A stretch of 64,000 nt of DNA, taken from positions 1,550,001-1,614,000 of the forward strand of contig WIUZ02000003.1 of NCBI GenBank assembly GCA_015956445.1. Direction: 5' to 3'. This DNA comes from Thelephora terrestris. Taxonomy: Eukaryota > Basidiomycota > Agaricomycetes > Thelephorales > Thelephoraceae. The position numbers and the translations under genes are program-made. How positions within the stretch are numbered: the stretch's first letter is position 1; every line of letters starts with the position of its first letter. Below the pieces are notes generated by a model. It saw only the letters and a program-made list of their open reading frames with translations, did no database searches and was not told the DNA's origin. Shown one piece after another: positions 1 through 64,000 of the stretch.

Positions 1-3000
1 TGCCCGGATGGCGGGTGCCAAGAGCCCTGGTAAGATTTGTTTTCCTCGTATGCACTTTGCGCTACCCGATCACCTAATCCTAGTTGAATTTCGTCTAGCG
101 GGGCACAGTTGAACTGCGGGCTTCACACTTGCCACTCGATGTGCCACCGCCTTCGTGATCATTCCAAGATGCCCTGCGAGGAAGTCCTGACTTCGAGCTG
201 TCCCAAAGGTCACACCGAAACCTGGAAGTGTCATCAGAAGCGCCCCTCTGTCTGCCGCATCTGTTCCCAAGATACCGAGCGTGCCGCAGACAAGCGGCGA
301 AAGGACTTTGAGTTACAGAAGAAGAGAGATGCGGAAAAACAGGCGCATGATGAGGCAATGGCCAAGATCAACGCCGAGTTGAATGCGAAGATCCAGGCTC
401 AGAAGGATTTGCAGCTTGCGAAGGACAGGGAAGCGGCATTGAAGCAGCAGGAGCAGGATATCAAGGATGCGGAAGAGAGAGCGAAGCAGAAGATCGCGGC
501 GGAGAAGAGGAGGAAGGATGAAGAGGCGAAGCGGGCTGCCGAACAGCAGGCCCATGATGAGAAGATGGCCAAGATTAGGGAGAAATTGGATGCGCAAATT
601 CGGGCTCAGAAAGATTTGCAGCTTGCGAAGGACAGGGAAGCGGCATTGAAGCAGCAGGAGCAGGATATGAAGGATGCGGAAGAGAGAGCGAAGCAGAAGA
701 TCGCGGCGGAGAAGAGGAGGAAGGATGAAGAGGCGAAGCGGGCTGCCGAACAGCAGGCCCATGATGAGAAGACAGCCAAGATTAGGGAGAAATTGGATGC
801 GCAAATTCGGGCTCAGAAAGATTTGCAGCTTGCGAAGGACAGGGAAGCGGCATTGAAGCAGCAGGAGCAGGATGTGAAGGATGCGGAAGAGAGGGTGAAG
901 CGGAAGCTTGCGGCAGAGAAGAAGAGGAAGGACGAAGAGAAGAAGAGGAAGGACGAAGAGAAGAAGAGGAAGGATGAAGAGAAGAAGATTGCCGCTGAAC
1001 AATCTGCCGCTGCTTCCAGCAGTTCCGTTGCTTCGACCCTCATCAATACCGTCAGGTCATTGTTGAGCCCCTTTACGGTCACACCATCCACGCAATCACC
1101 ACCGGAGACCACAGAGAAGAAGGAAGAGGAGAAGAAGAAGAAAAGGAAGGAATCTGAGGCTCGTTCCGAATGGCAGCGCCGAAAGGCTATCGATGGTGTC
1201 GTGAATCCACACACCGACGCGATCATGGAGATGATCGGTCTGGAGGCCGTGAAGCAGCAGGTGCTCAAGATAATGGACAAGGTCGATGTTACCGTGCGCC
1301 AAGATACCTCTCTCTCCAAGGAAAGATTCAACATTGTGCTCCTTGGGAATCCGGGAACAGGTATCAGTCGTTTGGTCCCTCAACACGCAACACCTGCTAA
1401 CTTTCTCTCTCAGGAAAGACTACTGTCGCAAGGCACTATGCCAAATTCCTGGCCTCCGTGGATGTTCTTCCTGGTGACGAGTTCGTGGAAACTACCGGGG
1501 CAAAACTTGGAAACGACGGAGTCCCTGGTGCCAAGAAGATGGTCGAAGATACTCTGAAGGCTGGTGGAGGTTGCATCTTCATCGACGAGGCATACCAACT
1601 TACCTCCCCACAAAACTACGGCGGTGGTCAAGTACTGGACTACTTGTTAGCGGAGATGGAGAATAACACCGGAAAGCTGGTTTTCATCCTCGCTGGGTAC
1701 AGCAGGCAAATGGAGAAGTTCTTCGAGCACAACCCTGGTATCCGCAGTCGTGTCCCTTACAAACTCAACTTCACGGACTACGAGGATGACGAGCTTCTTC
1801 TCATGCTCGAGCAACTGATTGAGAAGAAGTGGGACAAGCGCATGAAAGTGGAGGATGGTACAAAGGGCTTGTACTGTCGGATCGCTACCAGGCGGCTCGG
1901 ACGTGGTCGAGGTAGGGAAGGGTTTGGGAATGCTCGTGACTTGCAGCTCCTCTTTGCCAAGATCACGGAACGTCAGGCTGCTAGGCTCTCGAAGGAGAGA
2001 AGGGAGGGAGTCAAACCGGACGATTTCCTTCTCAAGAAAGAGGATCTCATCGGACCAGATCCGTCAACCGCGCTCCCCGAGTGCACTGCATGGAAGAAAC
2101 TCCAGGAACTCACCGGTCTGGAATCTGTGAAACAGTCGGTCAAGAATCTTATGGACTTCATCACAACCAACTACCAGCGAGAGCTTGCGGAGAAGAAGCC
2201 TGCGGAAGTTTCGTTGAATCGTGTTTTCTTGGGGAACCCTGGCACCGGGAAGACTACCGTCGCGAAGCTTTACAGTCAGATCCTGGCGGATCTCGGTCTC
2301 GTCAGCAATGGAGAAGGTAAAGAGTTATTCCGTGAATTAGATTGCTGTTCCTAACATAGGATCCCAGTTGTCATCAAGAATCCAGCAGATTTTGTGGGAA
2401 GCGCGCTTGGGGAATCTGAGAAGAACACTAAGGCCATCCTGGACTCGACAGTGGGGAAGATCCTGGTCATCGATGAGGCAAGTGAAAAGTGTGTCTCCCT
2501 CGCCTATCCCTGCTAACCATCCCCTTAGGCGTACGGTTTGTATGGCGGCGGTGGGAAAGGTGGAGCAAGCGGTGCGCACGATCCGTACAAAACCGCAGTC
2601 ATCGACACGATCGTCGCCGAGATCCAGAGTGTACCTGGGGAGGATAGATGTGTCTTACTTCTTGGTTATGAAGAGCAGATGGTGGAGATGTTTCAAGTGA
2701 GCGAGAATGAGAAATCCTGGTACTCACGCTGACCTAGCAATAGAACGTGAACCCAGGGTTGGCCCGTCGATTCGCGATCGAGAATGCTTTCCGATTTGAA
2801 GACTTCAACGATGACGAGTTGCGGGAGATTCTAAACTACAAGCTCAAAGCTCAGGATCTCTCTGCCACGGATTCAGCCAAGGATGTCGCCATCGAAGTCC
2901 TCTCGCGTTCTCGGAACCGCCCCAACTTCGGGAATGCTGGCGAATTAGAGAACCTCCTCAGCGTTGCAAAGAATAACCACCAGAAGAGGATGGCGCAGCT

Positions 3001-4610
3001 TCCCTTCAGTGCACGATCTGCCGACATGCTGTTCGAACCTCAGGATTTCGATCCGGATTACCAGCGTAGCGCGAATGCCACTTCGAACCTGAAAGAAATA
3101 TTCAAGGATGTTATCGGATGCGACAAGATCGTCAAGAAGCTTGAGGGGTTCCAACGTATCGCGCAGGCATCGAAGCAGAGTGGTCGCGATCCACGCGATC
3201 TCATTCCCACCAATTTCGTCTTCAAGGGTCCTCCAGGTTTGTTCCCAGGTTGGTACCATGCAGATGAGGGTCTGATCTTTGGTTATAGGTACTGGAAAAA
3301 CCACTACGGCGAGGAAGATGGGCAAAGTTTATTTCGACATGGGTTTTCTTTCATCCACCGAGGTTGTTGAATGTTCGGCATCCGATCTCGTTGGTCAGTA
3401 CGTTGGTCAGACCGGCCCGAAGACGAAGGCAGTCTTCGATAGGGCGCTTGGGAAGGTTCTTTTCATCGACGAGGCGTACCGATTGAGCGAAGGTCACTTT
3501 GCAAAGGAGGCTATGGACGAGTTGGTCGGCATCCTCACTCAAGAGCGGTACAAGGCAAAGCTGGTTGTCATCCTCGCTGGCTACGACCAAGAGATCAACC
3601 AGCTCCTCTCCGTCAACCCCGGTCTTTCCAGTCGGTTCCCCGACGAGATTGTTTTCGAGAACATGACCTCCGCGATGTGCATCAAGGTTCTCGAAAAGGC
3701 CTTGGCGAAGGAGGATATCGTGATTGATGGGCTCGAGGACCCCTCCCAGCTTTACACGGAGTTTATCATCTTGTTCGACCAGCTTTCTGACCTTCCTTCG
3801 TGGGGAAATGCGCGCGATGTCATTACAATTTCCAAGAGGATGATCCGGACCGCGATCGAGAACTCCCTTGATTCGCCACAACAAAGATCCGACCCATCAA
3901 TCACCTTGTCTGCTCAGGATGCTCTCACCTGCATGAAAGATACGCTCAAGGACCTCCGCGACCGCGGAAACGTACCCAAGAACCCTTCACCACCCGCACA
4001 TTCGCATCTCCCTCCGATTCAGCCACCCCCGACTGCAACACCTCCGTCAATCAAGACCACGACCGCGACTAAACAAGCAACCAAGACTGCTCCCCCGAAA
4101 CAGCCTCCTCCCGAACCTATCCAAGAAGTCAAAGCGGAGGAACAGTCAGATGGAAGAGATCCTGGTGTTTCGGACGCGGTGTGGAGACAGCTCCAGGCCG
4201 ATCAAGCGGCAGCGGTCAAGGAGCAGAGGCGACGTGAGGAAGCGATCGAGAAAGTTCGGAAGGAGTTGCGCGAGGCTCAGGAGGCTCAGGAGAAAGCTCA
4301 GAGGGAGATTGCGAAGGCATTAGAGGAAGCACGGTTGGCGGACAGGAAGAGACGAGAGGAGATTATGAAGAAGCTGGAGGAGGAGAGGCTGAGGGAAGCT
4401 GCGGCTAGGGCTGAACGTGAGAGGAAGGCGGCCGAGTTGAAGGCAAAAGAGGAAGCGGAGAGGCTTAAGAGGCTGAGAGAAGCCAAGGCCCAGGCCAAAT
4501 TGCGAGAGATCGGAATTTGTCCTGCAGGATATGTTTGGATCAAGCAACTGGGTGGATATCGGTGTTCTGCTGGTGGTCACTTTGTGACCGACGCGCAGCT
4601 GGGATTCTGA
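1..4610 (+). CDS. ZNFX1-like helicase / NFX1 zinc finger / triple CbbX-type AAA+ protein, left copy, 5' part outside window
   Basis: This is the 3' part of a giant gene; a whole second copy lies at 7345-14855. Visible exons are about 1-29, 99-1360, 1414-2316, 2368-2477, 2529-2696, 2744-3236 and 3289-4610. In order they encode Cys/His-rich NFX1-type zinc-finger sequence (many C-x3-C and C-x3-H spacings near 110-270), a long Glu/Lys/Arg coiled coil (300-1000), three CbbX/SpoVK-like AAA+ domains (Walker A GNPGTGKTT, GNPGTGKTT, GPPGTGKTT; Walker B IFIDEAY, ILVIDEA, VLFIDEAY), a Pro-rich linker, a second coiled coil and a short C-terminal Cys motif. The helicase half must lie upstream of the window. 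Every splice site matches the right copy. The clear difference is a longer first coiled coil made of 207 bp repeats. Family knowledge suggests an RNA-binding or remodelling ATPase; the exact role is unknown. Confidence 0.85.
343..963 (+). repeat. 207-bp in-frame tandem repeat, about three units
   Basis: Three consecutive units start near 343, 550 and 757, each 207 bp (69 codons), encoding a charged helical block that runs from AHDEKMAKIREKLDAQI through KDLQLAKDREAALKQQEQD to AEKRRKDEEAKRAAEQQ. The second and third units are almost identical in DNA. The right gene copy has only one unit at the matching place (about 11040-11250). The third unit ends in a short KKRKDEE triplication (about 915-990). 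Confidence 0.9.
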
Positions 4611-5472
4611 GATGGTCAGGACTGTTAATGTGTAGACACCTCACTGCTATGCCTGTCTATTAGAGTTTGCAATCATTCGAGACTTCGCTTTGGAGTGGAA
4701 TCACAGATGTGTTGCAAACGTTGGAAAATAAGGAGTCAGCCAGCGCTGAAACCTAGAATGAAACCGTACCAGGGGGTTGAGTAAGCTCGTAATGAATCCC
4801 CTGCAGGAACGAAATGAAACGGTTTTGCGAAAATTGAACCACCTTTTGTAAAACGTTATCTCTGTTTTCTGGAGGGAGAGAAAACGGGAGACTGCTGAGG
4901 AGAGCCGTTCGGATATTCGGGAGGGACGAGCAACGTAAAGGTCCCAGAATGGGGTCGCTGTAATCTTGGCGATCCCACAAATCGCGTCGCGAAGTCTTGG
5001 AAGGCAAAACCTAAAGCGATAGGTCCTTTTCCATCTTTGGGCATAGTTCAAGAGGCAAGGAGTATATAAGTCCAGCGAGTACACCGTAGAGACGCATCCT
5101 GTCTTTTCCGTTCTGTTCTCTAAAAATCCCACAAAACGTTGTCCCTTGATTCCTCCTCCCGTCTCCCGAGTGTTGGCACTCGTCTCTCGACACTCGTCGC
5201 CTGAGTGTTGCTACCTCACGGTAGCTTCCGGACGCGTGGTTAACGGAGGTGATGATCACAAAACAGTTGTGCTGCGTGATGAAAGGGAATCAATGTCGAG
5301 ATGTGCAACAGCGGGTAAACCCTCCTGGTTGTACCTGATCTCACCTCCGCGGCGTGTATCAAAATGGCCAAGATGCGAACAAGGCCGCAGAGGTATATAA
5401 ATCGTCGGTCGTCTCTCCCTCCAACTCAGATCCCCCGCCTACCAGCACTTCGCCTCCTCCAACCTTTCAGCA
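4611..5472. other. Intergenic: duplicated 3' flank, then diverged half of a foldback-like repeat
   Basis: The first ~140 bases after the stop match the 3' flank of the right copy (14856-14990), so the tandem duplication includes downstream DNA. At about 5057-5230 a stretch resembles one arm of the foldback element at 48146-48517: a tatataa motif, then gttgtccctt, then gagtgttgc and a cctcacggtagcttcc end. No convincing gene was seen here. Confidence 0.5.
5394..5400 (+). promoter_or_regulatory. TATA box upstream of cyclin-like gene
   Basis: The sequence tatataa lies 73 bases before the ATG at 5473. A pyrimidine-rich stretch follows it, which is a common fungal promoter layout. Confidence 0.5.
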
Positions 5473-6115
5473 ATGATGCACATCCACACTGCCTCTCAGA
5501 TCAAAGCCTCGAAGCACTCCAAGACCCTGCTTGAGCTCATCATGCTTCGTGTCAACAGAAATCTAGTTGGTAGGTGTCTGCCTCCGATAGAAATACCACA
5601 ATAGACTCACCGAAGGTCACAATAGAACACATCGTTCACGAGACGATTGATACGGTCAACAAGGCCATCGAATCCCCTTCCTCTTCTCGTGGCAGGTGCA
5701 AAACTCGACATCCTAAAGCCAACGACTTTGCGGAGTTTGCCGTCAACGTGATCGGACGGGCGGAGGTTCCAATTGCTGGAGTCGTCACTCTCGTCTACAT
5801 CAACCGTTCGCGACCTCACCTCTTCGTCGAAGCTGAGGAATGGGCTTTCCACCGCGTCTTCCTCGGGGTTCTCATACTTGCCTCAAAGGTACGCTTGTCA
5901 GATCATCATCCAACTCTTGCAGAGAATCCTGATCCCTATCCTTTTGATGCTTTCAGGAATCCGTCTTCTCGGCTGCAATACCAGCGCTTACCCTTCTAGT
6001 TCCGCTCAGCCATCCAACTGGAAACCCTCCACTCAAGATTCGGTCTGAAATCTTTCCCATCACGGTTGGCCATTTCTTCCTGTCTCGACCCGCATCCCCG
6101 AAACACGACGCTTAG
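5473..6115 (+). pseudogene. PHO80/PCL-type cyclin, truncated cyclin box
   Basis: Exon 5473-5569 joins exon 5605-5888 in frame across a 35-base intron. The product starts MMHIHTASQIKASKHSK and contains AEFAVNVIGRAEVPI, TLVYINRSRPHL and EEWAFHRVFLGVLILASK, the first half of a basidiomycete PHO80/PCL-like cyclin box (normally a partner of a cyclin-dependent kinase). The usual continuation after ASK (a Tyr-Leu-Asn-Asp helix and the FLDVLDW helix) was not found in any frame downstream. A third exon from about 5949 can be read to a stop at 6115 but has no cyclin character. A TATA box and spliceable introns remain. Likely a decayed or truncated paralogue left between the two big tandem copies; a short expressed cyclin fragment cannot be excluded. 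Confidence 0.6.
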
Positions 6116-7344
6116 GACGTTCGATGAATGTTACACTTTGCCAGATGAGATTAACTCCGCTCACTTGAAGTTAGAACCTGCGGCCCACTGGCTCAACTCC
6201 GCTCGGCCCGTGAACATCCAATTCTCAACTCGCGCGCACAGATCGCGATGGTGATACCGAGGAAGCAGACAGCTGCCACGCTCTGATGCGGGTTAGTTAA
6301 CGCGGAAGGTCGCGGAAGTCGTTGATGACGCGTGAGTCGTGACGTATCAGCGTAAGTCCATCAGGCCCGCCGCTCCGACCCGCCGTTCTATCTTAGATTC
6401 TTACCCATCACCGCCCCATTCATCATCACCAGGCGGCACTGGGACATCCTGGAAGTTACAAATCGCACTTGGATGAGACCCCCGTTTCCTCAAGCTCAGC
6501 GTTCGCTTCAGTCCTCCGGACCTGACCCCGAAGTTTTGACGCTCCCCTTCAATACAGATATGAAATCCGTTCTTCGCATCATAAAACAGGTGCTTGTCCA
6601 ATACATATGCACGAGGTGGCTTATTTTCTTATTATCTTCGGTCTCCCAGTCATTTGAAGTGCGACCTTATTTCAATCATAGTCGCTGACGCACGCGTGCG
6701 CAATCGATGGCATACATTCATAGTCCGCGGTCCAATATTCATCACCGGATCGTTCCGAACAGAAGTGGGACAGGAAGCAGCCTGTGAGACGCCCTAGGGC
6801 ATATTCGGTCTGGTGTTGTGTGAGTCTATCCGCCCATTTGGACTGATCAGATTGCATGGATACTCAAGCTGGACTAATCGGAGCGCCAAATGTGACCTGG
6901 TCTCCCCTCATTGGCCATAGAGCAGAGCTCGTAACCTTTCTACGTTTTATGAGAAACCTGTAATGCATAATCTTCATCGATGGGACCGGTTTCTCTTCAC
7001 CGACCGCGGCAAGATTTTACGACAAGCTTGCTCATCCTGGGCTTTATTTGAGGTTTCGACCCAACATTTTAGGGGGGCACACGACCGCGAACCGGCTTAC
7101 CTTCCCCATCCAAAGCGGGCTCTAGGACGCCATACAGTAGGCTCGGCACGCATTAGGTAAGGAGGCTATCCTTTGGGGTCATTCAATTGATTACTTTTGG
7201 GGTAGGTAGATTGTCCGACGACCACGACGATGCCACATGGAAACGCCGCACCCCCCGCCACACTTTTCGACCAACCCCTCCGATCTCCTACTACTACATC
7301 CACATCCGTGAAACGATACCGCGACATAGGTTTACAGTATCAAC
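6116..7344. other. Intergenic, upstream region of the helicase-AAA gene
   Basis: No reading frame here has recognisable protein character. The stretch presumably holds the promoter of the gene starting at 7345; no convincing TATA box was found close to that ATG. Confidence 0.4.
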
Positions 7345-10300
7345 ATGGATGCGCGCGCAACTCGGCTCCAGAGGAACTTCGACGATGTCATCTACGGCCG
7401 GAGAGCTCTCGCCCCAAACGCATCATCACTTTTCGTTCAGGGCCTATGCATGCAATCGGACGCTGCTGGGTGCCTTCACAAGCTCAATAACACCAAGGAG
7501 GGTCTCAAAGCGATCCAAACCGTGATGCGGATGGACACCTCTCCTGCTTTCATGAACGGGCACGGTGCTCAAGTTCTCACCTACTTCCAGCATCCAGACT
7601 TGGAGAGCCTCAGCGGAGGACGATACTTGCAGGAGGTTGTCACCAAAATCGCTGATCCCCCGATTTTCTGGGACGCGTTTGTGAACGCCTTCAAGGGAGG
7701 GAAGTTGGAGGAGCCGGCCACGCTCTGTTTTGCGTGGTTGTTACTTCGGCTTGTATCCTTACCTGGGGATGAGGCAGACGCGTACCGCCCGGTCGCGCAG
7801 GACACGACCGTCGTCGACGCATTGGTTGCCTCGCAGAATAACGACATCCGTACCATCGCGCACAAGATAAGACACATCGTTTCTACCCACACCTGCGGCG
7901 TCCTTGTTACCGCAGATATCGGTCCCGGTGGAAGACACGACAATGACTTCGAAGACTTTAGGAAAATCGCCATCCTCCCGACTGCCGACGAGATCACTTC
8001 CAAAGAACAGCCCCACTACAGAACCAGCGATGAATTGGACGACCCTGCGACCGTCGATACTCGGCGAGGCACCTATCTTGATAACCACTTCCGTCTCCTC
8101 CGCGAGGACATGGTTTACGATATGAGGGAGGAATTGGAGATCGTGCAGGGGAAAAAGAAGGGTCACAGAATGGGGTTGATGGTTGAGGGTTTGAAATTGA
8201 TCGATTCGTACTGTGGGACCCCTGACCGCCGAGTGAAGTGGGGAATCCAGCTGGAATGTTCGAAAGACTTGCCGATCTTTGAGGGTGTCAAGCCCAAGGA
8301 TCGGAAGACCGCACTACAGAACCAACGACGGTTCGCGAAACACGGGTCGATGGCTTGCATTCTCATCAACGACAAAGTCATCGGGTTCGCCTCTATCCAC
8401 CGAGATGAAGACCTCCTCTCCCAAAAACCCCCTATCTTCGTCGTCCAGCTGGAGGGAGAAGCTGGTACCGTCAATATTCTCACCAGGCTCAAGACGGCGA
8501 ACAACGTGAAGATGGTCCAGATCGATACTGCTCTGTTTGCCTATGAGCCTGTCCTCAAGGCGATACAAGAAATCAAGGACGTACCTCTCGCAGAAGAGTT
8601 GCTTTTCTGGAGGGACGACAGCCCCATTCGACCCCCTTCCTTCGATGAACCCGATATCGTTGCCGCCCTCGAGGTGGATTCTGGTTGCGAACTTCAGTCG
8701 TATCTTGGGACTCCCAAATCCATCAAACTTGATGAGAAACAGGCAGCTTCCCTCGTGACAGGCCTTACGCAGAAGGTTTCCTTGATCCAGGGACCACCCG
8801 GTGAGCTTGAGTTTGGTGATCTGCCTTCGGTGTTGCTAAACTGGATGATTAGGGACCGGAAAATCCTTCATTGGGGCGTTATTGGCCAAGATCCTCCACG
8901 ACCAGACAAACAGCAAGATCCTCGTTTGTTGCTACACGAACCACGCCCTCGACCAGTTCCTCGAAGACCTCATGAAGAATGGCATCCCCTCGTCAAGTAT
9001 CGTTCGCCTAGGCGGGAAAGCTACCCCGGCCACCGAACTCCTCCAGCTGGAGAAACAGAGCACGAATTACAGGAGGACACCAATGGAGCACATGGCCATC
9101 GACGAGATCAAGAAGCTCCGGGACCAGAACTGCACTCAGCTCCAGAAATCTTTCGACGCGTACAAGTCTGCTTACATTCAAAACCCTCAGTTGCTCGAAT
9201 ATCTCGAGTTTGAGGATGCCGAATACTTCGCGGCGTTTGAGATCCCCAAGTCCAACGACGGCCACAAGCTGATTGGGCCGAACGGGAAGCCGGTCCACGA
9301 TTTTTTCCTCCTTGATAAATGGATGAAGGGTCACGACGCCGGATTCCTCCGCCGCGAAAAGAGCGTCGCTAGAGCGAAAAAAATCTGGTCGATGTCGGGG
9401 AAGGAACGCCAAGAAAAGTTGAAGACGTGGAGGGATGCCCTCTTCAAGGAACAGGTTGCTCACGTGTACGACAATGGGGAAGCATACAACAGCTGTTTGG
9501 CGTCGATCGAGCGGATGTTCGGGCGGAAGAACGAGGCGATTCTGAACGAGAAGAGGATCATCGCTTGTACGACGACCGGAGCCGCCAAGCATGGCGAGCG
9601 GATCCGAGCTGCTTCCCCGACCGTTGTTCTTGTGGAGGAGGCCGGAGAGATCTTGGAGAGTCATGTTCTCACCGCGCTCGGTCCAAACACGGACCAGCTG
9701 ATTCTGATCGGTGATCACAAGTCGGTGTTTCCTCTGTGCCTACTCAGTGCGAGTGCGCTTACGATCTTCACAGGCAACTTCGTCCCAAGATAAACAACTA
9801 TGGTTTCACGGTCGAGAGAGGTAGTGGTTTCAATCTCAATGTTTCGCTTTTCGAGCGGCTGGTCCAAAAGGGATTCCCTCACGAAACTCTTCAATCACAG
9901 CACCGTATGCGACCGGAGATTTCAGCCCTCATCCGCGCTTTAACGTACCCAGATCTCGTCGACGCTCCTTCCACCGCATCCCGTCCAGATATCCGCGGGC
10001 TTCGTGACAATATCATATTCATCAACCATGACCGCCCGGAAGATGAGGAAACTCGTCTCTCAGATCGCAAGGACCTTGGGTCGAAGACATCCAAGCGCAA
10101 CACACATGAGGCGTGGATGGTTTTAAGGATCGTTCGGTATTTGGCGCAGAACGGGTATGGATCTGAGAAGCTCGTCGTCTTGACGCCGTACCTGGGGCAG
10201 CTTTCCAACCTTCAGGACGTGTTAAAGTCGGAGAACGATCCCGTGCTGAACGATCTGGATTCGTTTGATCTCGTTAAGGCTGGGTTGATGCCTGCTGCGG

Positions 10301-13300
10301 CTGCAAAGATTGGGAAGAATCCTCTGAGGTTGGCGACTATTGGTACGTGCTTGTCGTCTTGCTGGTGTGGGATGGAATGGCTGAAGCCTCGCTTTCCCTT
10401 AGACAACTACCAAGGAGAAGAGAGCGATATCGTGATCACAACTCTCACTCGCAGTAACTCAGATCATGACATCGGATTCATGTTTTCTCCGGAACGTGTT
10501 AACGTTTTGCTCTCTCGAGCTCGAAACGCCATGATCATGATCGGGAATGCGGATACGTTCACGAAATCGCGGAAGGGCGGGGAGTTGTGGATGAGGTTGT
10601 TCAAGATGCTCCGAACGAATGGTCATATCTATGATGGATTGCCTATTAGGTGTTTCCGGCACCCAGACCGTACCTCTCTCGTGAAGGAACCTAAACAGTT
10701 CGATGTGGATTGTCCGGATGGAGGATGCCAAGAGCTTTGGTAGGCTTTTTTTCGTCGAACGCGCTTCACGTCACTTAATCCGGGTATTCCGTCTAGTGGG
10801 GCAAATTTGAACTGCGGAGTACATTCTTGCCAATCGAAGTGCCATCAGCTCAGCGATCACTCGAAGATGCAATGCGGGGAAGTCATGACTTCGAACTGTC
10901 CCGTTGGTCACGCGCAAACCTGGAAGTGTCACCAGAAGCAACCGCTTGCCTGCCGTATATGTGATCGAGACGCCAAGCGTGCCGCGGAGAAGCAGCTGAA
11001 GGACTTTGAGTTGCAGAAGAAGAGGGATGCGGAGCAGCAGGCGCACGATGAGAAGATGGCCAAGATTAGGGAGAATTTGGATGCGCAGCTCCAGGCTCAG
11101 AAGGATTTGCAGCTCGCGAAGGATAGGGAGGCGGCTTTGAAGCAGCAAGAGCAGGATGTGAAGGATGCGGAAGAGAGGGTGAAGCAGAAGATTGCAGCGG
11201 AGAAGAAGAAGAAGAAGGAGGATGAGGCAAAGAGGGCTGCTGAACAAGCTGCCGCTGCTTCCAGCTCTGCTGCTCCGACCATCATCGATAGCGCCAAGTC
11301 CCTGCTGAACAATCTTACGGGCAAACCGTCCAAACAGTCATCACCAGAGACCACGGGGAAGAAGGGCAAGGGGGGAAAGAAAGAGAAGCGGAAGGAATCC
11401 CAGGCTCAGATCGAATGGCAGCGTCGAAAAGACACTGATGGTGTCGTGAATCCCCACATCGATGCGATAATGGATATGATTGGCCTGGAGTCGGTGAAGC
11501 AGCAGGTGCTCAAGATAATGGACAAGGTCGATGTGACCTTGCGCCAAGATACCTCTCTCTCCAAGGAACGATTCAATATTGTGCTCCTTGGGAATCCGGG
11601 AACAGGTATCAGTCGTTTGATTGCTCAACATGCAATGCCTGCTAACTTTTCTTCTCAGGAAAGACTACTGTCGCAAGGCACTATGCCAAATTCCTGGCCT
11701 CCGTGGATGTTCTTCCTGGTGATGAGTTCGTGGAAACCACTGGGGCAAAACTTGGAAACGACGGGGTCCCTGGTGCCAAGAAGATGGTCGAAGATACTCT
11801 CAAGGCTGGTGGAGGTTCCATCTTCATCGACGAGGCATACCAACTTACCTCCCCACAAAACTACGGCGGTGGTCAAGTACTGGACTACTTGTTAGCGGAG
11901 ATGGAGAATAACATCGGAAAGCTGGTGTTCATCCTCGCTGGGTACAGCAAGCAGATGGAGAGGTTCTTCGAACACAACCCTGGTATCCCCAGTCGCGTCC
12001 CTTACAAACTTAACTTCACGGACTACGAGGATGACGAGCTTCTTCTCATGCTCGAGCAACAGATCGAGAAGAAGTGGAATAAGCGCATGAAGATCGAGGA
12101 TGGTAGCCGGGGCTTATATTGTCGGATCGCTACCAGGAGGCTCGGACGTGGTCGAGGTAGAGAAGGGTTTGGGAATGCTCGTGACTTGCAGCTCCTCTTC
12201 GCCAAGATCACGGAACGTCAGGCTGCTAGGCTCTCGAAGGAGAGAAGGGAGGGAGTCAAACCGGACGATTTCCTTCTCAAGAAAGAGGATCTCATCGGAC
12301 CAGATCCGTCAACCGCGCTTCCCGAGTGCACGGCATGGAAGAAACTCCAGGAACTTACCGGTTTGGAATCTGTGAAACAGTCGGTCAAGAATCTTATGGA
12401 CTTCATCACAACCAACTACAAGCGAGAGCTTGCAGAGAAGAAGCCTGCGGAAGTTTCATTGAATCGTGTTTTCTTGGGGAATCCTGGTACCGGAAAGACT
12501 ACCGTCGCGAAGCTTTACAGTCAGATCCTGGCGGATCTCGGTCTCGTCAGCAATGGAGAAGGTAAAGAGTTATTCCGTGAATTAGATTGCTGTTCCTAAC
12601 ATTGGATCCCAGTTGTCATCAAGAATCCAGCAGATTTTGTGGGAAGCGCGCTTGGAGAATCTGAGAAGAACACTAAGGCCATCCTGGACTCGACCGTGGG
12701 GAAGATCCTGGTCATCGATGAGGCAAGTGACAAGTGTGTCTCCCTCGCCGATCCTTGCTAATCATCTCCTTAGGCGTACGGTTTGTATGGCGGTGGTGGG
12801 AAAGGTGGAGCAAGCGGTGCGCACGATCCGTACAAAACCGCAGTCATCGACACGATCGTCGCCGAGATCCAGAGTGTACCTGGGGAGGATAGATGTGTCT
12901 TACTTCTTGGTTACGAAGAGCAGATGGTGGAAATGTTTCAAGTGAGCGAGATTGAGAAATCCTGGTACTCACGCTGACCTAGCGATAGAACGTGAACCCA
13001 GGGTTGGCCCGTCGATTCGCGATCGAGAATGCTTTCCGATTTGAAGACTTCAACGATGACGAGTTGCGGGAGATTCTGAACTACAAGCTCAAAGCTCAGG
13101 ATCTCTCTGCTACGGATTCAGCCAAGGATGTCGCCATCGAAGTCCTCTCACGTTCTCGGAACCGCCCCAACTTCGGGAATGCTGGTGAATTGGAGAACCT
13201 CCTCAGCGTTGCAAAGAATAACCACCAGAAGAGGATGGCCCAGCTTCCCCTCAGTGCACGATCTGCCGACATGCTGTTCGAACCTCAGGATTTCGATCCG

Positions 13301-14855
13301 GATTACCAGCGTAGCGCGAATGCCACGTCGAACCTGAAAGAAATATTCAAGGATGTTATCGGATGCGACAAGATCGTCAAGAAGCTCGAGGGGTATCAAC
13401 GTATTGCCCACGCATCGAAGCAGAATGGCCGCAATCCACGCGATCTCATTCCCACCAATTTCGTCTTCAAGGGTCCTCCAGGTTTGTTCCCCGGTTGGCA
13501 CCATGCAGCTCAGGGTCTGATCTTTGGTTATAGGTACCGGAAAAACCACTACGGCGAGGAAGATGGGCAAAGTTTATTTCGACATGGGCTTTCTTTCATC
13601 CACCGAGGTTGTTGAATGTTCGGCATCCGATCTCGTTGGTCAGTACGTTGGTCAGACCGGCCCGAAGACGAAGGCAGTCTTCGATAGGGCGCTTGGAAAG
13701 GTTCTTTTCATCGACGAGGCGTACCGATTGAGCGAAGGTCACTTTGCAAAGGAGGCTATGGACGAGTTGGTCGGCATCCTCACTCAAGAGCGGTACAAGG
13801 CAAAGCTGGTTGTCATCCTCGCTGGCTACGACCAAGAGATCAACCAGCTTCTCTCCGTCAACCCCGGTCTTTCCAGTCGTTTCCCCGACGAAATTGTTTT
13901 CGAGAACATGACCTCCGCAACGTGCATCAAGGTTCTCGAAAACAAATTGGCAAAGGAGGAAATCGTGATCGATGGGCTCGAGGATCCCTCCCAGCTTTAC
14001 ACGGAGTTTACCATCTTGTTCGACCAGCTTTCTGACCTTCCTTCGTGGGGAAATGCGCGCGACGTCGAAACAATTTCCAGGAGTATGATCCGGATTGCGA
14101 TCGAGAACTCCCTTTCTTCGCCACAACAAGGATCCGGTCCCTCAGTCACCTTGTCCGCTCAGGATGCCCTCAGTTGCATGGAAGATACGCTCAAGCACCT
14201 CCGCGGCCGCGGAAATGTACCCAAAAACCCTTCACCGTTTGCACATTCGCATCTCCCTCCGATTCAGCCACCCCCGACTGCAGCACCTCCGTCAATCAAG
14301 ACCACGACCGCGACTAAACAAGCAACCAAGATTGCTCCCCCGGAACGGCCCCCTCCCGAACCCATCCAAGAAGTCAAAGAGGAGGAAGAGTCTGATGGAA
14401 GAGACCCTGGTGTTTCGGACGCGGTGTGGAGACAGCTCCAGGCTGATCAAGCGGCAGCGATCGAGGAACAGAGGCGACGTGAGGAAGCGATCGAGAAAGC
14501 GCGGAAGGAGTTGCGCGAGGCTCAGGAGGCTGAGGAGAAAGCTCAGAGGGAGATTGCAAAGGCATTAGAGGAAGCACGGTTGGCGGACAGGAAGAGACGA
14601 GAGGAGATTATGAAGAAGCTGGAGGAGGAGAGGTTGAGGGCAGCTGCGGCTAGGGCTGAACGTGAGAGGAAGGCGGCTGAGTTGAAAGCGAGAGAGGAGG
14701 CGGAGAAGCTTGCGAGGCAGAGGGAAGTCAAGGCGCAGGCCAAATTGCGAGAGATGGGGGTTTGTCCGGTGGGCTTCCGCTGGATCAAACAAGCGAGTGG
14801 ATATCGGTGTTCAGGTGGTACACACTATGTGACGGACGCGGAGCTGGGACTCTGA
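7345..14855 (+). CDS. ZNFX1-like SF1 helicase fused to NFX1 zinc finger and three CbbX/SpoVK AAA+ domains (complete)
   Basis: Ten exons: 7345-8800, 8853-9720, 9774-10342, 10403-10739, 10797-11605, 11659-12561, 12613-12722, 12774-12941, 12989-13481, 13534-14855. They sum to 7,035 bases, a clean 2,344-codon frame. Residues ~1-480 form an N-terminal region. An SF1 (UPF1/ZNFX1-like) helicase follows with motif I GPPGTGKS, Walker B VVLVEEAGE, motif III LILIGDHKQLRP, then QGEESDIVI and NVLLSRAR. Next come NFX1-type zinc-finger sequence, a coiled coil, three AAA+ domains (Walker A GNPGTGKTT, GNPGTGKTT, GPPGTGKTT), a Pro-rich linker, a second coiled coil and a C-terminal Cys motif. Animal ZNFX1 relatives bind RNA and act in small-RNA inheritance and antiviral sensing; CbbX-type AAA+ proteins remodel protein complexes. 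A joint RNA-surveillance role is inference. One intron uses a GC donor (12723). Confidence 0.9.
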
Positions 14856-15009
14856 GACGGTCAGGACTGTTAATGTGTAGACACCTCACTTCTATGCCTG
14901 TCTATCGGAGGTTGCAATCATTTCGCTTTTGAGTGGAATCACAGATGTGTTGCGAACGTGGGAAAATAAGGGGTCAGACCCAGCCAGAACCCCAGTGACA
15001 TTCCATCGC

Positions 15010-16467
15010 ATGAGCTGGTCAATCCCATTCCGCTCATGCCCAATCTACATCGACCGCGCGGTCATTGTCGTGAACAAACCTCCCAGAGTGATATGCCAAC
15101 TTAACGATGATAAGGTCAGCTCGCTTCTTCGTTCCCTGTTGAAAACGGACATCAGGGCTGACGAGCGTTCATGCCTAGCTCCATAGCTTCAACAAGCTCA
15201 TTTCCGGTGTGGCTCGCCTTCTGTTCATTTGAGATAAGTGCTGAGTTTTGGTCATTGAAGGCAGAAGTGAAACTGCGGTGTCAACTCGTTGAGGATCCGT
15301 GGCCGGTACATCGCCTTGACAAGGTGCGCATACATTCAAATCTTCCCACCCTTTCATTTTGAGTATCTTGCGATTCCCTCGTGACATCTTAATCAATCCG
15401 TGGATTACCCACCAGGACACGACCGGGGCTCTCCTCCTCGCACGAAGCCGCCTCAAAGCTCGCGAGCTTCAATTACAATTCAAGGAACGCCAAATCAAGA
15501 AAAGTTACCTCGCTCTCGTGCGCGCGGGGAGGGACGTGTTTCCTGATACCTCTGGGAGCATACGGAACGTGTTGGCGTATGATCTGGACGGCAGGTTTCA
15601 GAAAGTTGTGCCTGTAAGGACAAACGCAGGCAAAAGGAAGGATACGAGCAGGGGTGGGGGTGTTGGGAAGAGTGTGGAAACGGTTACGCGTTGGAGGTTA
15701 CTTTGGTCGTCGGTCCGTCCCCTCCCTCTTGTTTTAAGGTCTACGTATAAGTTGAGGCTTGTACTAACGTCCGTTTCCTTGTTTGGGGGAACTTTTGCAG
15801 ACGAAAGCGCCGGTATCGTTGCTAAGTCTCGAGCTCGAAACAGGATCGAAGCATCAGCTTCGAGTTCATTTGTCCGAGGTACTCAACGGTGCGGAAACAC
15901 TCCCTTTTGTTCCTTGCGTCTTATAGAGAACGCGTGAACGCCACACAGCACCTATTCTGGGGGATCCGTTGTATTCAGGAAGCCACCGGTCCTACAACCC
16001 AGCAGACATCGGGATTCAACGAGGTCCATTGTATCTTCACTCATCCCACATCTCTTTCCACGTAAGTCAACCGTTTCCTCCTAAACCCAACAACTTTCAC
16101 CCAATCACCCACCAAACTTTCATTCCCGCATTAACCCCTTGCATGCATTCGAAGCTTTCCACCCCACCACGACCCACTTTTAGTCGTTTCATTCATAATC
16201 ATCGCCATCGTCCACCCCACGCGTGTTCAAACTAACGTGATCAATTCTTACCCACAGAATTACCGTCAATCGGGGCCCCGCAAACGCTTCAGAGTTGGGG
16301 TAACCGCTCCGCTGCCGCCCTACTTCATCCGAGCGTGTCGAAAACTTGGAATCCCTTTGACGGATGAGACCATCGACGGAGGCGTTACGATCGACGACGT
16401 GCGGCAGGACCCGGAGGTCTTGCGAAAAGGAGGGGGAGTCGAGAATGGGATGCGGTGGCTCCTTTGA
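15010..16467 (+). CDS. RluA-family RNA pseudouridine synthase
   Basis: Several short exons encode the conserved RluA core. The start at 15010 gives IDRAVIVVNKPPRVICQ. Then follow PWPVHRLDK joined by splicing to DTTGALLLARSRLK, which is the catalytic HRLDxxTxG loop with its Asp; then FKERQIKKSYLALVRAG, LETGSKHQLRVHLSE, and LGDPLYSG (the usual GDxxYG-like motif). The C-terminal exon ends at 16467. The enzyme turns uridine into pseudouridine in RNA. Its similarity to mitochondrial RPUSD/PUS5-type enzymes suggests an organellar or rRNA substrate, but no clear targeting peptide was seen. The small exon between the start exon and VEDPWPVHRLDK (near 15175-15260) is uncertain; the other junctions look clean. 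Confidence 0.8.
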
Positions 16468-17096
16468 TCTCTCAGATCTTGACTCTAGATCGGTCACCTA
16501 GTACGCGTATAAAGAGCAGACATGATAAGGGAAACGAATGAGATTGCGTATGATGGTAAGTATTTGTGTTGATAATGCAGGCTTGCTCGTAGAGATCGAC
16601 ACTACTCGTACAAAAAAAACATCGAAGGGAGTCTACCCAATCGCGCGATACTCCAAGTCCATAGGCTACAATTGAGAAGGTACGAAGACGCGAAAGCAGG
16701 GCTGACCCACGACGATGAAGGGAAGAAGGGAAGGGGGGAAGGTTGGGTTCGCAGGGCTAAGAAGTTGTCGTTCGTGGAGAATAAAGTGAAAGTTAATAAA
16801 TACGAAAATTAATAACACGCGCTTTCCTTTCTTGTTTCTACCAGGCAGGGAGAGGTGTGTGTGGAGGGTGGTGCGGAGAGAGAGAGGAACTTGAACATAA
16901 AACACGCTTCGCGAATCGTACACAAGCCCAGGACCCCGTGAAGAGCGACGACGATATTACCAATCTTGGATCGGGCAGGGCTCTACGCCGGGCCACCGTT
17001 AATCCCTCCGCTGATCACTCGATATCGATGATCGTTTTTGATATCGTCAGCTCAGGAGGGCGTGGCTGAGGACGGTGGGGGTGAGGGTGGGGGGTT
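16468..17096. other. Intergenic between convergent genes
   Basis: The stretch lies between the stop of the pseudouridine synthase (+) and the stop of the unknown gene on the minus strand. It presumably holds both 3' UTRs. No gene or repeat was recognised. Confidence 0.5.
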
Positions 17097-18190
17097 TCAC
17101 ATAGGTTCGATGGTAGCACCACCATCGATCGGTTGTCGTTGAGCGGCATTATCCTGGGCTGCCTTCAACAGGTTACCTAGACCGACGGCGATGGCACCCG
17201 CGGCCTGGACGGCGTGAGAGGCGAGGAACGCTCCTCCTGCACCACCTGCCAGGGCTGGGATCGCCGGAAGCGTACCAACGGTGATCAGAATGGCGCTCAG
17301 AGTGGTCATGACCTTTGGATGTTCGGTGGTCATGAAGTCTAGAGCGCTGGTGGCGTTCAGAAGCCAAGTGGGCACGTTTGTGACGGTGGTGACAGCTGAG
17401 AAAGGGGGGGGGAAGAGAGACGGGAAGGGATCAGCATGCCTGACGTCACACACGTGAAGGAAGCGAAGAAAGGGATAACTCACTACCGCCAGGTGTTTGA
17501 TTCGGGGTGACGGCCTGGGAGGGTGTGGATGAGACCGAGCTCACAGACATCACTGATCCGCGGCGCTTAGGTGTAGTGGTGACGGTGAATTCTGTGGCAC
17601 GACGAGTTGGTGTGGGAGGGAGGGGTTTTACATCGGTGGTTTGACGACGCTTGGGTTGGACACGTTTGGGATCGGGGGTGGTAGCGGGGTCAGATTCGCT
17701 GTCGGATTTCTCCTTGCCGATGATCCACCATACGCCGGAAGGTTTGGAGGCGACTTTGTAGGCTTCGACCTTCTTGGGGTCCATATCCCCTACGAATCGC
17801 AAAGATCACCATACAGTCAGCCGACACGAGGCATAAAAGAAAGAGAAAGAACACGTGGATCCACTTACAACCCATGTTCTTCATCGCGACCTTGAACTTC
17901 TTCCAATTCCACTTGTACTTCCCATCGTGCATCTTCATCATGACCTGATCGACTTCAGTGAATCTCGCCTTAGCCTTGGAACCCAGACTTCGCTGCCCGA
18001 CGAGGTGCCAAAAGTCCTTCGGGATCTTACGCTCCGTACATTGGGCTTTGATGTCGTCTAGCCAAGCATCGACGATTGGGTCTTTCTTTCCGACGCCTTT
18101 GAAAACGGGTGGACCGGGGTTTTTCCATTCAGCCATGGCGGCTTCGAAGTCAAACGGCTTTCCCATGATCGCATCTCTGATGGCAGACAT
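17097..18190 (-). CDS. Unknown fungal protein with basic N-terminal domain and Gly/Ala-rich hydrophobic C-terminus
   Basis: Three exons on the minus strand (18190-17869, 17789-17484, 17395-17097) join in frame with GTAAGT and GTGAGT donors. Residues ~1-140 form a compact Trp- and Lys-rich domain (FWHLVGQRSLGSKAKARF, YKWNWKKFKVAMKNMG, SKPSGVWWIIGKEK). A Ser/Thr/Pro-rich disordered linker with PKRR-type basic patches follows. The last exon holds a helix-rich hydrophobic block (LSAILITVGTLPAIPAL and GGAGGAFLASHAVQAAGA). The Gly/Ala-rich block recalls small membrane proteins of the IFI6/ISG12 type, but that is a weak resemblance. No function can be assigned. A TATA-like ttatata lies near 18380, as expected for a minus-strand promoter. 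Confidence 0.7.
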
Positions 18191-19083
18191 GATAGCAGTG
18201 TTGTGGGGAAGGTCGAGGGTGTGGGGGGTAAGCAGAGGAGAGAGGGGCAGCAGGGTAGGGGGAAAGTGTTAAATGTAAGGGGGCAGCGTCTCAAACGCCG
18301 CTGAAGGGGTGCGTGAAGTGGGGGGAGGAGAAAGAAAACTGGGAAAATCGGACCTCTGGGCTGGGAAAGCACGCAGTTTATATACCCCACGGACGCTTGT
18401 CGTCCATTCGTAGATTAGGCCGATTTGGGGTCGCATCCGACCATACCACACAACATACCCAAACCATGAGGCGACAAGAACTTCCCCGAAGCGTTCCCTC
18501 AGCTGACTTCAAGCATTGACCCCCAAATCTAGTAGAGCGGAAGGGGAAATCAAAACCGGAAATTAAAGATGCGCTAAAAAGATTTGGTCCGGTTTTCCTT
18601 GCCGTTGGTCTGGGCTTTTCCGCAGTTGAAAGTTGTGAGGCGACCGTCCGAAGAACCGAACTGGAGGGAGAACACGTTGTGAACGCGCGCCCCGAGTCCC
18701 CGTTCACGCCTTGCTTCAAACTTACGCGAGAGGTCTTTACGCATTGCGGTCGCGTGTTTGTCGCCATCCAGAGAGGGACTCAAGCGATAGGCGAGCGGTG
18801 TAGGACGGGGCATTGTGAGAAGCCGCCAGCTGAGAAGACCCACGGCCCGACACCCTCGTTCACCCCACTGTCTGCGGTCGGGGAGAGGGGTCCCGGAACA
18901 ATCCTGGCCATTTTCTACCGTTTTTGTTTAGATCCGAGACCATGGCCCGGAAGGCGTTCATGTTCCCGTCAGGTAGAAGCCGTTTGGTGTTGAGGAGAGG
19001 CGGATCGAATCATCGGACTTGTCCGTGCTCTGATCATCATCCCTCCCCCCGCCGTCTTCCCCCTCTCGCGATTTCTTTAAGAA
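18191..19083. other. Divergent intergenic region between unknown gene (-) and ARPC5 (+)
   Basis: No coding signal was recognised. The stretch contains a TATA-like motif for the minus-strand gene near 18380. Both genes presumably draw their promoters from it. Confidence 0.4.
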
Positions 19084-19800
19084 ATGGGTGACATCAACTT
19101 CCGTAAAATCGACATCGACCTCTATGACGAGGATGCGCTCGTGGAAACGGAGCTTTACGACCCCGGTCCCAGAGATCCTGCCCATGTTCTGAACGATGTG
19201 AAGCAGAAGGCGGGCGCGGTTAGATCAGCACTTTCCAAGTAATCTTCTGGGATACCCTCATCCCCTCGTTGGGTAGGCTTACAAATGGGTTTACAGGGGA
19301 GACACCGTCGGCGCTCTCACATTTGTGCTAGAGGACCCGCCATACGGTCCGGGAGTTGATGAAGCCAAGGTCTGTCCTCCAATCCCACCCCACCTCATCC
19401 CACTTTTGATCAATCATGTCCTGACATGATCACCTGGATTCATCTCGCTCGCCTAACGATATCCGGGTAATCTACGCAGAACCTGAACCTCCAAACCCTC
19501 GTTTCCATTCTGAACAGTACAAAATCGGCCGAAGTTCCGGGCGTGCTCAAGTCGCTATCTCCAGATGCTCAAGATACGCTCATGAAGTACTTGTACAAGG
19601 GCATGGCCATGCCTGGTTGGGGTGACGTTAGCGGAAGCGTGTTACTGGTTTGGCACGAGAAGGTTCGTGGGCTCGCCAGAGCTTTACGTTGCATTTCTCT
19701 CGGAACGTTTGCTTACGAACGAGATACTCAAATCCAGCTTACTGAGATAGCCGGAACTGGGTGTATCGTCCGAGTAATGACCGATAGGAGGACTGTGTGA
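19084..19800 (+). CDS. ARPC5: Actin-related protein 2/3 complex subunit 5 (p16-Arc)
   Basis: Four exons (19084-19238, 19297-19369, 19480-19662, 19738-19800) give a protein of about 157 residues, the normal size for this family. It begins MGDINFRKIDIDLYDED and contains GALTFVLEDPPYGP, LVSILNSTKSAEVPGVL, YLYKGMAMPGWGD and LLVWHEKLTEIAG, ending in a basic GCIVRVMTDRRTV tail as in other ARPC5 proteins. ARPC5 is one of seven subunits of the Arp2/3 complex, which nucleates branched actin filaments for endocytic patches and polarised growth. The gene is convergent with RRP42, whose stop lies only 137 bases downstream. It looks intact. Confidence 0.93.
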
Positions 19801-19937
19801 AAGGACCGGGCGACAACACATGTATATTATCCCGTGGAATTGAGTCCACCCATTTCCGCCCGAGTCTTCGGCTCACATCGTACTCGAGGGTGCCTCACAG
19901 CTTTTAGGCCTCTTTCATTTCTGCAAAAAAGAAAAGT

Positions 19938-21144
19938 CTACCGAAGATCAAATCTCGCTAGCGCCTTTTGGTTCCTTCGGAAATCTTCCTCCTGGAGCTT
20001 ATTTTTCAATGCCTGAAACAACTTCCTCGCGTGATTTTCACCAGACTGCGGAAAAAACATAAGAACACGAGACTTGACGAGGTGGGTACAGCCCCTGATG
20101 TCAGATTAGCTCACCTCAAGTAGCTGCGTCATCGATTCGAGCTGGATCTCCCCATCCCCCATTAGTCTCATCGACTGCAGTCGCGTTCCCGACGGAGAAA
20201 ATGAAAAGAGCAAGAGCAATCGAAGGGGAATCGCTGCTTCCTCTTGGGATGTTGCATCGAGGAAATAAGTCGGAAGCGATTTTGCTGATAGCTGTTACCA
20301 CATGAGCGACTCTCACGTCACCTAATGGAAATCACGGTACGTACAAGGTTCAGAGTGACGCATACAGGCCACTCTTGGTTGATATCGAGGGGTTCTCCTT
20401 CGTCCCAGTAATCGGCAAGCTCAAAGTCTGCCGTAGATTTCACCTCCTTCGTGCTGAATATGCTGGCGGGAGCTTCTGCAGACATTTCTACGTCCTGCTC
20501 ACCGAGGGCGTTTGATTTCGGTTGGTACTGAACGCTTCGTGTCTTTGGGACCTTGGTGTCGCATAGCGCAGATCTAGCGGCAAGGAATAACGCGTCGTAA
20601 ACGTTCCCCGAGTCCGATAGGACTATGACGTCTAGGGTGAGCAACCAAGACCTTCGTTTGGGGATGATGACCAGGTTTTTTGGGTGCAGTGAAGGGTGAG
20701 AGAGACATTGGTTGAGGATGATCGTCATGTCGTAGGATAAATCATCTAATGCGGCGGAAGAAAGGTGTGGATATGCTGCTGGTGAGCTGCCTTCGCAATC
20801 TTTAGCAAGAATGCCAAGGGGAGGAAAAGGCCGTAGGAATGCGAGACGAACCAAGAAACGGTGCACATGAGCCTTCCACCATCCACGCCCTCTCCCTCTA
20901 GCACACCCTCGACTTCCAACTTCACAGCGGCGATGACTTCCGTCCCGCTTCCGCTCTCCTCACCGGCGGTTTTGCCGATGTTGACTCTGGCGCTCCCATT
21001 TGCCAGAGAGGCAACACCGGTTTCGAGGGCAATCGAGCGGTAGTCGAGTAGGGAGCGACCGTCGGCTCGTATGGGCGAGAGTTCGCCGAGCGCGGTTCGG
21101 ATGTAGGATTTTTCAGATTTTGATAACGAGACCGTGGCGGACAT
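19938..21144 (-). CDS. RRP42: Exosome complex component RRP42 (RNase PH fold)
   Basis: Four exons on the minus strand: 21144-20852, 20786-20345, 20291-20115, 20045-19938. The protein starts MSATVSLSKSEKSYI, then has GELSPIRADGRSLLDYR (a hallmark of the RRP42/RRP43 branch), NGSARVNIGKT, PKNLVIIPKRRSWLLTLDV, GNVYDALFLAARSALC, FLDATSQEEAA and a C-terminal helix SGENHARKLFQALKNKL. Eukaryotic RRP42 is a ring subunit of the RNA exosome, without catalytic activity in most species, and works in nuclear and cytoplasmic RNA 3' processing. The frame stays open across all three splices. No defect seen. Confidence 0.92.
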
Positions 21145-22164
21145 TTGGGTAGGAAGACGGAGGCACGTGATCGGCGCACACGCCCCAGAAGCCCAGCCGA
21201 AGGGTGGTAATGAGTAATCGATCCACAGCACTCTCCCTTCACGCATGACTCTCCTTCCTCATCAACGGTAATGCCAGGTTTACACCAACGCCATTCGGGA
21301 AGGGCACTCGAACTGGAAAGCGATAATCTTTACTCTCAGATGAATTTTCCGCACGATTGTAAAGAATGTTGGCTTTAGTTGGCTACAAGTCTCGCGTTGC
21401 TATCAAGTTGAGCATTTTTTCGCAAGCTAAGCTGGTCAAAGGCTGTGGTAAAGTAGGGGAAGGATCCTTCGAGCGCATGTCTCAGCTGTTTGCCGTATTC
21501 TATGGATTACTCTCACACCCCCTAGCTCAACAGACACTTGCGACTCGCAGGCGGGCGAAACCGACAAAGGTGCGATGCTTGCAACACCACAAGACCCCCT
21601 TCTGTCCCTTTCAAATACCTACCGCAATGTTTTTAGCAAAAAATGGGAGGAAAACCGGGAAAGATCCTTCTGTTCCCTCACCAGCTGTCTTAACTTTCTG
21701 AAGGCGCAAAGTCAGTCTACCAGCGGCGTCGTCTCCTCTTTCTTCCGCAGTATCGGATGATGTCCTTATGACGTGACAATAATCCTTCCATCCTGCATCT
21801 CATCAAATGAACCTTAGTATCGTCCATCAAGCCACTGTGCCCTTGGAGCGTCACCTATGAAGCAAGTACCCGTTGCCAACTTGATCATGAGGGGAGTTCA
21901 ACCGGAACACCAGAGGGACCTGGAGGGTTCCTCGAATTCACCGAAGAAGCTGTGTATAATGTACAAGCCGCGCCCGCCGGAAGATCGTAGTGCAATGTCC
22001 AGTGTGGAGGGTGCGGGCACCTAGTTGGCCGTGTCCTTTACCGCGATCTTTAGCGGCTGAGGCATCCCGCCTCATCGATGAGGCTTGGATTCAATATCGG
22101 ACCGCTGAAGAGCGAACCTGACGCGCCTGCGCGTTTTTAGATGGCTAGTGAACACGGTAACGTA
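21145..22164. other. Intergenic, nothing recognised
   Basis: This stretch upstream of RRP42 and of the first kinase copy has no frame with recognisable protein similarity. Small open frames (for example near 21366-21760) look like chance. Confidence 0.4.
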
Positions 22165-22931
22165 TAACGGCCTTACGGGCTAGCAAAAGAACAGGGCATA
22201 GCATTTAGCGTCCCCTTCGTCCATCGCCCTTAGCCAAACTTGCACCTCCAGGGATTTGCGAGAGGGCCATCCATATGATACGAATCTATCTGGCGGTCTT
22301 TGCAAAGAAAATCCCTAAACAAGCCAGAGACTTCGTTGGTTTCACACATGCAACCCATTTCGATGAAGAAGGCGGAAGAGAACTGTTTGTGCGCGCCAAA
22401 CCTGCTGCTGAGTCGATCATTTCATCGATGCAGCTTGGACCCACGAATCGGCACCCCCGACCCGTATTCCTCCGCTTACCGTCAAGATTTCTGCCGTCGT
22501 CATGGCTAGAGGGGCCTCTGCTCGCAATACAAGCGCGTGAAACCTCCAGTGCGTCACGTTTGGACGCGTCACCTCCACCAATGCGATGACTTTCAGCCGG
22601 CGTGCGGTGCGCTACACACTGCCCAATACTCGACCGAAAGCTTTGATGGAAGAGCAGATGGCGAGTTGAGAGCTATACGACGACCTCGAGATGTCCATGG
22701 GCGGAAAGGGGTCGCGAGCGATCCCAGGGACGACTGTGTTTGAAAAGAGCCTGAGGGGAGAGCCCGCGAGTGGTAGGCGCTAAGTAGTGCTCAATCCGGT
22801 GACCGTCAGGACCGCAGCGAGGTAACGGCGCTTTTCCACGAGACCACGAGCTTGCTCTCCCCCAACATCGATATCGGGGCAACAACCGCCTTCACCGCTC
22901 CCGCGATTTCTCCACTTCGTTCCAGCAGCCA
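22165..22931 (+). repeat. Duplicated 5' flank of kinase copy 1 (matches 44100-44853)
   Basis: The stretch is alignable with 44100-44853, beginning at a shared cctNacgggctagcaaa motif and running up to the kinase gene start. Small insertions and deletions separate the two, so the open frames in it are not conserved. This argues against coding function and for a segmental duplication that included upstream DNA. Confidence 0.7.
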
Positions 22932-25854
22932 TGGTAGAAATAGACCTTCGCGAAAGTGAGCTACAACCTTAACTGCGATTGATGGTAGCTGATAAGGTGA
23001 TCCAGTCGATTTCACCTCGCTTGGTCCCGAGAACCTGCTCAGGCTGGGGCAAGACTTCATGCGCGCATTACCCTCCGTCACACGGGATCTCCCAAGATCG
23101 AGAGTGGAGGAAGGTTTGGTGGACCTGATATCTGAAACGGTTGAGAGACATGGAACATCCAAAACGAGTTTGTCCTTACAGGATGCGACGGAGTTGGCGG
23201 ACACATTTCGCCAGGTATATCCATATCCCCCCCATTTAGACCTTCTATCGGCCTCTGAATGGGCATGTTTGCGGCCAGGCCTCACTCCGCCTCCAACTCA
23301 GCGATTCTTCCATGCGAGACCTGTGGATCAGACTCTATGTCCACGCCCTCCTCCGTGGATCGTACATTTTCACTGACCTACAATTCCCGGAGCCGCCTGC
23401 TGAATCACCCACTTTTGAGCGTTCTGGATTCGTAGACGTTTGGAGGGGTGAATACCACGGAAACCCTGTGTGTATCAAGTTTATTCGAACACGCGAAAAG
23501 GCCAATCTGCGGAAAATGAAAAAGGTACACGAATCACTTTTCCAACCGGAATTAAACTCACCGCCCATCCTGCCAGATCTTTCATCAAGAAGGTCAAGTG
23601 TGCAAGAATTTTTCCCACCCAAATATACTTCCCGTCGTTCAAGTTTCGCAGGATCTGTTCCCGTTTTGTATCATGAGCCCATGGATGCCAGGAGGAAACA
23701 TCATGCAGTACACGCAGAAGAATCCGAGTGCCAATCGGCTAATGCTGGTATGTGTCCATCGAGGATGGTGAGGACACCTACTGACCGTGTACACAATAGC
23801 TCGCGGAAGTCTGCCACGGCCTCTCCCATCTTCATGGGTTAAATATTCCGCACGGTTGTATTGCTCCGGTAGGCGAACTGAAACAATTTGTCCGCCTGCA
23901 CAAACACTAATGCGTGGTACATCAAGAATAACATCCTGATTACCCGAGACGGTCGAGCCTGCCTCGGGGACTTTGGTGTTGTGGAGGGTTTCGGTGAACT
24001 GCCGTATACCAGGTTTAAGCTGGGAACTATGCGTTACATGGCCGTGGAACGGCTTGACCTTACCGGTAGCCCCGCCTCGAAAGAAAGTGACGTTTACTCC
24101 CTTGCAATGACGGCCTTCACTGTGCGTTCCTCCCCTGTTGTTCAGCAGACAGAAATTTGACGAATGTTCTATATCAGGTACTGACAGGGATCACTCCGTA
24201 TATTGACGTTAATGGCTATATTACTCTCATCGTACGCATTAAATCTGGTGACCGGCCGTCCCGTCCGACGAACCTGGCTGGGTCTCGATTAATGCCAGAT
24301 GACGTCTGGGATATGATTACGAGCTGCTGGAACGATGTCCCAGGCCTACGATCGGACATTTCCTCTATGTATGAGGTATTTTTGGCATCAAGTCTCCAGG
24401 AGGTCCACAGAGTCAAGACAGGTAATCTAATCCCTCAAACCTCTGGTAACCCCGCCACGGCTGAAAGTTCCCAGACATAAGAACAGGAGAAAGAAAGCGC
24501 AGCAGCAAAAAAATCCGTTCGCGACTTGCCGATTTCTTTCAGTCTCTACTGGTTTCGGAACCAGAGATAAAGAGGCTCGTTAACGATATGGATCAGGTAG
24601 GCTCTTCGCACCCGCCCTTTCCTACTGCTAGGATAACGTAAGCCGCAGCGTCTAGAGAATCAAACCATGTCGGATAAGGAACGACGGAGGCTGTTCAATG
24701 AACTTTGCAAAACCTGCAGCCGACGTCGTGTCATTCCAGATTCCATGTATATCCCAGACCGTTCGAACGAAGCTACTGTCGAATACACGGGGGGATTTGC
24801 CACCGTATCGAGAAGCGCATATGGAGGGCACCAGGTTGCAATCAAGGTTATCAACGTATACACCAACACCTTGAACACCACCCGCAGCGTGAGTGTTCTG
24901 CTACTTCCGTCGTCGTATTCAACTGTATAGATGCATCGCAGGGATTTTGTAGAGAGGTGGTGGCCTGGAAACACCTCCGGCATCCGAACATCTTGCCGCT
25001 GCTTGGAGTGACGTTTGACGATGATTACTTTTCCATGGTCTCCGAGTGGATGGACAATGGAAACATCAATGAGTTCATTCTAAAGGATCCTGATGCGAAT
25101 CGAACTGCACTTGTACGTATCCGCGCCTGATCCCGGTTAGTGTCTAACTACTCCCCTCGGGTAGCTGGCAGACGTTGCGAACGGCTTGAAGTATATGCAC
25201 GACCTCTCGATCGTCCACGGAGACATCAAGGGGGTGCACAGCTCTCTTACAATTGAATGTCTGCACCAGCTCACTGCTTTTGAAGGCTAACATCCTGATC
25301 AACAAGGACCGGCGAGGCTGTATTGCCGATTTCAGCCTTACGACGATAACTGGCGTCGGAAGCCACCCCGCTCATGGAGTAACTCCAATCGCCACGACGT
25401 TCTCGGGTGATACGCTGATGTCGTTTACTGCTGGCGGGACCTATCGGTGGATGAGTCCTGAACTTCTGGACCCAGATCAGTTTGGAATACCCAAAGAAGA
25501 AGAAGGCAGGCCGACAAGACAGTCTGACTGCTACGCCCTCGGAATGGTCATCTACGAAGTGGGTATCTATGTTGGCAAATTCGTATCACTGACGGCCAAC
25601 CGGGAATGCTCCAGGTTTTGTGTGGACATTCCCCATTCATTGAAAAAGAAAATAGCTTGATGCTTACGAGTGAAATCGTCAATGGGGTCAGGCCGACCAA
25701 ACCGGAGGGGGCAGAGCGCCTTGGGTTCAACAACGAGCTGTGGACGATCGTTGAACGGTGCTGGCAAGGAATTATTGTTGAGCGGCCCGGCATAGATGAT
25801 ATTCTTTCCTGTTTGAATGATGCTACGGCCTTCTGGTACATGAGGGAGCTCTAG
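22932..25854 (+). CDS. Pseudokinase-kinase tandem protein (TKL-like), copy 1
   Basis: Many short exons encode two kinase domains. Domain 1 has a VAIK-like Lys in NPVCIKFIRT, then SHPNILP, MSPWMPGGNIMQY, HGLNIPHGCIAP (Cys at 23857-23859 where fungal TKL kinases have Asp in HGD) and an intact LGDFG; it should be catalytically weak or dead. A linker exon (SLLVSEPEIKRLVNDMDQ) and the exon around 24667 join the halves. Domain 2 has VAIKVINV, HPNILPLLGV, IVHGDIKG with its Asp (25222-25224), IADFS in place of DFG, and MSPELLDP, ending ATAFWYMREL at 25854. Architecture resembles JAK-type pseudokinase-kinase pairs, by analogy only. The 5' end is uncertain: the ATG at 22932 leads to an early stop not present in copy 3, so the true start may be further downstream (kinase-1 frame visible from about 23310). 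Confidence 0.7.
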
Positions 25855-26035
25855 CTAATGATCCTATCTTCTCTCGTAGCCAACCAAGTACATACCTTCC
25901 GTTACATCCAATCAAATTATTAGGTACAAGATCTGTCTGGCTTCGCCACGGCAAATTCATATGAACATTGAGAGTGTGAATTACACTAAAAAAAGGGCCG
26001 CCTTGGTGTCTGCCGAAACCTTGCGTGCCAACTTT

Positions 26036-26110
26036 CGAACGTGCTACCATTGTTGGGAGTAACGATGGATGATACCCTTTCCCTCTTCTCAATGGCACCA
26101 GAGTTCATGG
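26036..26110 (+). pseudogene. Kinase domain fragment
   Basis: A short stretch reads NVLPLLGVTMDD followed by FSMAPEFM, matching the beta4-hinge part of kinase domain 2 of the neighbouring gene. Nothing before or after continues the domain, so it is a broken remnant of a further kinase copy next to the retrotransposon. Confidence 0.5.
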
Positions 26111-26543
26111 GAATTGTTTCGAGCCTGTGGGGCTTCATTTCTATCGTCTACGACACCATAAAGTTATTGGAACATCATGCTTTTCTGCGCCCCCTGCTAG
26201 AAACCACCAAATATTTCTTTCCACTCTGTCTCACCGTCGATTCGAGGGTTGGCTTTACATGAGACGGTGTGGGGGAGATGTAAACTTCGGGGTGGGAACC
26301 TCCAGTAATAACGCGAGAAACCGCCCGAACCCAGCCACCGTCTCCCGCGCCCGACCCGCGCCTGAAATCACGATGACTCTGGGCAACAGGCGTTGGTTTA
26401 ATCAGGAAAGGAAAAATGAGCAGGAAAATCCGGCTCCACGACTCGAGTACTCAAGGTTAGCTGCGGAATCGGACAAGTAGAGAAGGGTGCTTTCGAGCAG
26501 GTGGTCGACTTGGCTTTTTGAAGTTGATCGATTGATCGACAAC

Positions 26544-26691
26544 TCTTTGCTGTCGCTCTCGAGATAGTTTTCGAGAGATCAAATATATAGGTATTTGCTA
26601 AGAACATGCGAGAGGTAATCTGAGAGAGTATACTGGGCGAAAGCCCGCAGGGCTTCCAGGCCGAGGAAATTGGGGTTAGAGACCAGCTGCG
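26544..26691 (-). repeat. Split direct repeat B2 of the DIRS-like element
   Basis: Identical by eye to 26963-27110. Its outer edge marks the 3' end of the retrotransposon. Confidence 0.85.
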
Positions 26692-26811
26692 TGGGCGGGA
26701 GGGTCCACGAAGCTGGCTCTAAGGTCCCTTCCTACGGTCAAAAACTGTGAGTCAGTGAGTGTGAAGACGAGTGCTCTTCGTTCGTCTTCACGAAGTGGAG
26801 TGGTGGGTGGG

Positions 26812-26966
26812 GAAAAGAAAGAGAGAAGGGCGAAGACGGAGACTGGACTTGCGCGAGTATGTGGTCGTGCACTCGGAAGAGGGTCACGGGCCGCATCACT
26901 CCCGCGCGGCAAAGACATAAGTCTCTTGCTTCGATCATGCCTCTCTTTGCCGAGACTGGCAATCTT
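26812..26966 (-). repeat. Split direct repeat A2 of the DIRS-like element
   Basis: Identical by eye to 43805-43959. Between A2 and B2 lie about 120 unique bases, including an inverted repeat near 26760-26792. Confidence 0.85.
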
Positions 26967-27110
26967 TGCTGTCGCTCTCGAGATAGTTTTCGAGAGATCA
27001 AATATATAGGTATTTGCTAAGAACATGCGAGAGGTAATCTGAGAGAGTATACTGGGCGAAAGCCCGCAGGGCTTCCAGGCCGAGGAAATTGGGGTTAGAG
27101 ACCAGCTGCG
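26963..27110 (-). repeat. Split direct repeat B1 of the DIRS-like element
   Basis: Second copy of the 148 bp repeat, abutting A2. The two repeats share the four bases TCTT at their junction. Confidence 0.85.
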
Positions 27111-27318
27111 TTACCCGCGGATTAGGAGACCTGTCGACGCATGAGTCAGTTGTTGGCTCGAGACCCGGATTTCTAGTCGGCTGATCTCCGTTACTCACTC
27201 AGCGGATGGGCGGCATGGCGTAACGAACGAACGTCTCGTAAGCCTTTGGGTCCGCCTGGATGTATGGTGCCATAATTTGGGCGTGCTTCCTGAGGTAGGC
27301 CCTAAACGCTTCGCTTTG

Positions 27319-28749
27319 TCATCTTCCCTTGGCTTTGACAACGTCAAAGGGAACTCCTCGCAGGAGGTATTCCAAGGTCGATCCAACACGAATGCCGTGT
27401 CCCGAAAGCTGCGGGAGACCCAGATCGCCTACGATCTTGTTGATCCGGGTGATGAAAACGGCGCGACTCATGGGTCGCATGGTTTTCCCGTGTTTGTGAG
27501 CGAAGAGGTGTTGTTTGGGAGCAGGATTGTTGACTTTCAGGTGATTCTTCATGGCGGCCAGGGGATCGACAATTCCGTCCTGTCTTGCCCAGAATATCTC
27601 TTCACCTCTTTCCTTGGCGGTTTTGGTCCAAGGAAGGAAGATGGTGGATTGTTCAAGTTGGTTTCTGTCACGATTGGAGAGCGTTAGGTTTTCCACCTTG
27701 GTATGGATGGAAGGGTTGAAACCGTCTAACCTCGGGACGGTGACCTCTCCCAAACGAGCGGTGCCCCAGAAAGCCGTTGTGAGGCAGGCTAAGACGGCAG
27801 TGTCTTTCGGGTCCGAAGGGTTGAGCGCCGCGCAAATCTTTGTGACATAGGCAATGGTCCAGGCCTCCTTCTGCTTTTTCTTGGATTCCATAGGCGTCAG
27901 TTTGTTGCCGGCCTCGAACAAGGTCTTGATTTCCATGTCGTTAACCTTCCATTCGATCCCATGTATGATGTGCCATGCGCGGATGCCGTAGATGTAGTTT
28001 CTTATTGCTCCACCCCCATATGTCCCGATAAGGAAAGCAATGAAAGATGCGAGGACGTTTGGGTTGACAGGTGCACGGTGATCCTCAGGAATGTCCTTGA
28101 AATCACAGAAGAAGTGGAAGGCAAAGAGGCCTGTGCCGTATACGTTCCTGGTGTTGGGGGCATATGCCTCTTCCAAAGCGGCCTTGATCCTGCGAAAATC
28201 GTCCCCGTCCAGATTTGTCGGGAGTCCGTTTTCGTTGAGCGTGACTCGTGAGTTTGTCGGTGTCCAGACTTTTAAGCGATCGCCAAGGTTGCAATCCATC
28301 GGGCGGAGTGGGGAGGGTCTCAGACGAGGTAGTTGGTTATCGTCTAAGAGTGGGGCATATTGTTCTTCGTGGCTGGGCGTGGCCTTCAGGAGTGCTTCAA
28401 GGAGACGTGGTCGTTTCGGAGGCTTCGCCGGATCGTTCGTCAGCTTCGGCATTGGCCCGGTGTCGACGATGGCGCTCTGCTGGGGAAAGGCTCTCATTGG
28501 ATGTTTGAGGAAGGCATTGAGTAGGATCTCGTTCACGGGGTTGGAGGGGGGTGTCGAAGTTCGTAACAAAGGGTTGGATCTCTTCTGGTATGTCGATGGG
28601 GGGAAGTAGGAGTCGCTTTGGGGGATAATGACCTCTGGAGGGTGCGTCGGCAGGGTTGTTAGTTGTGTGGATGTATCGTGTGGTAAGGACGGTGTCTTTG
28701 CTTTCCAGCAAGTCATGGATGCGTTTGAAGACCCTATTGGTCTCTGCAT
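27319..28749 (-). CDS. Tyrosine recombinase of the DIRS-like retrotransposon
   Basis: A long open frame on the minus strand encodes a phage-integrase-fold recombinase. A Pro-rich leader is followed by an N-terminal SAM-like helical domain (TRNVYGTGLFAFHFFCDF) and a catalytic domain with ACLTTAFWGTARLGEV (first Arg) and LSGHGIRVGSTLEYLLRG (HxxR box). DIRS elements use this enzyme to insert circular cDNA without target duplications. The frame as seen looks open. Confidence 0.85.
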   Translation of the reverse strand: MQRPIGSSNASMTCWKAKTPSLPHDTSTQLTTLPTHPPEVIIPQSDSYFPPSTYQKRSNPLLRTSTPPSNPVNEILLNAFLKHPMRAFPQQSAIVDTGPMPKLTNDPAKPPKRPRLLEALLKATPSHEEQYAPLLDDNQLPRLRPSPLRPMDCNLGDRLKVWTPTNSRVTLNENGLPTNLDGDDFRRIKAALEEAYAPNTRNVYGTGLFAFHFFCDFKDIPEDHRAPVNPNVLASFIAFLIGTYGGGAIRNYIYGIRAWHIIHGIEWKVNDMEIKTLFEAGNKLTPMESKKKQKEAWTIAYVTKICAALNPSDPKDTAVLACLTTAFWGTARLGEVTVPRLDGFNPSIHTKVENLTLSNRDRNQLEQSTIFLPWTKTAKERGEEIFWARQDGIVDPLAAMKNHLKVNNPAPKQHLFAHKHGKTMRPMSRAVFITRINKIVGDLGLPQLSGHGIRVGSTLEYLLRGVPFDVVKAKGR

Positions 28750-29090
28750 TGCGACTCCTTCCTGTCCACCATCATCAGAAAAGGTGGCAGGGTACTTAAT
28801 TTGCGGTTGTCTGTGCTTATCCAGCGAATAAGCATGGATAATCTAATTGTATAACCTAGGTCACGAAATTATACAATCTCGACACATCTTATGTCAATTC
28901 CGTGAATTGTTTTTCGGGCGGTTTACGCAGTAGAAAATAAGGTCAATTAAAACTCAGATAAGACGTGGGTAAACTAGGGATAATGACGGAGTAATCAAGG
29001 AATAGGGAGCATGCAACCAAGAGATAATTGTTCGACAAGTTGGAATCAAGTACGGGCGGCTAATAACGGGGTGTCTAGATCTGCGGCTAA

Positions 29091-31917
29091 CTACAACAAA
29101 GCAGGGGTCGGGGATGGGGGATCTTCAAGGAGCCATGCTTCATGCTCCTCCTCTGCAACCGCTCCTGCCTCAACCTGTGCGTCGCGTGCACGAGCATCTT
29201 GGAGCCGAACGAGGGCCTCGAATATTGCCTTCCAGTTGTCGTCAGTAAGGCCAGCTACCCTCTTGAGATACTTCTCCGTTGCTGGAAGACAGTTTGCAGA
29301 CGAGAACTCTTTTGAACTTGGGACGTAATCACCACTGCGGTGCAAAATGTAACCGCGTTCAACCTGGAAGAGATTCAGTAAATATTTATTGGATTGAGAG
29401 AGAAGAGAGAGAACTCACAGCGGCGGCAGCAAGTGCGAGCGCACCAGCTGGGTGCCCGAGATCTTCAGAAGGGAGTCGGACTCGGATACCGTGTGAAGAG
29501 AAGTATGTGGCGAAAGCACGAAGAACTGGGATGGACTGAAATAGGCCTCGGCGTTTCTAAGATCTGCTGTTAATTGGGCTGGGTCCACAAGAAAGACGGG
29601 GCACTTACTTCATCATAATATCTCTCTTCACCATTGGGAAGCTCAATGGTTCCAGGCCGGAAGTATTCCCAGATGAATGGATATTGACCGGAAGCGAGGA
29701 GAGTCTCGATGTAGGCTGACCTTGCCGCCTTGGAGTCAAGCATCCGTTTGTTGTATTGCGCAGGGATGTACTCGATGGCTGCAGCAAGTCCCTCAGAACC
29801 GATCTGGTTTCGAATGACACCAAGGTCACGGTTGGTCTGTGGGGTGAAGTATCACTGGGGGCAAGGGGTCAAATACCCAGTGGGTACATGCTGAATACAT
29901 TGTGATCACAGTCAAAAAGTGATCACAATGTGCCCAGTGGGGAAAATTTGAATACATTCAAAATGTACCTGGCCATGTGAACCCAATGTGCCCAGTGGGC
30001 ACATTTTGATTGCGATCACAATGTACCCATCAATGTGATCTCAATGTGCCTGCTGTGCACATTTTAATTTCTTTCACAATGTCCCCATCAATGTGTTCTC
30101 AATGTACCCAGCTCATTACATAATAGTTTCTTTCACAATGTTGTCCACAATGTGTCCAGCATGTGGCTGAGCCACTCATTCAAACTTCTTTCACAAAGTA
30201 TCCAGTGATGTGTCTAGAATGTGTACAGCCATACACATAGTGATTTCTTTGAAAGTTCATGATGAAATTGAACAATATTGTGATTACATTGTGATTACTT
30301 CAAAAAGAACCCCCTGGGGACATTATGGACACATCACTGGATACTTTGTGAAAGAAGTTTGAATGAGTGGCTCAGCCACATGCTGGACACATTGTGGACA
30401 ACATTGTGAAAGAAACTATTATGTAATGAGCTGGGTACATTGAGAACACATTGATGGGGACATTGTGAAAGAAATTAAAATGTGCACAGCAGGCACATTG
30501 AGATCACATTGATGTGTACATTGTGATCGCAATCAAAATGTCCCCACTGGGCACATTGAGATCACATTGATGGGTACATTGTGATCGCAATCAAAATGTG
30601 CCCACTGGGCACATTGGGTTCACATGGCCAGGTACATTTTGAATGTATTCAAATTTTCCCCACTGGGCACATTGTGATCACTTTTTGACTGTGATCACAA
30701 TGTATTCAGCATGTACCCACTGGGTATTTGACCCCTTGCCCCCAGTGTATGTTAATGTGGTGATGAGCTCGATGACACGAAACACTTACCGGGTGAATGA
30801 CAGCATCGTTTGCTTGGAGGCGGTATGGGGAGCCGGGGTAGACGACAGAAAACTCTTGCTGGTATATAGGAAGCAGGGGGTTAGACCATGGTGACCTGCC
30901 GGAGAGAACGAGCTTGATGATGTGTCGAATAAAGGTGTCACGGAAGCCAACCGACAGGTTGAACGGCAGGTCCTTTTGTCCAGGAGCCTGAAATTTCCCG
31001 GTGTCGTCCTTGAGTTTCTTCACTTGAAGCGAGTAGATTGCTGGCGGGGGCGTAGCTGCTGCTTGGAAAGATTGCATGTCATCAAAAGCTTGGTGACCTT
31101 GGACGTTGTACTGGAATGGGAAAGATGATTGACCAACGAGTGGATTGATGGTATCTAGTGTGGGCGTCATAGGGTTGGGCAGGCCTGCACCCGACGCGAT
31201 TGGAAATGATTTGTATTGCCAAGACATCGGACTGACAACATGGGACGAAGATGATGGCGTCGAGTATGTTGTGTGGGATGAGAGCGTTGGGGTGGGAGTG
31301 TGTGTTGGGGTGGAGAAGAGCGTTGAGGTGGGTGACTGGTGACCAAGAAGTGGGTTCGTGTTCCCAAGGACATGAGGCCAATGGTTCACAAGGCCGGATG
31401 GCTTGTTTCGAATTGTTGGCTGGATGTTGTTGAATGAGGCGTGCGCCTTGGTACGCTTCAGGGCCCTGGGTGAGTGAAGGGAGTGAGCCATCAACGAAAG
31501 TATCGCTGTTCATGCGCACGTACCGGGGATCATAGGAGCTTAAGGGGATTCGCTTTCCACCCACAAATACGTACTCCTCTGTGTCTACCTCGGTTGGGGC
31601 CTCGGATCCAATGACCAGTCGGTCAACATCCTCAGGGCTACTATCTCTCGAAAACTAGGTCGTATTAGATATCAGCGAGAGGAATGCGAGTGGTTGAATC
31701 ATCAACTTACCAGTGGCTCCTTTGAAACAGCGGCAGCATCATCGTCCGGATGCTCGAGTGAGGCAAGACGTGCCTCGAGTAAACGAATCTGGTCGGCCTT
31801 TGACAACGCCTTGGCTTGGCGCTTCTTGGACGGAATACCTGCCTTGAGTTTAGCAGCTTCTGTCATGACAGGCGCTCCCGGGTTGGTAGTCTTGTTCTTT
31901 AGGCGAGTTCCAACCAT
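29091..31917 (-). CDS. DUF6532-like protein carried by Plavaka transposon 1
   Basis: The minus-strand gene starts at 31917 (MVGTRLKNKTTNPGAPV), with a short coiled coil (LSKADQIRLLEARLASLE). A Ser/Pro/Asn-rich middle follows, then a C-terminal domain: VGFRDTFIRHIIKLVLSG, PYRLQANDAVIHP, then after splicing TNRDLGVIRNQIGSEGL, LFQSIPVLRAFATYFFSHG, LGHPAGALALAAAAVERG and a final helix ending at 29091. The order of blocks, with a Phe-Phe motif followed by an Ala-rich ALxAxA helix, fits DUF6532, a basidiomycete domain of unknown function. A foldback element (29853-30747) lies wholly inside one intron, between a GTAAGT donor and a CACAG acceptor, so the gene may still be spliceable. Exon edges in the middle part are approximate. 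Confidence 0.65.
29853..30747. mobile_element. CACTG-ended foldback element 1 (CACTA-like MITE)
   Basis: 895 bp that is almost one perfect palindrome, with arms of roughly 430 bp. It begins CACTGGGGGCAAGGGGTC and ends with the reverse complement. TAT flanks both sides (29850-29852 and 30748-30750), a 3-bp target duplication typical of CACTA/En-Spm elements. It is non-coding and made of degenerate cacattgtgatcaca-type words. It sits in an intron of the DUF6532-like gene. Confidence 0.92.
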
Positions 31918-32401
31918 GGAAAAAAAAACGGACTAAAGAGTGGTGAGTTGGATACCAAGATGTAGGACAGATGGAATAAGGAGAGTGGGGGATACGGGGG
32001 TGGGGAATATATAAAAAATGGAATAGCGTGGTGATCTGCTTACCTGTCCCATCTTATAGTGCCACGAAAATTTGAAGCGAAGTGCTTGGCTGCAAATTGG
32101 TTGGTGGAGTTGAGCCTTCCCTTCTGTGCGCACAGACCATGCACCAGGAACGACCGCACACGTTGGCCAGTCTTGATGCCTCCCCTACAATCCAAGTGGT
32201 CACCGGTCAGGTTTTTGTCAGGAACATGGTATTTTTAAACTTTTTATAACACACTCGTTCTTTGAACTCTTCTTACCATTTCTTATGTTTGAATGCTTCA
32301 CACTCCTTATCCTTCACACCAATCATTCAAAACACACAAACGCGCGTACCATTCCCAGCGAATCGTAACAACATGGCTATATACGGTGCTATCCAAACTC
32401 A

Positions 32402-35100
32402 TCAAAAGTCGACTCTATCTACGGCAGGCCGCATGGTCATCAAACGTCCATCCCGGAGATCGTAGTGCTGGCCCCTCCTCGCAAGGACCTCCCCGAACAT
32501 GGCGTCACCATCCTCGGCACTCAGCTGAACGACGAGTTCAAGCTGATAGGAAGAGATGCCTTCGAGCGGACCGATCAGCCTCCCAGATGTCACCGAACTC
32601 TGGAACACCTGGTCCCACATCTCCATCACCGGGTGACTGCTCGGCAGCACTATCGACGTAGTCGACGAGCGACCCTCCGTCTCCCTCGTCGGACCCCTGG
32701 GTGGGATCCTGTCTTGCGAGTCTAACACTGGGGACAAGGGGTCAAATACCCGGTGGGTACATGCTGAACACATTGTGATCACAGTCAACAAGTGATCACA
32801 ATGTGCCCAGTGGGGGAAATTTGAATACATTCAAAATGTGCCTGGCCATGTAAGTCCAATGTGCCCAGTAGGCACATTTTGATTGTAATCACAATGTACC
32901 CATCAATGTGATCTCAATGTGCCCACTGGGGAAATTTTGATTGCAATCACAATGTACACATCAATGTGAACTCAATGTGCCTGCTGTGCACATTTTAATT
33001 TCTTTCACAATGTTCCCATCAATGTGTTCCCAATGTACCCAGCTCATTACATAATGGTTTCTTTCACAATGTTGTCCACAATGTGTCCAGCATGTGGCTG
33101 AGCCACTCATCCAAACTTCTTTCACAAAGTATCCAGTGATGTGTCCATAATGTCCCCAGGGGGTTCTTTTTGAAGTAATCACAATGCAATCTCAATATTG
33201 TTCAATTTCACCATGAACTTTCAAAGAAATCACTATGTGTTTGGCTGTGCACATTCTAGACACATCACTGGGTAATCTTTGAAAGAATTTTGAATGAGTG
33301 GCTCAGCCACATGCTGGACACATTGTGGACAACATTGTGAAAGAAACCATTATGTAATGAGCTGGGTACATTGGGAACACATTGATGGGAACATTGTGAA
33401 AGAAATTAAAATGTGCACAGCAGGCACATTGAGTTCACATTGATGTGTACATTGTGATTGCAATCAAAATTTCCCCAGTGGGCACATTGAGATCACATTG
33501 ATGGGTACATTGTGATTACAATCAAAATGTGCCTACTGGGCACATTGGACTCACATGGCCAGGCACATTTTGAATGTATTCAAATTTCCCCCACTGGGCA
33601 CATTGTGATCACTTGTTGACTGTGATCACAATGTGTTCAGCATGTACCCACTGGGTATTTGACCCCTTGCCCCCAGTGTAAGCTGGTGGCGAAGCTGGAC
33701 CTCCGACTCGACCTGTCGGTAGGGACGGTTGACCCGATAGCGGAACTTTCGTTCCCGATCTCGACCAGACTGGTCACCATCTGACTCAACTGGACGCGGG
33801 TATGGGTTAGCCGAAGGAGCCATGCGATGAGCAACACGGCGTCGCGAGCGTTTACAACGCTGCCCTGTTGTCACCGGACGTACCTCATTGGCCCTCGGAA
33901 CATCTTCGGCCCGGTCAACCTCCATGACCTCATCCTCGATCTTGACCAGCTGACTGATTGGCTGCAATGGGCAGCGCCGACAGTTCTCCTTGTCGGACTC
34001 GGCCAACGTGGAAGCCGGAGCCGGAGTCGGGCCGGGAACCACGTTCTCTACTGGAGGTGTCGCATAGGACGACGGGTTAGGCGATGGGAGTACCACCTCG
34101 TCGGCGTACTCCAGCTCGAACGGAACGTCGGCAGTCCCCTGACCAACCAATTTCGGACCCTCCCTGCAGTTGCAGGTCTTATCCTGCAAGGACGCGACCT
34201 GCGCTGTCAGCACGGCCACCACATCTTCGAGCTGTTCCGTCTAGGAAAAGTGTCAGCTTTCTTCATTTCGTCTTTCGAGATGAAAAAAGCTACCTTTTCA
34301 TCCCTCCTGGCCAAGGCCCCCTTGATGTTGTTGTCCCTGACCTTCAACCCGGCGACCAACTCTTGATGGTTGGCAACCATCGCCTCCAACGCCTCGTTTG
34401 TCCCTTGCTGGAAAGCGGCCAAAGTCTCCTTCATCAGAAGACCCTCCGCTGACAGACGAAGGACGTCGGCTTTCGCCTCCTTCACCTCGCGCTCCAAACG
34501 TTCAACCTAGGCAGTTTGGTTAGTCGAGAGTCATACTCGGATATTCAAACAGAGAACCTACCCGGCTCTCCCCCTCCCGAACGAGCGACCACAATAACGA
34601 GGTGGCGGCAGTGGCATGGCGGACGGCTCGAGGAACGGTTGCCCCGTGCTCCAACAAGTCCTGATCATAGATCCCTCGTTGCAAGGTGTACCAGAGCTCC
34701 TTTTTGATCGGATGCTCCAACTCCCCGAACCTACCCCTCATCTGGAAGACCACCTTCTCGGCGATCATTGTACGGACCCAGAGCTCATCATCCCAGGTCA
34801 ACCCCATCAAATGAGGGATCGTCTCCCTGAGACGTTCGGCATCCACCTGCTGGACGACCTCCAAGATCTACAAACCGATTAGCTCAACGTCTAAAGCCGA
34901 TGCTGTACGACCTGTACCTAGAGGAAGGTGTTAGTGCAAACACACGAAGCTCTAGACCTCCCCCATACCTGGTCATCCGTGGTATAGGGAGTTCCTGCCG
35001 CGGTGGCATAGGTCTTGCGGGCGGCGACTCGGCGGTCGATACGGGAGATGGTGGATATGCCATTGGCGACCTTGTAGGTATGGTTGTTGGGGAAAGACAT
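32402..35100 (-). CDS. Coiled-coil protein of unknown function inside Plavaka transposon 1, interrupted by a foldback
   Basis: Minus-strand exons begin at 35100 (MSFPNNHTYKVANGIST), then a domain with RLRETIPHLMGLTWDDELW, VFQMRGRFGELEHPIKKEL and RAVRHATAATSLLWSLV, a coiled coil (VERLEREVKEAKADVLRL; about 34500-34290), a leucine-zipper-like helix (LEDVVAVLTAQVASL), and an acidic-to-basic disordered tail (CKRSRRRVAHRM). A foldback element at 32726-33678 cuts this tail; a further open stretch continues to 32402. I do not recognise the family. The DNA-binding-like basic tail and coiled coil are suggestive only. With the foldback in coding sequence, the C-terminus is probably lost. Confidence 0.5.
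32726..33678. mobile_element. CACTG-ended foldback element 2 (CACTA-like MITE)
   Basis: 953 bp of near-perfect palindrome, the same family as 29853-30747. It is flanked by TAA on both sides (32723-32725 and 33679-33681). It is inserted in coding sequence of the coiled-coil gene. Confidence 0.92.
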
Positions 35101-36396
35101 GTTTTGGTGAGATGATGGGGAAGTTGCTGGTGTTGCTGATCAAGGATGGCTCCAAGAAGACGTCCTTCTTATAGCCTAGATCGGTGATCCTTCACGTGAC
35201 CTACCTCGACGAACCTCATTGGTCCGGGTCACATCAACTTCCGCCCCTGTACCATCATCGTTGGCTTACTATATCAAGCTGACACCTCGGCCCGCGGGAC
35301 GGCCTTGGAAGAACTTCGTTCCGGAACGCCTAGAACGCGCGCGCACTAAAAATAGGTCTCAAGACCCTGATGACCCCTTTATGACATCACGAACCCCTTT
35401 TTACGACCCCTCATGACTTTACAATTACGACCAACCCTGGACCCTGATCACACACGTGGACAGTCACATCACAGTCTCCTAACCGGAGGAAGGAATCGCC
35501 GTTATTCGGAAGGAGTGCCTTAGACTCCTTTTGTTTAGCCCAGCGCATGTGGAGTAGCCGTTAGCGTGAAACGCCGGCGAATCTGTAATCCCTCATGTCC
35601 CATGAGTCTAGGCCCGACCTCCTCATGTGCGGACGTACGTTGAGGTTGCCACTATTCCGTGATGCTGTTACCGCCTACAGACAACAAGGGATGTTTGCAT
35701 GGCTCTACTCCCGAATCCGCTGGTACAACTATGTAAAGGGAGATTGCCACCTGACCCTTGGGTGTGATCCCCAGGTACGAACTTTCATGACCCCATGCCC
35801 CTCTTTCTTTTAGGACTAGTGTTATCTTTACCCCTATGTTTCATGCAGACATTCGTTATCTTTTATGCAATCCTTCACACGCTAGTAAGGCCCTTTGTCC
35901 TTTATTCTCCCACGCGTCACCTTTGTTCGCTTCCCTTACTTAGCGTTCTCACACTCCTTATCTCCCTTTGTTCTGGACTTGATAAGGGTATATTAGGGTA
36001 TTGACGTCATGGCCACTCCCTTAGTATAAGTAGCAACTGTGGCTGTATTGTAGTACCTTAGTTTTGTTACCTCAGGAAATCCTCTGCCCTTCTCAGCCCA
36101 GTTGCAGTTAAGGACAAGTCAGAGTTTCTTGTTTGATCCAAGACATCCCCATCTGCTCTCCCTCCCGCTCTGCGCGTCAACTGCGCCTCGTAACTATAGA
36201 ACCCCAGCGTTCATATTAGAACACCTCGAGCGTCCAGTCGATCACCTGGTGGAGTCATCAATCCTGTTGTAGGGATAAACCCTTGTTTGTTAAACCGAAC
36301 GAAGTACGGTTTAGGTTGGGTTTCTCTTTAGGATTTCGACCTGACTTGTAGTGACCTCGGACAACCTACCGGAAGAATAGGGACGTGATCGTTCCC
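35101..36396. other. Long non-coding stretch inside Plavaka transposon 1
   Basis: No convincing gene was found. A TATA-like tataagta near 36025 and pyrimidine-rich DNA after it look like a promoter pointing right, toward the transposase. The general look recalls an LTR, but no matching end repeats or target duplication were found. Confidence 0.35.
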
Positions 36397-36855
36397 TCAC
36401 AAGCTAGTTGGACTAGTGAGTACTCTGCGGAGTCGGCTCAGTGCACTGGTAGTTGTTGGGGTAGAGTGGCCCTGACAGTTTTGATGAGTACGTGGAGAGC
36501 CACTCACCATGAGACACGAGCAACGCCTCGTGTTCCAATCACCTGCACAACTGGCATTGGAAACTCCAATGGAATTGAGGTCAAATTGGTTGGCGTCAAA
36601 CAGGTCGTGCTGGTCGGCATCGAGAGATCCGATGTTGCTGGCGATAGGAGAGCTGATGCCATTGATGTGGTTGAAGCCGAAAAGCTCAATGGAGTTGGAA
36701 TTGGTGTGGGTGATGTTGGGAAAGTGAGCGTGGCCGTTGTCGGGGAACCCAGCGTGACTGTTGTTGGAAAACCCGTGGCCGTTGTCGGAGAACCTAGCAT
36801 GGCCGTTGTCAGGTGAGGCAACATCGTGGGCACCAAGAGCGACTCCAGCCATCAT
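36397..36855 (-). CDS. Small ORF with Asn-Gly-His-Ala-type repeats, divergent from the transposase
   Basis: A 152-codon open frame starts at 36855, 88 bases from the transposase frame on the other strand. Its first part repeats a block like PDNGHAHF every 8-9 residues (about 36725-36812 in DNA), which is a 24-27 bp minisatellite. The rest is Asn/Ser-rich low-complexity sequence. It could be an upstream exon of the minus-strand genes or a chance frame over the minisatellite. Confidence 0.3.
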   Translation of the reverse strand: MMAGVALGAHDVASPDNGHARFSDNGHGFSNNSHAGFPDNGHAHFPNITHTNSNSIELFGFNHINGISSPIASNIGSLDADQHDLFDANQFDLNSIGVSNASCAGDWNTRRCSCLMVSGSPRTHQNCQGHSTPTTTSALSRLRRVLTSPTSL

Positions 36856-36942
36856 GGCAGGGAAGACGGAAGACCAGAGGCAATGGTGAAAAGAGGGGAC
36901 AGGATGGAAGACAGGAGGCCGTGCGCGTGAGTTGGGATCAGA

Positions 36943-39900
36943 GTGAATGAGGCGGAGAAAAAAATCACGCCAAGTCCCACAAAAGTCCCACGTCCCACAC
37001 TGGTGGCATCACTTTCACGGCTCTCCCCTCACCACCTCTCTTTGACCTTGCGCACAGTTTGCCTCAATGGCGGCTGCCCCTTTCTCTTTTTTATCTGTGG
37101 CGAATGCGGCAAGGTCTGTAGGTCTGGCCGCGGGTTAACTCAACACAGGTCGGTCCATCGCTCACTTCCTCGGCTCGGAAATCACCACCATTTTCATCGC
37201 GAATACCACCCACTACTCAACGGTCAGTAAATTCCACCCTCACCTCCTCTGATCTATTCTAACTCTATGTATCTGAGAAAGGGACCCCCTGTGACTATCG
37301 TGGCCGTTTTCTCCCACCAGGCGCACCGCCATCGCCGCCGCCACCGAAGCCAAAAGATGACTGGTCTCCCTTTTCCTCACGAGCAGGATTTGAACTGGCC
37401 AACATCCTTTACCTCAGAGCACACCTCTCCCAGTCCCTCATCAACGAAATCCTTGAGCTCTGGAGTGCCACACTCGTTCCCCACCGCGACCTTCCCCCTA
37501 TCATCGACCATTGCGATCTCCACGCCCAGATCGATGCAATCAAATTAGGCAACATTCCATGGAGGTCTTACACCGCGCAGTACCAGTGGCTCCGTCCTGA
37601 CGACGGCCCAGCACCGGAGTGGATGCGAACCAAATACCAAATCTGGTACCGCGATCCCAGACAGGTCATCCACCATCTCCTCGGAAACCCTGAGTTCACT
37701 TCGGGTATCGACTACGTCCCACACAAAGACTTCAAAGATGGAGAACGGCAGTACCACGACTTCATGAGTGGTGACTGGTCCTGGGAACAATGCGTAAGAC
37801 GGCCACCATTCAACATTGAAGCTCGCTGACTGTTATCTACAGGATATCATTGCAGAAGACCCCACGACTCATGGCGCCATGTTTGTTCCCATCATTCTTG
37901 GCAGTGACAAGACGACCGTCTCCGTCGCAACTGGCCAGCAAGTTTATCACCCAGTTTATCTCTCAGTTGGCAACGTACACAACAGCCTTCGACGAGCGCA
38001 TAAGGCGGCTCTTGTCCTCATCGGCTTCCTCCCAATTCCCAAAGGTATTGTATTTGCCTCCAATTGTTTCACCCCAAACTGACACGACCCAAGGTTCCCA
38101 CCAGGACGGAAAGAGTGACGTCTTCCGTGACTTCCGTCGACGTCTTTTCCACGGGTGTCTTGTGGCGATGAACGGCTCTGTCAAGGCGTATATGACCACC
38201 TGGGATATTGTTCGCTGCGCCGACGATCACTTCCGCCGCGTGATCTATGGCATCGGTCCGTACATCGCCGATTATCCTGAGCAGTCGACCGCTGCAGGGA
38301 CTGTATATGGATGGTGCGTGACGTTGGTGCTCCTTTTATAATTCATTTTTATATATTGACCCATGTCCTCAGGTGTGATGCAGACCCCACGGACCTCGAT
38401 GGATCACTTGCCGAGCTTCGCACGCTCAGCCAGTTCCTAACGCTGCTTGAAACCGAGGATGAAGACTCCCTATGGTTTGGCCACAGCATTGTGCCTGACT
38501 TCCTGGTTCGTCCCGCGCTGCAGCAGATCAGCAGCCGACTAACCATCAACTCCAGCCATTCACCACTAAATTTCCGCGCGCAGATATATATGAGCTTCTC
38601 ACCCCAGATCTCCTCCATCAGGCCATCAAAGGAACGTTTAAAGACCACCTTGTTACGTGGGTTGAAGATTACCTCAAGTTGACGTACGGCGCATCTCGGG
38701 GGTTAGAGATCCTTGACGAGATTGATCAAAGGTTTGATCTCTCATTCACCACCCACTCACTGCATCTAATGTCTTTCTCAGAATTGCTCTGGTCCCCCTA
38801 TTCCCCGGCCTTCGCAGATTCAAGCAAGGGCGAAACTTCCAACAGTGGACCGGAAATGATTCCAAAGCTTTCATGAAGGTGTTCGTCACCTCGCTGGAAG
38901 GTTTCGTTGCTGTCGACATCACCAAGGCTCTCACAGCCTTCCTGGAGTTCTGCTACATTGCGCGCCTCGACACCGTCACTGAAACCTCACTTCATGCCCT
39001 CGACGATGCCCTCAGGAAGTTTCACCACTACCGCAAGATCTTTCAGGAGAGTGGTGTACGTCCGACTGGATTTTCCCTCCCTCGCCAACACGCCCTCACA
39101 CATTATCGTCATCACATTGAGAAATTTGGTGCCTTGAACGGCTTATCCTCTTCTATCACGGAGTCGAAGCATATCGCCGCCGTCAAGATACCTTGGCGCC
39201 AATCAAGTTGTTATGAGGCTCTCAACCAAATGCTTACCATCAACAGCCGGAACGACAAACTCGCTGCCGCACACACTGACTTCTCCACACGTGGCATGTT
39301 GAATGGCACCTGTCTCGGTGAGGCGCTCAAGCAGCTTTGCAGCTCCCTCGAGGATGACACCAGTGTGGAGGACGACGACGATCTGGACGGCGACGACGGC
39401 CAAGACCTTGATGCCGACGAGGATGAGGAACCAACAGGTCCAGTTGATGGGCCAGCTACATCGAGTGATGTATCTCTCGCCCACAAACGAGGTAGGTTTT
39501 GTTTCTCTTATGTCTTGAACTGTTTCTCATGACAGCACAGCACGCGGGTATCCCCTCGCTTCATTCCAGGCGCTCGGCCGACATATAAAGCAGGAAAATC
39601 TTGAAGCCCTTGTCCGGGTTTTCCTGTTCTATCAGGAAAACCCTGCCTTCGTTGGAACCCCTCCCCTCGCTACCTGTCCAACCCTCGATTCCGTCGAAGG
39701 CATATCTGTCTTCCATTCCGCCAAGGTCACCTTCTGTGCCCCAAGCAACAATTCCGGCACGGGTGGGTTGTATCGTGAAACCATCCGTTCCACCTCGAGG
39801 TGGCTCACTAGTGGTATCATGGCTCCCCGTCGGGATTGCATCGTCATTGCCACCGGGTCAGATATAGCTGGGGTAAGGGGTCTGGATGTTGCGAGGGTCC

Positions 39901-40214
39901 ATATGTTCTTTTCGTTCGTGTTCAGGGATGAGCTGTTTGAGTGTGCCCTTGTTCATGAGTTCTGCAAGACCTTCACTGACCCGGACCCGGACAACGGCCT
40001 GTGGGTTTTCGAACCGGACTACAGTGCAGATGGATCCAGGATCATGTCTGTCGTACACATTGACTCCATCGTTCGCGCCGCGCATCTGTTGCCTGTTTTC
40101 AAGGACAGCACTCCCATTCCGAGGGAGATCAACTTCACCCATACGCTCGATATATTCAGGGCCTTCTACCTTAACAAGTATATAGATTACCACGCTTTTG
40201 AAACTATGTGCTAG
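36943..40214 (+). CDS. Plavaka-family transposase (transposon 1)
   Basis: A multi-exon gene. It has an N-terminal C2H2 zinc finger (CGECGKVCRSGRGLTQH), then DDWSPFSSRAGFELANIL, WYRDPRQVIHHLLGNPEF and FMSGDWSWEQ. The core is HGAMFVPIILGSDKTTVS, then IGPYIADYPEQ, DLLHQAIKGTFKDHLV, FQQWTGNDSKAFMKVF, FLEFCYIARLDTVTE and SSSITESKHIAAVKIP. The Asp of GSDKT, the Asp of IADYPE and the Glu of ITESKH are candidate DDE catalytic residues. The C-terminus has DPDNGLWVFEPDYS and LDIFRAFYLNKYIDYHAFE. Plavaka transposases belong to the CMC (CACTA/Mirage/Chapaev) superfamily and perform cut-and-paste transposition. Introns are short with clean borders; the frame appears intact, so the element may be active. 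The exact start is uncertain. Confidence 0.88.
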
Positions 40215-40623
40215 GCTTTTGTTGTTTGTACCCCATTGACCCCGAATCTTATTTTCTGGTTGCCGATCATTTTATTTCTTCATTATCGTGCACGTTTTCG
40301 AGTGAATTTGAGTGAACTCAACCACCGGCAATTATCATAAAATAAGTATATAAAAATCTGCACAAGTTCGAGTAATCAAAATAAGTGAAAATAAACGCGA
40401 ACAACTAGCTGCCTCTTTTACTGATGATCCCTCAATGACCCCGTTGTTGTCCCCGTAAACTTTGATGCCTGGGAGTGAATAATTTTGGAGAATAGTGCGG
40501 ACGAGGAATTCCATGCCGACGGCTTCGGCCCAACCGATGTCTCTTCCAGAGGCTTTCCAGCCTGGGAGGAGTCTCCATGCACGCCATTTGTCGCCGATCG
40601 TGATGCCAATGCCAACAGATGAG

Positions 40624-40773
40624 CATCAGCAAAGGTGACACCAGCTTATTTGGCTTATTCACGCTTATTTGATCTTATTTATGACAGGTCCCGCCACCTG
40701 GATCAAATAATCACGAAATAATCGAAATAAGGTGAGATAATCGCTGAATAACACGATGCCACCTTTTCTGATG
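40624..40773. mobile_element. 150-bp Plavaka MITE in the retrotransposon RT region
   Basis: It starts CATCAGCAAAGGTGACA and ends as the reverse complement of CATCAGAAAAGGTGGCA, nearly the same as the left end of the 11.65 kb element. AG flanks both ends (40622-40623 and 40774-40775). The inside is packed with cttattt words. It is a non-autonomous derivative of the same transposon family, inserted 197 bases from the big element. Confidence 0.88.
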
Positions 40774-42514
40774 AGCTGGCATCCGAACAGGCCCATATAT
40801 CAATGATGGGACGGTTTCCAGGGATTTCACACAAAATGGGGGTTTGGGAGAGCAGAGTAGACCACCATGTCAAGTCGTCGTTGAGGTGTTTGGGAGGATG
40901 TCGAGGGAGAAATGGGCGATCGTGGAAAGTTCCCATCATTTTTTCGAGGTTGGTTAAGTATGCTCGTCCGCGAGGCACCACATGGCAGGCGTACAATAGT
41001 TTCCCGTACAGCCTGCGTGTGTCCTCGAGCGTGTGGGTGGATTTTTCTTTCCATTCGCTGATAGCTCTACTGTATTTTTCCTTCTTTGACTCCGGGAGGG
41101 CCACTCTTTTCTCCTTCAAATCCCATTCGAGTCCTGCAAAGATTACGGTCGCTTCAAATGGGGTGTCTTTCGACGATTCCCACGGGATGCCTAGCGGGTC
41201 AGTGATCTTGTTGATCTTGTTGAAACCGTATGGATAGGCTATGCCATGTTCGCGGTGTACCCCAAGTTGCCGAATTGGGAAATTTAAGTCTTCCGCGAAG
41301 TGCTCTACTCCTAGGTCAGCCCGTACTTTGCCTTTGTACCACAGGTGTCCTCCATTCCTTAGCACGCCTCCGTTCTCAAGCGTAATCTGCCGATTTTTCT
41401 CTCGTTCCCTGTTATAGTGCTTTAGCTCCTCCAGCGGAATCCGTATGAAAAGAAAATCATCGACCCATTTCAGGATCGGGCCGATTCCTTTGGCGCGCAA
41501 TATGTCCGCTAGCGCATCTCCAAACATCCCGAAAAGGCCTCCTGCCATCGCGCAACCGAACGAGTTGCTCGTGTTTAGCGCGAATTGCTCGGGGGAGTTG
41601 GAGATGCGTACTGTGACACCGGCCCACTGGCTTTCATGTAAGGGGATGATCCGGTATGCCTCTGCAATGTCCCTCGTGGCGGCTTGTGCGTTCTTCGGGA
41701 GGTTCAAGATTAGGGTGCACATGGTGCGGAAAGTGCCCCAGGTACATGGGAAGTCGTCGGAGTTGAGTTGCGAGTTGATTGAGGGGGAGGGGAGGTTTGT
41801 GTGTGGGTGCGAAAGATTCTGTATGAGGCGATACTTGCCTGGCTTTCCGGTTTTCAGTACCAGTGACAACGGCGATGACTGGAAAGGTCCTATCTCCTCT
41901 TCCAGCTCGTTTCGCGAAAAGGGTCCTATGTATCTTCCTTTGTCAAATTCGGACTGTATTATGGTATTAAACGCGTTTGACAAATCTTCTGTAGATTGTT
42001 TATTATAAGGTGTGAATGACAGCGAGATGGGGGGAATTCCGGCGAGAGCGCCCTTTTGTATGAACAGCGTTATCTTGGGGTATTTCTGCAGGAGGCACGA
42101 TGAGATGAGGGCAGTGTGCCACTGCTCAGCGACCAACGGCGTGCGCGGATGGAGCCTTCTCTGCGAGACTGCAGTCTTGAGCGCCATGCGATGTTTTGCC
42201 GCATCCTGAGCATTCGTGGATATGTTGCGAGGATTTCTTGGCACACCCGATGATTTGGTTCCAGTCGCTGCAGAGGGTTCTGCCGGCCTTGTCGACGATG
42301 TAACCGTCTGCCGTTCTTGAGCATCGCGCTTCATCCTTGTTGTTCCAGAGAGTGAGTGCTCGGCATTGGCGGATATGGTGTCACTTTCTACTGAGGCATA
42401 CGGGGCAGGCAGACCGGGCGTACGCCTCGGGGTCCGGACTGTCCTTTCGAAACTTTCGTCTCGAGTTGCGGTCTCTGGGGGAGAGAGATCTTGACGATCT
42501 CTGCCTACCCACAT
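40774..42514 (-). CDS. DIRS-type reverse transcriptase region of the retrotransposon
   Basis: The minus-strand frame has a Ser/Arg-rich leader followed by a DIRS-type reverse transcriptase: FSRNELEEEIGPFQSSP, GKYRLIQNLSHP, TRDIAEAYRIIPLHES, NSFGCAMAGGLFGMFGD and KWVDDFLFIRIP (the VDD form of the YxDD catalytic box). RNase H sequence follows and is split by the 150-bp MITE and the 11.65 kb Plavaka element. Confidence 0.85.
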
Positions 42515-42798
42515 CTCGTTCTCGTCGCGTGCTCCGACCTCTGTCCCTGAAGCCCACTCCGGACCCCGACCCGTCCCTGTTCGAGAGGATCGCCACCTGT
42601 GGGGGTGACGTCGAACAGATAGGGTGCATTATTTGCAAGGGGCGGGAGTGGTGTTATTGTAGGGCGTGGCGCGAGGCGGAGCAGAGAAGGAGGGTGTTGC
42701 GTAGCGTAGCAAAGCAAAGCAATGATTTGGGGAGGGATTGAGGGTTGCGGTGGGGATAGCGTCGTGGGGAGGGAATGGGGGAAAAAAGGAAAGAACAT

Positions 42799-43620
42799 TT
42801 AGCGCACGGTTCCGTTGGGTTCTAATAAGGGGAAAAGAAAACTTGCCTGTTTCTGCAGTTCCTCGTGATCGAAGTCCCTAATCTGGTTCTCGAGTGAATT
42901 CAGTAGTTTTTCATTGATGCGACTGATATTGAATCGTTTGGCTCCCGGGTTGGCGACTGCGTGCCATTGCCGATGAACTACAGCGTGATAGAGGATTAGG
43001 GGGCGTGAATTACGACCTTCAGCCTTGAGGCTTTCTAGGTTGATGTAGAATTCAGCGAAGGTGTTGAGTATCTCCGGCGCCCATCCCGCCTGTTGCGCCG
43101 CGGTGATGAAGGTGTGCCTGGCGGTCATGATCTGCTCCCAGCCGAGGCGCTCGTCGATAATGGCCTTTTTCGAGGGTTTTGCTGCGTCAACCGGTTGGAA
43201 GGTGATGCCCGTTTCGAAGTCGAGAAAACCGTACGTGTTGGCAGTGGTGGGAACGATCTGGTTGGCCTCTCTACATCCTTCGGTGGTGAAATACCAAAGG
43301 TCTACGTATTCCTTGGCCCGTACCCTTTTCATAGCGAAGGGAGAGGGGGTTAACGGAATTGTATCGCCGACCATCGCATTGTCATCCATCTCGGGGAAGA
43401 CCGTCTCATCTGCCGGGGGTGGTACTTCTCCGTCGGGAGGCTGGAGGGGAGCTGGATGTGGGGGCTGTACTTCCTGCAAGATGTTCTGAAAGGCGTTGTC
43501 CCATATTGTCTGCATTCGGGTGGCTGCATCCTCCTCAGAGCAGTTAAAGCGCTCCATGATCAATAGCCTCATCCGGTCGAGCTCTTCGCCATTGAGTTCC
43601 CTGGGTACTTGTTCTGCCAT
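42799..43620 (-). CDS. Gag-like ORF1 of the DIRS-like retrotransposon
   Basis: The open frame starts at 43620 (MAEQVPRELNGEELDRMRL) and ends at 42799. It is an acidic, Pro-containing protein with a helical C-terminal part. It stands first on the minus strand, before the reverse transcriptase, as the gag-like ORF does in DIRS and Ngaro elements. No zinc knuckle was seen in it. Confidence 0.65.
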   Translation of the reverse strand: MAEQVPRELNGEELDRMRLLIMERFNCSEEDAATRMQTIWDNAFQNILQEVQPPHPAPLQPPDGEVPPPADETVFPEMDDNAMVGDTIPLTPSPFAMKRVRAKEYVDLWYFTTEGCREANQIVPTTANTYGFLDFETGITFQPVDAAKPSKKAIIDERLGWEQIMTARHTFITAAQQAGWAPEILNTFAEFYINLESLKAEGRNSRPLILYHAVVHRQWHAVANPGAKRFNISRINEKLLNSLENQIRDFDHEELQKQASFLFPLLEPNGTVR

Positions 43621-43804
43621 GTGGTATTTGTGGCGCTGCGGACCAGTGAAATTTGTACGGTGGTCACGATGGGGGCTTGTTGGGATTTTTCGGGGCCTGT
43701 GTGTGTGCCCGTGTCTCCAGACAACGAGGAAACTACGATAGGCAATGAGAAGTACGATTTTTAAGAGGTATGCGAGGATAAAAGAAGAAAGGCCAAGCGG
43801 GCAA

Positions 43805-43959
43805 GAAAAGAAAGAGAGAAGGGCGAAGACGGAGACTGGACTTGCGCGAGTATGTGGTCGTGCACTCGGAAGAGGGTCACGGGCCGCATCACTCCCGCGC
43901 GGCAAAGACATAAGTCTCTTGCTTCGATCATGCCTCTCTTTGCCGAGACTGGCAATCTT
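43805..43959 (-). repeat. Split direct repeat A1 of the DIRS-like element
   Basis: 155 bp identical by eye to 26812-26966. Its outer edge marks the 5' end of the retrotransposon. Confidence 0.85.
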
Positions 43960-44853
43960 CGCCCTCAATCCGGGACACGTTCCGAGGACCACATGACACG
44001 CAAATCGCGTATATAAACTGGGGGAGGTGGGCGCCTTCTCTTATCTGCACTTTTTCATCTTATCTCACAATCGGAACACCCCATGTGCACACAGTACCGT
44101 GTAATGGCCTCACGGGCTAGCAAATGAACAGGACATAGTATTTAGCGTCCCCTTCGTTCATCGCCCTTAGCCGAATTTGCACCTCCAGGGATTTGCGAGA
44201 GGGCCATTCATGTGACGCGAATCCATTCGGCGGTCTTTGCAAAGAAAATACTCAAACAAGTCAGAGAGTTCGTTGATTCCATACATGCAACCCATTTCGA
44301 TGAAGAATGCGGGAGAGTTGAACTGTGTGTGCGCGCCAAACCTCCTGCTCGATCATTTCATCGATGTGGCACCCCCGACCCGTGTTCCTCCGCTTACCGT
44401 CAAGAGTTCTACCGTCGTCATGGTTAGAGGGTCTGGCATAGGGCCTCTGCTCGCAATACAAGCGCGTGAAACCTCCAGTGCGTCACGTTTGGACGCGTCA
44501 CCTCCACCAATGCGATGACTTTCAGCCGTGCGGTGCGCAACACACCGCCCAATACTCGACCGAAAGCTTTGATGGAAGAGAAGATAGCGAGTTGAGAGCT
44601 ATACGACGACCTCGAGATGACCATGGGCGGAAAGGGGTCGCGAGCGATCCCAGGGACGACTGTTTGACAAAAGCCTGAGGGGAAAGCCCGCGAGTGGTAG
44701 GCGCTAAGTAGTGCCCAATCCGGTGACCGTCAGGACCGCAGCGAGGTAACGGCGCTTTTCCACGAGACCACGAGCTTGCTCTCCCCCAACATCGATATCG
44801 GGGCAGCAACCGCCTTCACCGCTCCCGCGATTTCTCCACTTCGTTCCAGCAGC
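43960..44853. other. Flank of retrotransposon and duplicated 5' flank of kinase copy 2
   Basis: From about 44100 it matches 22165-22931, upstream of kinase copy 1. A TATA-like tatataaac lies near 44010. No independent gene is supported. Confidence 0.5.
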
Positions 44854-47780
44854 CATGGTAGAAATAGACCTTCGCGAAAGTGAGCTACAACCTTAACTGC
44901 GATTGATGGTAGCTGATAAGGTGATCCAGTCGATTTCACCTCGCTTGGTCCCGAGAACCTGCTCAGGCTGGGGGAAGACTTCATGCGCGCATTGCCCTCC
45001 GTCACACGGGATCTCCCAAGATCGAGAGTGGAGGAAGGTTTGGTGGACCTGATATCTGAAACGGTTGAGAGACATGGAACATCCAAAACGAGTTTGTCCT
45101 TACAGGATGCGACGGAGTTGGCGGACACATTTCGCCAGGTATATCCCCCCATTTAGACCTTCTATCGGCCTCTGAATGTGCATGTTTGCGGCCAGGCCTT
45201 ACTGCGCCTTCAACTCAGCGATTCTTCCATGCGAGACTTGTGGATCAGACTCTTCGTCCACGCCCTCCTCCGTGGATCGTACATTTTCACTGACCTACAA
45301 TTCCCGGAGCCGCCTGCTGAATCACCAACTTTTGAGCCTTCTGGATTCATAGACGTTTGGAGGGGGAAATATCACGGAAACCCTGTGTGTATTAAGTTTA
45401 TTCGAACGCGCAATAAGGCCAATCTGCGGAAAATAAAAAAGGTACGCAAATCACTTTTCAAAACGGAATCAAACTCACCGCCCATCCTGCCAGATCTTTT
45501 ACCAAGAAGGTCAAGGGTGCAAGAGTTTCTCCCACCCAAATATACTTCCCGTCGTTCAAGTTTCGCAGGATCTGTTCCCGTTTTGTATCATGAGTCCATG
45601 GATGCCAGGAGGAAACATCATGCAGTACACGAAGAAGAATCCGAGTGCAAATCGGCTAATGCTGGCATGTGTCCATCGAGGATGGCGAGGACTCCTACTG
45701 ACTGTATACAATAGCTCGCGGAAGTCTGCCACGGCCTCTCATATCTTCATGGGTTAGATATCCCACACGGTTGTATTGCTCCGGTAGGCGAAGTGAAACC
45801 GTTTGTTCGCCTGCACATATATTAATGCGCGGTACATCAAGAATAACATCCTAATCACTCGAGACGGTCGAGCCTGCCTCGGGGACTTTGGTGTTGTAGA
45901 GGGTTTCGGCAAACTACCGCATACCAGGTTCAAGCTGGGAACTGCACGTTACATGGCCGTGGAACGGCTTGACCTTACCGGTAGCCCTGCCTCGAAAGAG
46001 AGTGACGTTTACTCCCTTGCGATGACGGCCTTCACGGTGCGTTCCTCCCCTGTTGTTCAGCAGACAGAAATTTGACGAATGTTCTATATCAGGTACTGAC
46101 AGGGATCACACCGTATCCGCATCTTAACTCTGATGGCTATATCACTCTCATGGTAAGCATTAAATCTGGTGACCGGCCCTCCCGTCCAACGAACGTGGAT
46201 GGTCTTCAATCAATGCCAGATGACGTCTGGGGTATGATTACGACCTGCTGGAGTGAGGACCCAAAGCAGCGATTGGAAGTCTCCGCTGTGTGTGAAGTAT
46301 TTTCGGCATCGAGTCTCCTGGAGGTCCAGAAAGTCAAGACAGGTAATTGAATCCTTCAGACCGCTGCAGACTTCGGGGTGGCTGAGAATTCCTAGACATC
46401 AGAACAGGAGGAAAACAACGTGGCAGTAAAATTTTCCGTCCGCGAATCACCTCTCTCTTTCAGTTTCTACTGGCTTCGGAACCTGAGATCAAGAGGAAGG
46501 TTAATGAAATGGACCAGGTAGGCGTTTTCGCAAACACTCTTTCATAATGGGAGGATAACGCGGGCTGTAGCGTCTAGAGAGTCAAACGATGCCTGATAGG
46601 GAACGGCGGAAGTTGCTCAACGAGCTTTGTAAAATTTGCAGCCAACACTGCGTCATCCCAAACTCCATGCATATCCCGGATTGTTCGAATGATGCCACTG
46701 AATTCGAATATGCGGGGGGATTTTCCAACGTATCAAAGAGTACATATAGAGGGTACCAGGTAGCGATAAAGGTGGCCAAGGTTAACATTAGCAACCTGAA
46801 AGACGTCCGCAGCGTGAGTGTTCAACTGCTTTCGCCGTCTCATTCGTGTGTATGAAGTCATCATAGGGATATTGCAGAGAGGTGGTGGCCTGGAAGCATC
46901 TCCGGCATCCGAATATCTTGCCGCTGCTTGGAGTGACGTTCGGCGAAAACAACTTTTCGATGATTTCCGAGTGGATGGACAATGGCAACGCCAACGAGTT
47001 CGTTCGAAAAGACCCTGATGCAAACAGAACTGCGCTTGTATGCATTTGTGTTTGATCCTGGTGAGTGCCCGACTAATCCACCGGGTAGTTGGCAGATGTT
47101 GCGAATGGCCTGAAGTATATGCATGACCTCCGCATCGTCCATGGGGATCTGAAGGGGGTGGGTACTTCTCAAGAAAACGATTGCCTACACATATCTCACT
47201 CCTTTTGAAGGCTAATATCCTGATTAACAAGGACCGAAGAGCCTGTATTGCAGATTTCAGCCTTACGACGATAACCGGTGTCGGAGTTCAAACTATGCCT
47301 GGGGGATCTCCAACCTCGACATTCTCGGAGAACACTCTGATGCCGTATGTAACCGGTGGCGGGACCCACCGGTGGATGAGTCCTGAACTTCTGGACCCAG
47401 ATCAGTTTGGAATACCCGAGTCGGAAGGTGACAGACCGACAAGACAGTCCGACTGCTACGCCCTCGGAATGGTCATCTACGAAGTAAGTACTAGTAGTCG
47501 CAAACTCACGTTCGCTGATATTCGAGCGGGTCTATCCCAGGTTTTGTGTGGAGTTCTCCCATTCTACGAAATCGAAAGTGGGTATCTAGTTATGGATGCA
47601 GTTCTCGTGGGGCGCAGGCCAGAGAAACCGGAGGGGGCAGCGCGCCTCGGATTCAAGGACGAGTTGTGGACGATCGTTGAACAGTGCTGGCGGGGAAATC
47701 GGGATGAACGTCCCAGGGTGGAGGAGATCCTTTGCTGTTTGAATGACGCTACGGCGTTCTGGTACATGAGAGAGCTCTAA
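44854..47780 (+). CDS. Pseudokinase-kinase tandem protein (TKL-like), copy 2
   Basis: It has the same exon pattern as copy 1. Domain 1 has NPVCIKFIRTRN, then HGLDIPHGC with Cys (45772-45774) in place of the catalytic Asp, an intact LGDFG and AVERLDLTG. A linker exon reads FLLASEPEIKRKVNEMDQ, and the next exon begins at about 46578. Domain 2 has VAIKVAKV, YCREVVAWKHLRHPNILPL, IVHGDLKG with its Asp, IADFS, and MSPELLDP, ending at 47780. As in copy 1, the possible first exon at 44854 reaches a stop early, so the real N-terminus may start further right (kinase-1 frame open from 45178). Substitutions are spread along the gene but the frames stay open, which fits an expressed paralogue. Confidence 0.7.
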
Positions 47781-48145
47781 ATAAGTAACTACCCTATATT
47801 CGCTCATGGTTGTCAAAGTGCGTATCTCTTGTTACATCCGACTATCAATTAAATACGAAGCACCGCCGTACACATTCATTGACTGATTGCGGCACCCAGC
47901 TGGGAGTTCTGGAAGAGGAGCATTCGCAAAAAGAACCTCAGGGTGGGGATCGCCCTGAGCGGCGTCGGGTTATCGGCGACTTGGACGTCCTCCATGTAGA
48001 AGTTAACCTCACTAGCGTCCATATTTTCTTTGAGGTTCTGCCAGAATGTGCCGTCTCGATGACGGTTCCGGCGATGACACCATCCCGAGTCACTCGACCT
48101 GAGCGAAGAAACTTCAACTCAATCCTGACTATTCTTAAACACCGG
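47781..48145. other. Intergenic, nothing recognised
   Basis: It lies between kinase copy 2 and the foldback element. No gene or motif was recognised. Confidence 0.4.
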
Positions 48146-48517
48146 CATGGAAGCCGCCATGAGGCGGCAACACTCAGAACGGCGACAGAAGGGACAACAG
48201 TTTGTTTTGAGATAGAGAGAGACAGAGAGAGGTATCCTACTGTAATCGAGGTCGAATACTGTTTATATACTGTACTGTAATTCAACATGAACATAATGAC
48301 GTCGTAATCATGGTGTAATCATGCTCCCATGATTACGATGTCATTATGTTCATGTTGAATTACAGTACAGTATATAAACAGTGTTTGACCTCGATTACAG
48401 TAGGATACCTCTCTCTCTCTCTCTCTCTCTTGTGCAAGACAAACCGTTGTCCCTTCCGTCGCCGTTCTGAGTGAGTCGCCGTTCTGAGTGTTGCCGCCTC
48501 ACAGCGGCTTCCACATG
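48146..48517. repeat. Foldback (inverted-repeat) element with TATA motifs and a CT microsatellite
   Basis: Two arms of about 170-190 bp pair around a short spacer near 48315-48335. The outer ends are catggaagccgccatgagg and its near reverse complement. Each arm carries a ttatata motif. The right arm has an extra 17-bp duplication (gagtgagtcgccgttct region) and a longer CT run. A diverged single arm is seen at about 5057-5230, so this is a dispersed family. Confidence 0.8.
48409..48430 (+). repeat. (CT)n microsatellite
   Basis: About eleven CT dinucleotides in the right arm of the foldback; the left arm has a shorter, interrupted GA run. Confidence 0.9.
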
Positions 48518-48761
48518 GGAGCATGATTACACGGCATTCCTTTAGAAACCACCCGGGCAGAAACTTCAAGCTGAGTATTACTTTTTTTGCTCTATACTGC
48601 TGTTGTCCGTGTTCCCATTGGTTTGTCATCTCATTTTGCAGTAGCGTATTGGTAGCGTACGTTACGATTTACAAATCAGGGTAATAATTAGTACGAGGGA
48701 GACAGAAAGAGTCCCGGCGACATAGTAAGGCGTCGAGTTGCCAAGTTCACTTCATGCCCTG
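48518..48761. other. Intergenic, nothing recognised
   Basis: A short stretch between the foldback and the stop of the membrane-protein gene, without features. Confidence 0.4.
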
Positions 48762-49744
48762 TCACAATGGAGCTTCTTCGATAGCATTCTCTGCCCCAGC
48801 ACTGAGCTCGCTGGGAGCCCCACCGTCCACTCCCATCGAATCCATGGGATCCCCGTCAGGAAGGGTCCTGGCATCACCATCCATCGATCCTTGGCTCCTG
48901 AAACGAATTGAATCGATCGACCCGGAGGTCCTGTCGCTCGCCAGTGCTCTTCGGTTGGCAACTCGTAGAATGATGAGATACGGAGCGATGACCTGCACAT
49001 AACCGCAATTAGACAGCAATGTCTTAACGTCACAGCGCATTGTGGAAAGGCAAAGACAGCACGAACCTGTATCACCCCGAGGGGTTTGGAGAAGATAACA
49101 AAAACCCAACTATTCATACCCCAGGGTACAATAAATACCAAAAAAACAACAGCGTACAGGGCATAAGACTCGATAAGCATTGTGATGACTGTGGTGGCGG
49201 CTGTGTACAGCCCGTGAGACTCCTCTGAAGCCCCTAAGCTCTTTTGAAGATTCCTAATGTGCATTCCAAGTCGTATGACAATCATAAGTGTGAGAAGGAC
49301 GTTGAGCGCTGTCGTGCTCGTGGGTGGTGTAGTGTTATGTTCTATACAGAAGATAACTAGACCCAGTTGGTTCGCTTAGAGACTAAGTGTATAGAAGCTA
49401 AGCAGGCTGGTTGAGTAGTCTATGAACGCGACTAACAACTCCACAGGGTGAGCGGGGTTCCTCTTTCCGGCTCTCGGACCTGATGAGTTCGCTGAGGGAT
49501 CTACTCTGTGAGTGTGTCCTTCAGTATTATTCCAAGGGAATCAGACGTACTATATCACTCAGTTGTTCCTGTTCCTTGATTAGACGCTTATCTGGTGTGT
49601 GGGGGTTTGGTGGTGATTTGATGGGAATGGAGTTCCTGATCTAAGGGGAGATCAAGAGTGGAGGGGATGATCTACTGAGGTAGACCAAAGGGGAGGGGAA
49701 AAGAGGGGGATGCTCAAAGGGTGTGTTTGAGGCTGAATTCCTAA

Positions 49745-49881
49745 GGCTGTGCTTTGATGCTGTGCTTTGATGCTGTGCTTAGGGCTGTGCTTAGGGCTGT
49801 GCCTAAGGCTGTGTATTGAGGCTGTGTATTGATGCTGTGCTTAGGGCTATGCCTAAGGCTGTGTTGAGGCTGTGTCGTGTG
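49745..49881 (+). repeat. gctgtgcttaggg-type minisatellite in the LTR
   Basis: About ten degenerate copies of a 12-15 base unit, gctgtgcttaggg or gctgtgctttgat, lie in tandem in the transcribed part of the LTR. Confidence 0.8.
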
Positions 49882-50478
49882 ACTAGACCTAAAAAGGAAG
49901 GTGTACACTTACACCTGGGGCTGTGCTAGATATGTTGTAAAGGTGACAAGATATGTCGTAAAACTGGGAGGGTATAACTGATACCCTAAACTTTGCTGCA
50001 GATGACGTCTAGTACGTCTAACTGATATGTCTTCAATAATCTTCAGATAATAAACCTATGTCGTAAAATATGTCGTAAGTCCTTGTGGTACTGCTAAATC
50101 TGGCTGTCACTCAGTCAGTCACTTCTCTGAGGTGGGGTTATCTGCCTAAAGTTTCAGACTTTAGTACTACAGATACCAAGATTCCAACGTCTCAAGTGTA
50201 CTAAGCTTATTCAGTTCTTCTGACTTAGAACTTCTTCTCACAGAGGGTAGGGCTAAAATATGGTATGTGATTGCTCAAATCACTCAACCAATCAGTCCTA
50301 AGGGAATTGAGGTAGATACTTTAGAGGGTAGATGTAGAGAGAGAGGGGGTAGATGTAAAGTGGGGGGGAAAAGAGACACTGAGCAAAAGGATGCTCAGCT
50401 GATGTGTGGATAGAGCAAACTGTGCTTTTCTCCTGAGCAGTAGGTACCTCTTTTTCTCTTAGAAGTGGGGTTGAGGTC

Positions 50479-50486
50479 TATATATA
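50479..50486 (-). promoter_or_regulatory. TATA box of the solo LTR
   Basis: The sequence tatatata is oriented for minus-strand transcription, with the TTC/GAA repeats lying directly upstream on that strand. Confidence 0.5.
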
Positions 50487-50504
50487 CTATTTTACACAAG
50501 AATG

Positions 50505-50517
50505 TTCTAGAACATTC
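50505..50517. promoter_or_regulatory. Heat-shock-element-like site (TTCnnGAAnnTTC)
   Basis: TTCTAGAACATTC is a perfect three-unit heat shock element, about 19 bases upstream of the LTR TATA box. Confidence 0.6.
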
Positions 50518-50617
50518 CAGCACCTTCCACAGTATTCCGTAAGATTCCGCCATGTTCCATTAGTTTCCGTCTTGTTCTTTGTGTGACAAATCATCACATT
50601 TGTGACATTCCGTCACC

Positions 50618-50630
50618 TTCTAGAATGTTC
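50618..50630. promoter_or_regulatory. Heat-shock-element-like site (TTCnnGAAnnTTC)
   Basis: TTCTAGAATGTTC is a second perfect three-unit site. Between and after the two sites, ttcc words recur about every 10 bases to 50690. Confidence 0.6.
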
Positions 50631-51675
50631 CAGCACTTTCCAGCATGTTCCAGCATGTTCCGGGAGATTCCATGATATTCCATGGTTTTCCATGGCTATC
50701 TGATCTCTTGATCTAATCTTCAGGGTCCTTATCTTATCTTATCTATAATGGATTATAATTAGATTTCTGTTATCTAATCTTATCTGGATTAAACAATATT
50801 TAAATCATTTAAATAATCCATTGACCAGTCTGTTGAGTATAAATTGTGCGTAAAATCGTAAAATAAATAATGCTAATCCTGGGGTCCGACAGCGCAAGGG
50901 AAGTTGAATAGTATGAGGTGCCGAAGTTGCTCGCGGCAATAGTATTCGACTCCGCCCCTGATTCCACGCAGATGTATGCGATACCTGTCACTGCATTGGT
51001 GATGTTGGTCAACGCACCACCCTCAGCTCCCAGGGCTTGAGCACATACCAACGGAGGCGAGGTACATCAGGCATGGAAAGGCCATGACCCAATGGTTCGT
51101 GAAATAGATGGTCCAGCAACGATACAGCTGGAGGGACAGCTTACAATGAACACCCGAGCAACTGGGTTTGAAACAGGACCCACCAAAAGGCCATCAGCTA
51201 GCCATTGGTTCAAGGGGAACATGGCCGTGTGAACAACACCGATCGCCTTGGGACCGAGGTCGGCGCATCCGAAAGGTCCAGGAATTATTCCGTCGCCGCC
51301 AGTAAATTCTTGGTCGTTGATATAGCAAAAGGATAAATCGCTTAGGTCGGCCACGACGGGTATCGTCAGAAATGTGAACATCGCTACAGTGTGGGCAACG
51401 AGCGCCCACTTCATCCCCCTCCCCGTGCGATTGTCTGAAGTAAATAATGCACCCAGACACCAGAAAAACAGAGCGATGGCAATACCTGAGAAGGCGGGTC
51501 CATTAGGCAAGGTGTACACAGATAGACAGATAGACGATACAAGGGTTAACGTACCATATGATATTATGCCGATAGAAAATCCCGCGAAATCGCCCTTTTC
51601 CGCAAGGTACAGCCAGTATGGAATCTGTGGAGTGTTGGGATCATCGGACCAGGGATTCTCTGGGGAGGTAGACAT

Positions 51676-52651
51676 GGTTCGGTCGCGTATAGCCGGAGAG
51701 TATGGTTTTGGTGGAGGACGGGCGGAGCAAGAGGAATCAGAAAGGGGCCTCGGAGTTCGATGAAAAAAATGAAGGGGTCAGCGGGTTATAAGTGCTCTTG
51801 ATTGAATGTCTACGGTGCATGCTGTGCAACAACATAAAACGAAGGTGCTTCTCGATTCTTGTGCGCGTCGTGACTAGGGCTGGTGGTTTCACAGTCGCTG
51901 AATACATTCACCACAAATCTGCATCAGTTCCACCCGGCGCATCTCCGACTGAGTAGGGAACAGTATACATACCTGATGGCCCGACAGTTCTGGTTCGCTA
52001 GTTTCCCACAGGATACAGCCCCAGTTCGTTGTTTGCCTCCCGTCACCTGGCTTTGGCAGCCTACGAACCACTCAGGACACCTCTCAGATGCCTTGCGTTA
52101 CTCGAGCTAGCGCTGCGGAGCACACGAGACCAGGATCCGCAAAAAACACCTCCACTGGCCAGACATGTTATCCGCCCACATCTTCTCCCCGGCTAGATCA
52201 ATGTTGGGAGGGGAGCCGACTGAATGGTCGTCTTGGACGATCACCCCAGTACGTTCCAGGTTATACTCAGAAGGTGTCCATGATGGCTTCGAGAAAGATG
52301 AAATGCCTTTGGGGAAAGCCGAAATACATTCCCCATCTTCGATTCGATGTGGCATTCAACGGGCCGTGTTAAATGGAAACTTACTGCACGGTTCGACACT
52401 CTCCTTGTCGACACAATGTGTCTCAAATGATACAGATTCTCGTGTCTCCCAGGTCAAGGTTGTTTTCCGACTTCCGAAGCTCTCCAATCCACGCTTCCAA
52501 CCTCTGCAATCAAAACATCTCGCCTAGTATATTGAATGGTTTCACAATTTCAGGAACTCCCAGGGCCACCTCATGGGTTTTGCAAGGTAAGACGAAACCC
52601 CCAACACGAGCGCTGGGAGGGCGAGGTGATCGAGGTCTCCAAAATCCACCA
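51676..52651. other. Promoter of the membrane-protein gene and unassigned DNA
   Basis: A TATA-like ttataag near 51787 suits the minus-strand gene. Open frames between 51883 and 52650 show no recognisable protein, and none is clearly favoured over the others. Confidence 0.4.
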
Positions 52652-53766
52652 CATCAGCAAAACCGATCGGGCCTCTGTGCGCCCTGTGACCTCCTGTGAC
52701 GCTGTGACGACCAATCGCCACAGATACATCCCCCCCCTCCACAGCAGCACAGCACCTGCCCACAGCATCACAGGAACTTGCTTGGGTGTTTCCTTGCTGT
52801 TACTCTGTGATGCTCAAGTGTGCAAGATTGGTTGGGATTTGATTATTAAATAAATTTATTGCTCGTTAATTACAGTGCTAATACAACTGACACAAGAAGG
52901 AGATGCGCTGCGCAGGCGTCATGTCCATAGGAAAGTAGATATTCAATGAAGGGCTAAAGGTGTTGAATGTGAGCGTTAGCGCCGAATGGATCGCCCATAA
53001 CTGGAGAGGAATGGGTGCTCGGTCGAAGGGTGGTCAGTAAGAAAGGCCCTCCACAGTCAATGGCCCAATAGTGTTGCCGTCGCACCTCAGGTCCAGGGAA
53101 CCGTCGCTGATCGGTGATGTCGACGTGCTCCGTCAGCGGGTGTCGACACCGATGATCGCTTGGATCCCCACACACGTGCACTGGCTTCAATCTTGTTGGC
53201 TGTTTTGAAGGTTTCTTGATGGTTGGTCTTGTTGGGGGGTCGCTATTGAGCAGGGGTGGTGACTCCAACGAGGGGCGCCAGGGATGTCCTTGACCAACCA
53301 ATGCTAGTGTGAAAGTGGCAGGCCCTCACGCTGAACATTGGAATGGACTCCCTGGGAGAAATAAGGTTGTGATGAGAGTGGAGGCCGTGTAAGAGGGGGG
53401 AGTCACATACCTGGCAACTACTTGTCGCGACTCGTGGAAGGGGGCACGGAGGTATTATATGAGAGTCCCTGACAGAGTTCTTGTAATTGGAACCAGGGGT
53501 GCACGCATTGCTGGATTGGGCCAGGTGTCCGTGACACATGCTATTGGTGGGGTAGCGAGGGATTGAGCAAGAATACTGGGAACGAAAAGAGTGTTCCATC
53601 TTCAAAGTCGAAATTCTCACGTACCGGGAATTTCCGAATGGCCGCCGCACAGTACCCCAGCACCCCAGCTGCCCAGCGTATTGCCACAGGAGGACAGCGC
53701 GACAGACGATCGGAGGAAATTGAGCGCCCGTCCCAGCGACACAGCAGCCGATCGGTTTTGCTGATG
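52652..53766. mobile_element. Non-autonomous Plavaka-type element, 1.1 kb
   Basis: The terminal inverted repeats are CATCAGCAAAACCGATCGG at the left and its near reverse complement at the right (ending ctgatg at 53766). CA flanks both ends (52650-52651 and 53767-53768). The subterminal DNA has many ctgtgac/cacagc words and a poly-C stretch, also found at the right end of the 6.9 kb element at 54045-60975. No transposase sequence is present. The open frames inside (such as 53301-52954 on the minus strand) have no recognised similarity. Confidence 0.88.
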
Positions 53767-54044
53767 CAGAGCGTCCATCTATTCCCCTGCTTTAGTGGTA
53801 GTTGGAATTCGGACAACGTGACGGTACTGGAAAAATGTGACGCGTTCTTTGTAAATCGACTGCAGAGTTGACGAACGTACCTCGTGATGTCTAATTACAG
53901 TACAAATAATAGTAAGTGATTTCGAGAAGGAGACGCCATCTGGGGGCGTGGTCGATTTTTATATCTTTGTTTTCTAAAATCTACCAATTCCCAGGTCCTG
54001 GGTAAAATTCCGTAACCAGAAATCCTTGAAAAATCCAGTATTTA
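53767..54044. other. Host DNA between two Plavaka-type elements
   Basis: 278 bases without recognisable features. Confidence 0.4.
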
Positions 54045-54308
54045 CATCAGCAAAACCGATCGCCGGCTGTGGCGCTGGGCGTGAATTTTCGACTTCTGAT
54101 CGGTTCCCGAAAATGCTGTGGGCCTGTGTTCCTGGGACAACCTCTGGGGCGTTGTGGTGCTGGGGCGCTGTGCGGGGATGCTACCTCGTACTGTGGTCCT
54201 GTAGATACTTAGCTATTTTTAACTTAAAATCAGACATGTAAAAAGACATGAAACGACGTTTATTGTGTGATTTTCTCGCGGTCTACAGGTTAAACAATGG
54301 TCTGGTAA

Positions 54309-57300
54309 CTACGGACGAGCGCTTCGTAGGTACTGGAAGATGTCTTTATCGAAGTACGCATTCAAGAAAAATTCTTTGCTCCACTCCATACTGTTGCTAT
54401 TTGTAAGTCGACGATCTGCCTCCGCACCGAACCGAGGGACGAGTTGAACAGGCATGCGGCAGTGGGAGAGGGGGATGATGTCACCAACACGCGTTTTGTT
54501 GGCGCGAAGTGCGCGTTTGACGATGTATAGGCCGGTGGTGGGATCGGGGATGGCAGCACGGGTGGGAGGGGTAGGGGTGGCTTGAGGGACGATATCGAAT
54601 CGTTGGGCGTACACCATGTATGACGGCGCTTCGGGAGGCTCCCCATCCCAGATTGGGTAAAGAATTAGTCGGATCTGAGCGAGATCGTACCCTGGGAAGT
54701 AGTGTTAGCCGCGGTCGTGAGGAGTAAGTGTTGTCCGAAAAACTTACCAGGCAGTCCAACGTCTGGAGAAAGGGCAGGATCTGTGCGGTCATGAACAAAA
54801 AGTGCAGTGTCGTACCGTCCGAAAGACCACGAGTCGCAGGGAGGAATTGCATTGAGGCGTCGAGGGTCTGTGACCGATTTTTCGTCTGACGAGTACGTTT
54901 GCATTCGAAGGGAGTACCACACCAGGACGTCGGTGAAAGGGAGTTGGGTGTTCGGGTGGGTTCCTCGCCGCCCGCCGATGTAATGAAATGAGGGGGTTTC
55001 AAGATACTGAGAAAAGAAGTCGAGGAGGGCCGGGCGTAGATCTGGCAGCTTGTAGATTTCCGCAAGAGAGTCGATTGAGATGCGGGAGATATCCGGCTTT
55101 CGGTTGACGTTGAAAGCAGCCCATGGCGTGGAGAAGGTGCGCAATGGCTGAGGAATGCCGGTGGTCCCGTCTAATGCAACGCGCTTGACCAGGGCGTCGG
55201 CAGTCCTGAACAGGTCGACCTGTTTGCGAGATGGGCCACAGGTGGTGATGATGGTATCGAGCTCTGCGATCCAACTGACATTCAATTCGTCATCCATTTC
55301 CTCGTCGTCACCACCAACGGCTGAGCCATAGAGAATTGACTCCAAGTCGCCTCCAGCCTCGTGGATTGCCGTTGCGAGGTCAAAGAGACGCCCCTTCTCG
55401 TCGCGATCGAGATGTCGGCAGATGTGAGGGCCATACTGGCCGTTATTCGTGTTCTCAGAGGGAACCTTGATGACATCGATATGGGCACGCTCCGTTGCGT
55501 CGGCAGACCACTGGATGGGGGCCCCAGACCAAGAGATACTTGCGGCAACGCTGTGGAAGAATTCAAGTTTTGGGATGAAGAAGTTGTTCAGCGGGTTTTT
55601 TGCTTTCCCGACCCTCGCACCGGCATCGAGAATAGCCTGTTTGGTCTTGTGGAAGGTGGTCAGCGCGTTGATGATTTCTGCAATGGTATGGCTGTCGATG
55701 GATCGAGATTGAGCCAGGTAACGGAAGTCAGAGAGGGATCTGATGCAGAGGGCAAAATCCTTCGGAACGGCGTCGGCAATGATGGAAACGATATAGCGTT
55801 GGACGTTTCGGTGATCCCTGCCGGTAACCTGCTTGAGAGAAGAGATCCCGAGTTTGAAGTGACGAAAGCCAACGCAAGGCTGAAGCAGAGAGAAACGGAG
55901 ATCGATCTCTCCATTCCCGACAGCGCGGATGCACCACTTGGCATCGTGATCCCAAAATTGTTTGTGCCAGTGGTGGAGCGGTTCAGGAGTGAGGAATTCA
56001 CCTGGCTCGGTGATCGTACCATCCGGCAGAGTCCAGTCACGCCAGAAGGGCAGGTGAACACCGTTCAGCCTGAAGCGTTGCTGGACTTCCTTAGCGTACG
56101 CCCCGAGGTCCCAAGGGTCGATATACTGCGAGACAACGTGGTTTTGAGCAAGTGTGACACGTCCCAAGCGAGTCGGGTGCCGGAAATGGTCGCCAAATGT
56201 TTTGTGTGACGCGAGCGTGAGGTGAGAAGTTTTCCCCCCGACGCCAGCAAGGACTGCCGCTTCTGGCGTATCAACGATATAGGCGACGAGCGGGGTGAAA
56301 AAGCAGCGAATGCGGCCAAGGGAATCAGCCATAAAGGCACCATTCGCGGCCACCTGCTTCAACGGTGCGGAGACGATATCGAGGCAATGATGGACGAGCC
56401 GGTTTTCCATGACGCCGTGGAGAGACTTCTTAAGGCCGATGAATTTGGGACAGGGGAGTAAAGCGATGAGAGGGAGAGCGTGATAAGTTGATTTCATGCG
56501 GACGTCCATCGGGAGGTTTGCAAGCGTGAGGAGGAGAGGGTGCGCAACCCGATCGCCGGTCGCAATCGATATGTTTGTTTTATCGGAAGAGAGGGTGATA
56601 CCGAGGAGGGTTCCACCTGGAGGGAGAGTCGACTAGGAAGTAGCGTGAGGCCGCGTGGATTAACGGAGGCTGAGAAACTTACCTGGGCAGACCATGCGCC
56701 ATCGCTGGTCATCCAATCGCCGTAGAGGCGGTTCTGTCGGTCGGGATCCTGATAGACTTTGCGAGCAGTGAACGCCCACTTCCCTTCGAAAATCGGATTC
56801 CGAAGGAGAGCTTGGATGATTTCGAGTGGATCCCGGTAGAAGAGGATAACCGGCTTCGCTGTTTCGTACCCAGCAAGAGAAACTGACTGCATCTTCCATT
56901 CGGGCGCCTTAGGAAGGTCCTCCATGCGGCTGCGGAGCGTTTTCGCAGTTGTGAAGGAAAGGGATAACTGTTGGACCTTGATGTTTCATTAGTAGGGGGC
57001 GGTTTTTGGTAATTTGTACACGTACAATAGGGAGTGAGAGGAAATCATCGGTGGCTCTCATCGAGAGGCCGGAGCGCGACAACCACGAGGCAAGACCCCA
57101 TTCCCCCTTGGAGGAGAATGGGTAGTAAATATTGTCCCTCCTCTTCTCTGCGTTGTGATCGGATTTAAAGACATCGACGAACCCCGCGCCGGATCCAAAA
57201 ACGTGAGGGACATTGGGATGGACGTCTTCGTGATACACCCTATCTGGACCATTGATGGCGTCGATTTCGAGCATGGGTTCGTCGCTATTGGAAGTGTCAT

Positions 57301-57532
57301 CGTCGTGAGAGGTGTGATTGTCGCTATTGGAGGTGTCGTCGTTGTGAGAGGTGTGATTGGATCTGTCGTGGGGGGAGCGCTGAGCGGGAGGGGAGATGGA
57401 CTCAAGGAAATCGCGCCAAGTCGCACATGAAGACCGCGGGTGATTCATATGGCGTAGTACAGAAGTGTCGGTTTCGAACCATTTCTTGCATGAAGGGCAT
57501 TGGCCGTTGAGGGAGCGAGGGACGCTGGCCAT
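54309..57532 (-). CDS. Plavaka-family transposase (transposon 2)
   Basis: A multi-exon minus-strand gene. The first exon has a zinc-finger-like CPSCKKWFETDTSVLRHMNH and a Ser/Asp/His-repeat spacer. Then come ILFYRDPLEIIQALLRNP, LYGDWMTSDGAWSAQ, then ITLSSDKTNISIATGD, LVAYIVDTPEAAVL, FWDHDAKWCIRAVG, SWSGAPIQWSADATERAH and a C-terminal exon with KTRVGDIIPLSHCRMPVQL and FFLNAYFDKDIFQYL. The Asp of SSDKT, the Asp of IVDTPE and the Glu of ATERAH align with the candidate DDE residues of transposon 1. The proteins are related but strongly diverged, so the two transposons are different lineages. A start at 57562 is possible but 57532 sits directly before the zinc finger. Confidence 0.85.
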
Positions 57533-57662
57533 CGGGCGCAGGTCTTGAGCTGAAAGCAGCAAGCTGAAGCTGAAGTTTCCGAGCTGAAGCGCTGACGTGG
57601 CAGATCACGATCTGGAAGTGCGGTCAGTTACAGCACAAGACGCAACTTGTCCTTCCTCCTCA

Positions 57663-60507
57663 ATGTCACCCTCACCGTCACTGAACCCATCTCTCCTTAT
57701 TGAGCAACTGCGCCTCCTTGAGACTCAAATACCAGTAAGTCTCAATCCTTTTAAAATCAAATAATTATACTGATGCAAAAACAGCCCCCAGGACTTTTGA
57801 TTCCGTCTTTCAGCACGAATGAGCAGGTCTTGACTGCAAACCAAATTCTCACCAGCGTAAGACAACTTCGTGAAAGGGTGGCTGCCGAGTCCATGGAGGC
57901 CAGCGAAAAACTTTCTCAAGCACTTTTGGACATTGTACTGTACGCGGAACGGGTGGATAGCGCAGGCCGCATACTCTCTCTAGCAGATTCTTGCATCGGC
58001 CAAATCAGGTTCCGAATGCGTGCACGCGGCATCCCCATCCACGCTCCATCCACGCCTTCCAACGCCATCCTGCCTTCCAACACCATCATGCCTCCTGACT
58101 CCATCATGCCTCCTGACTCCATCGTGCCTTCTGACTCCATCATGCCTTCTGGTCCTATCACGGAGCCCGACAACGGACCTGCGTTTCACGGTAAGTCATT
58201 CGCTTGACATAACGAACGACAAATTTTTGACAAATCATCAGATGGGCCTGTCGAATCAGCATGAAGTATCACAATATCAATTGTAAAGGGCGAAGTCGTG
58301 TTTACCTCATGTTGAGATATCTGTATATAAAGCTGTTCTCCCCTCGCATGAACCCTAGGTCTCTCCTGCCTGGGCACCCGTTAATCTGGCGCAACCAAAC
58401 GTCTCTGGCAACCCCATGCCTCCCCCACCGGAGGGGTTCATGGAGTACCTCGCTATGTTATCTCAGAGCGGCGCTCTTCCTTTCCCTGTACCCCAGCACC
58501 TCTCCCAGCCTGCCACGTCTATTCCTACTACGCCACCTACTCCTACGCCGCCAGCTACCGAAGCTCGTTTATTTAATCGAGCCGGCCGCGGAACAGGAGG
58601 CGCGCTGTCAGAAAAGCAGAAGGTCTCGAAGCAGATCACGGCTCCCGCTTCAAAACGCAAGTCCACCCTCGACTCCGACGCCGAGATTGAACTCTCACCA
58701 AGTTTGGAGGCCGCTGAGAGCGCCAACCTGAAGCAAAAAAAGCGCGTCAAAACGGGAAAGGTAAGTAAATAGTTCAAGATCTCCAGATCGCGTCTGAACA
58801 AAACTCCAACTCAGGCGACTACTCGGGCCAAACCCAAACCCAAAGCACTCCCGAAGTTGTCGAACAGAACAGCCTATCCAACGCCCGCTCTCACTGATCC
58901 TGAACCAATTGTAAGCCCTGTACGTACGTCCCTCCCTCTTCTTCAACTTTACTAAAAAATCTCCATAGATTTCGACGCCTGTCCCCCCAACGTCCATACG
59001 CCCCACGCCGCGATCAACAAAGCCGATCATCAAGGTCAAGGTCCAGTCGCCCGAACCTCAAGACATCGACATCGACGACAATGACGTCTTCGCCTTGGAG
59101 GTCCAGGAGGACGAAAGCGTCCACAGCGGTGAGGATTCTGACCCAGACGCCGATGTTCCCGTCCCAGCAAACAACGGTAATCTATCTATGGCCCTCCAGA
59201 TGACAAACACCCAGGTTCGTGCATTGTATGGCCCGCCGCAATCATTCTCACCCCCATTTTTAGTCCGCTGTGCCCCCGGTCAACCTTGTTCAGGCATTTC
59301 TTAGCCACTTCGGCGTAGCGACCATCCCCCAGGTCCAGCCCCCCCCTGCCGCACAACCCACGGAAGATGCTTTGTCAGCAAAGAACATCAAGTCCTACCC
59401 GCTTGTATGGTGCAAAGCTCTGAACATGTTGAAGGATATCATCCGAGCCTGGATTCTCCTCACCGACCCCTTTCCCGGTCCCGCTGATGTGCAGGTCATG
59501 ATCAACGAGTGTTTCCACGAAGTCTGCATGTCCCTAGTCAATGACGGCCTTAGCCTCGAGTCCGGTACGCCCGTGCAATGGTGACGTGCTTGCTCACTCA
59601 CTCACATCTCATCCAACAGGTACCAGGTGGACGGTTGATACATCCACTATTGTAAGTACACGTCCTGTCTAAATACAAGCAAGCTAACCCACAAGTCGCT
59701 GCCGCCTCAGCTCACGACAGACATCTCAACTTCACGGAGTGAACTTAAGAAGCTCGCCAAGATTCTCGTCGGTGTGGACCCTGGCCTCTTTCCGCTACTC
59801 TCTAAGGATCATAACGCTCTTGCTGATCGCTCTGCCCCCGAGATCCGTACAATTGCCGCGAAAATGCTGAAGAATAAGAAGAACACACCGGCCACGTCCC
59901 AGCCTCTCTACGACTACAGCCACGTTCGCGCCTCTGTCACGAGTCGCCTCGCACAGTTCGCTTACCTGAACAATCCCCCAACGACCGATGTAAGTGACAT
60001 TCACATGTCGCACTGTCTATTGACTAACTGAACCTTTTACAGGGCGACCTCTTCGCTAGCCCCATCCTCGAAAGGCTCTGCAAGAGCTTCTACGAGGAGG
60101 ACAGGTGGCAGCGATCTCTCAGGTGTCATGCCAAGGGAGACAATGAATGGAAGGCGTCCGTCACCGTCACTATGATTTCACTTGCCGCGACCGCCGTAAG
60201 TGCAATCCAATCTGAGGTCAGCACATTCTAACCTCACCCACAGCATCGATGTGCTCTCGATGAATGGAGAACCGGAAACTTTGTTCAGAAGATATTTGAA
60301 GGCATCAAGTACACAAAGATCTACACTGAAATTCAAGACTACGTAGTTGACTGCGTTGAAAACGACCCTCGCCGCGAGTCCGCGCTTGATCGCTTCAATT
60401 GCTGGGCAACGGAAAGGTATGGTTGGCCTCCCTCCTTCCGAGTCGATAGACGTTGGCTAATTGCATTCACCAGTGTGTTCGTTCAAGATTTCCCCGGCGC
60501 TCAGTGA
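57663..60507 (+). CDS. DUF6532 protein carried by Plavaka transposon 2
   Basis: About ten short exons. Exon 1 (57663-57733) gives MSPSPSLNPSLLIEQLRL; the next has a helical region and a Pro-Asp-Ser repeat (PPDSIMPPDSIVPSD). A long disordered, basic part follows (KRKSTLDSDAEIELS, KQKKRVKTGK, RAKPKPKALPK), then an acidic patch. The C-terminal domain reads MLKDIIRAWILLTDPFPGP, DVQVMINECFHEVCMSL, SELKKLAKILVGVDPGLFP, RLAQFAYLNNPP, SPILERLCKSFYEEDR and SLAATAHRCALDEWRTG, the signature end of DUF6532. Function is unknown; DUF6532 proteins are numerous in mushroom genomes. Its position inside a bounded transposon next to the transposase suggests an accessory protein, perhaps DNA binding through the basic region (inference). 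Confidence 0.82.
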
Positions 60508-60673
60508 ACACGGACATCTATCCACCAGCTGCGCTTTTTACCTCATCCCCCCCTCTCGTCGTTTAATTCCATAGCCTTCATATCACAATCATTACATAGA
60601 CCGCTCGTTTCCATACTCTACACACTATTTCTCAATACAGATAATGTTTACCCATGAGCACCCAAACCTGAAC

Positions 60674-60815
60674 TGACATATCTCGAAAACTGACATATCT
60701 CACAAAAACCGACATATCTCACAAAAACCGACATATCTCACAAAACTAACATATCTCTAAAAGCTGACATATCCCTAAAAAACCGACATATCTCCCAAAA
60801 AACGACATATCGCCC
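60674..60815 (+). repeat. Subterminal tandem repeats of Plavaka transposon 2
   Basis: Eight units of 17-19 bases share the core gacatatctc followed by an A-rich spacer. They lie 160-300 bases inside the right end. Subterminal arrays like this are known transposase-binding sites in CACTA elements; that role is inferred here. Confidence 0.85.
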
Positions 60816-60975
60816 AGAGCCACAGAGCCACAGAGCCACAGCGGACTAGCCTGGGCACGTTTTAGCCGAGCTGCTGTGCCGCTGTGACCATCCTGTGGAG
60901 GGGGGGGATGTCCCTGGGACGATCGGTCGTCACAGCACCCCAGCGGCTCACAGCGACCGATCGGTTTTGCTGATG

Positions 60976-61160
60976 TAGAACTTGTTGCCGAAAAGATCAC
61001 CGATCGAGTTTTTCCTGATGAAGCACCAACCATTATTCAATATTCAATTATCAACTATGCGACGATGAGACCACAAGTTATCTCCCCCTTTAAAAACCCG
61101 GTTAAGGGGCAGAAACCACCTTCACCGCTCCCGTGATTTCTCCACTTCGTTCCAGCAGCC
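60976..61160. other. Flank between transposon 2 and kinase copy 3
   Basis: Similarity to the other kinase copies starts at about 61095 (ggggca), so the duplicated unit of copy 3 has a shorter upstream part. Confidence 0.5.
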
Positions 61161-64000
61161 ATGGTAGACATAGACCTTCGCGAAAGTGAGCTACAACCCT
61201 ACGTGACTGCGATTGATGGTAGCTGATAAGGTGATCCAGTCGATTTCACCTCGCTTGGTCCTGAGACCTTGCTCAGGCTGGGAGAAGACTTTGTGCGCGC
61301 ATTGCCGTCCGTCGCAAGGGATCCCCCAAGACCGAAACTGGAGGAAGGCTGGGTGGACCTGATATCCAAAACGATCGAGAGAGATGGAACATCCCAAACA
61401 AGTTTGTCCCCACAGGATGCGACGGCGTTGGCGGACACATTTCGCAAGGTATATCCCCCATTCAGACCTTCTGTCGGCCTCTGAACGTTCATGTTTGCGG
61501 CCAGGCCTTACTGCGCCTCCACCTCAGCGATTCTTCCATGCGAGACCTGTGGATCAGACTCTATGTCCACGCCCTCCTCCGTGGATCGCACATCTTCACT
61601 GACCTACGATTCTTGGAGCCGTCTACTGGATCGCCAATTTCTGAGCCTTCTGGATTCGTAGACGTTTGGAGGGGGAAATATCACGGAAACCCTGTGTGTA
61701 TCAAGTTTATTCGAACACGCAATAACGCCAATCTGCGGAGAATGAAAAAAGTACACGAACCACTTTTCCAACCGGAATCAAACTCACCGCCCATCCTGCC
61801 AGATCTTTTACCAAGAAGGTCAAGGGTGCAAGAAATTTTCCCACCCAAATATACTTCCCGTCGTTCAAGTTTCGCAGGATCTATTCCCGTTTTGTATCAT
61901 GAGTCCATGGATGCCAGGAGGAAACATCATGCAGTACACGCAGAAGAATCCGAGTGCAAATCGGCTAATGCTGGTATGTGTCCATCTAGGATGGCGAGGA
62001 CACCTACTGACCCTGTACACAATAGCTCGCGGATGCCTGCCACGGCCTCTCCCATCTTCATGGGTTAAACATTCCGCACGGTTGTATTTCTCCGGTAGGC
62101 GAAGTGAAACAGTTTGTTCGCCTGCACATATATTAATGCGCGGTACATCAAGAATAACATCCTAATCACCCGAGACGGTCGAGCCTGCCTCGGGGACTTT
62201 GGTATTGTGGAGGGTTTCGGTAAACTGCCGCATACCAGGTTCAAGCTGGGAACTGCACGTTACATGGCCGTGGAACGGCTTGACCTTACCGGTAGCCCTG
62301 CCTCGAAAGAGAGTGACGTTTACTCCCTTGCGATGACGGCCTTCACTGTGCGTTCCTCCCCTGTTGTTCAGCAGACAGAAATTTGACGAATGTTCTATAT
62401 CAGGTACTGACAGGGATCACTCCGTATCCATATCTTAAGTTTGATGGCTATATTAATCTCATGCTAAGCGTTAAATCTGGTGACCGGCCCTCCCGTCCAA
62501 CGAACGTGGATGGTCTTCGATCAATGCCAGATGACGTTTGGGGTATGATTACGACCTGCTGGAGTGAGGACCCAAAGCAGCGATTGGAAGTCTCCGCTGT
62601 GTGTGGGGTATTTTCGGCATCGAGTCTCCTGGAGGTCCAGAAAGTCAAGACAGGTAATTTAATTCCTCAAACCTCTGATAACCCCGCCACGGCTGAACGT
62701 TCCCAGACATCAGAACAGGAGGAAGACAGCGCAGCAGCAAAAAACTCCTTTCGCGAATCCCCGCTTTCGTTCGGTCTCTACTGGTTTCGGAACCAAAGAT
62801 AGAGAGGCTCGTCAACGATGTGGCTCAGGTAGTCTCCTTCGCACCCGCTCTTTCCTACGGGGAGGATAATTTAAGCTGCAGCGTCTAGAGAATCAAACCA
62901 TGTCGGATAAGGAACGACAGAAGGTTCTCAACGAGCTCTGTGAAATGTGCAGGCGACACTGCGTTATACCAGACACTATGAATATTCCGGAACGTCCGAA
63001 TGATGCCACTGAAGTCAAACATATGGGGGGATTTGCTAACGTATCCAGGAGTACATATGGAGGGTACCAGGTGGCCGTCAAGGCTGTCAACGTGCGCACG
63101 CAGGACTTGGAACGCCTCCGCAGCGTGAGTGTTCTACTACTCTTGCTAACCCATCCGTATGCCTGAACGCATCATAGGAATTTTGCAAAGAGGTGGTGGC
63201 TTGGAAGCATGTCCGGCATCCGAACGTCTTGCCGCTGCTTGGAGTGACGTTCAGCGAAGACCACTTTTCCATCGTCTCCGAGTGGATGCACAATGGAAAC
63301 ATCATTGAGTTCGTTCGAAGATATCCTGACATAAATCGAACTGTACTTGTACGTGTCCTTTTTTGATCCCGGTAAGTGGCTAACTACTCCCCTCCGGTAG
63401 TTGGCAGATGTTGCGAGCGGCTTGAAGTATATGCATGACCTTCCGATCGTCCACGGAGATATCAAGGGGGTAAACAGCTCTCTTACAGTCTAATTTCTGC
63501 ACTATCTCACTGCTTTCGAAGGATAAAATCCTGATCAACAAGGACTGGCGAGCCTGTATTGCCGATTTTAGCCTTACGAGGATCACTGGAAGCCACCTCG
63601 CTCTTGGAGTAACTCCGACCACCACGGCCTCGGATGTTATGCTGATGCCGTTATCGTGTGCTCCTGGCGGGACCGAGAAGTGCTTGAGTCCTGAGTCTCT
63701 GGACCCAGATCGGTCTGGAATACCCGAAACAGAAGGGGACAGGCCCACAAGACAGTCCGATTGCTACGCCCTCGGGATGGTCATCTACGAAGTAAGTACT
63801 CGTATTGGTGGACTCGCGTTTGCTAACAGTCAAGTTGGGGTCCTTCAGGTTTTGTCTGGACTCAAGCCTTATCACGAAATCCAAGGGAAGAGTGCAGTCC
63901 TCGAGGGGGGCAGGCCAGAGAAACCGGAGGGGGCAGCGCGCCTCGGATTCAACGACGAGTTGTGGACGATCGTTGAACAGTGCTGGCGGGAAAGTCGGGA
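61161..64000 (+). CDS. Pseudokinase-kinase tandem protein (TKL-like), copy 3, runs off window
   Basis: It starts MVDIDLRESELQPYVTAID, which in copies 1 and 2 is cut short by a small deletion, so this copy shows the probable ancestral first exon. A helical leader follows (ALPSVARDPPRPKLEEGW and DLISKTIERDGTSQTS). Domain 1 has NPVCIKFIRTRN, then HGLNIPHGC (Cys at 62083-62085) and LGDFG. Domain 2 has VAVKAVNV, EFCKEVVAWKHVRHPNVLPL, IVHGDIKG, IADFSLTRITG, and continues past 64000. Two oddities: the acceptor before the linker exon reads cgg where copies 1 and 2 have cag (near 62776), and the segment matching MSPELLDP reads LSPESLDP. The two halves may therefore be unlinked or decaying in this copy. 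Confidence 0.65.

Follow-up and report, generated by a model that had tools for sequence, protein, structure and literature searches.

The window analysed here, a stretch of 64,000 nucleotides from Thelephora terrestris, contains a PlavakaB-type transposon (element 2) in which a Plavaka transposase gene is accompanied, on the opposite strand, by a gene of DUF6532, to our knowledge a Pfam family without known function. At the sequence level, the element is well established together with the genes that it contains; it looks complete, may be autonomous, and carries three genes. Together with a second Plavaka element of the same window (element 1), the pairing of Plavaka with DUF6532 is clear in one element and probably present in a second one, this being a sample of two elements in one window to which no statistic is attached. 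The name Plavaka was reportedly introduced by a 2014 paper. The features of both elements and of their smaller relatives are collected in Table 1.

Table 1. Features of the two Plavaka elements and of related insertions (positions of the window).
Feature	Position	Strand	Basis or remark
Element 2, PlavakaB-type transposon, 6,931 bp	54045..60975	.	Terminal inverted repeats; TA duplication at 54043-54044 and 60976-60977
Element 2, left end, perfect terminal inverted repeat of 18 bp, CATCAGCAAAACCGATCG	54045..54062	+	Sequence match
Element 2, right terminal inverted repeat, CATCAGCAAAACCGATCG	60958..60975	-	18/18 identical to left
Element 2, subterminal repeats by the right end, 7 copies of GACATATC, spacing mostly 19 bp	60667..60835	.	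Repeat search
Element 2, Plavaka transposase, 1,019 aa, 4 exons (57532-57026, 56967-56683, 56632-54748, 54691-54309)	54309..57532	-	No internal stop
Element 2, small gene, 166 aa, acidic, pI 4.7, exons 57663-57734, 57785-58190, 58242-58264, ends with TGA	57663..58264	+	Open reading frame only
Element 2, DUF6532 gene, 571 aa encoded in 8 exons, N-terminus polar, DUF6532 domain spanning residues 286-514	58416..60507	+	PF20149 match
Non-autonomous relative of element 2, 1,115 bp, same 18-bp termini, CA duplication	52652..53766	opposite orientation	18-mer matches
Element 1, Plavaka element, AT duplication, inside a retroelement	28773..40426	.	End pair 15/20
Plavaka transposase of element 1, frame of 877 aa up to the stop, gene start provisional	37275..40217	+	PF18759
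Partner gene of element 1, 550 aa encoded in 6 exons, open throughout, probable divergent DUF6532	29091..31917	-	PF20149, below cut-off
MITE, 150 bp, element-1-like termini, AG duplication	40624..40773	.	Ends and frame reopening

The inverted-repeat ends and the TA duplication that an earlier sequence-only reading had proposed for element 2 are both confirmed, with identical termini and TA at the two flanks. Searched throughout the window with up to three mismatches, the terminal 18-mer gives four matches, all four of them exact, compared to 0.07 on average over 100 shuffled sequences. Within the terminal 250 bp of the element, GCTGTG and CTGTGG each occur six times and GATATGT five times, the shuffle 95% limit being three, and clusters of CTGTG are also seen at the ends of the 1,115-bp relative. 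The left end of this relative finds its best alignment at the right end of element 2, and vice versa, and because of this crosswise alignment it is read as an oppositely oriented non-autonomous form. Since joining the flanks of an emptied site yields crossing frames of at most 57 aa for element 2 and of only 101 aa for the 1,115-bp copy, the boundaries of both are drawn solely from their ends and duplications.

Gene models were built manually, guided by the reading frames and by GT-AG splice sites. As the sequence-only reading had it, element 2 encodes a Plavaka transposase on its minus strand, which matches PF18759 in Pfam over the full profile (positions 1-325 of 325, E 1e-79), ends with a C-terminal DUF6830 domain (PF20722, E 5.2e-33), and shows an N-terminal C2H2-like match below the cut-off. 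On the other strand, that reading had seen one DUF6532 gene at 57663-60507 and thereby only two genes in the whole element; the models give three, as this interval merges two genes, namely the small gene and the DUF6532 gene proper. The family assignment itself stands, the 571-aa protein matching PF20149 with E 1.8e-18 and 67.6 bits, above the gathering cut-off of 24. In the same line, the 130-base gap said to lie between the two divergent genes does exist (57533-57662), but it separates the transposase gene from the small gene, the DUF6532 gene starting further downstream. The small protein has no convincing Pfam family, and TATATAAA is located between the small gene and the DUF6532 gene, upstream of the DUF6532 start. 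A single gene made of the two plus-strand frames was also considered, through 20 combinations with introns restricted to 40-600 nt, and appears less likely, as fusing them needs an intron of 235-592 nt compared to 48-59 nt for the introns of the plus-strand models; alternative splicing between the two is nevertheless possible.

Element 1 interrupts, together with the 150-bp MITE, a retroelement at 26544-43962. Its left end resembles the end at 40773 (18/20) better than its own right end (15/20), but without any duplication, and the end at 40773 is read as the terminus of the separate MITE with a duplication of its own. When element 1 and the MITE are both removed, with one duplication copy kept for each, a frame of 807 aa spans the two joins, while with element 1 alone removed the crossing frames measure 556 and 190 aa; as a control, among 1,000 single joins made at random, one attained 800 aa, and the highest value was 805. 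No Pfam family is named for the joined retroelement frame, of which a 431-aa part was scanned, and a neighbouring frame gives a tyrosine-recombinase match below the cut-off (E 0.0017, 18.6 bits vs 27.1). The repeats at 26544-26692 and 26963-27111 are 100% identical and those at 26812-26969 and 43805-43962 are 99.4% identical, an arrangement resembling the split direct repeats known from Ngaro-type elements. If so, element 1, with the partner gene aboard, would have inserted into a young retroelement. Besides its two genes, element 1 holds a further minus-strand gene-like region at about 32.3-35.1 kb, delimited by eye, and two related fold-back elements (29850-30749 and 32722-33682), one of which sits in an intron of the partner gene; with this extra content, element 1 is more than a simple gene pair.

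The ends and duplications of these elements fit PlavakaB, which is defined in the main text of Kojima 2025 (PMC12730594) by 5'-CATCA..TGATG-3' termini and duplications of 2-3 bp: the PF18759 domain is present in both transposases, the CATCA..TGATG termini are found, and the duplications at the four delimited elements (TA, CA, AT, AG) all measure 2 bp. What distinguishes them from the elements described in that text is the extra gene, a TET/JBP dioxygenase gene in some PlavakaB families and a clear or probable DUF6532 gene here; the only word beginning with 'DUF' in the main text of PMC12730594 is the name of an author among the references. The additional gene inside a DNA transposon is a feature shared with the TET/JBP-carrying fungal transposons of the same source, whereas no TET/JBP family is found among the Pfam-scanned proteins of both elements. 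Across the window, nine end pairs match at 13/20 or more and four of them have a 2-bp duplication, including a CATCAG end pair at 10843-18182 (13/20) that may be due to chance.

The transposases of the two elements are diverged, with 27% identity across 501 columns, and the one of element 1, which matches PF18759 over profile positions 4-325 of 325 (E 2.7e-113), shows no DUF6830 match in Pfam. The C(2)C motif, given in the main text of PMC12730594 as common to the transposases of the CMCT clade, is not seen between the catalytic residues, assigned by eye, of the element 2 transposase (D385 to E645) or of the joined element 1 transposase; H-rich stretches occur in the same interval, the place of the H(3-4)H motif of the clade, to which they may or may not correspond. 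With C(2)C missing from both, the activity of the two transposases is not assured.

The subterminal repeats of plant CACTA elements are bound by a second protein that the element itself encodes, the known second proteins being little alike; TNPA recognises these repeats, and TNPA and TNPD are both required, according to the main text of PMC2613891. Element 2 resembles En/Spm, as described there, by its transposase accompanied by a second protein, by its repeat-rich subterminal regions and by deletion derivatives that keep the ends. It differs from En/Spm by its termini and by a second protein that has its own gene, located on the strand opposite to the transposase, the comparison being one of layout. 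Subterminal motif repeats are in excess in element 2 and not in element 1, at the ends of which the element 2 subterminal motifs are absent and its own motifs are not in excess over shuffles. From the analogy with TnpA and from the subterminal repeats of element 2, we infer that DUF6532 could play an accessory role in transposition, a hypothesis with moderate support. More precisely, the DUF6532 protein would serve element 2 as TnpA serves En/Spm: it may bind the repeat-rich ends of the element, or the chromatin over them, and, once bound, may help the transposase to pair or choose these ends, or else counter silencing. The perfect termini with their duplication, the three open multi-exon frames, and the second, diverged element with an open and probably related gene argue for such a helper, as do the clear DUF6532 match in element 2 and the lack of any DUF6532 match at E 0.01 in the six-frame scans of 40427-52651 and 60976-64000. 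Against it stand the missing direct similarity between the two partner proteins, the score of the element 1 partner below the Pfam cut-off, the subterminal motifs not shared by element 1, and Pfam results for both partner proteins that include no DNA-binding family; no solved relative was found in the PDB either. As a whole, the reading of element 2 as a PlavakaB transposon that is complete and possibly autonomous, encoding a transposase, a DUF6532 helper acting on ends or chromatin, and a small acidic protein, is tentatively favoured, with a confidence somewhat short of even. A wider proposal, according to which DUF6532 would be the standard second protein of PlavakaB, the basidiomycete family would be mostly transposon-borne, and a new accessory type unrelated to TnpA would exist, with a third small protein in some elements, appears possible, if rather doubtful.

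The sequence-only reading had placed a Plavaka transposase and a DUF6532-like gene on opposite strands of element 1, and had proposed to judge the idea by a profile search of both partner genes: the plus-strand transposase of element 1 is a full-length Plavaka match, the element 2 gene at 58416-60507 is clear, and the minus-strand gene of element 1 is borderline and only probably a DUF6532 member, with 19.7 bits (E 8.7e-4) for the whole protein and 22.2 bits (E 1.4e-4) for the domain alone, both under the 24-bit gathering cut-off. These scores would be compatible with a gene foreign to DUF6532, the pairing then existing in one element only, and the two partner proteins indeed lack direct similarity by BLASTP against each other (best E 2.4) and do not exceed shuffles in hhalign (score 14.5; 60 shuffles, median 12.9, maximum 19.7). 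However, with E values of up to 10 allowed, DUF6532 is the sole Pfam family that comes up, whether the full protein or the domain alone is scanned, and 0/7 shuffled copies match it, so that we regard this exclusion from the family as quite improbable. The claim of two bounded elements with the same pair consequently holds for the location of both partner genes within bounded Plavaka elements, and for their identity in one clear and one probable case.

Another explanation, rather unlikely in our opinion, is that DUF6532 is a passenger, a gene of a fungal family captured by some Plavaka elements without any role in their movement. Fungal transposons do carry varied extra genes, such as TET/JBP in some PlavakaB families (main text of PMC12730594), and the further gene-like region of element 1, as well as the strong divergence of the two partner proteins, would agree with such a capture; against it, an open multi-exon partner gene is kept in both of the two transposase-bearing Plavaka elements found here. 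One may also consider that DUF6532 acts on host chromatin and not on the element ends, either as a regulator or to counter silencing, with a purpose comparable to that of transposon-borne TET/JBP. The N-termini of the partner proteins are polar (22% and 25% of hydrophobic residues vs 32% in the rest) and contain short basic patches, and TET/JBP dioxygenase carriers are already included in PlavakaB families in the main text of PMC12730594. Nevertheless, Pfam results for the DUF6532 proteins of both elements include no chromatin-related family, and this regulator appears unlikely. A sequence search of the PDB returned unrelated molecules, with best E values of 0.66 for the element 2 DUF6532 protein, 1.1 for the element 1 partner and 1.3 for the small protein.

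If DUF6532 is a transposon helper as favoured here, its genes in mushroom genomes would belong to the transposon fraction, and one would have a testable transposition system of two or three proteins, for which the adjoining 52652-53766 copy would be a ready non-autonomous substrate. The second nearby element with its probable distant relative makes such a role in transposon movement testable.

Regarding the literature, the main text of PMC8955403 lists PF18758 (KDZ), PF18759 (Plavaka) and PF20149 in one sentence, as further domains present in two Ganoderma species, unlinked, and it is the sole paper found for DUF6532 and its identifiers in open-access main texts. The earlier statement that no description of the pairing is known is in line with this search, and an earlier description in that 2014 paper or in supplements is possible.

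Further relatives were looked for in several ways. In a viral contig collection, no relative was found with the largest exon of the element 2 transposase, the terminal 18-mer, a two-row transposase alignment or the DUF6532 protein, and the same alignment matched no relative in a genome contig collection, which is not a fungal genome set. In the intervals 40427-52651 and 60976-64000, all six frames were scanned with Pfam and gave no DUF6532 or Plavaka match at E 0.01; elsewhere in the window, a selection of single open frames or spliced models was scanned. As a positive control, six-frame scanning recovered the DUF6532 gene of element 2 (E 3.3e-6) and missed the element 1 partner, and distant members of the family could therefore be overlooked. 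Protein kinases were reported by the six-frame scans, and a protein kinase region is present in three copies of about 85% identity (22148-25853, 44085-47779 and 61106-64000). Finally, the window contains a direct duplication, 735-4744 and 11019-14984, with 91.6% identity and AAA ATPase frames in the first copy.
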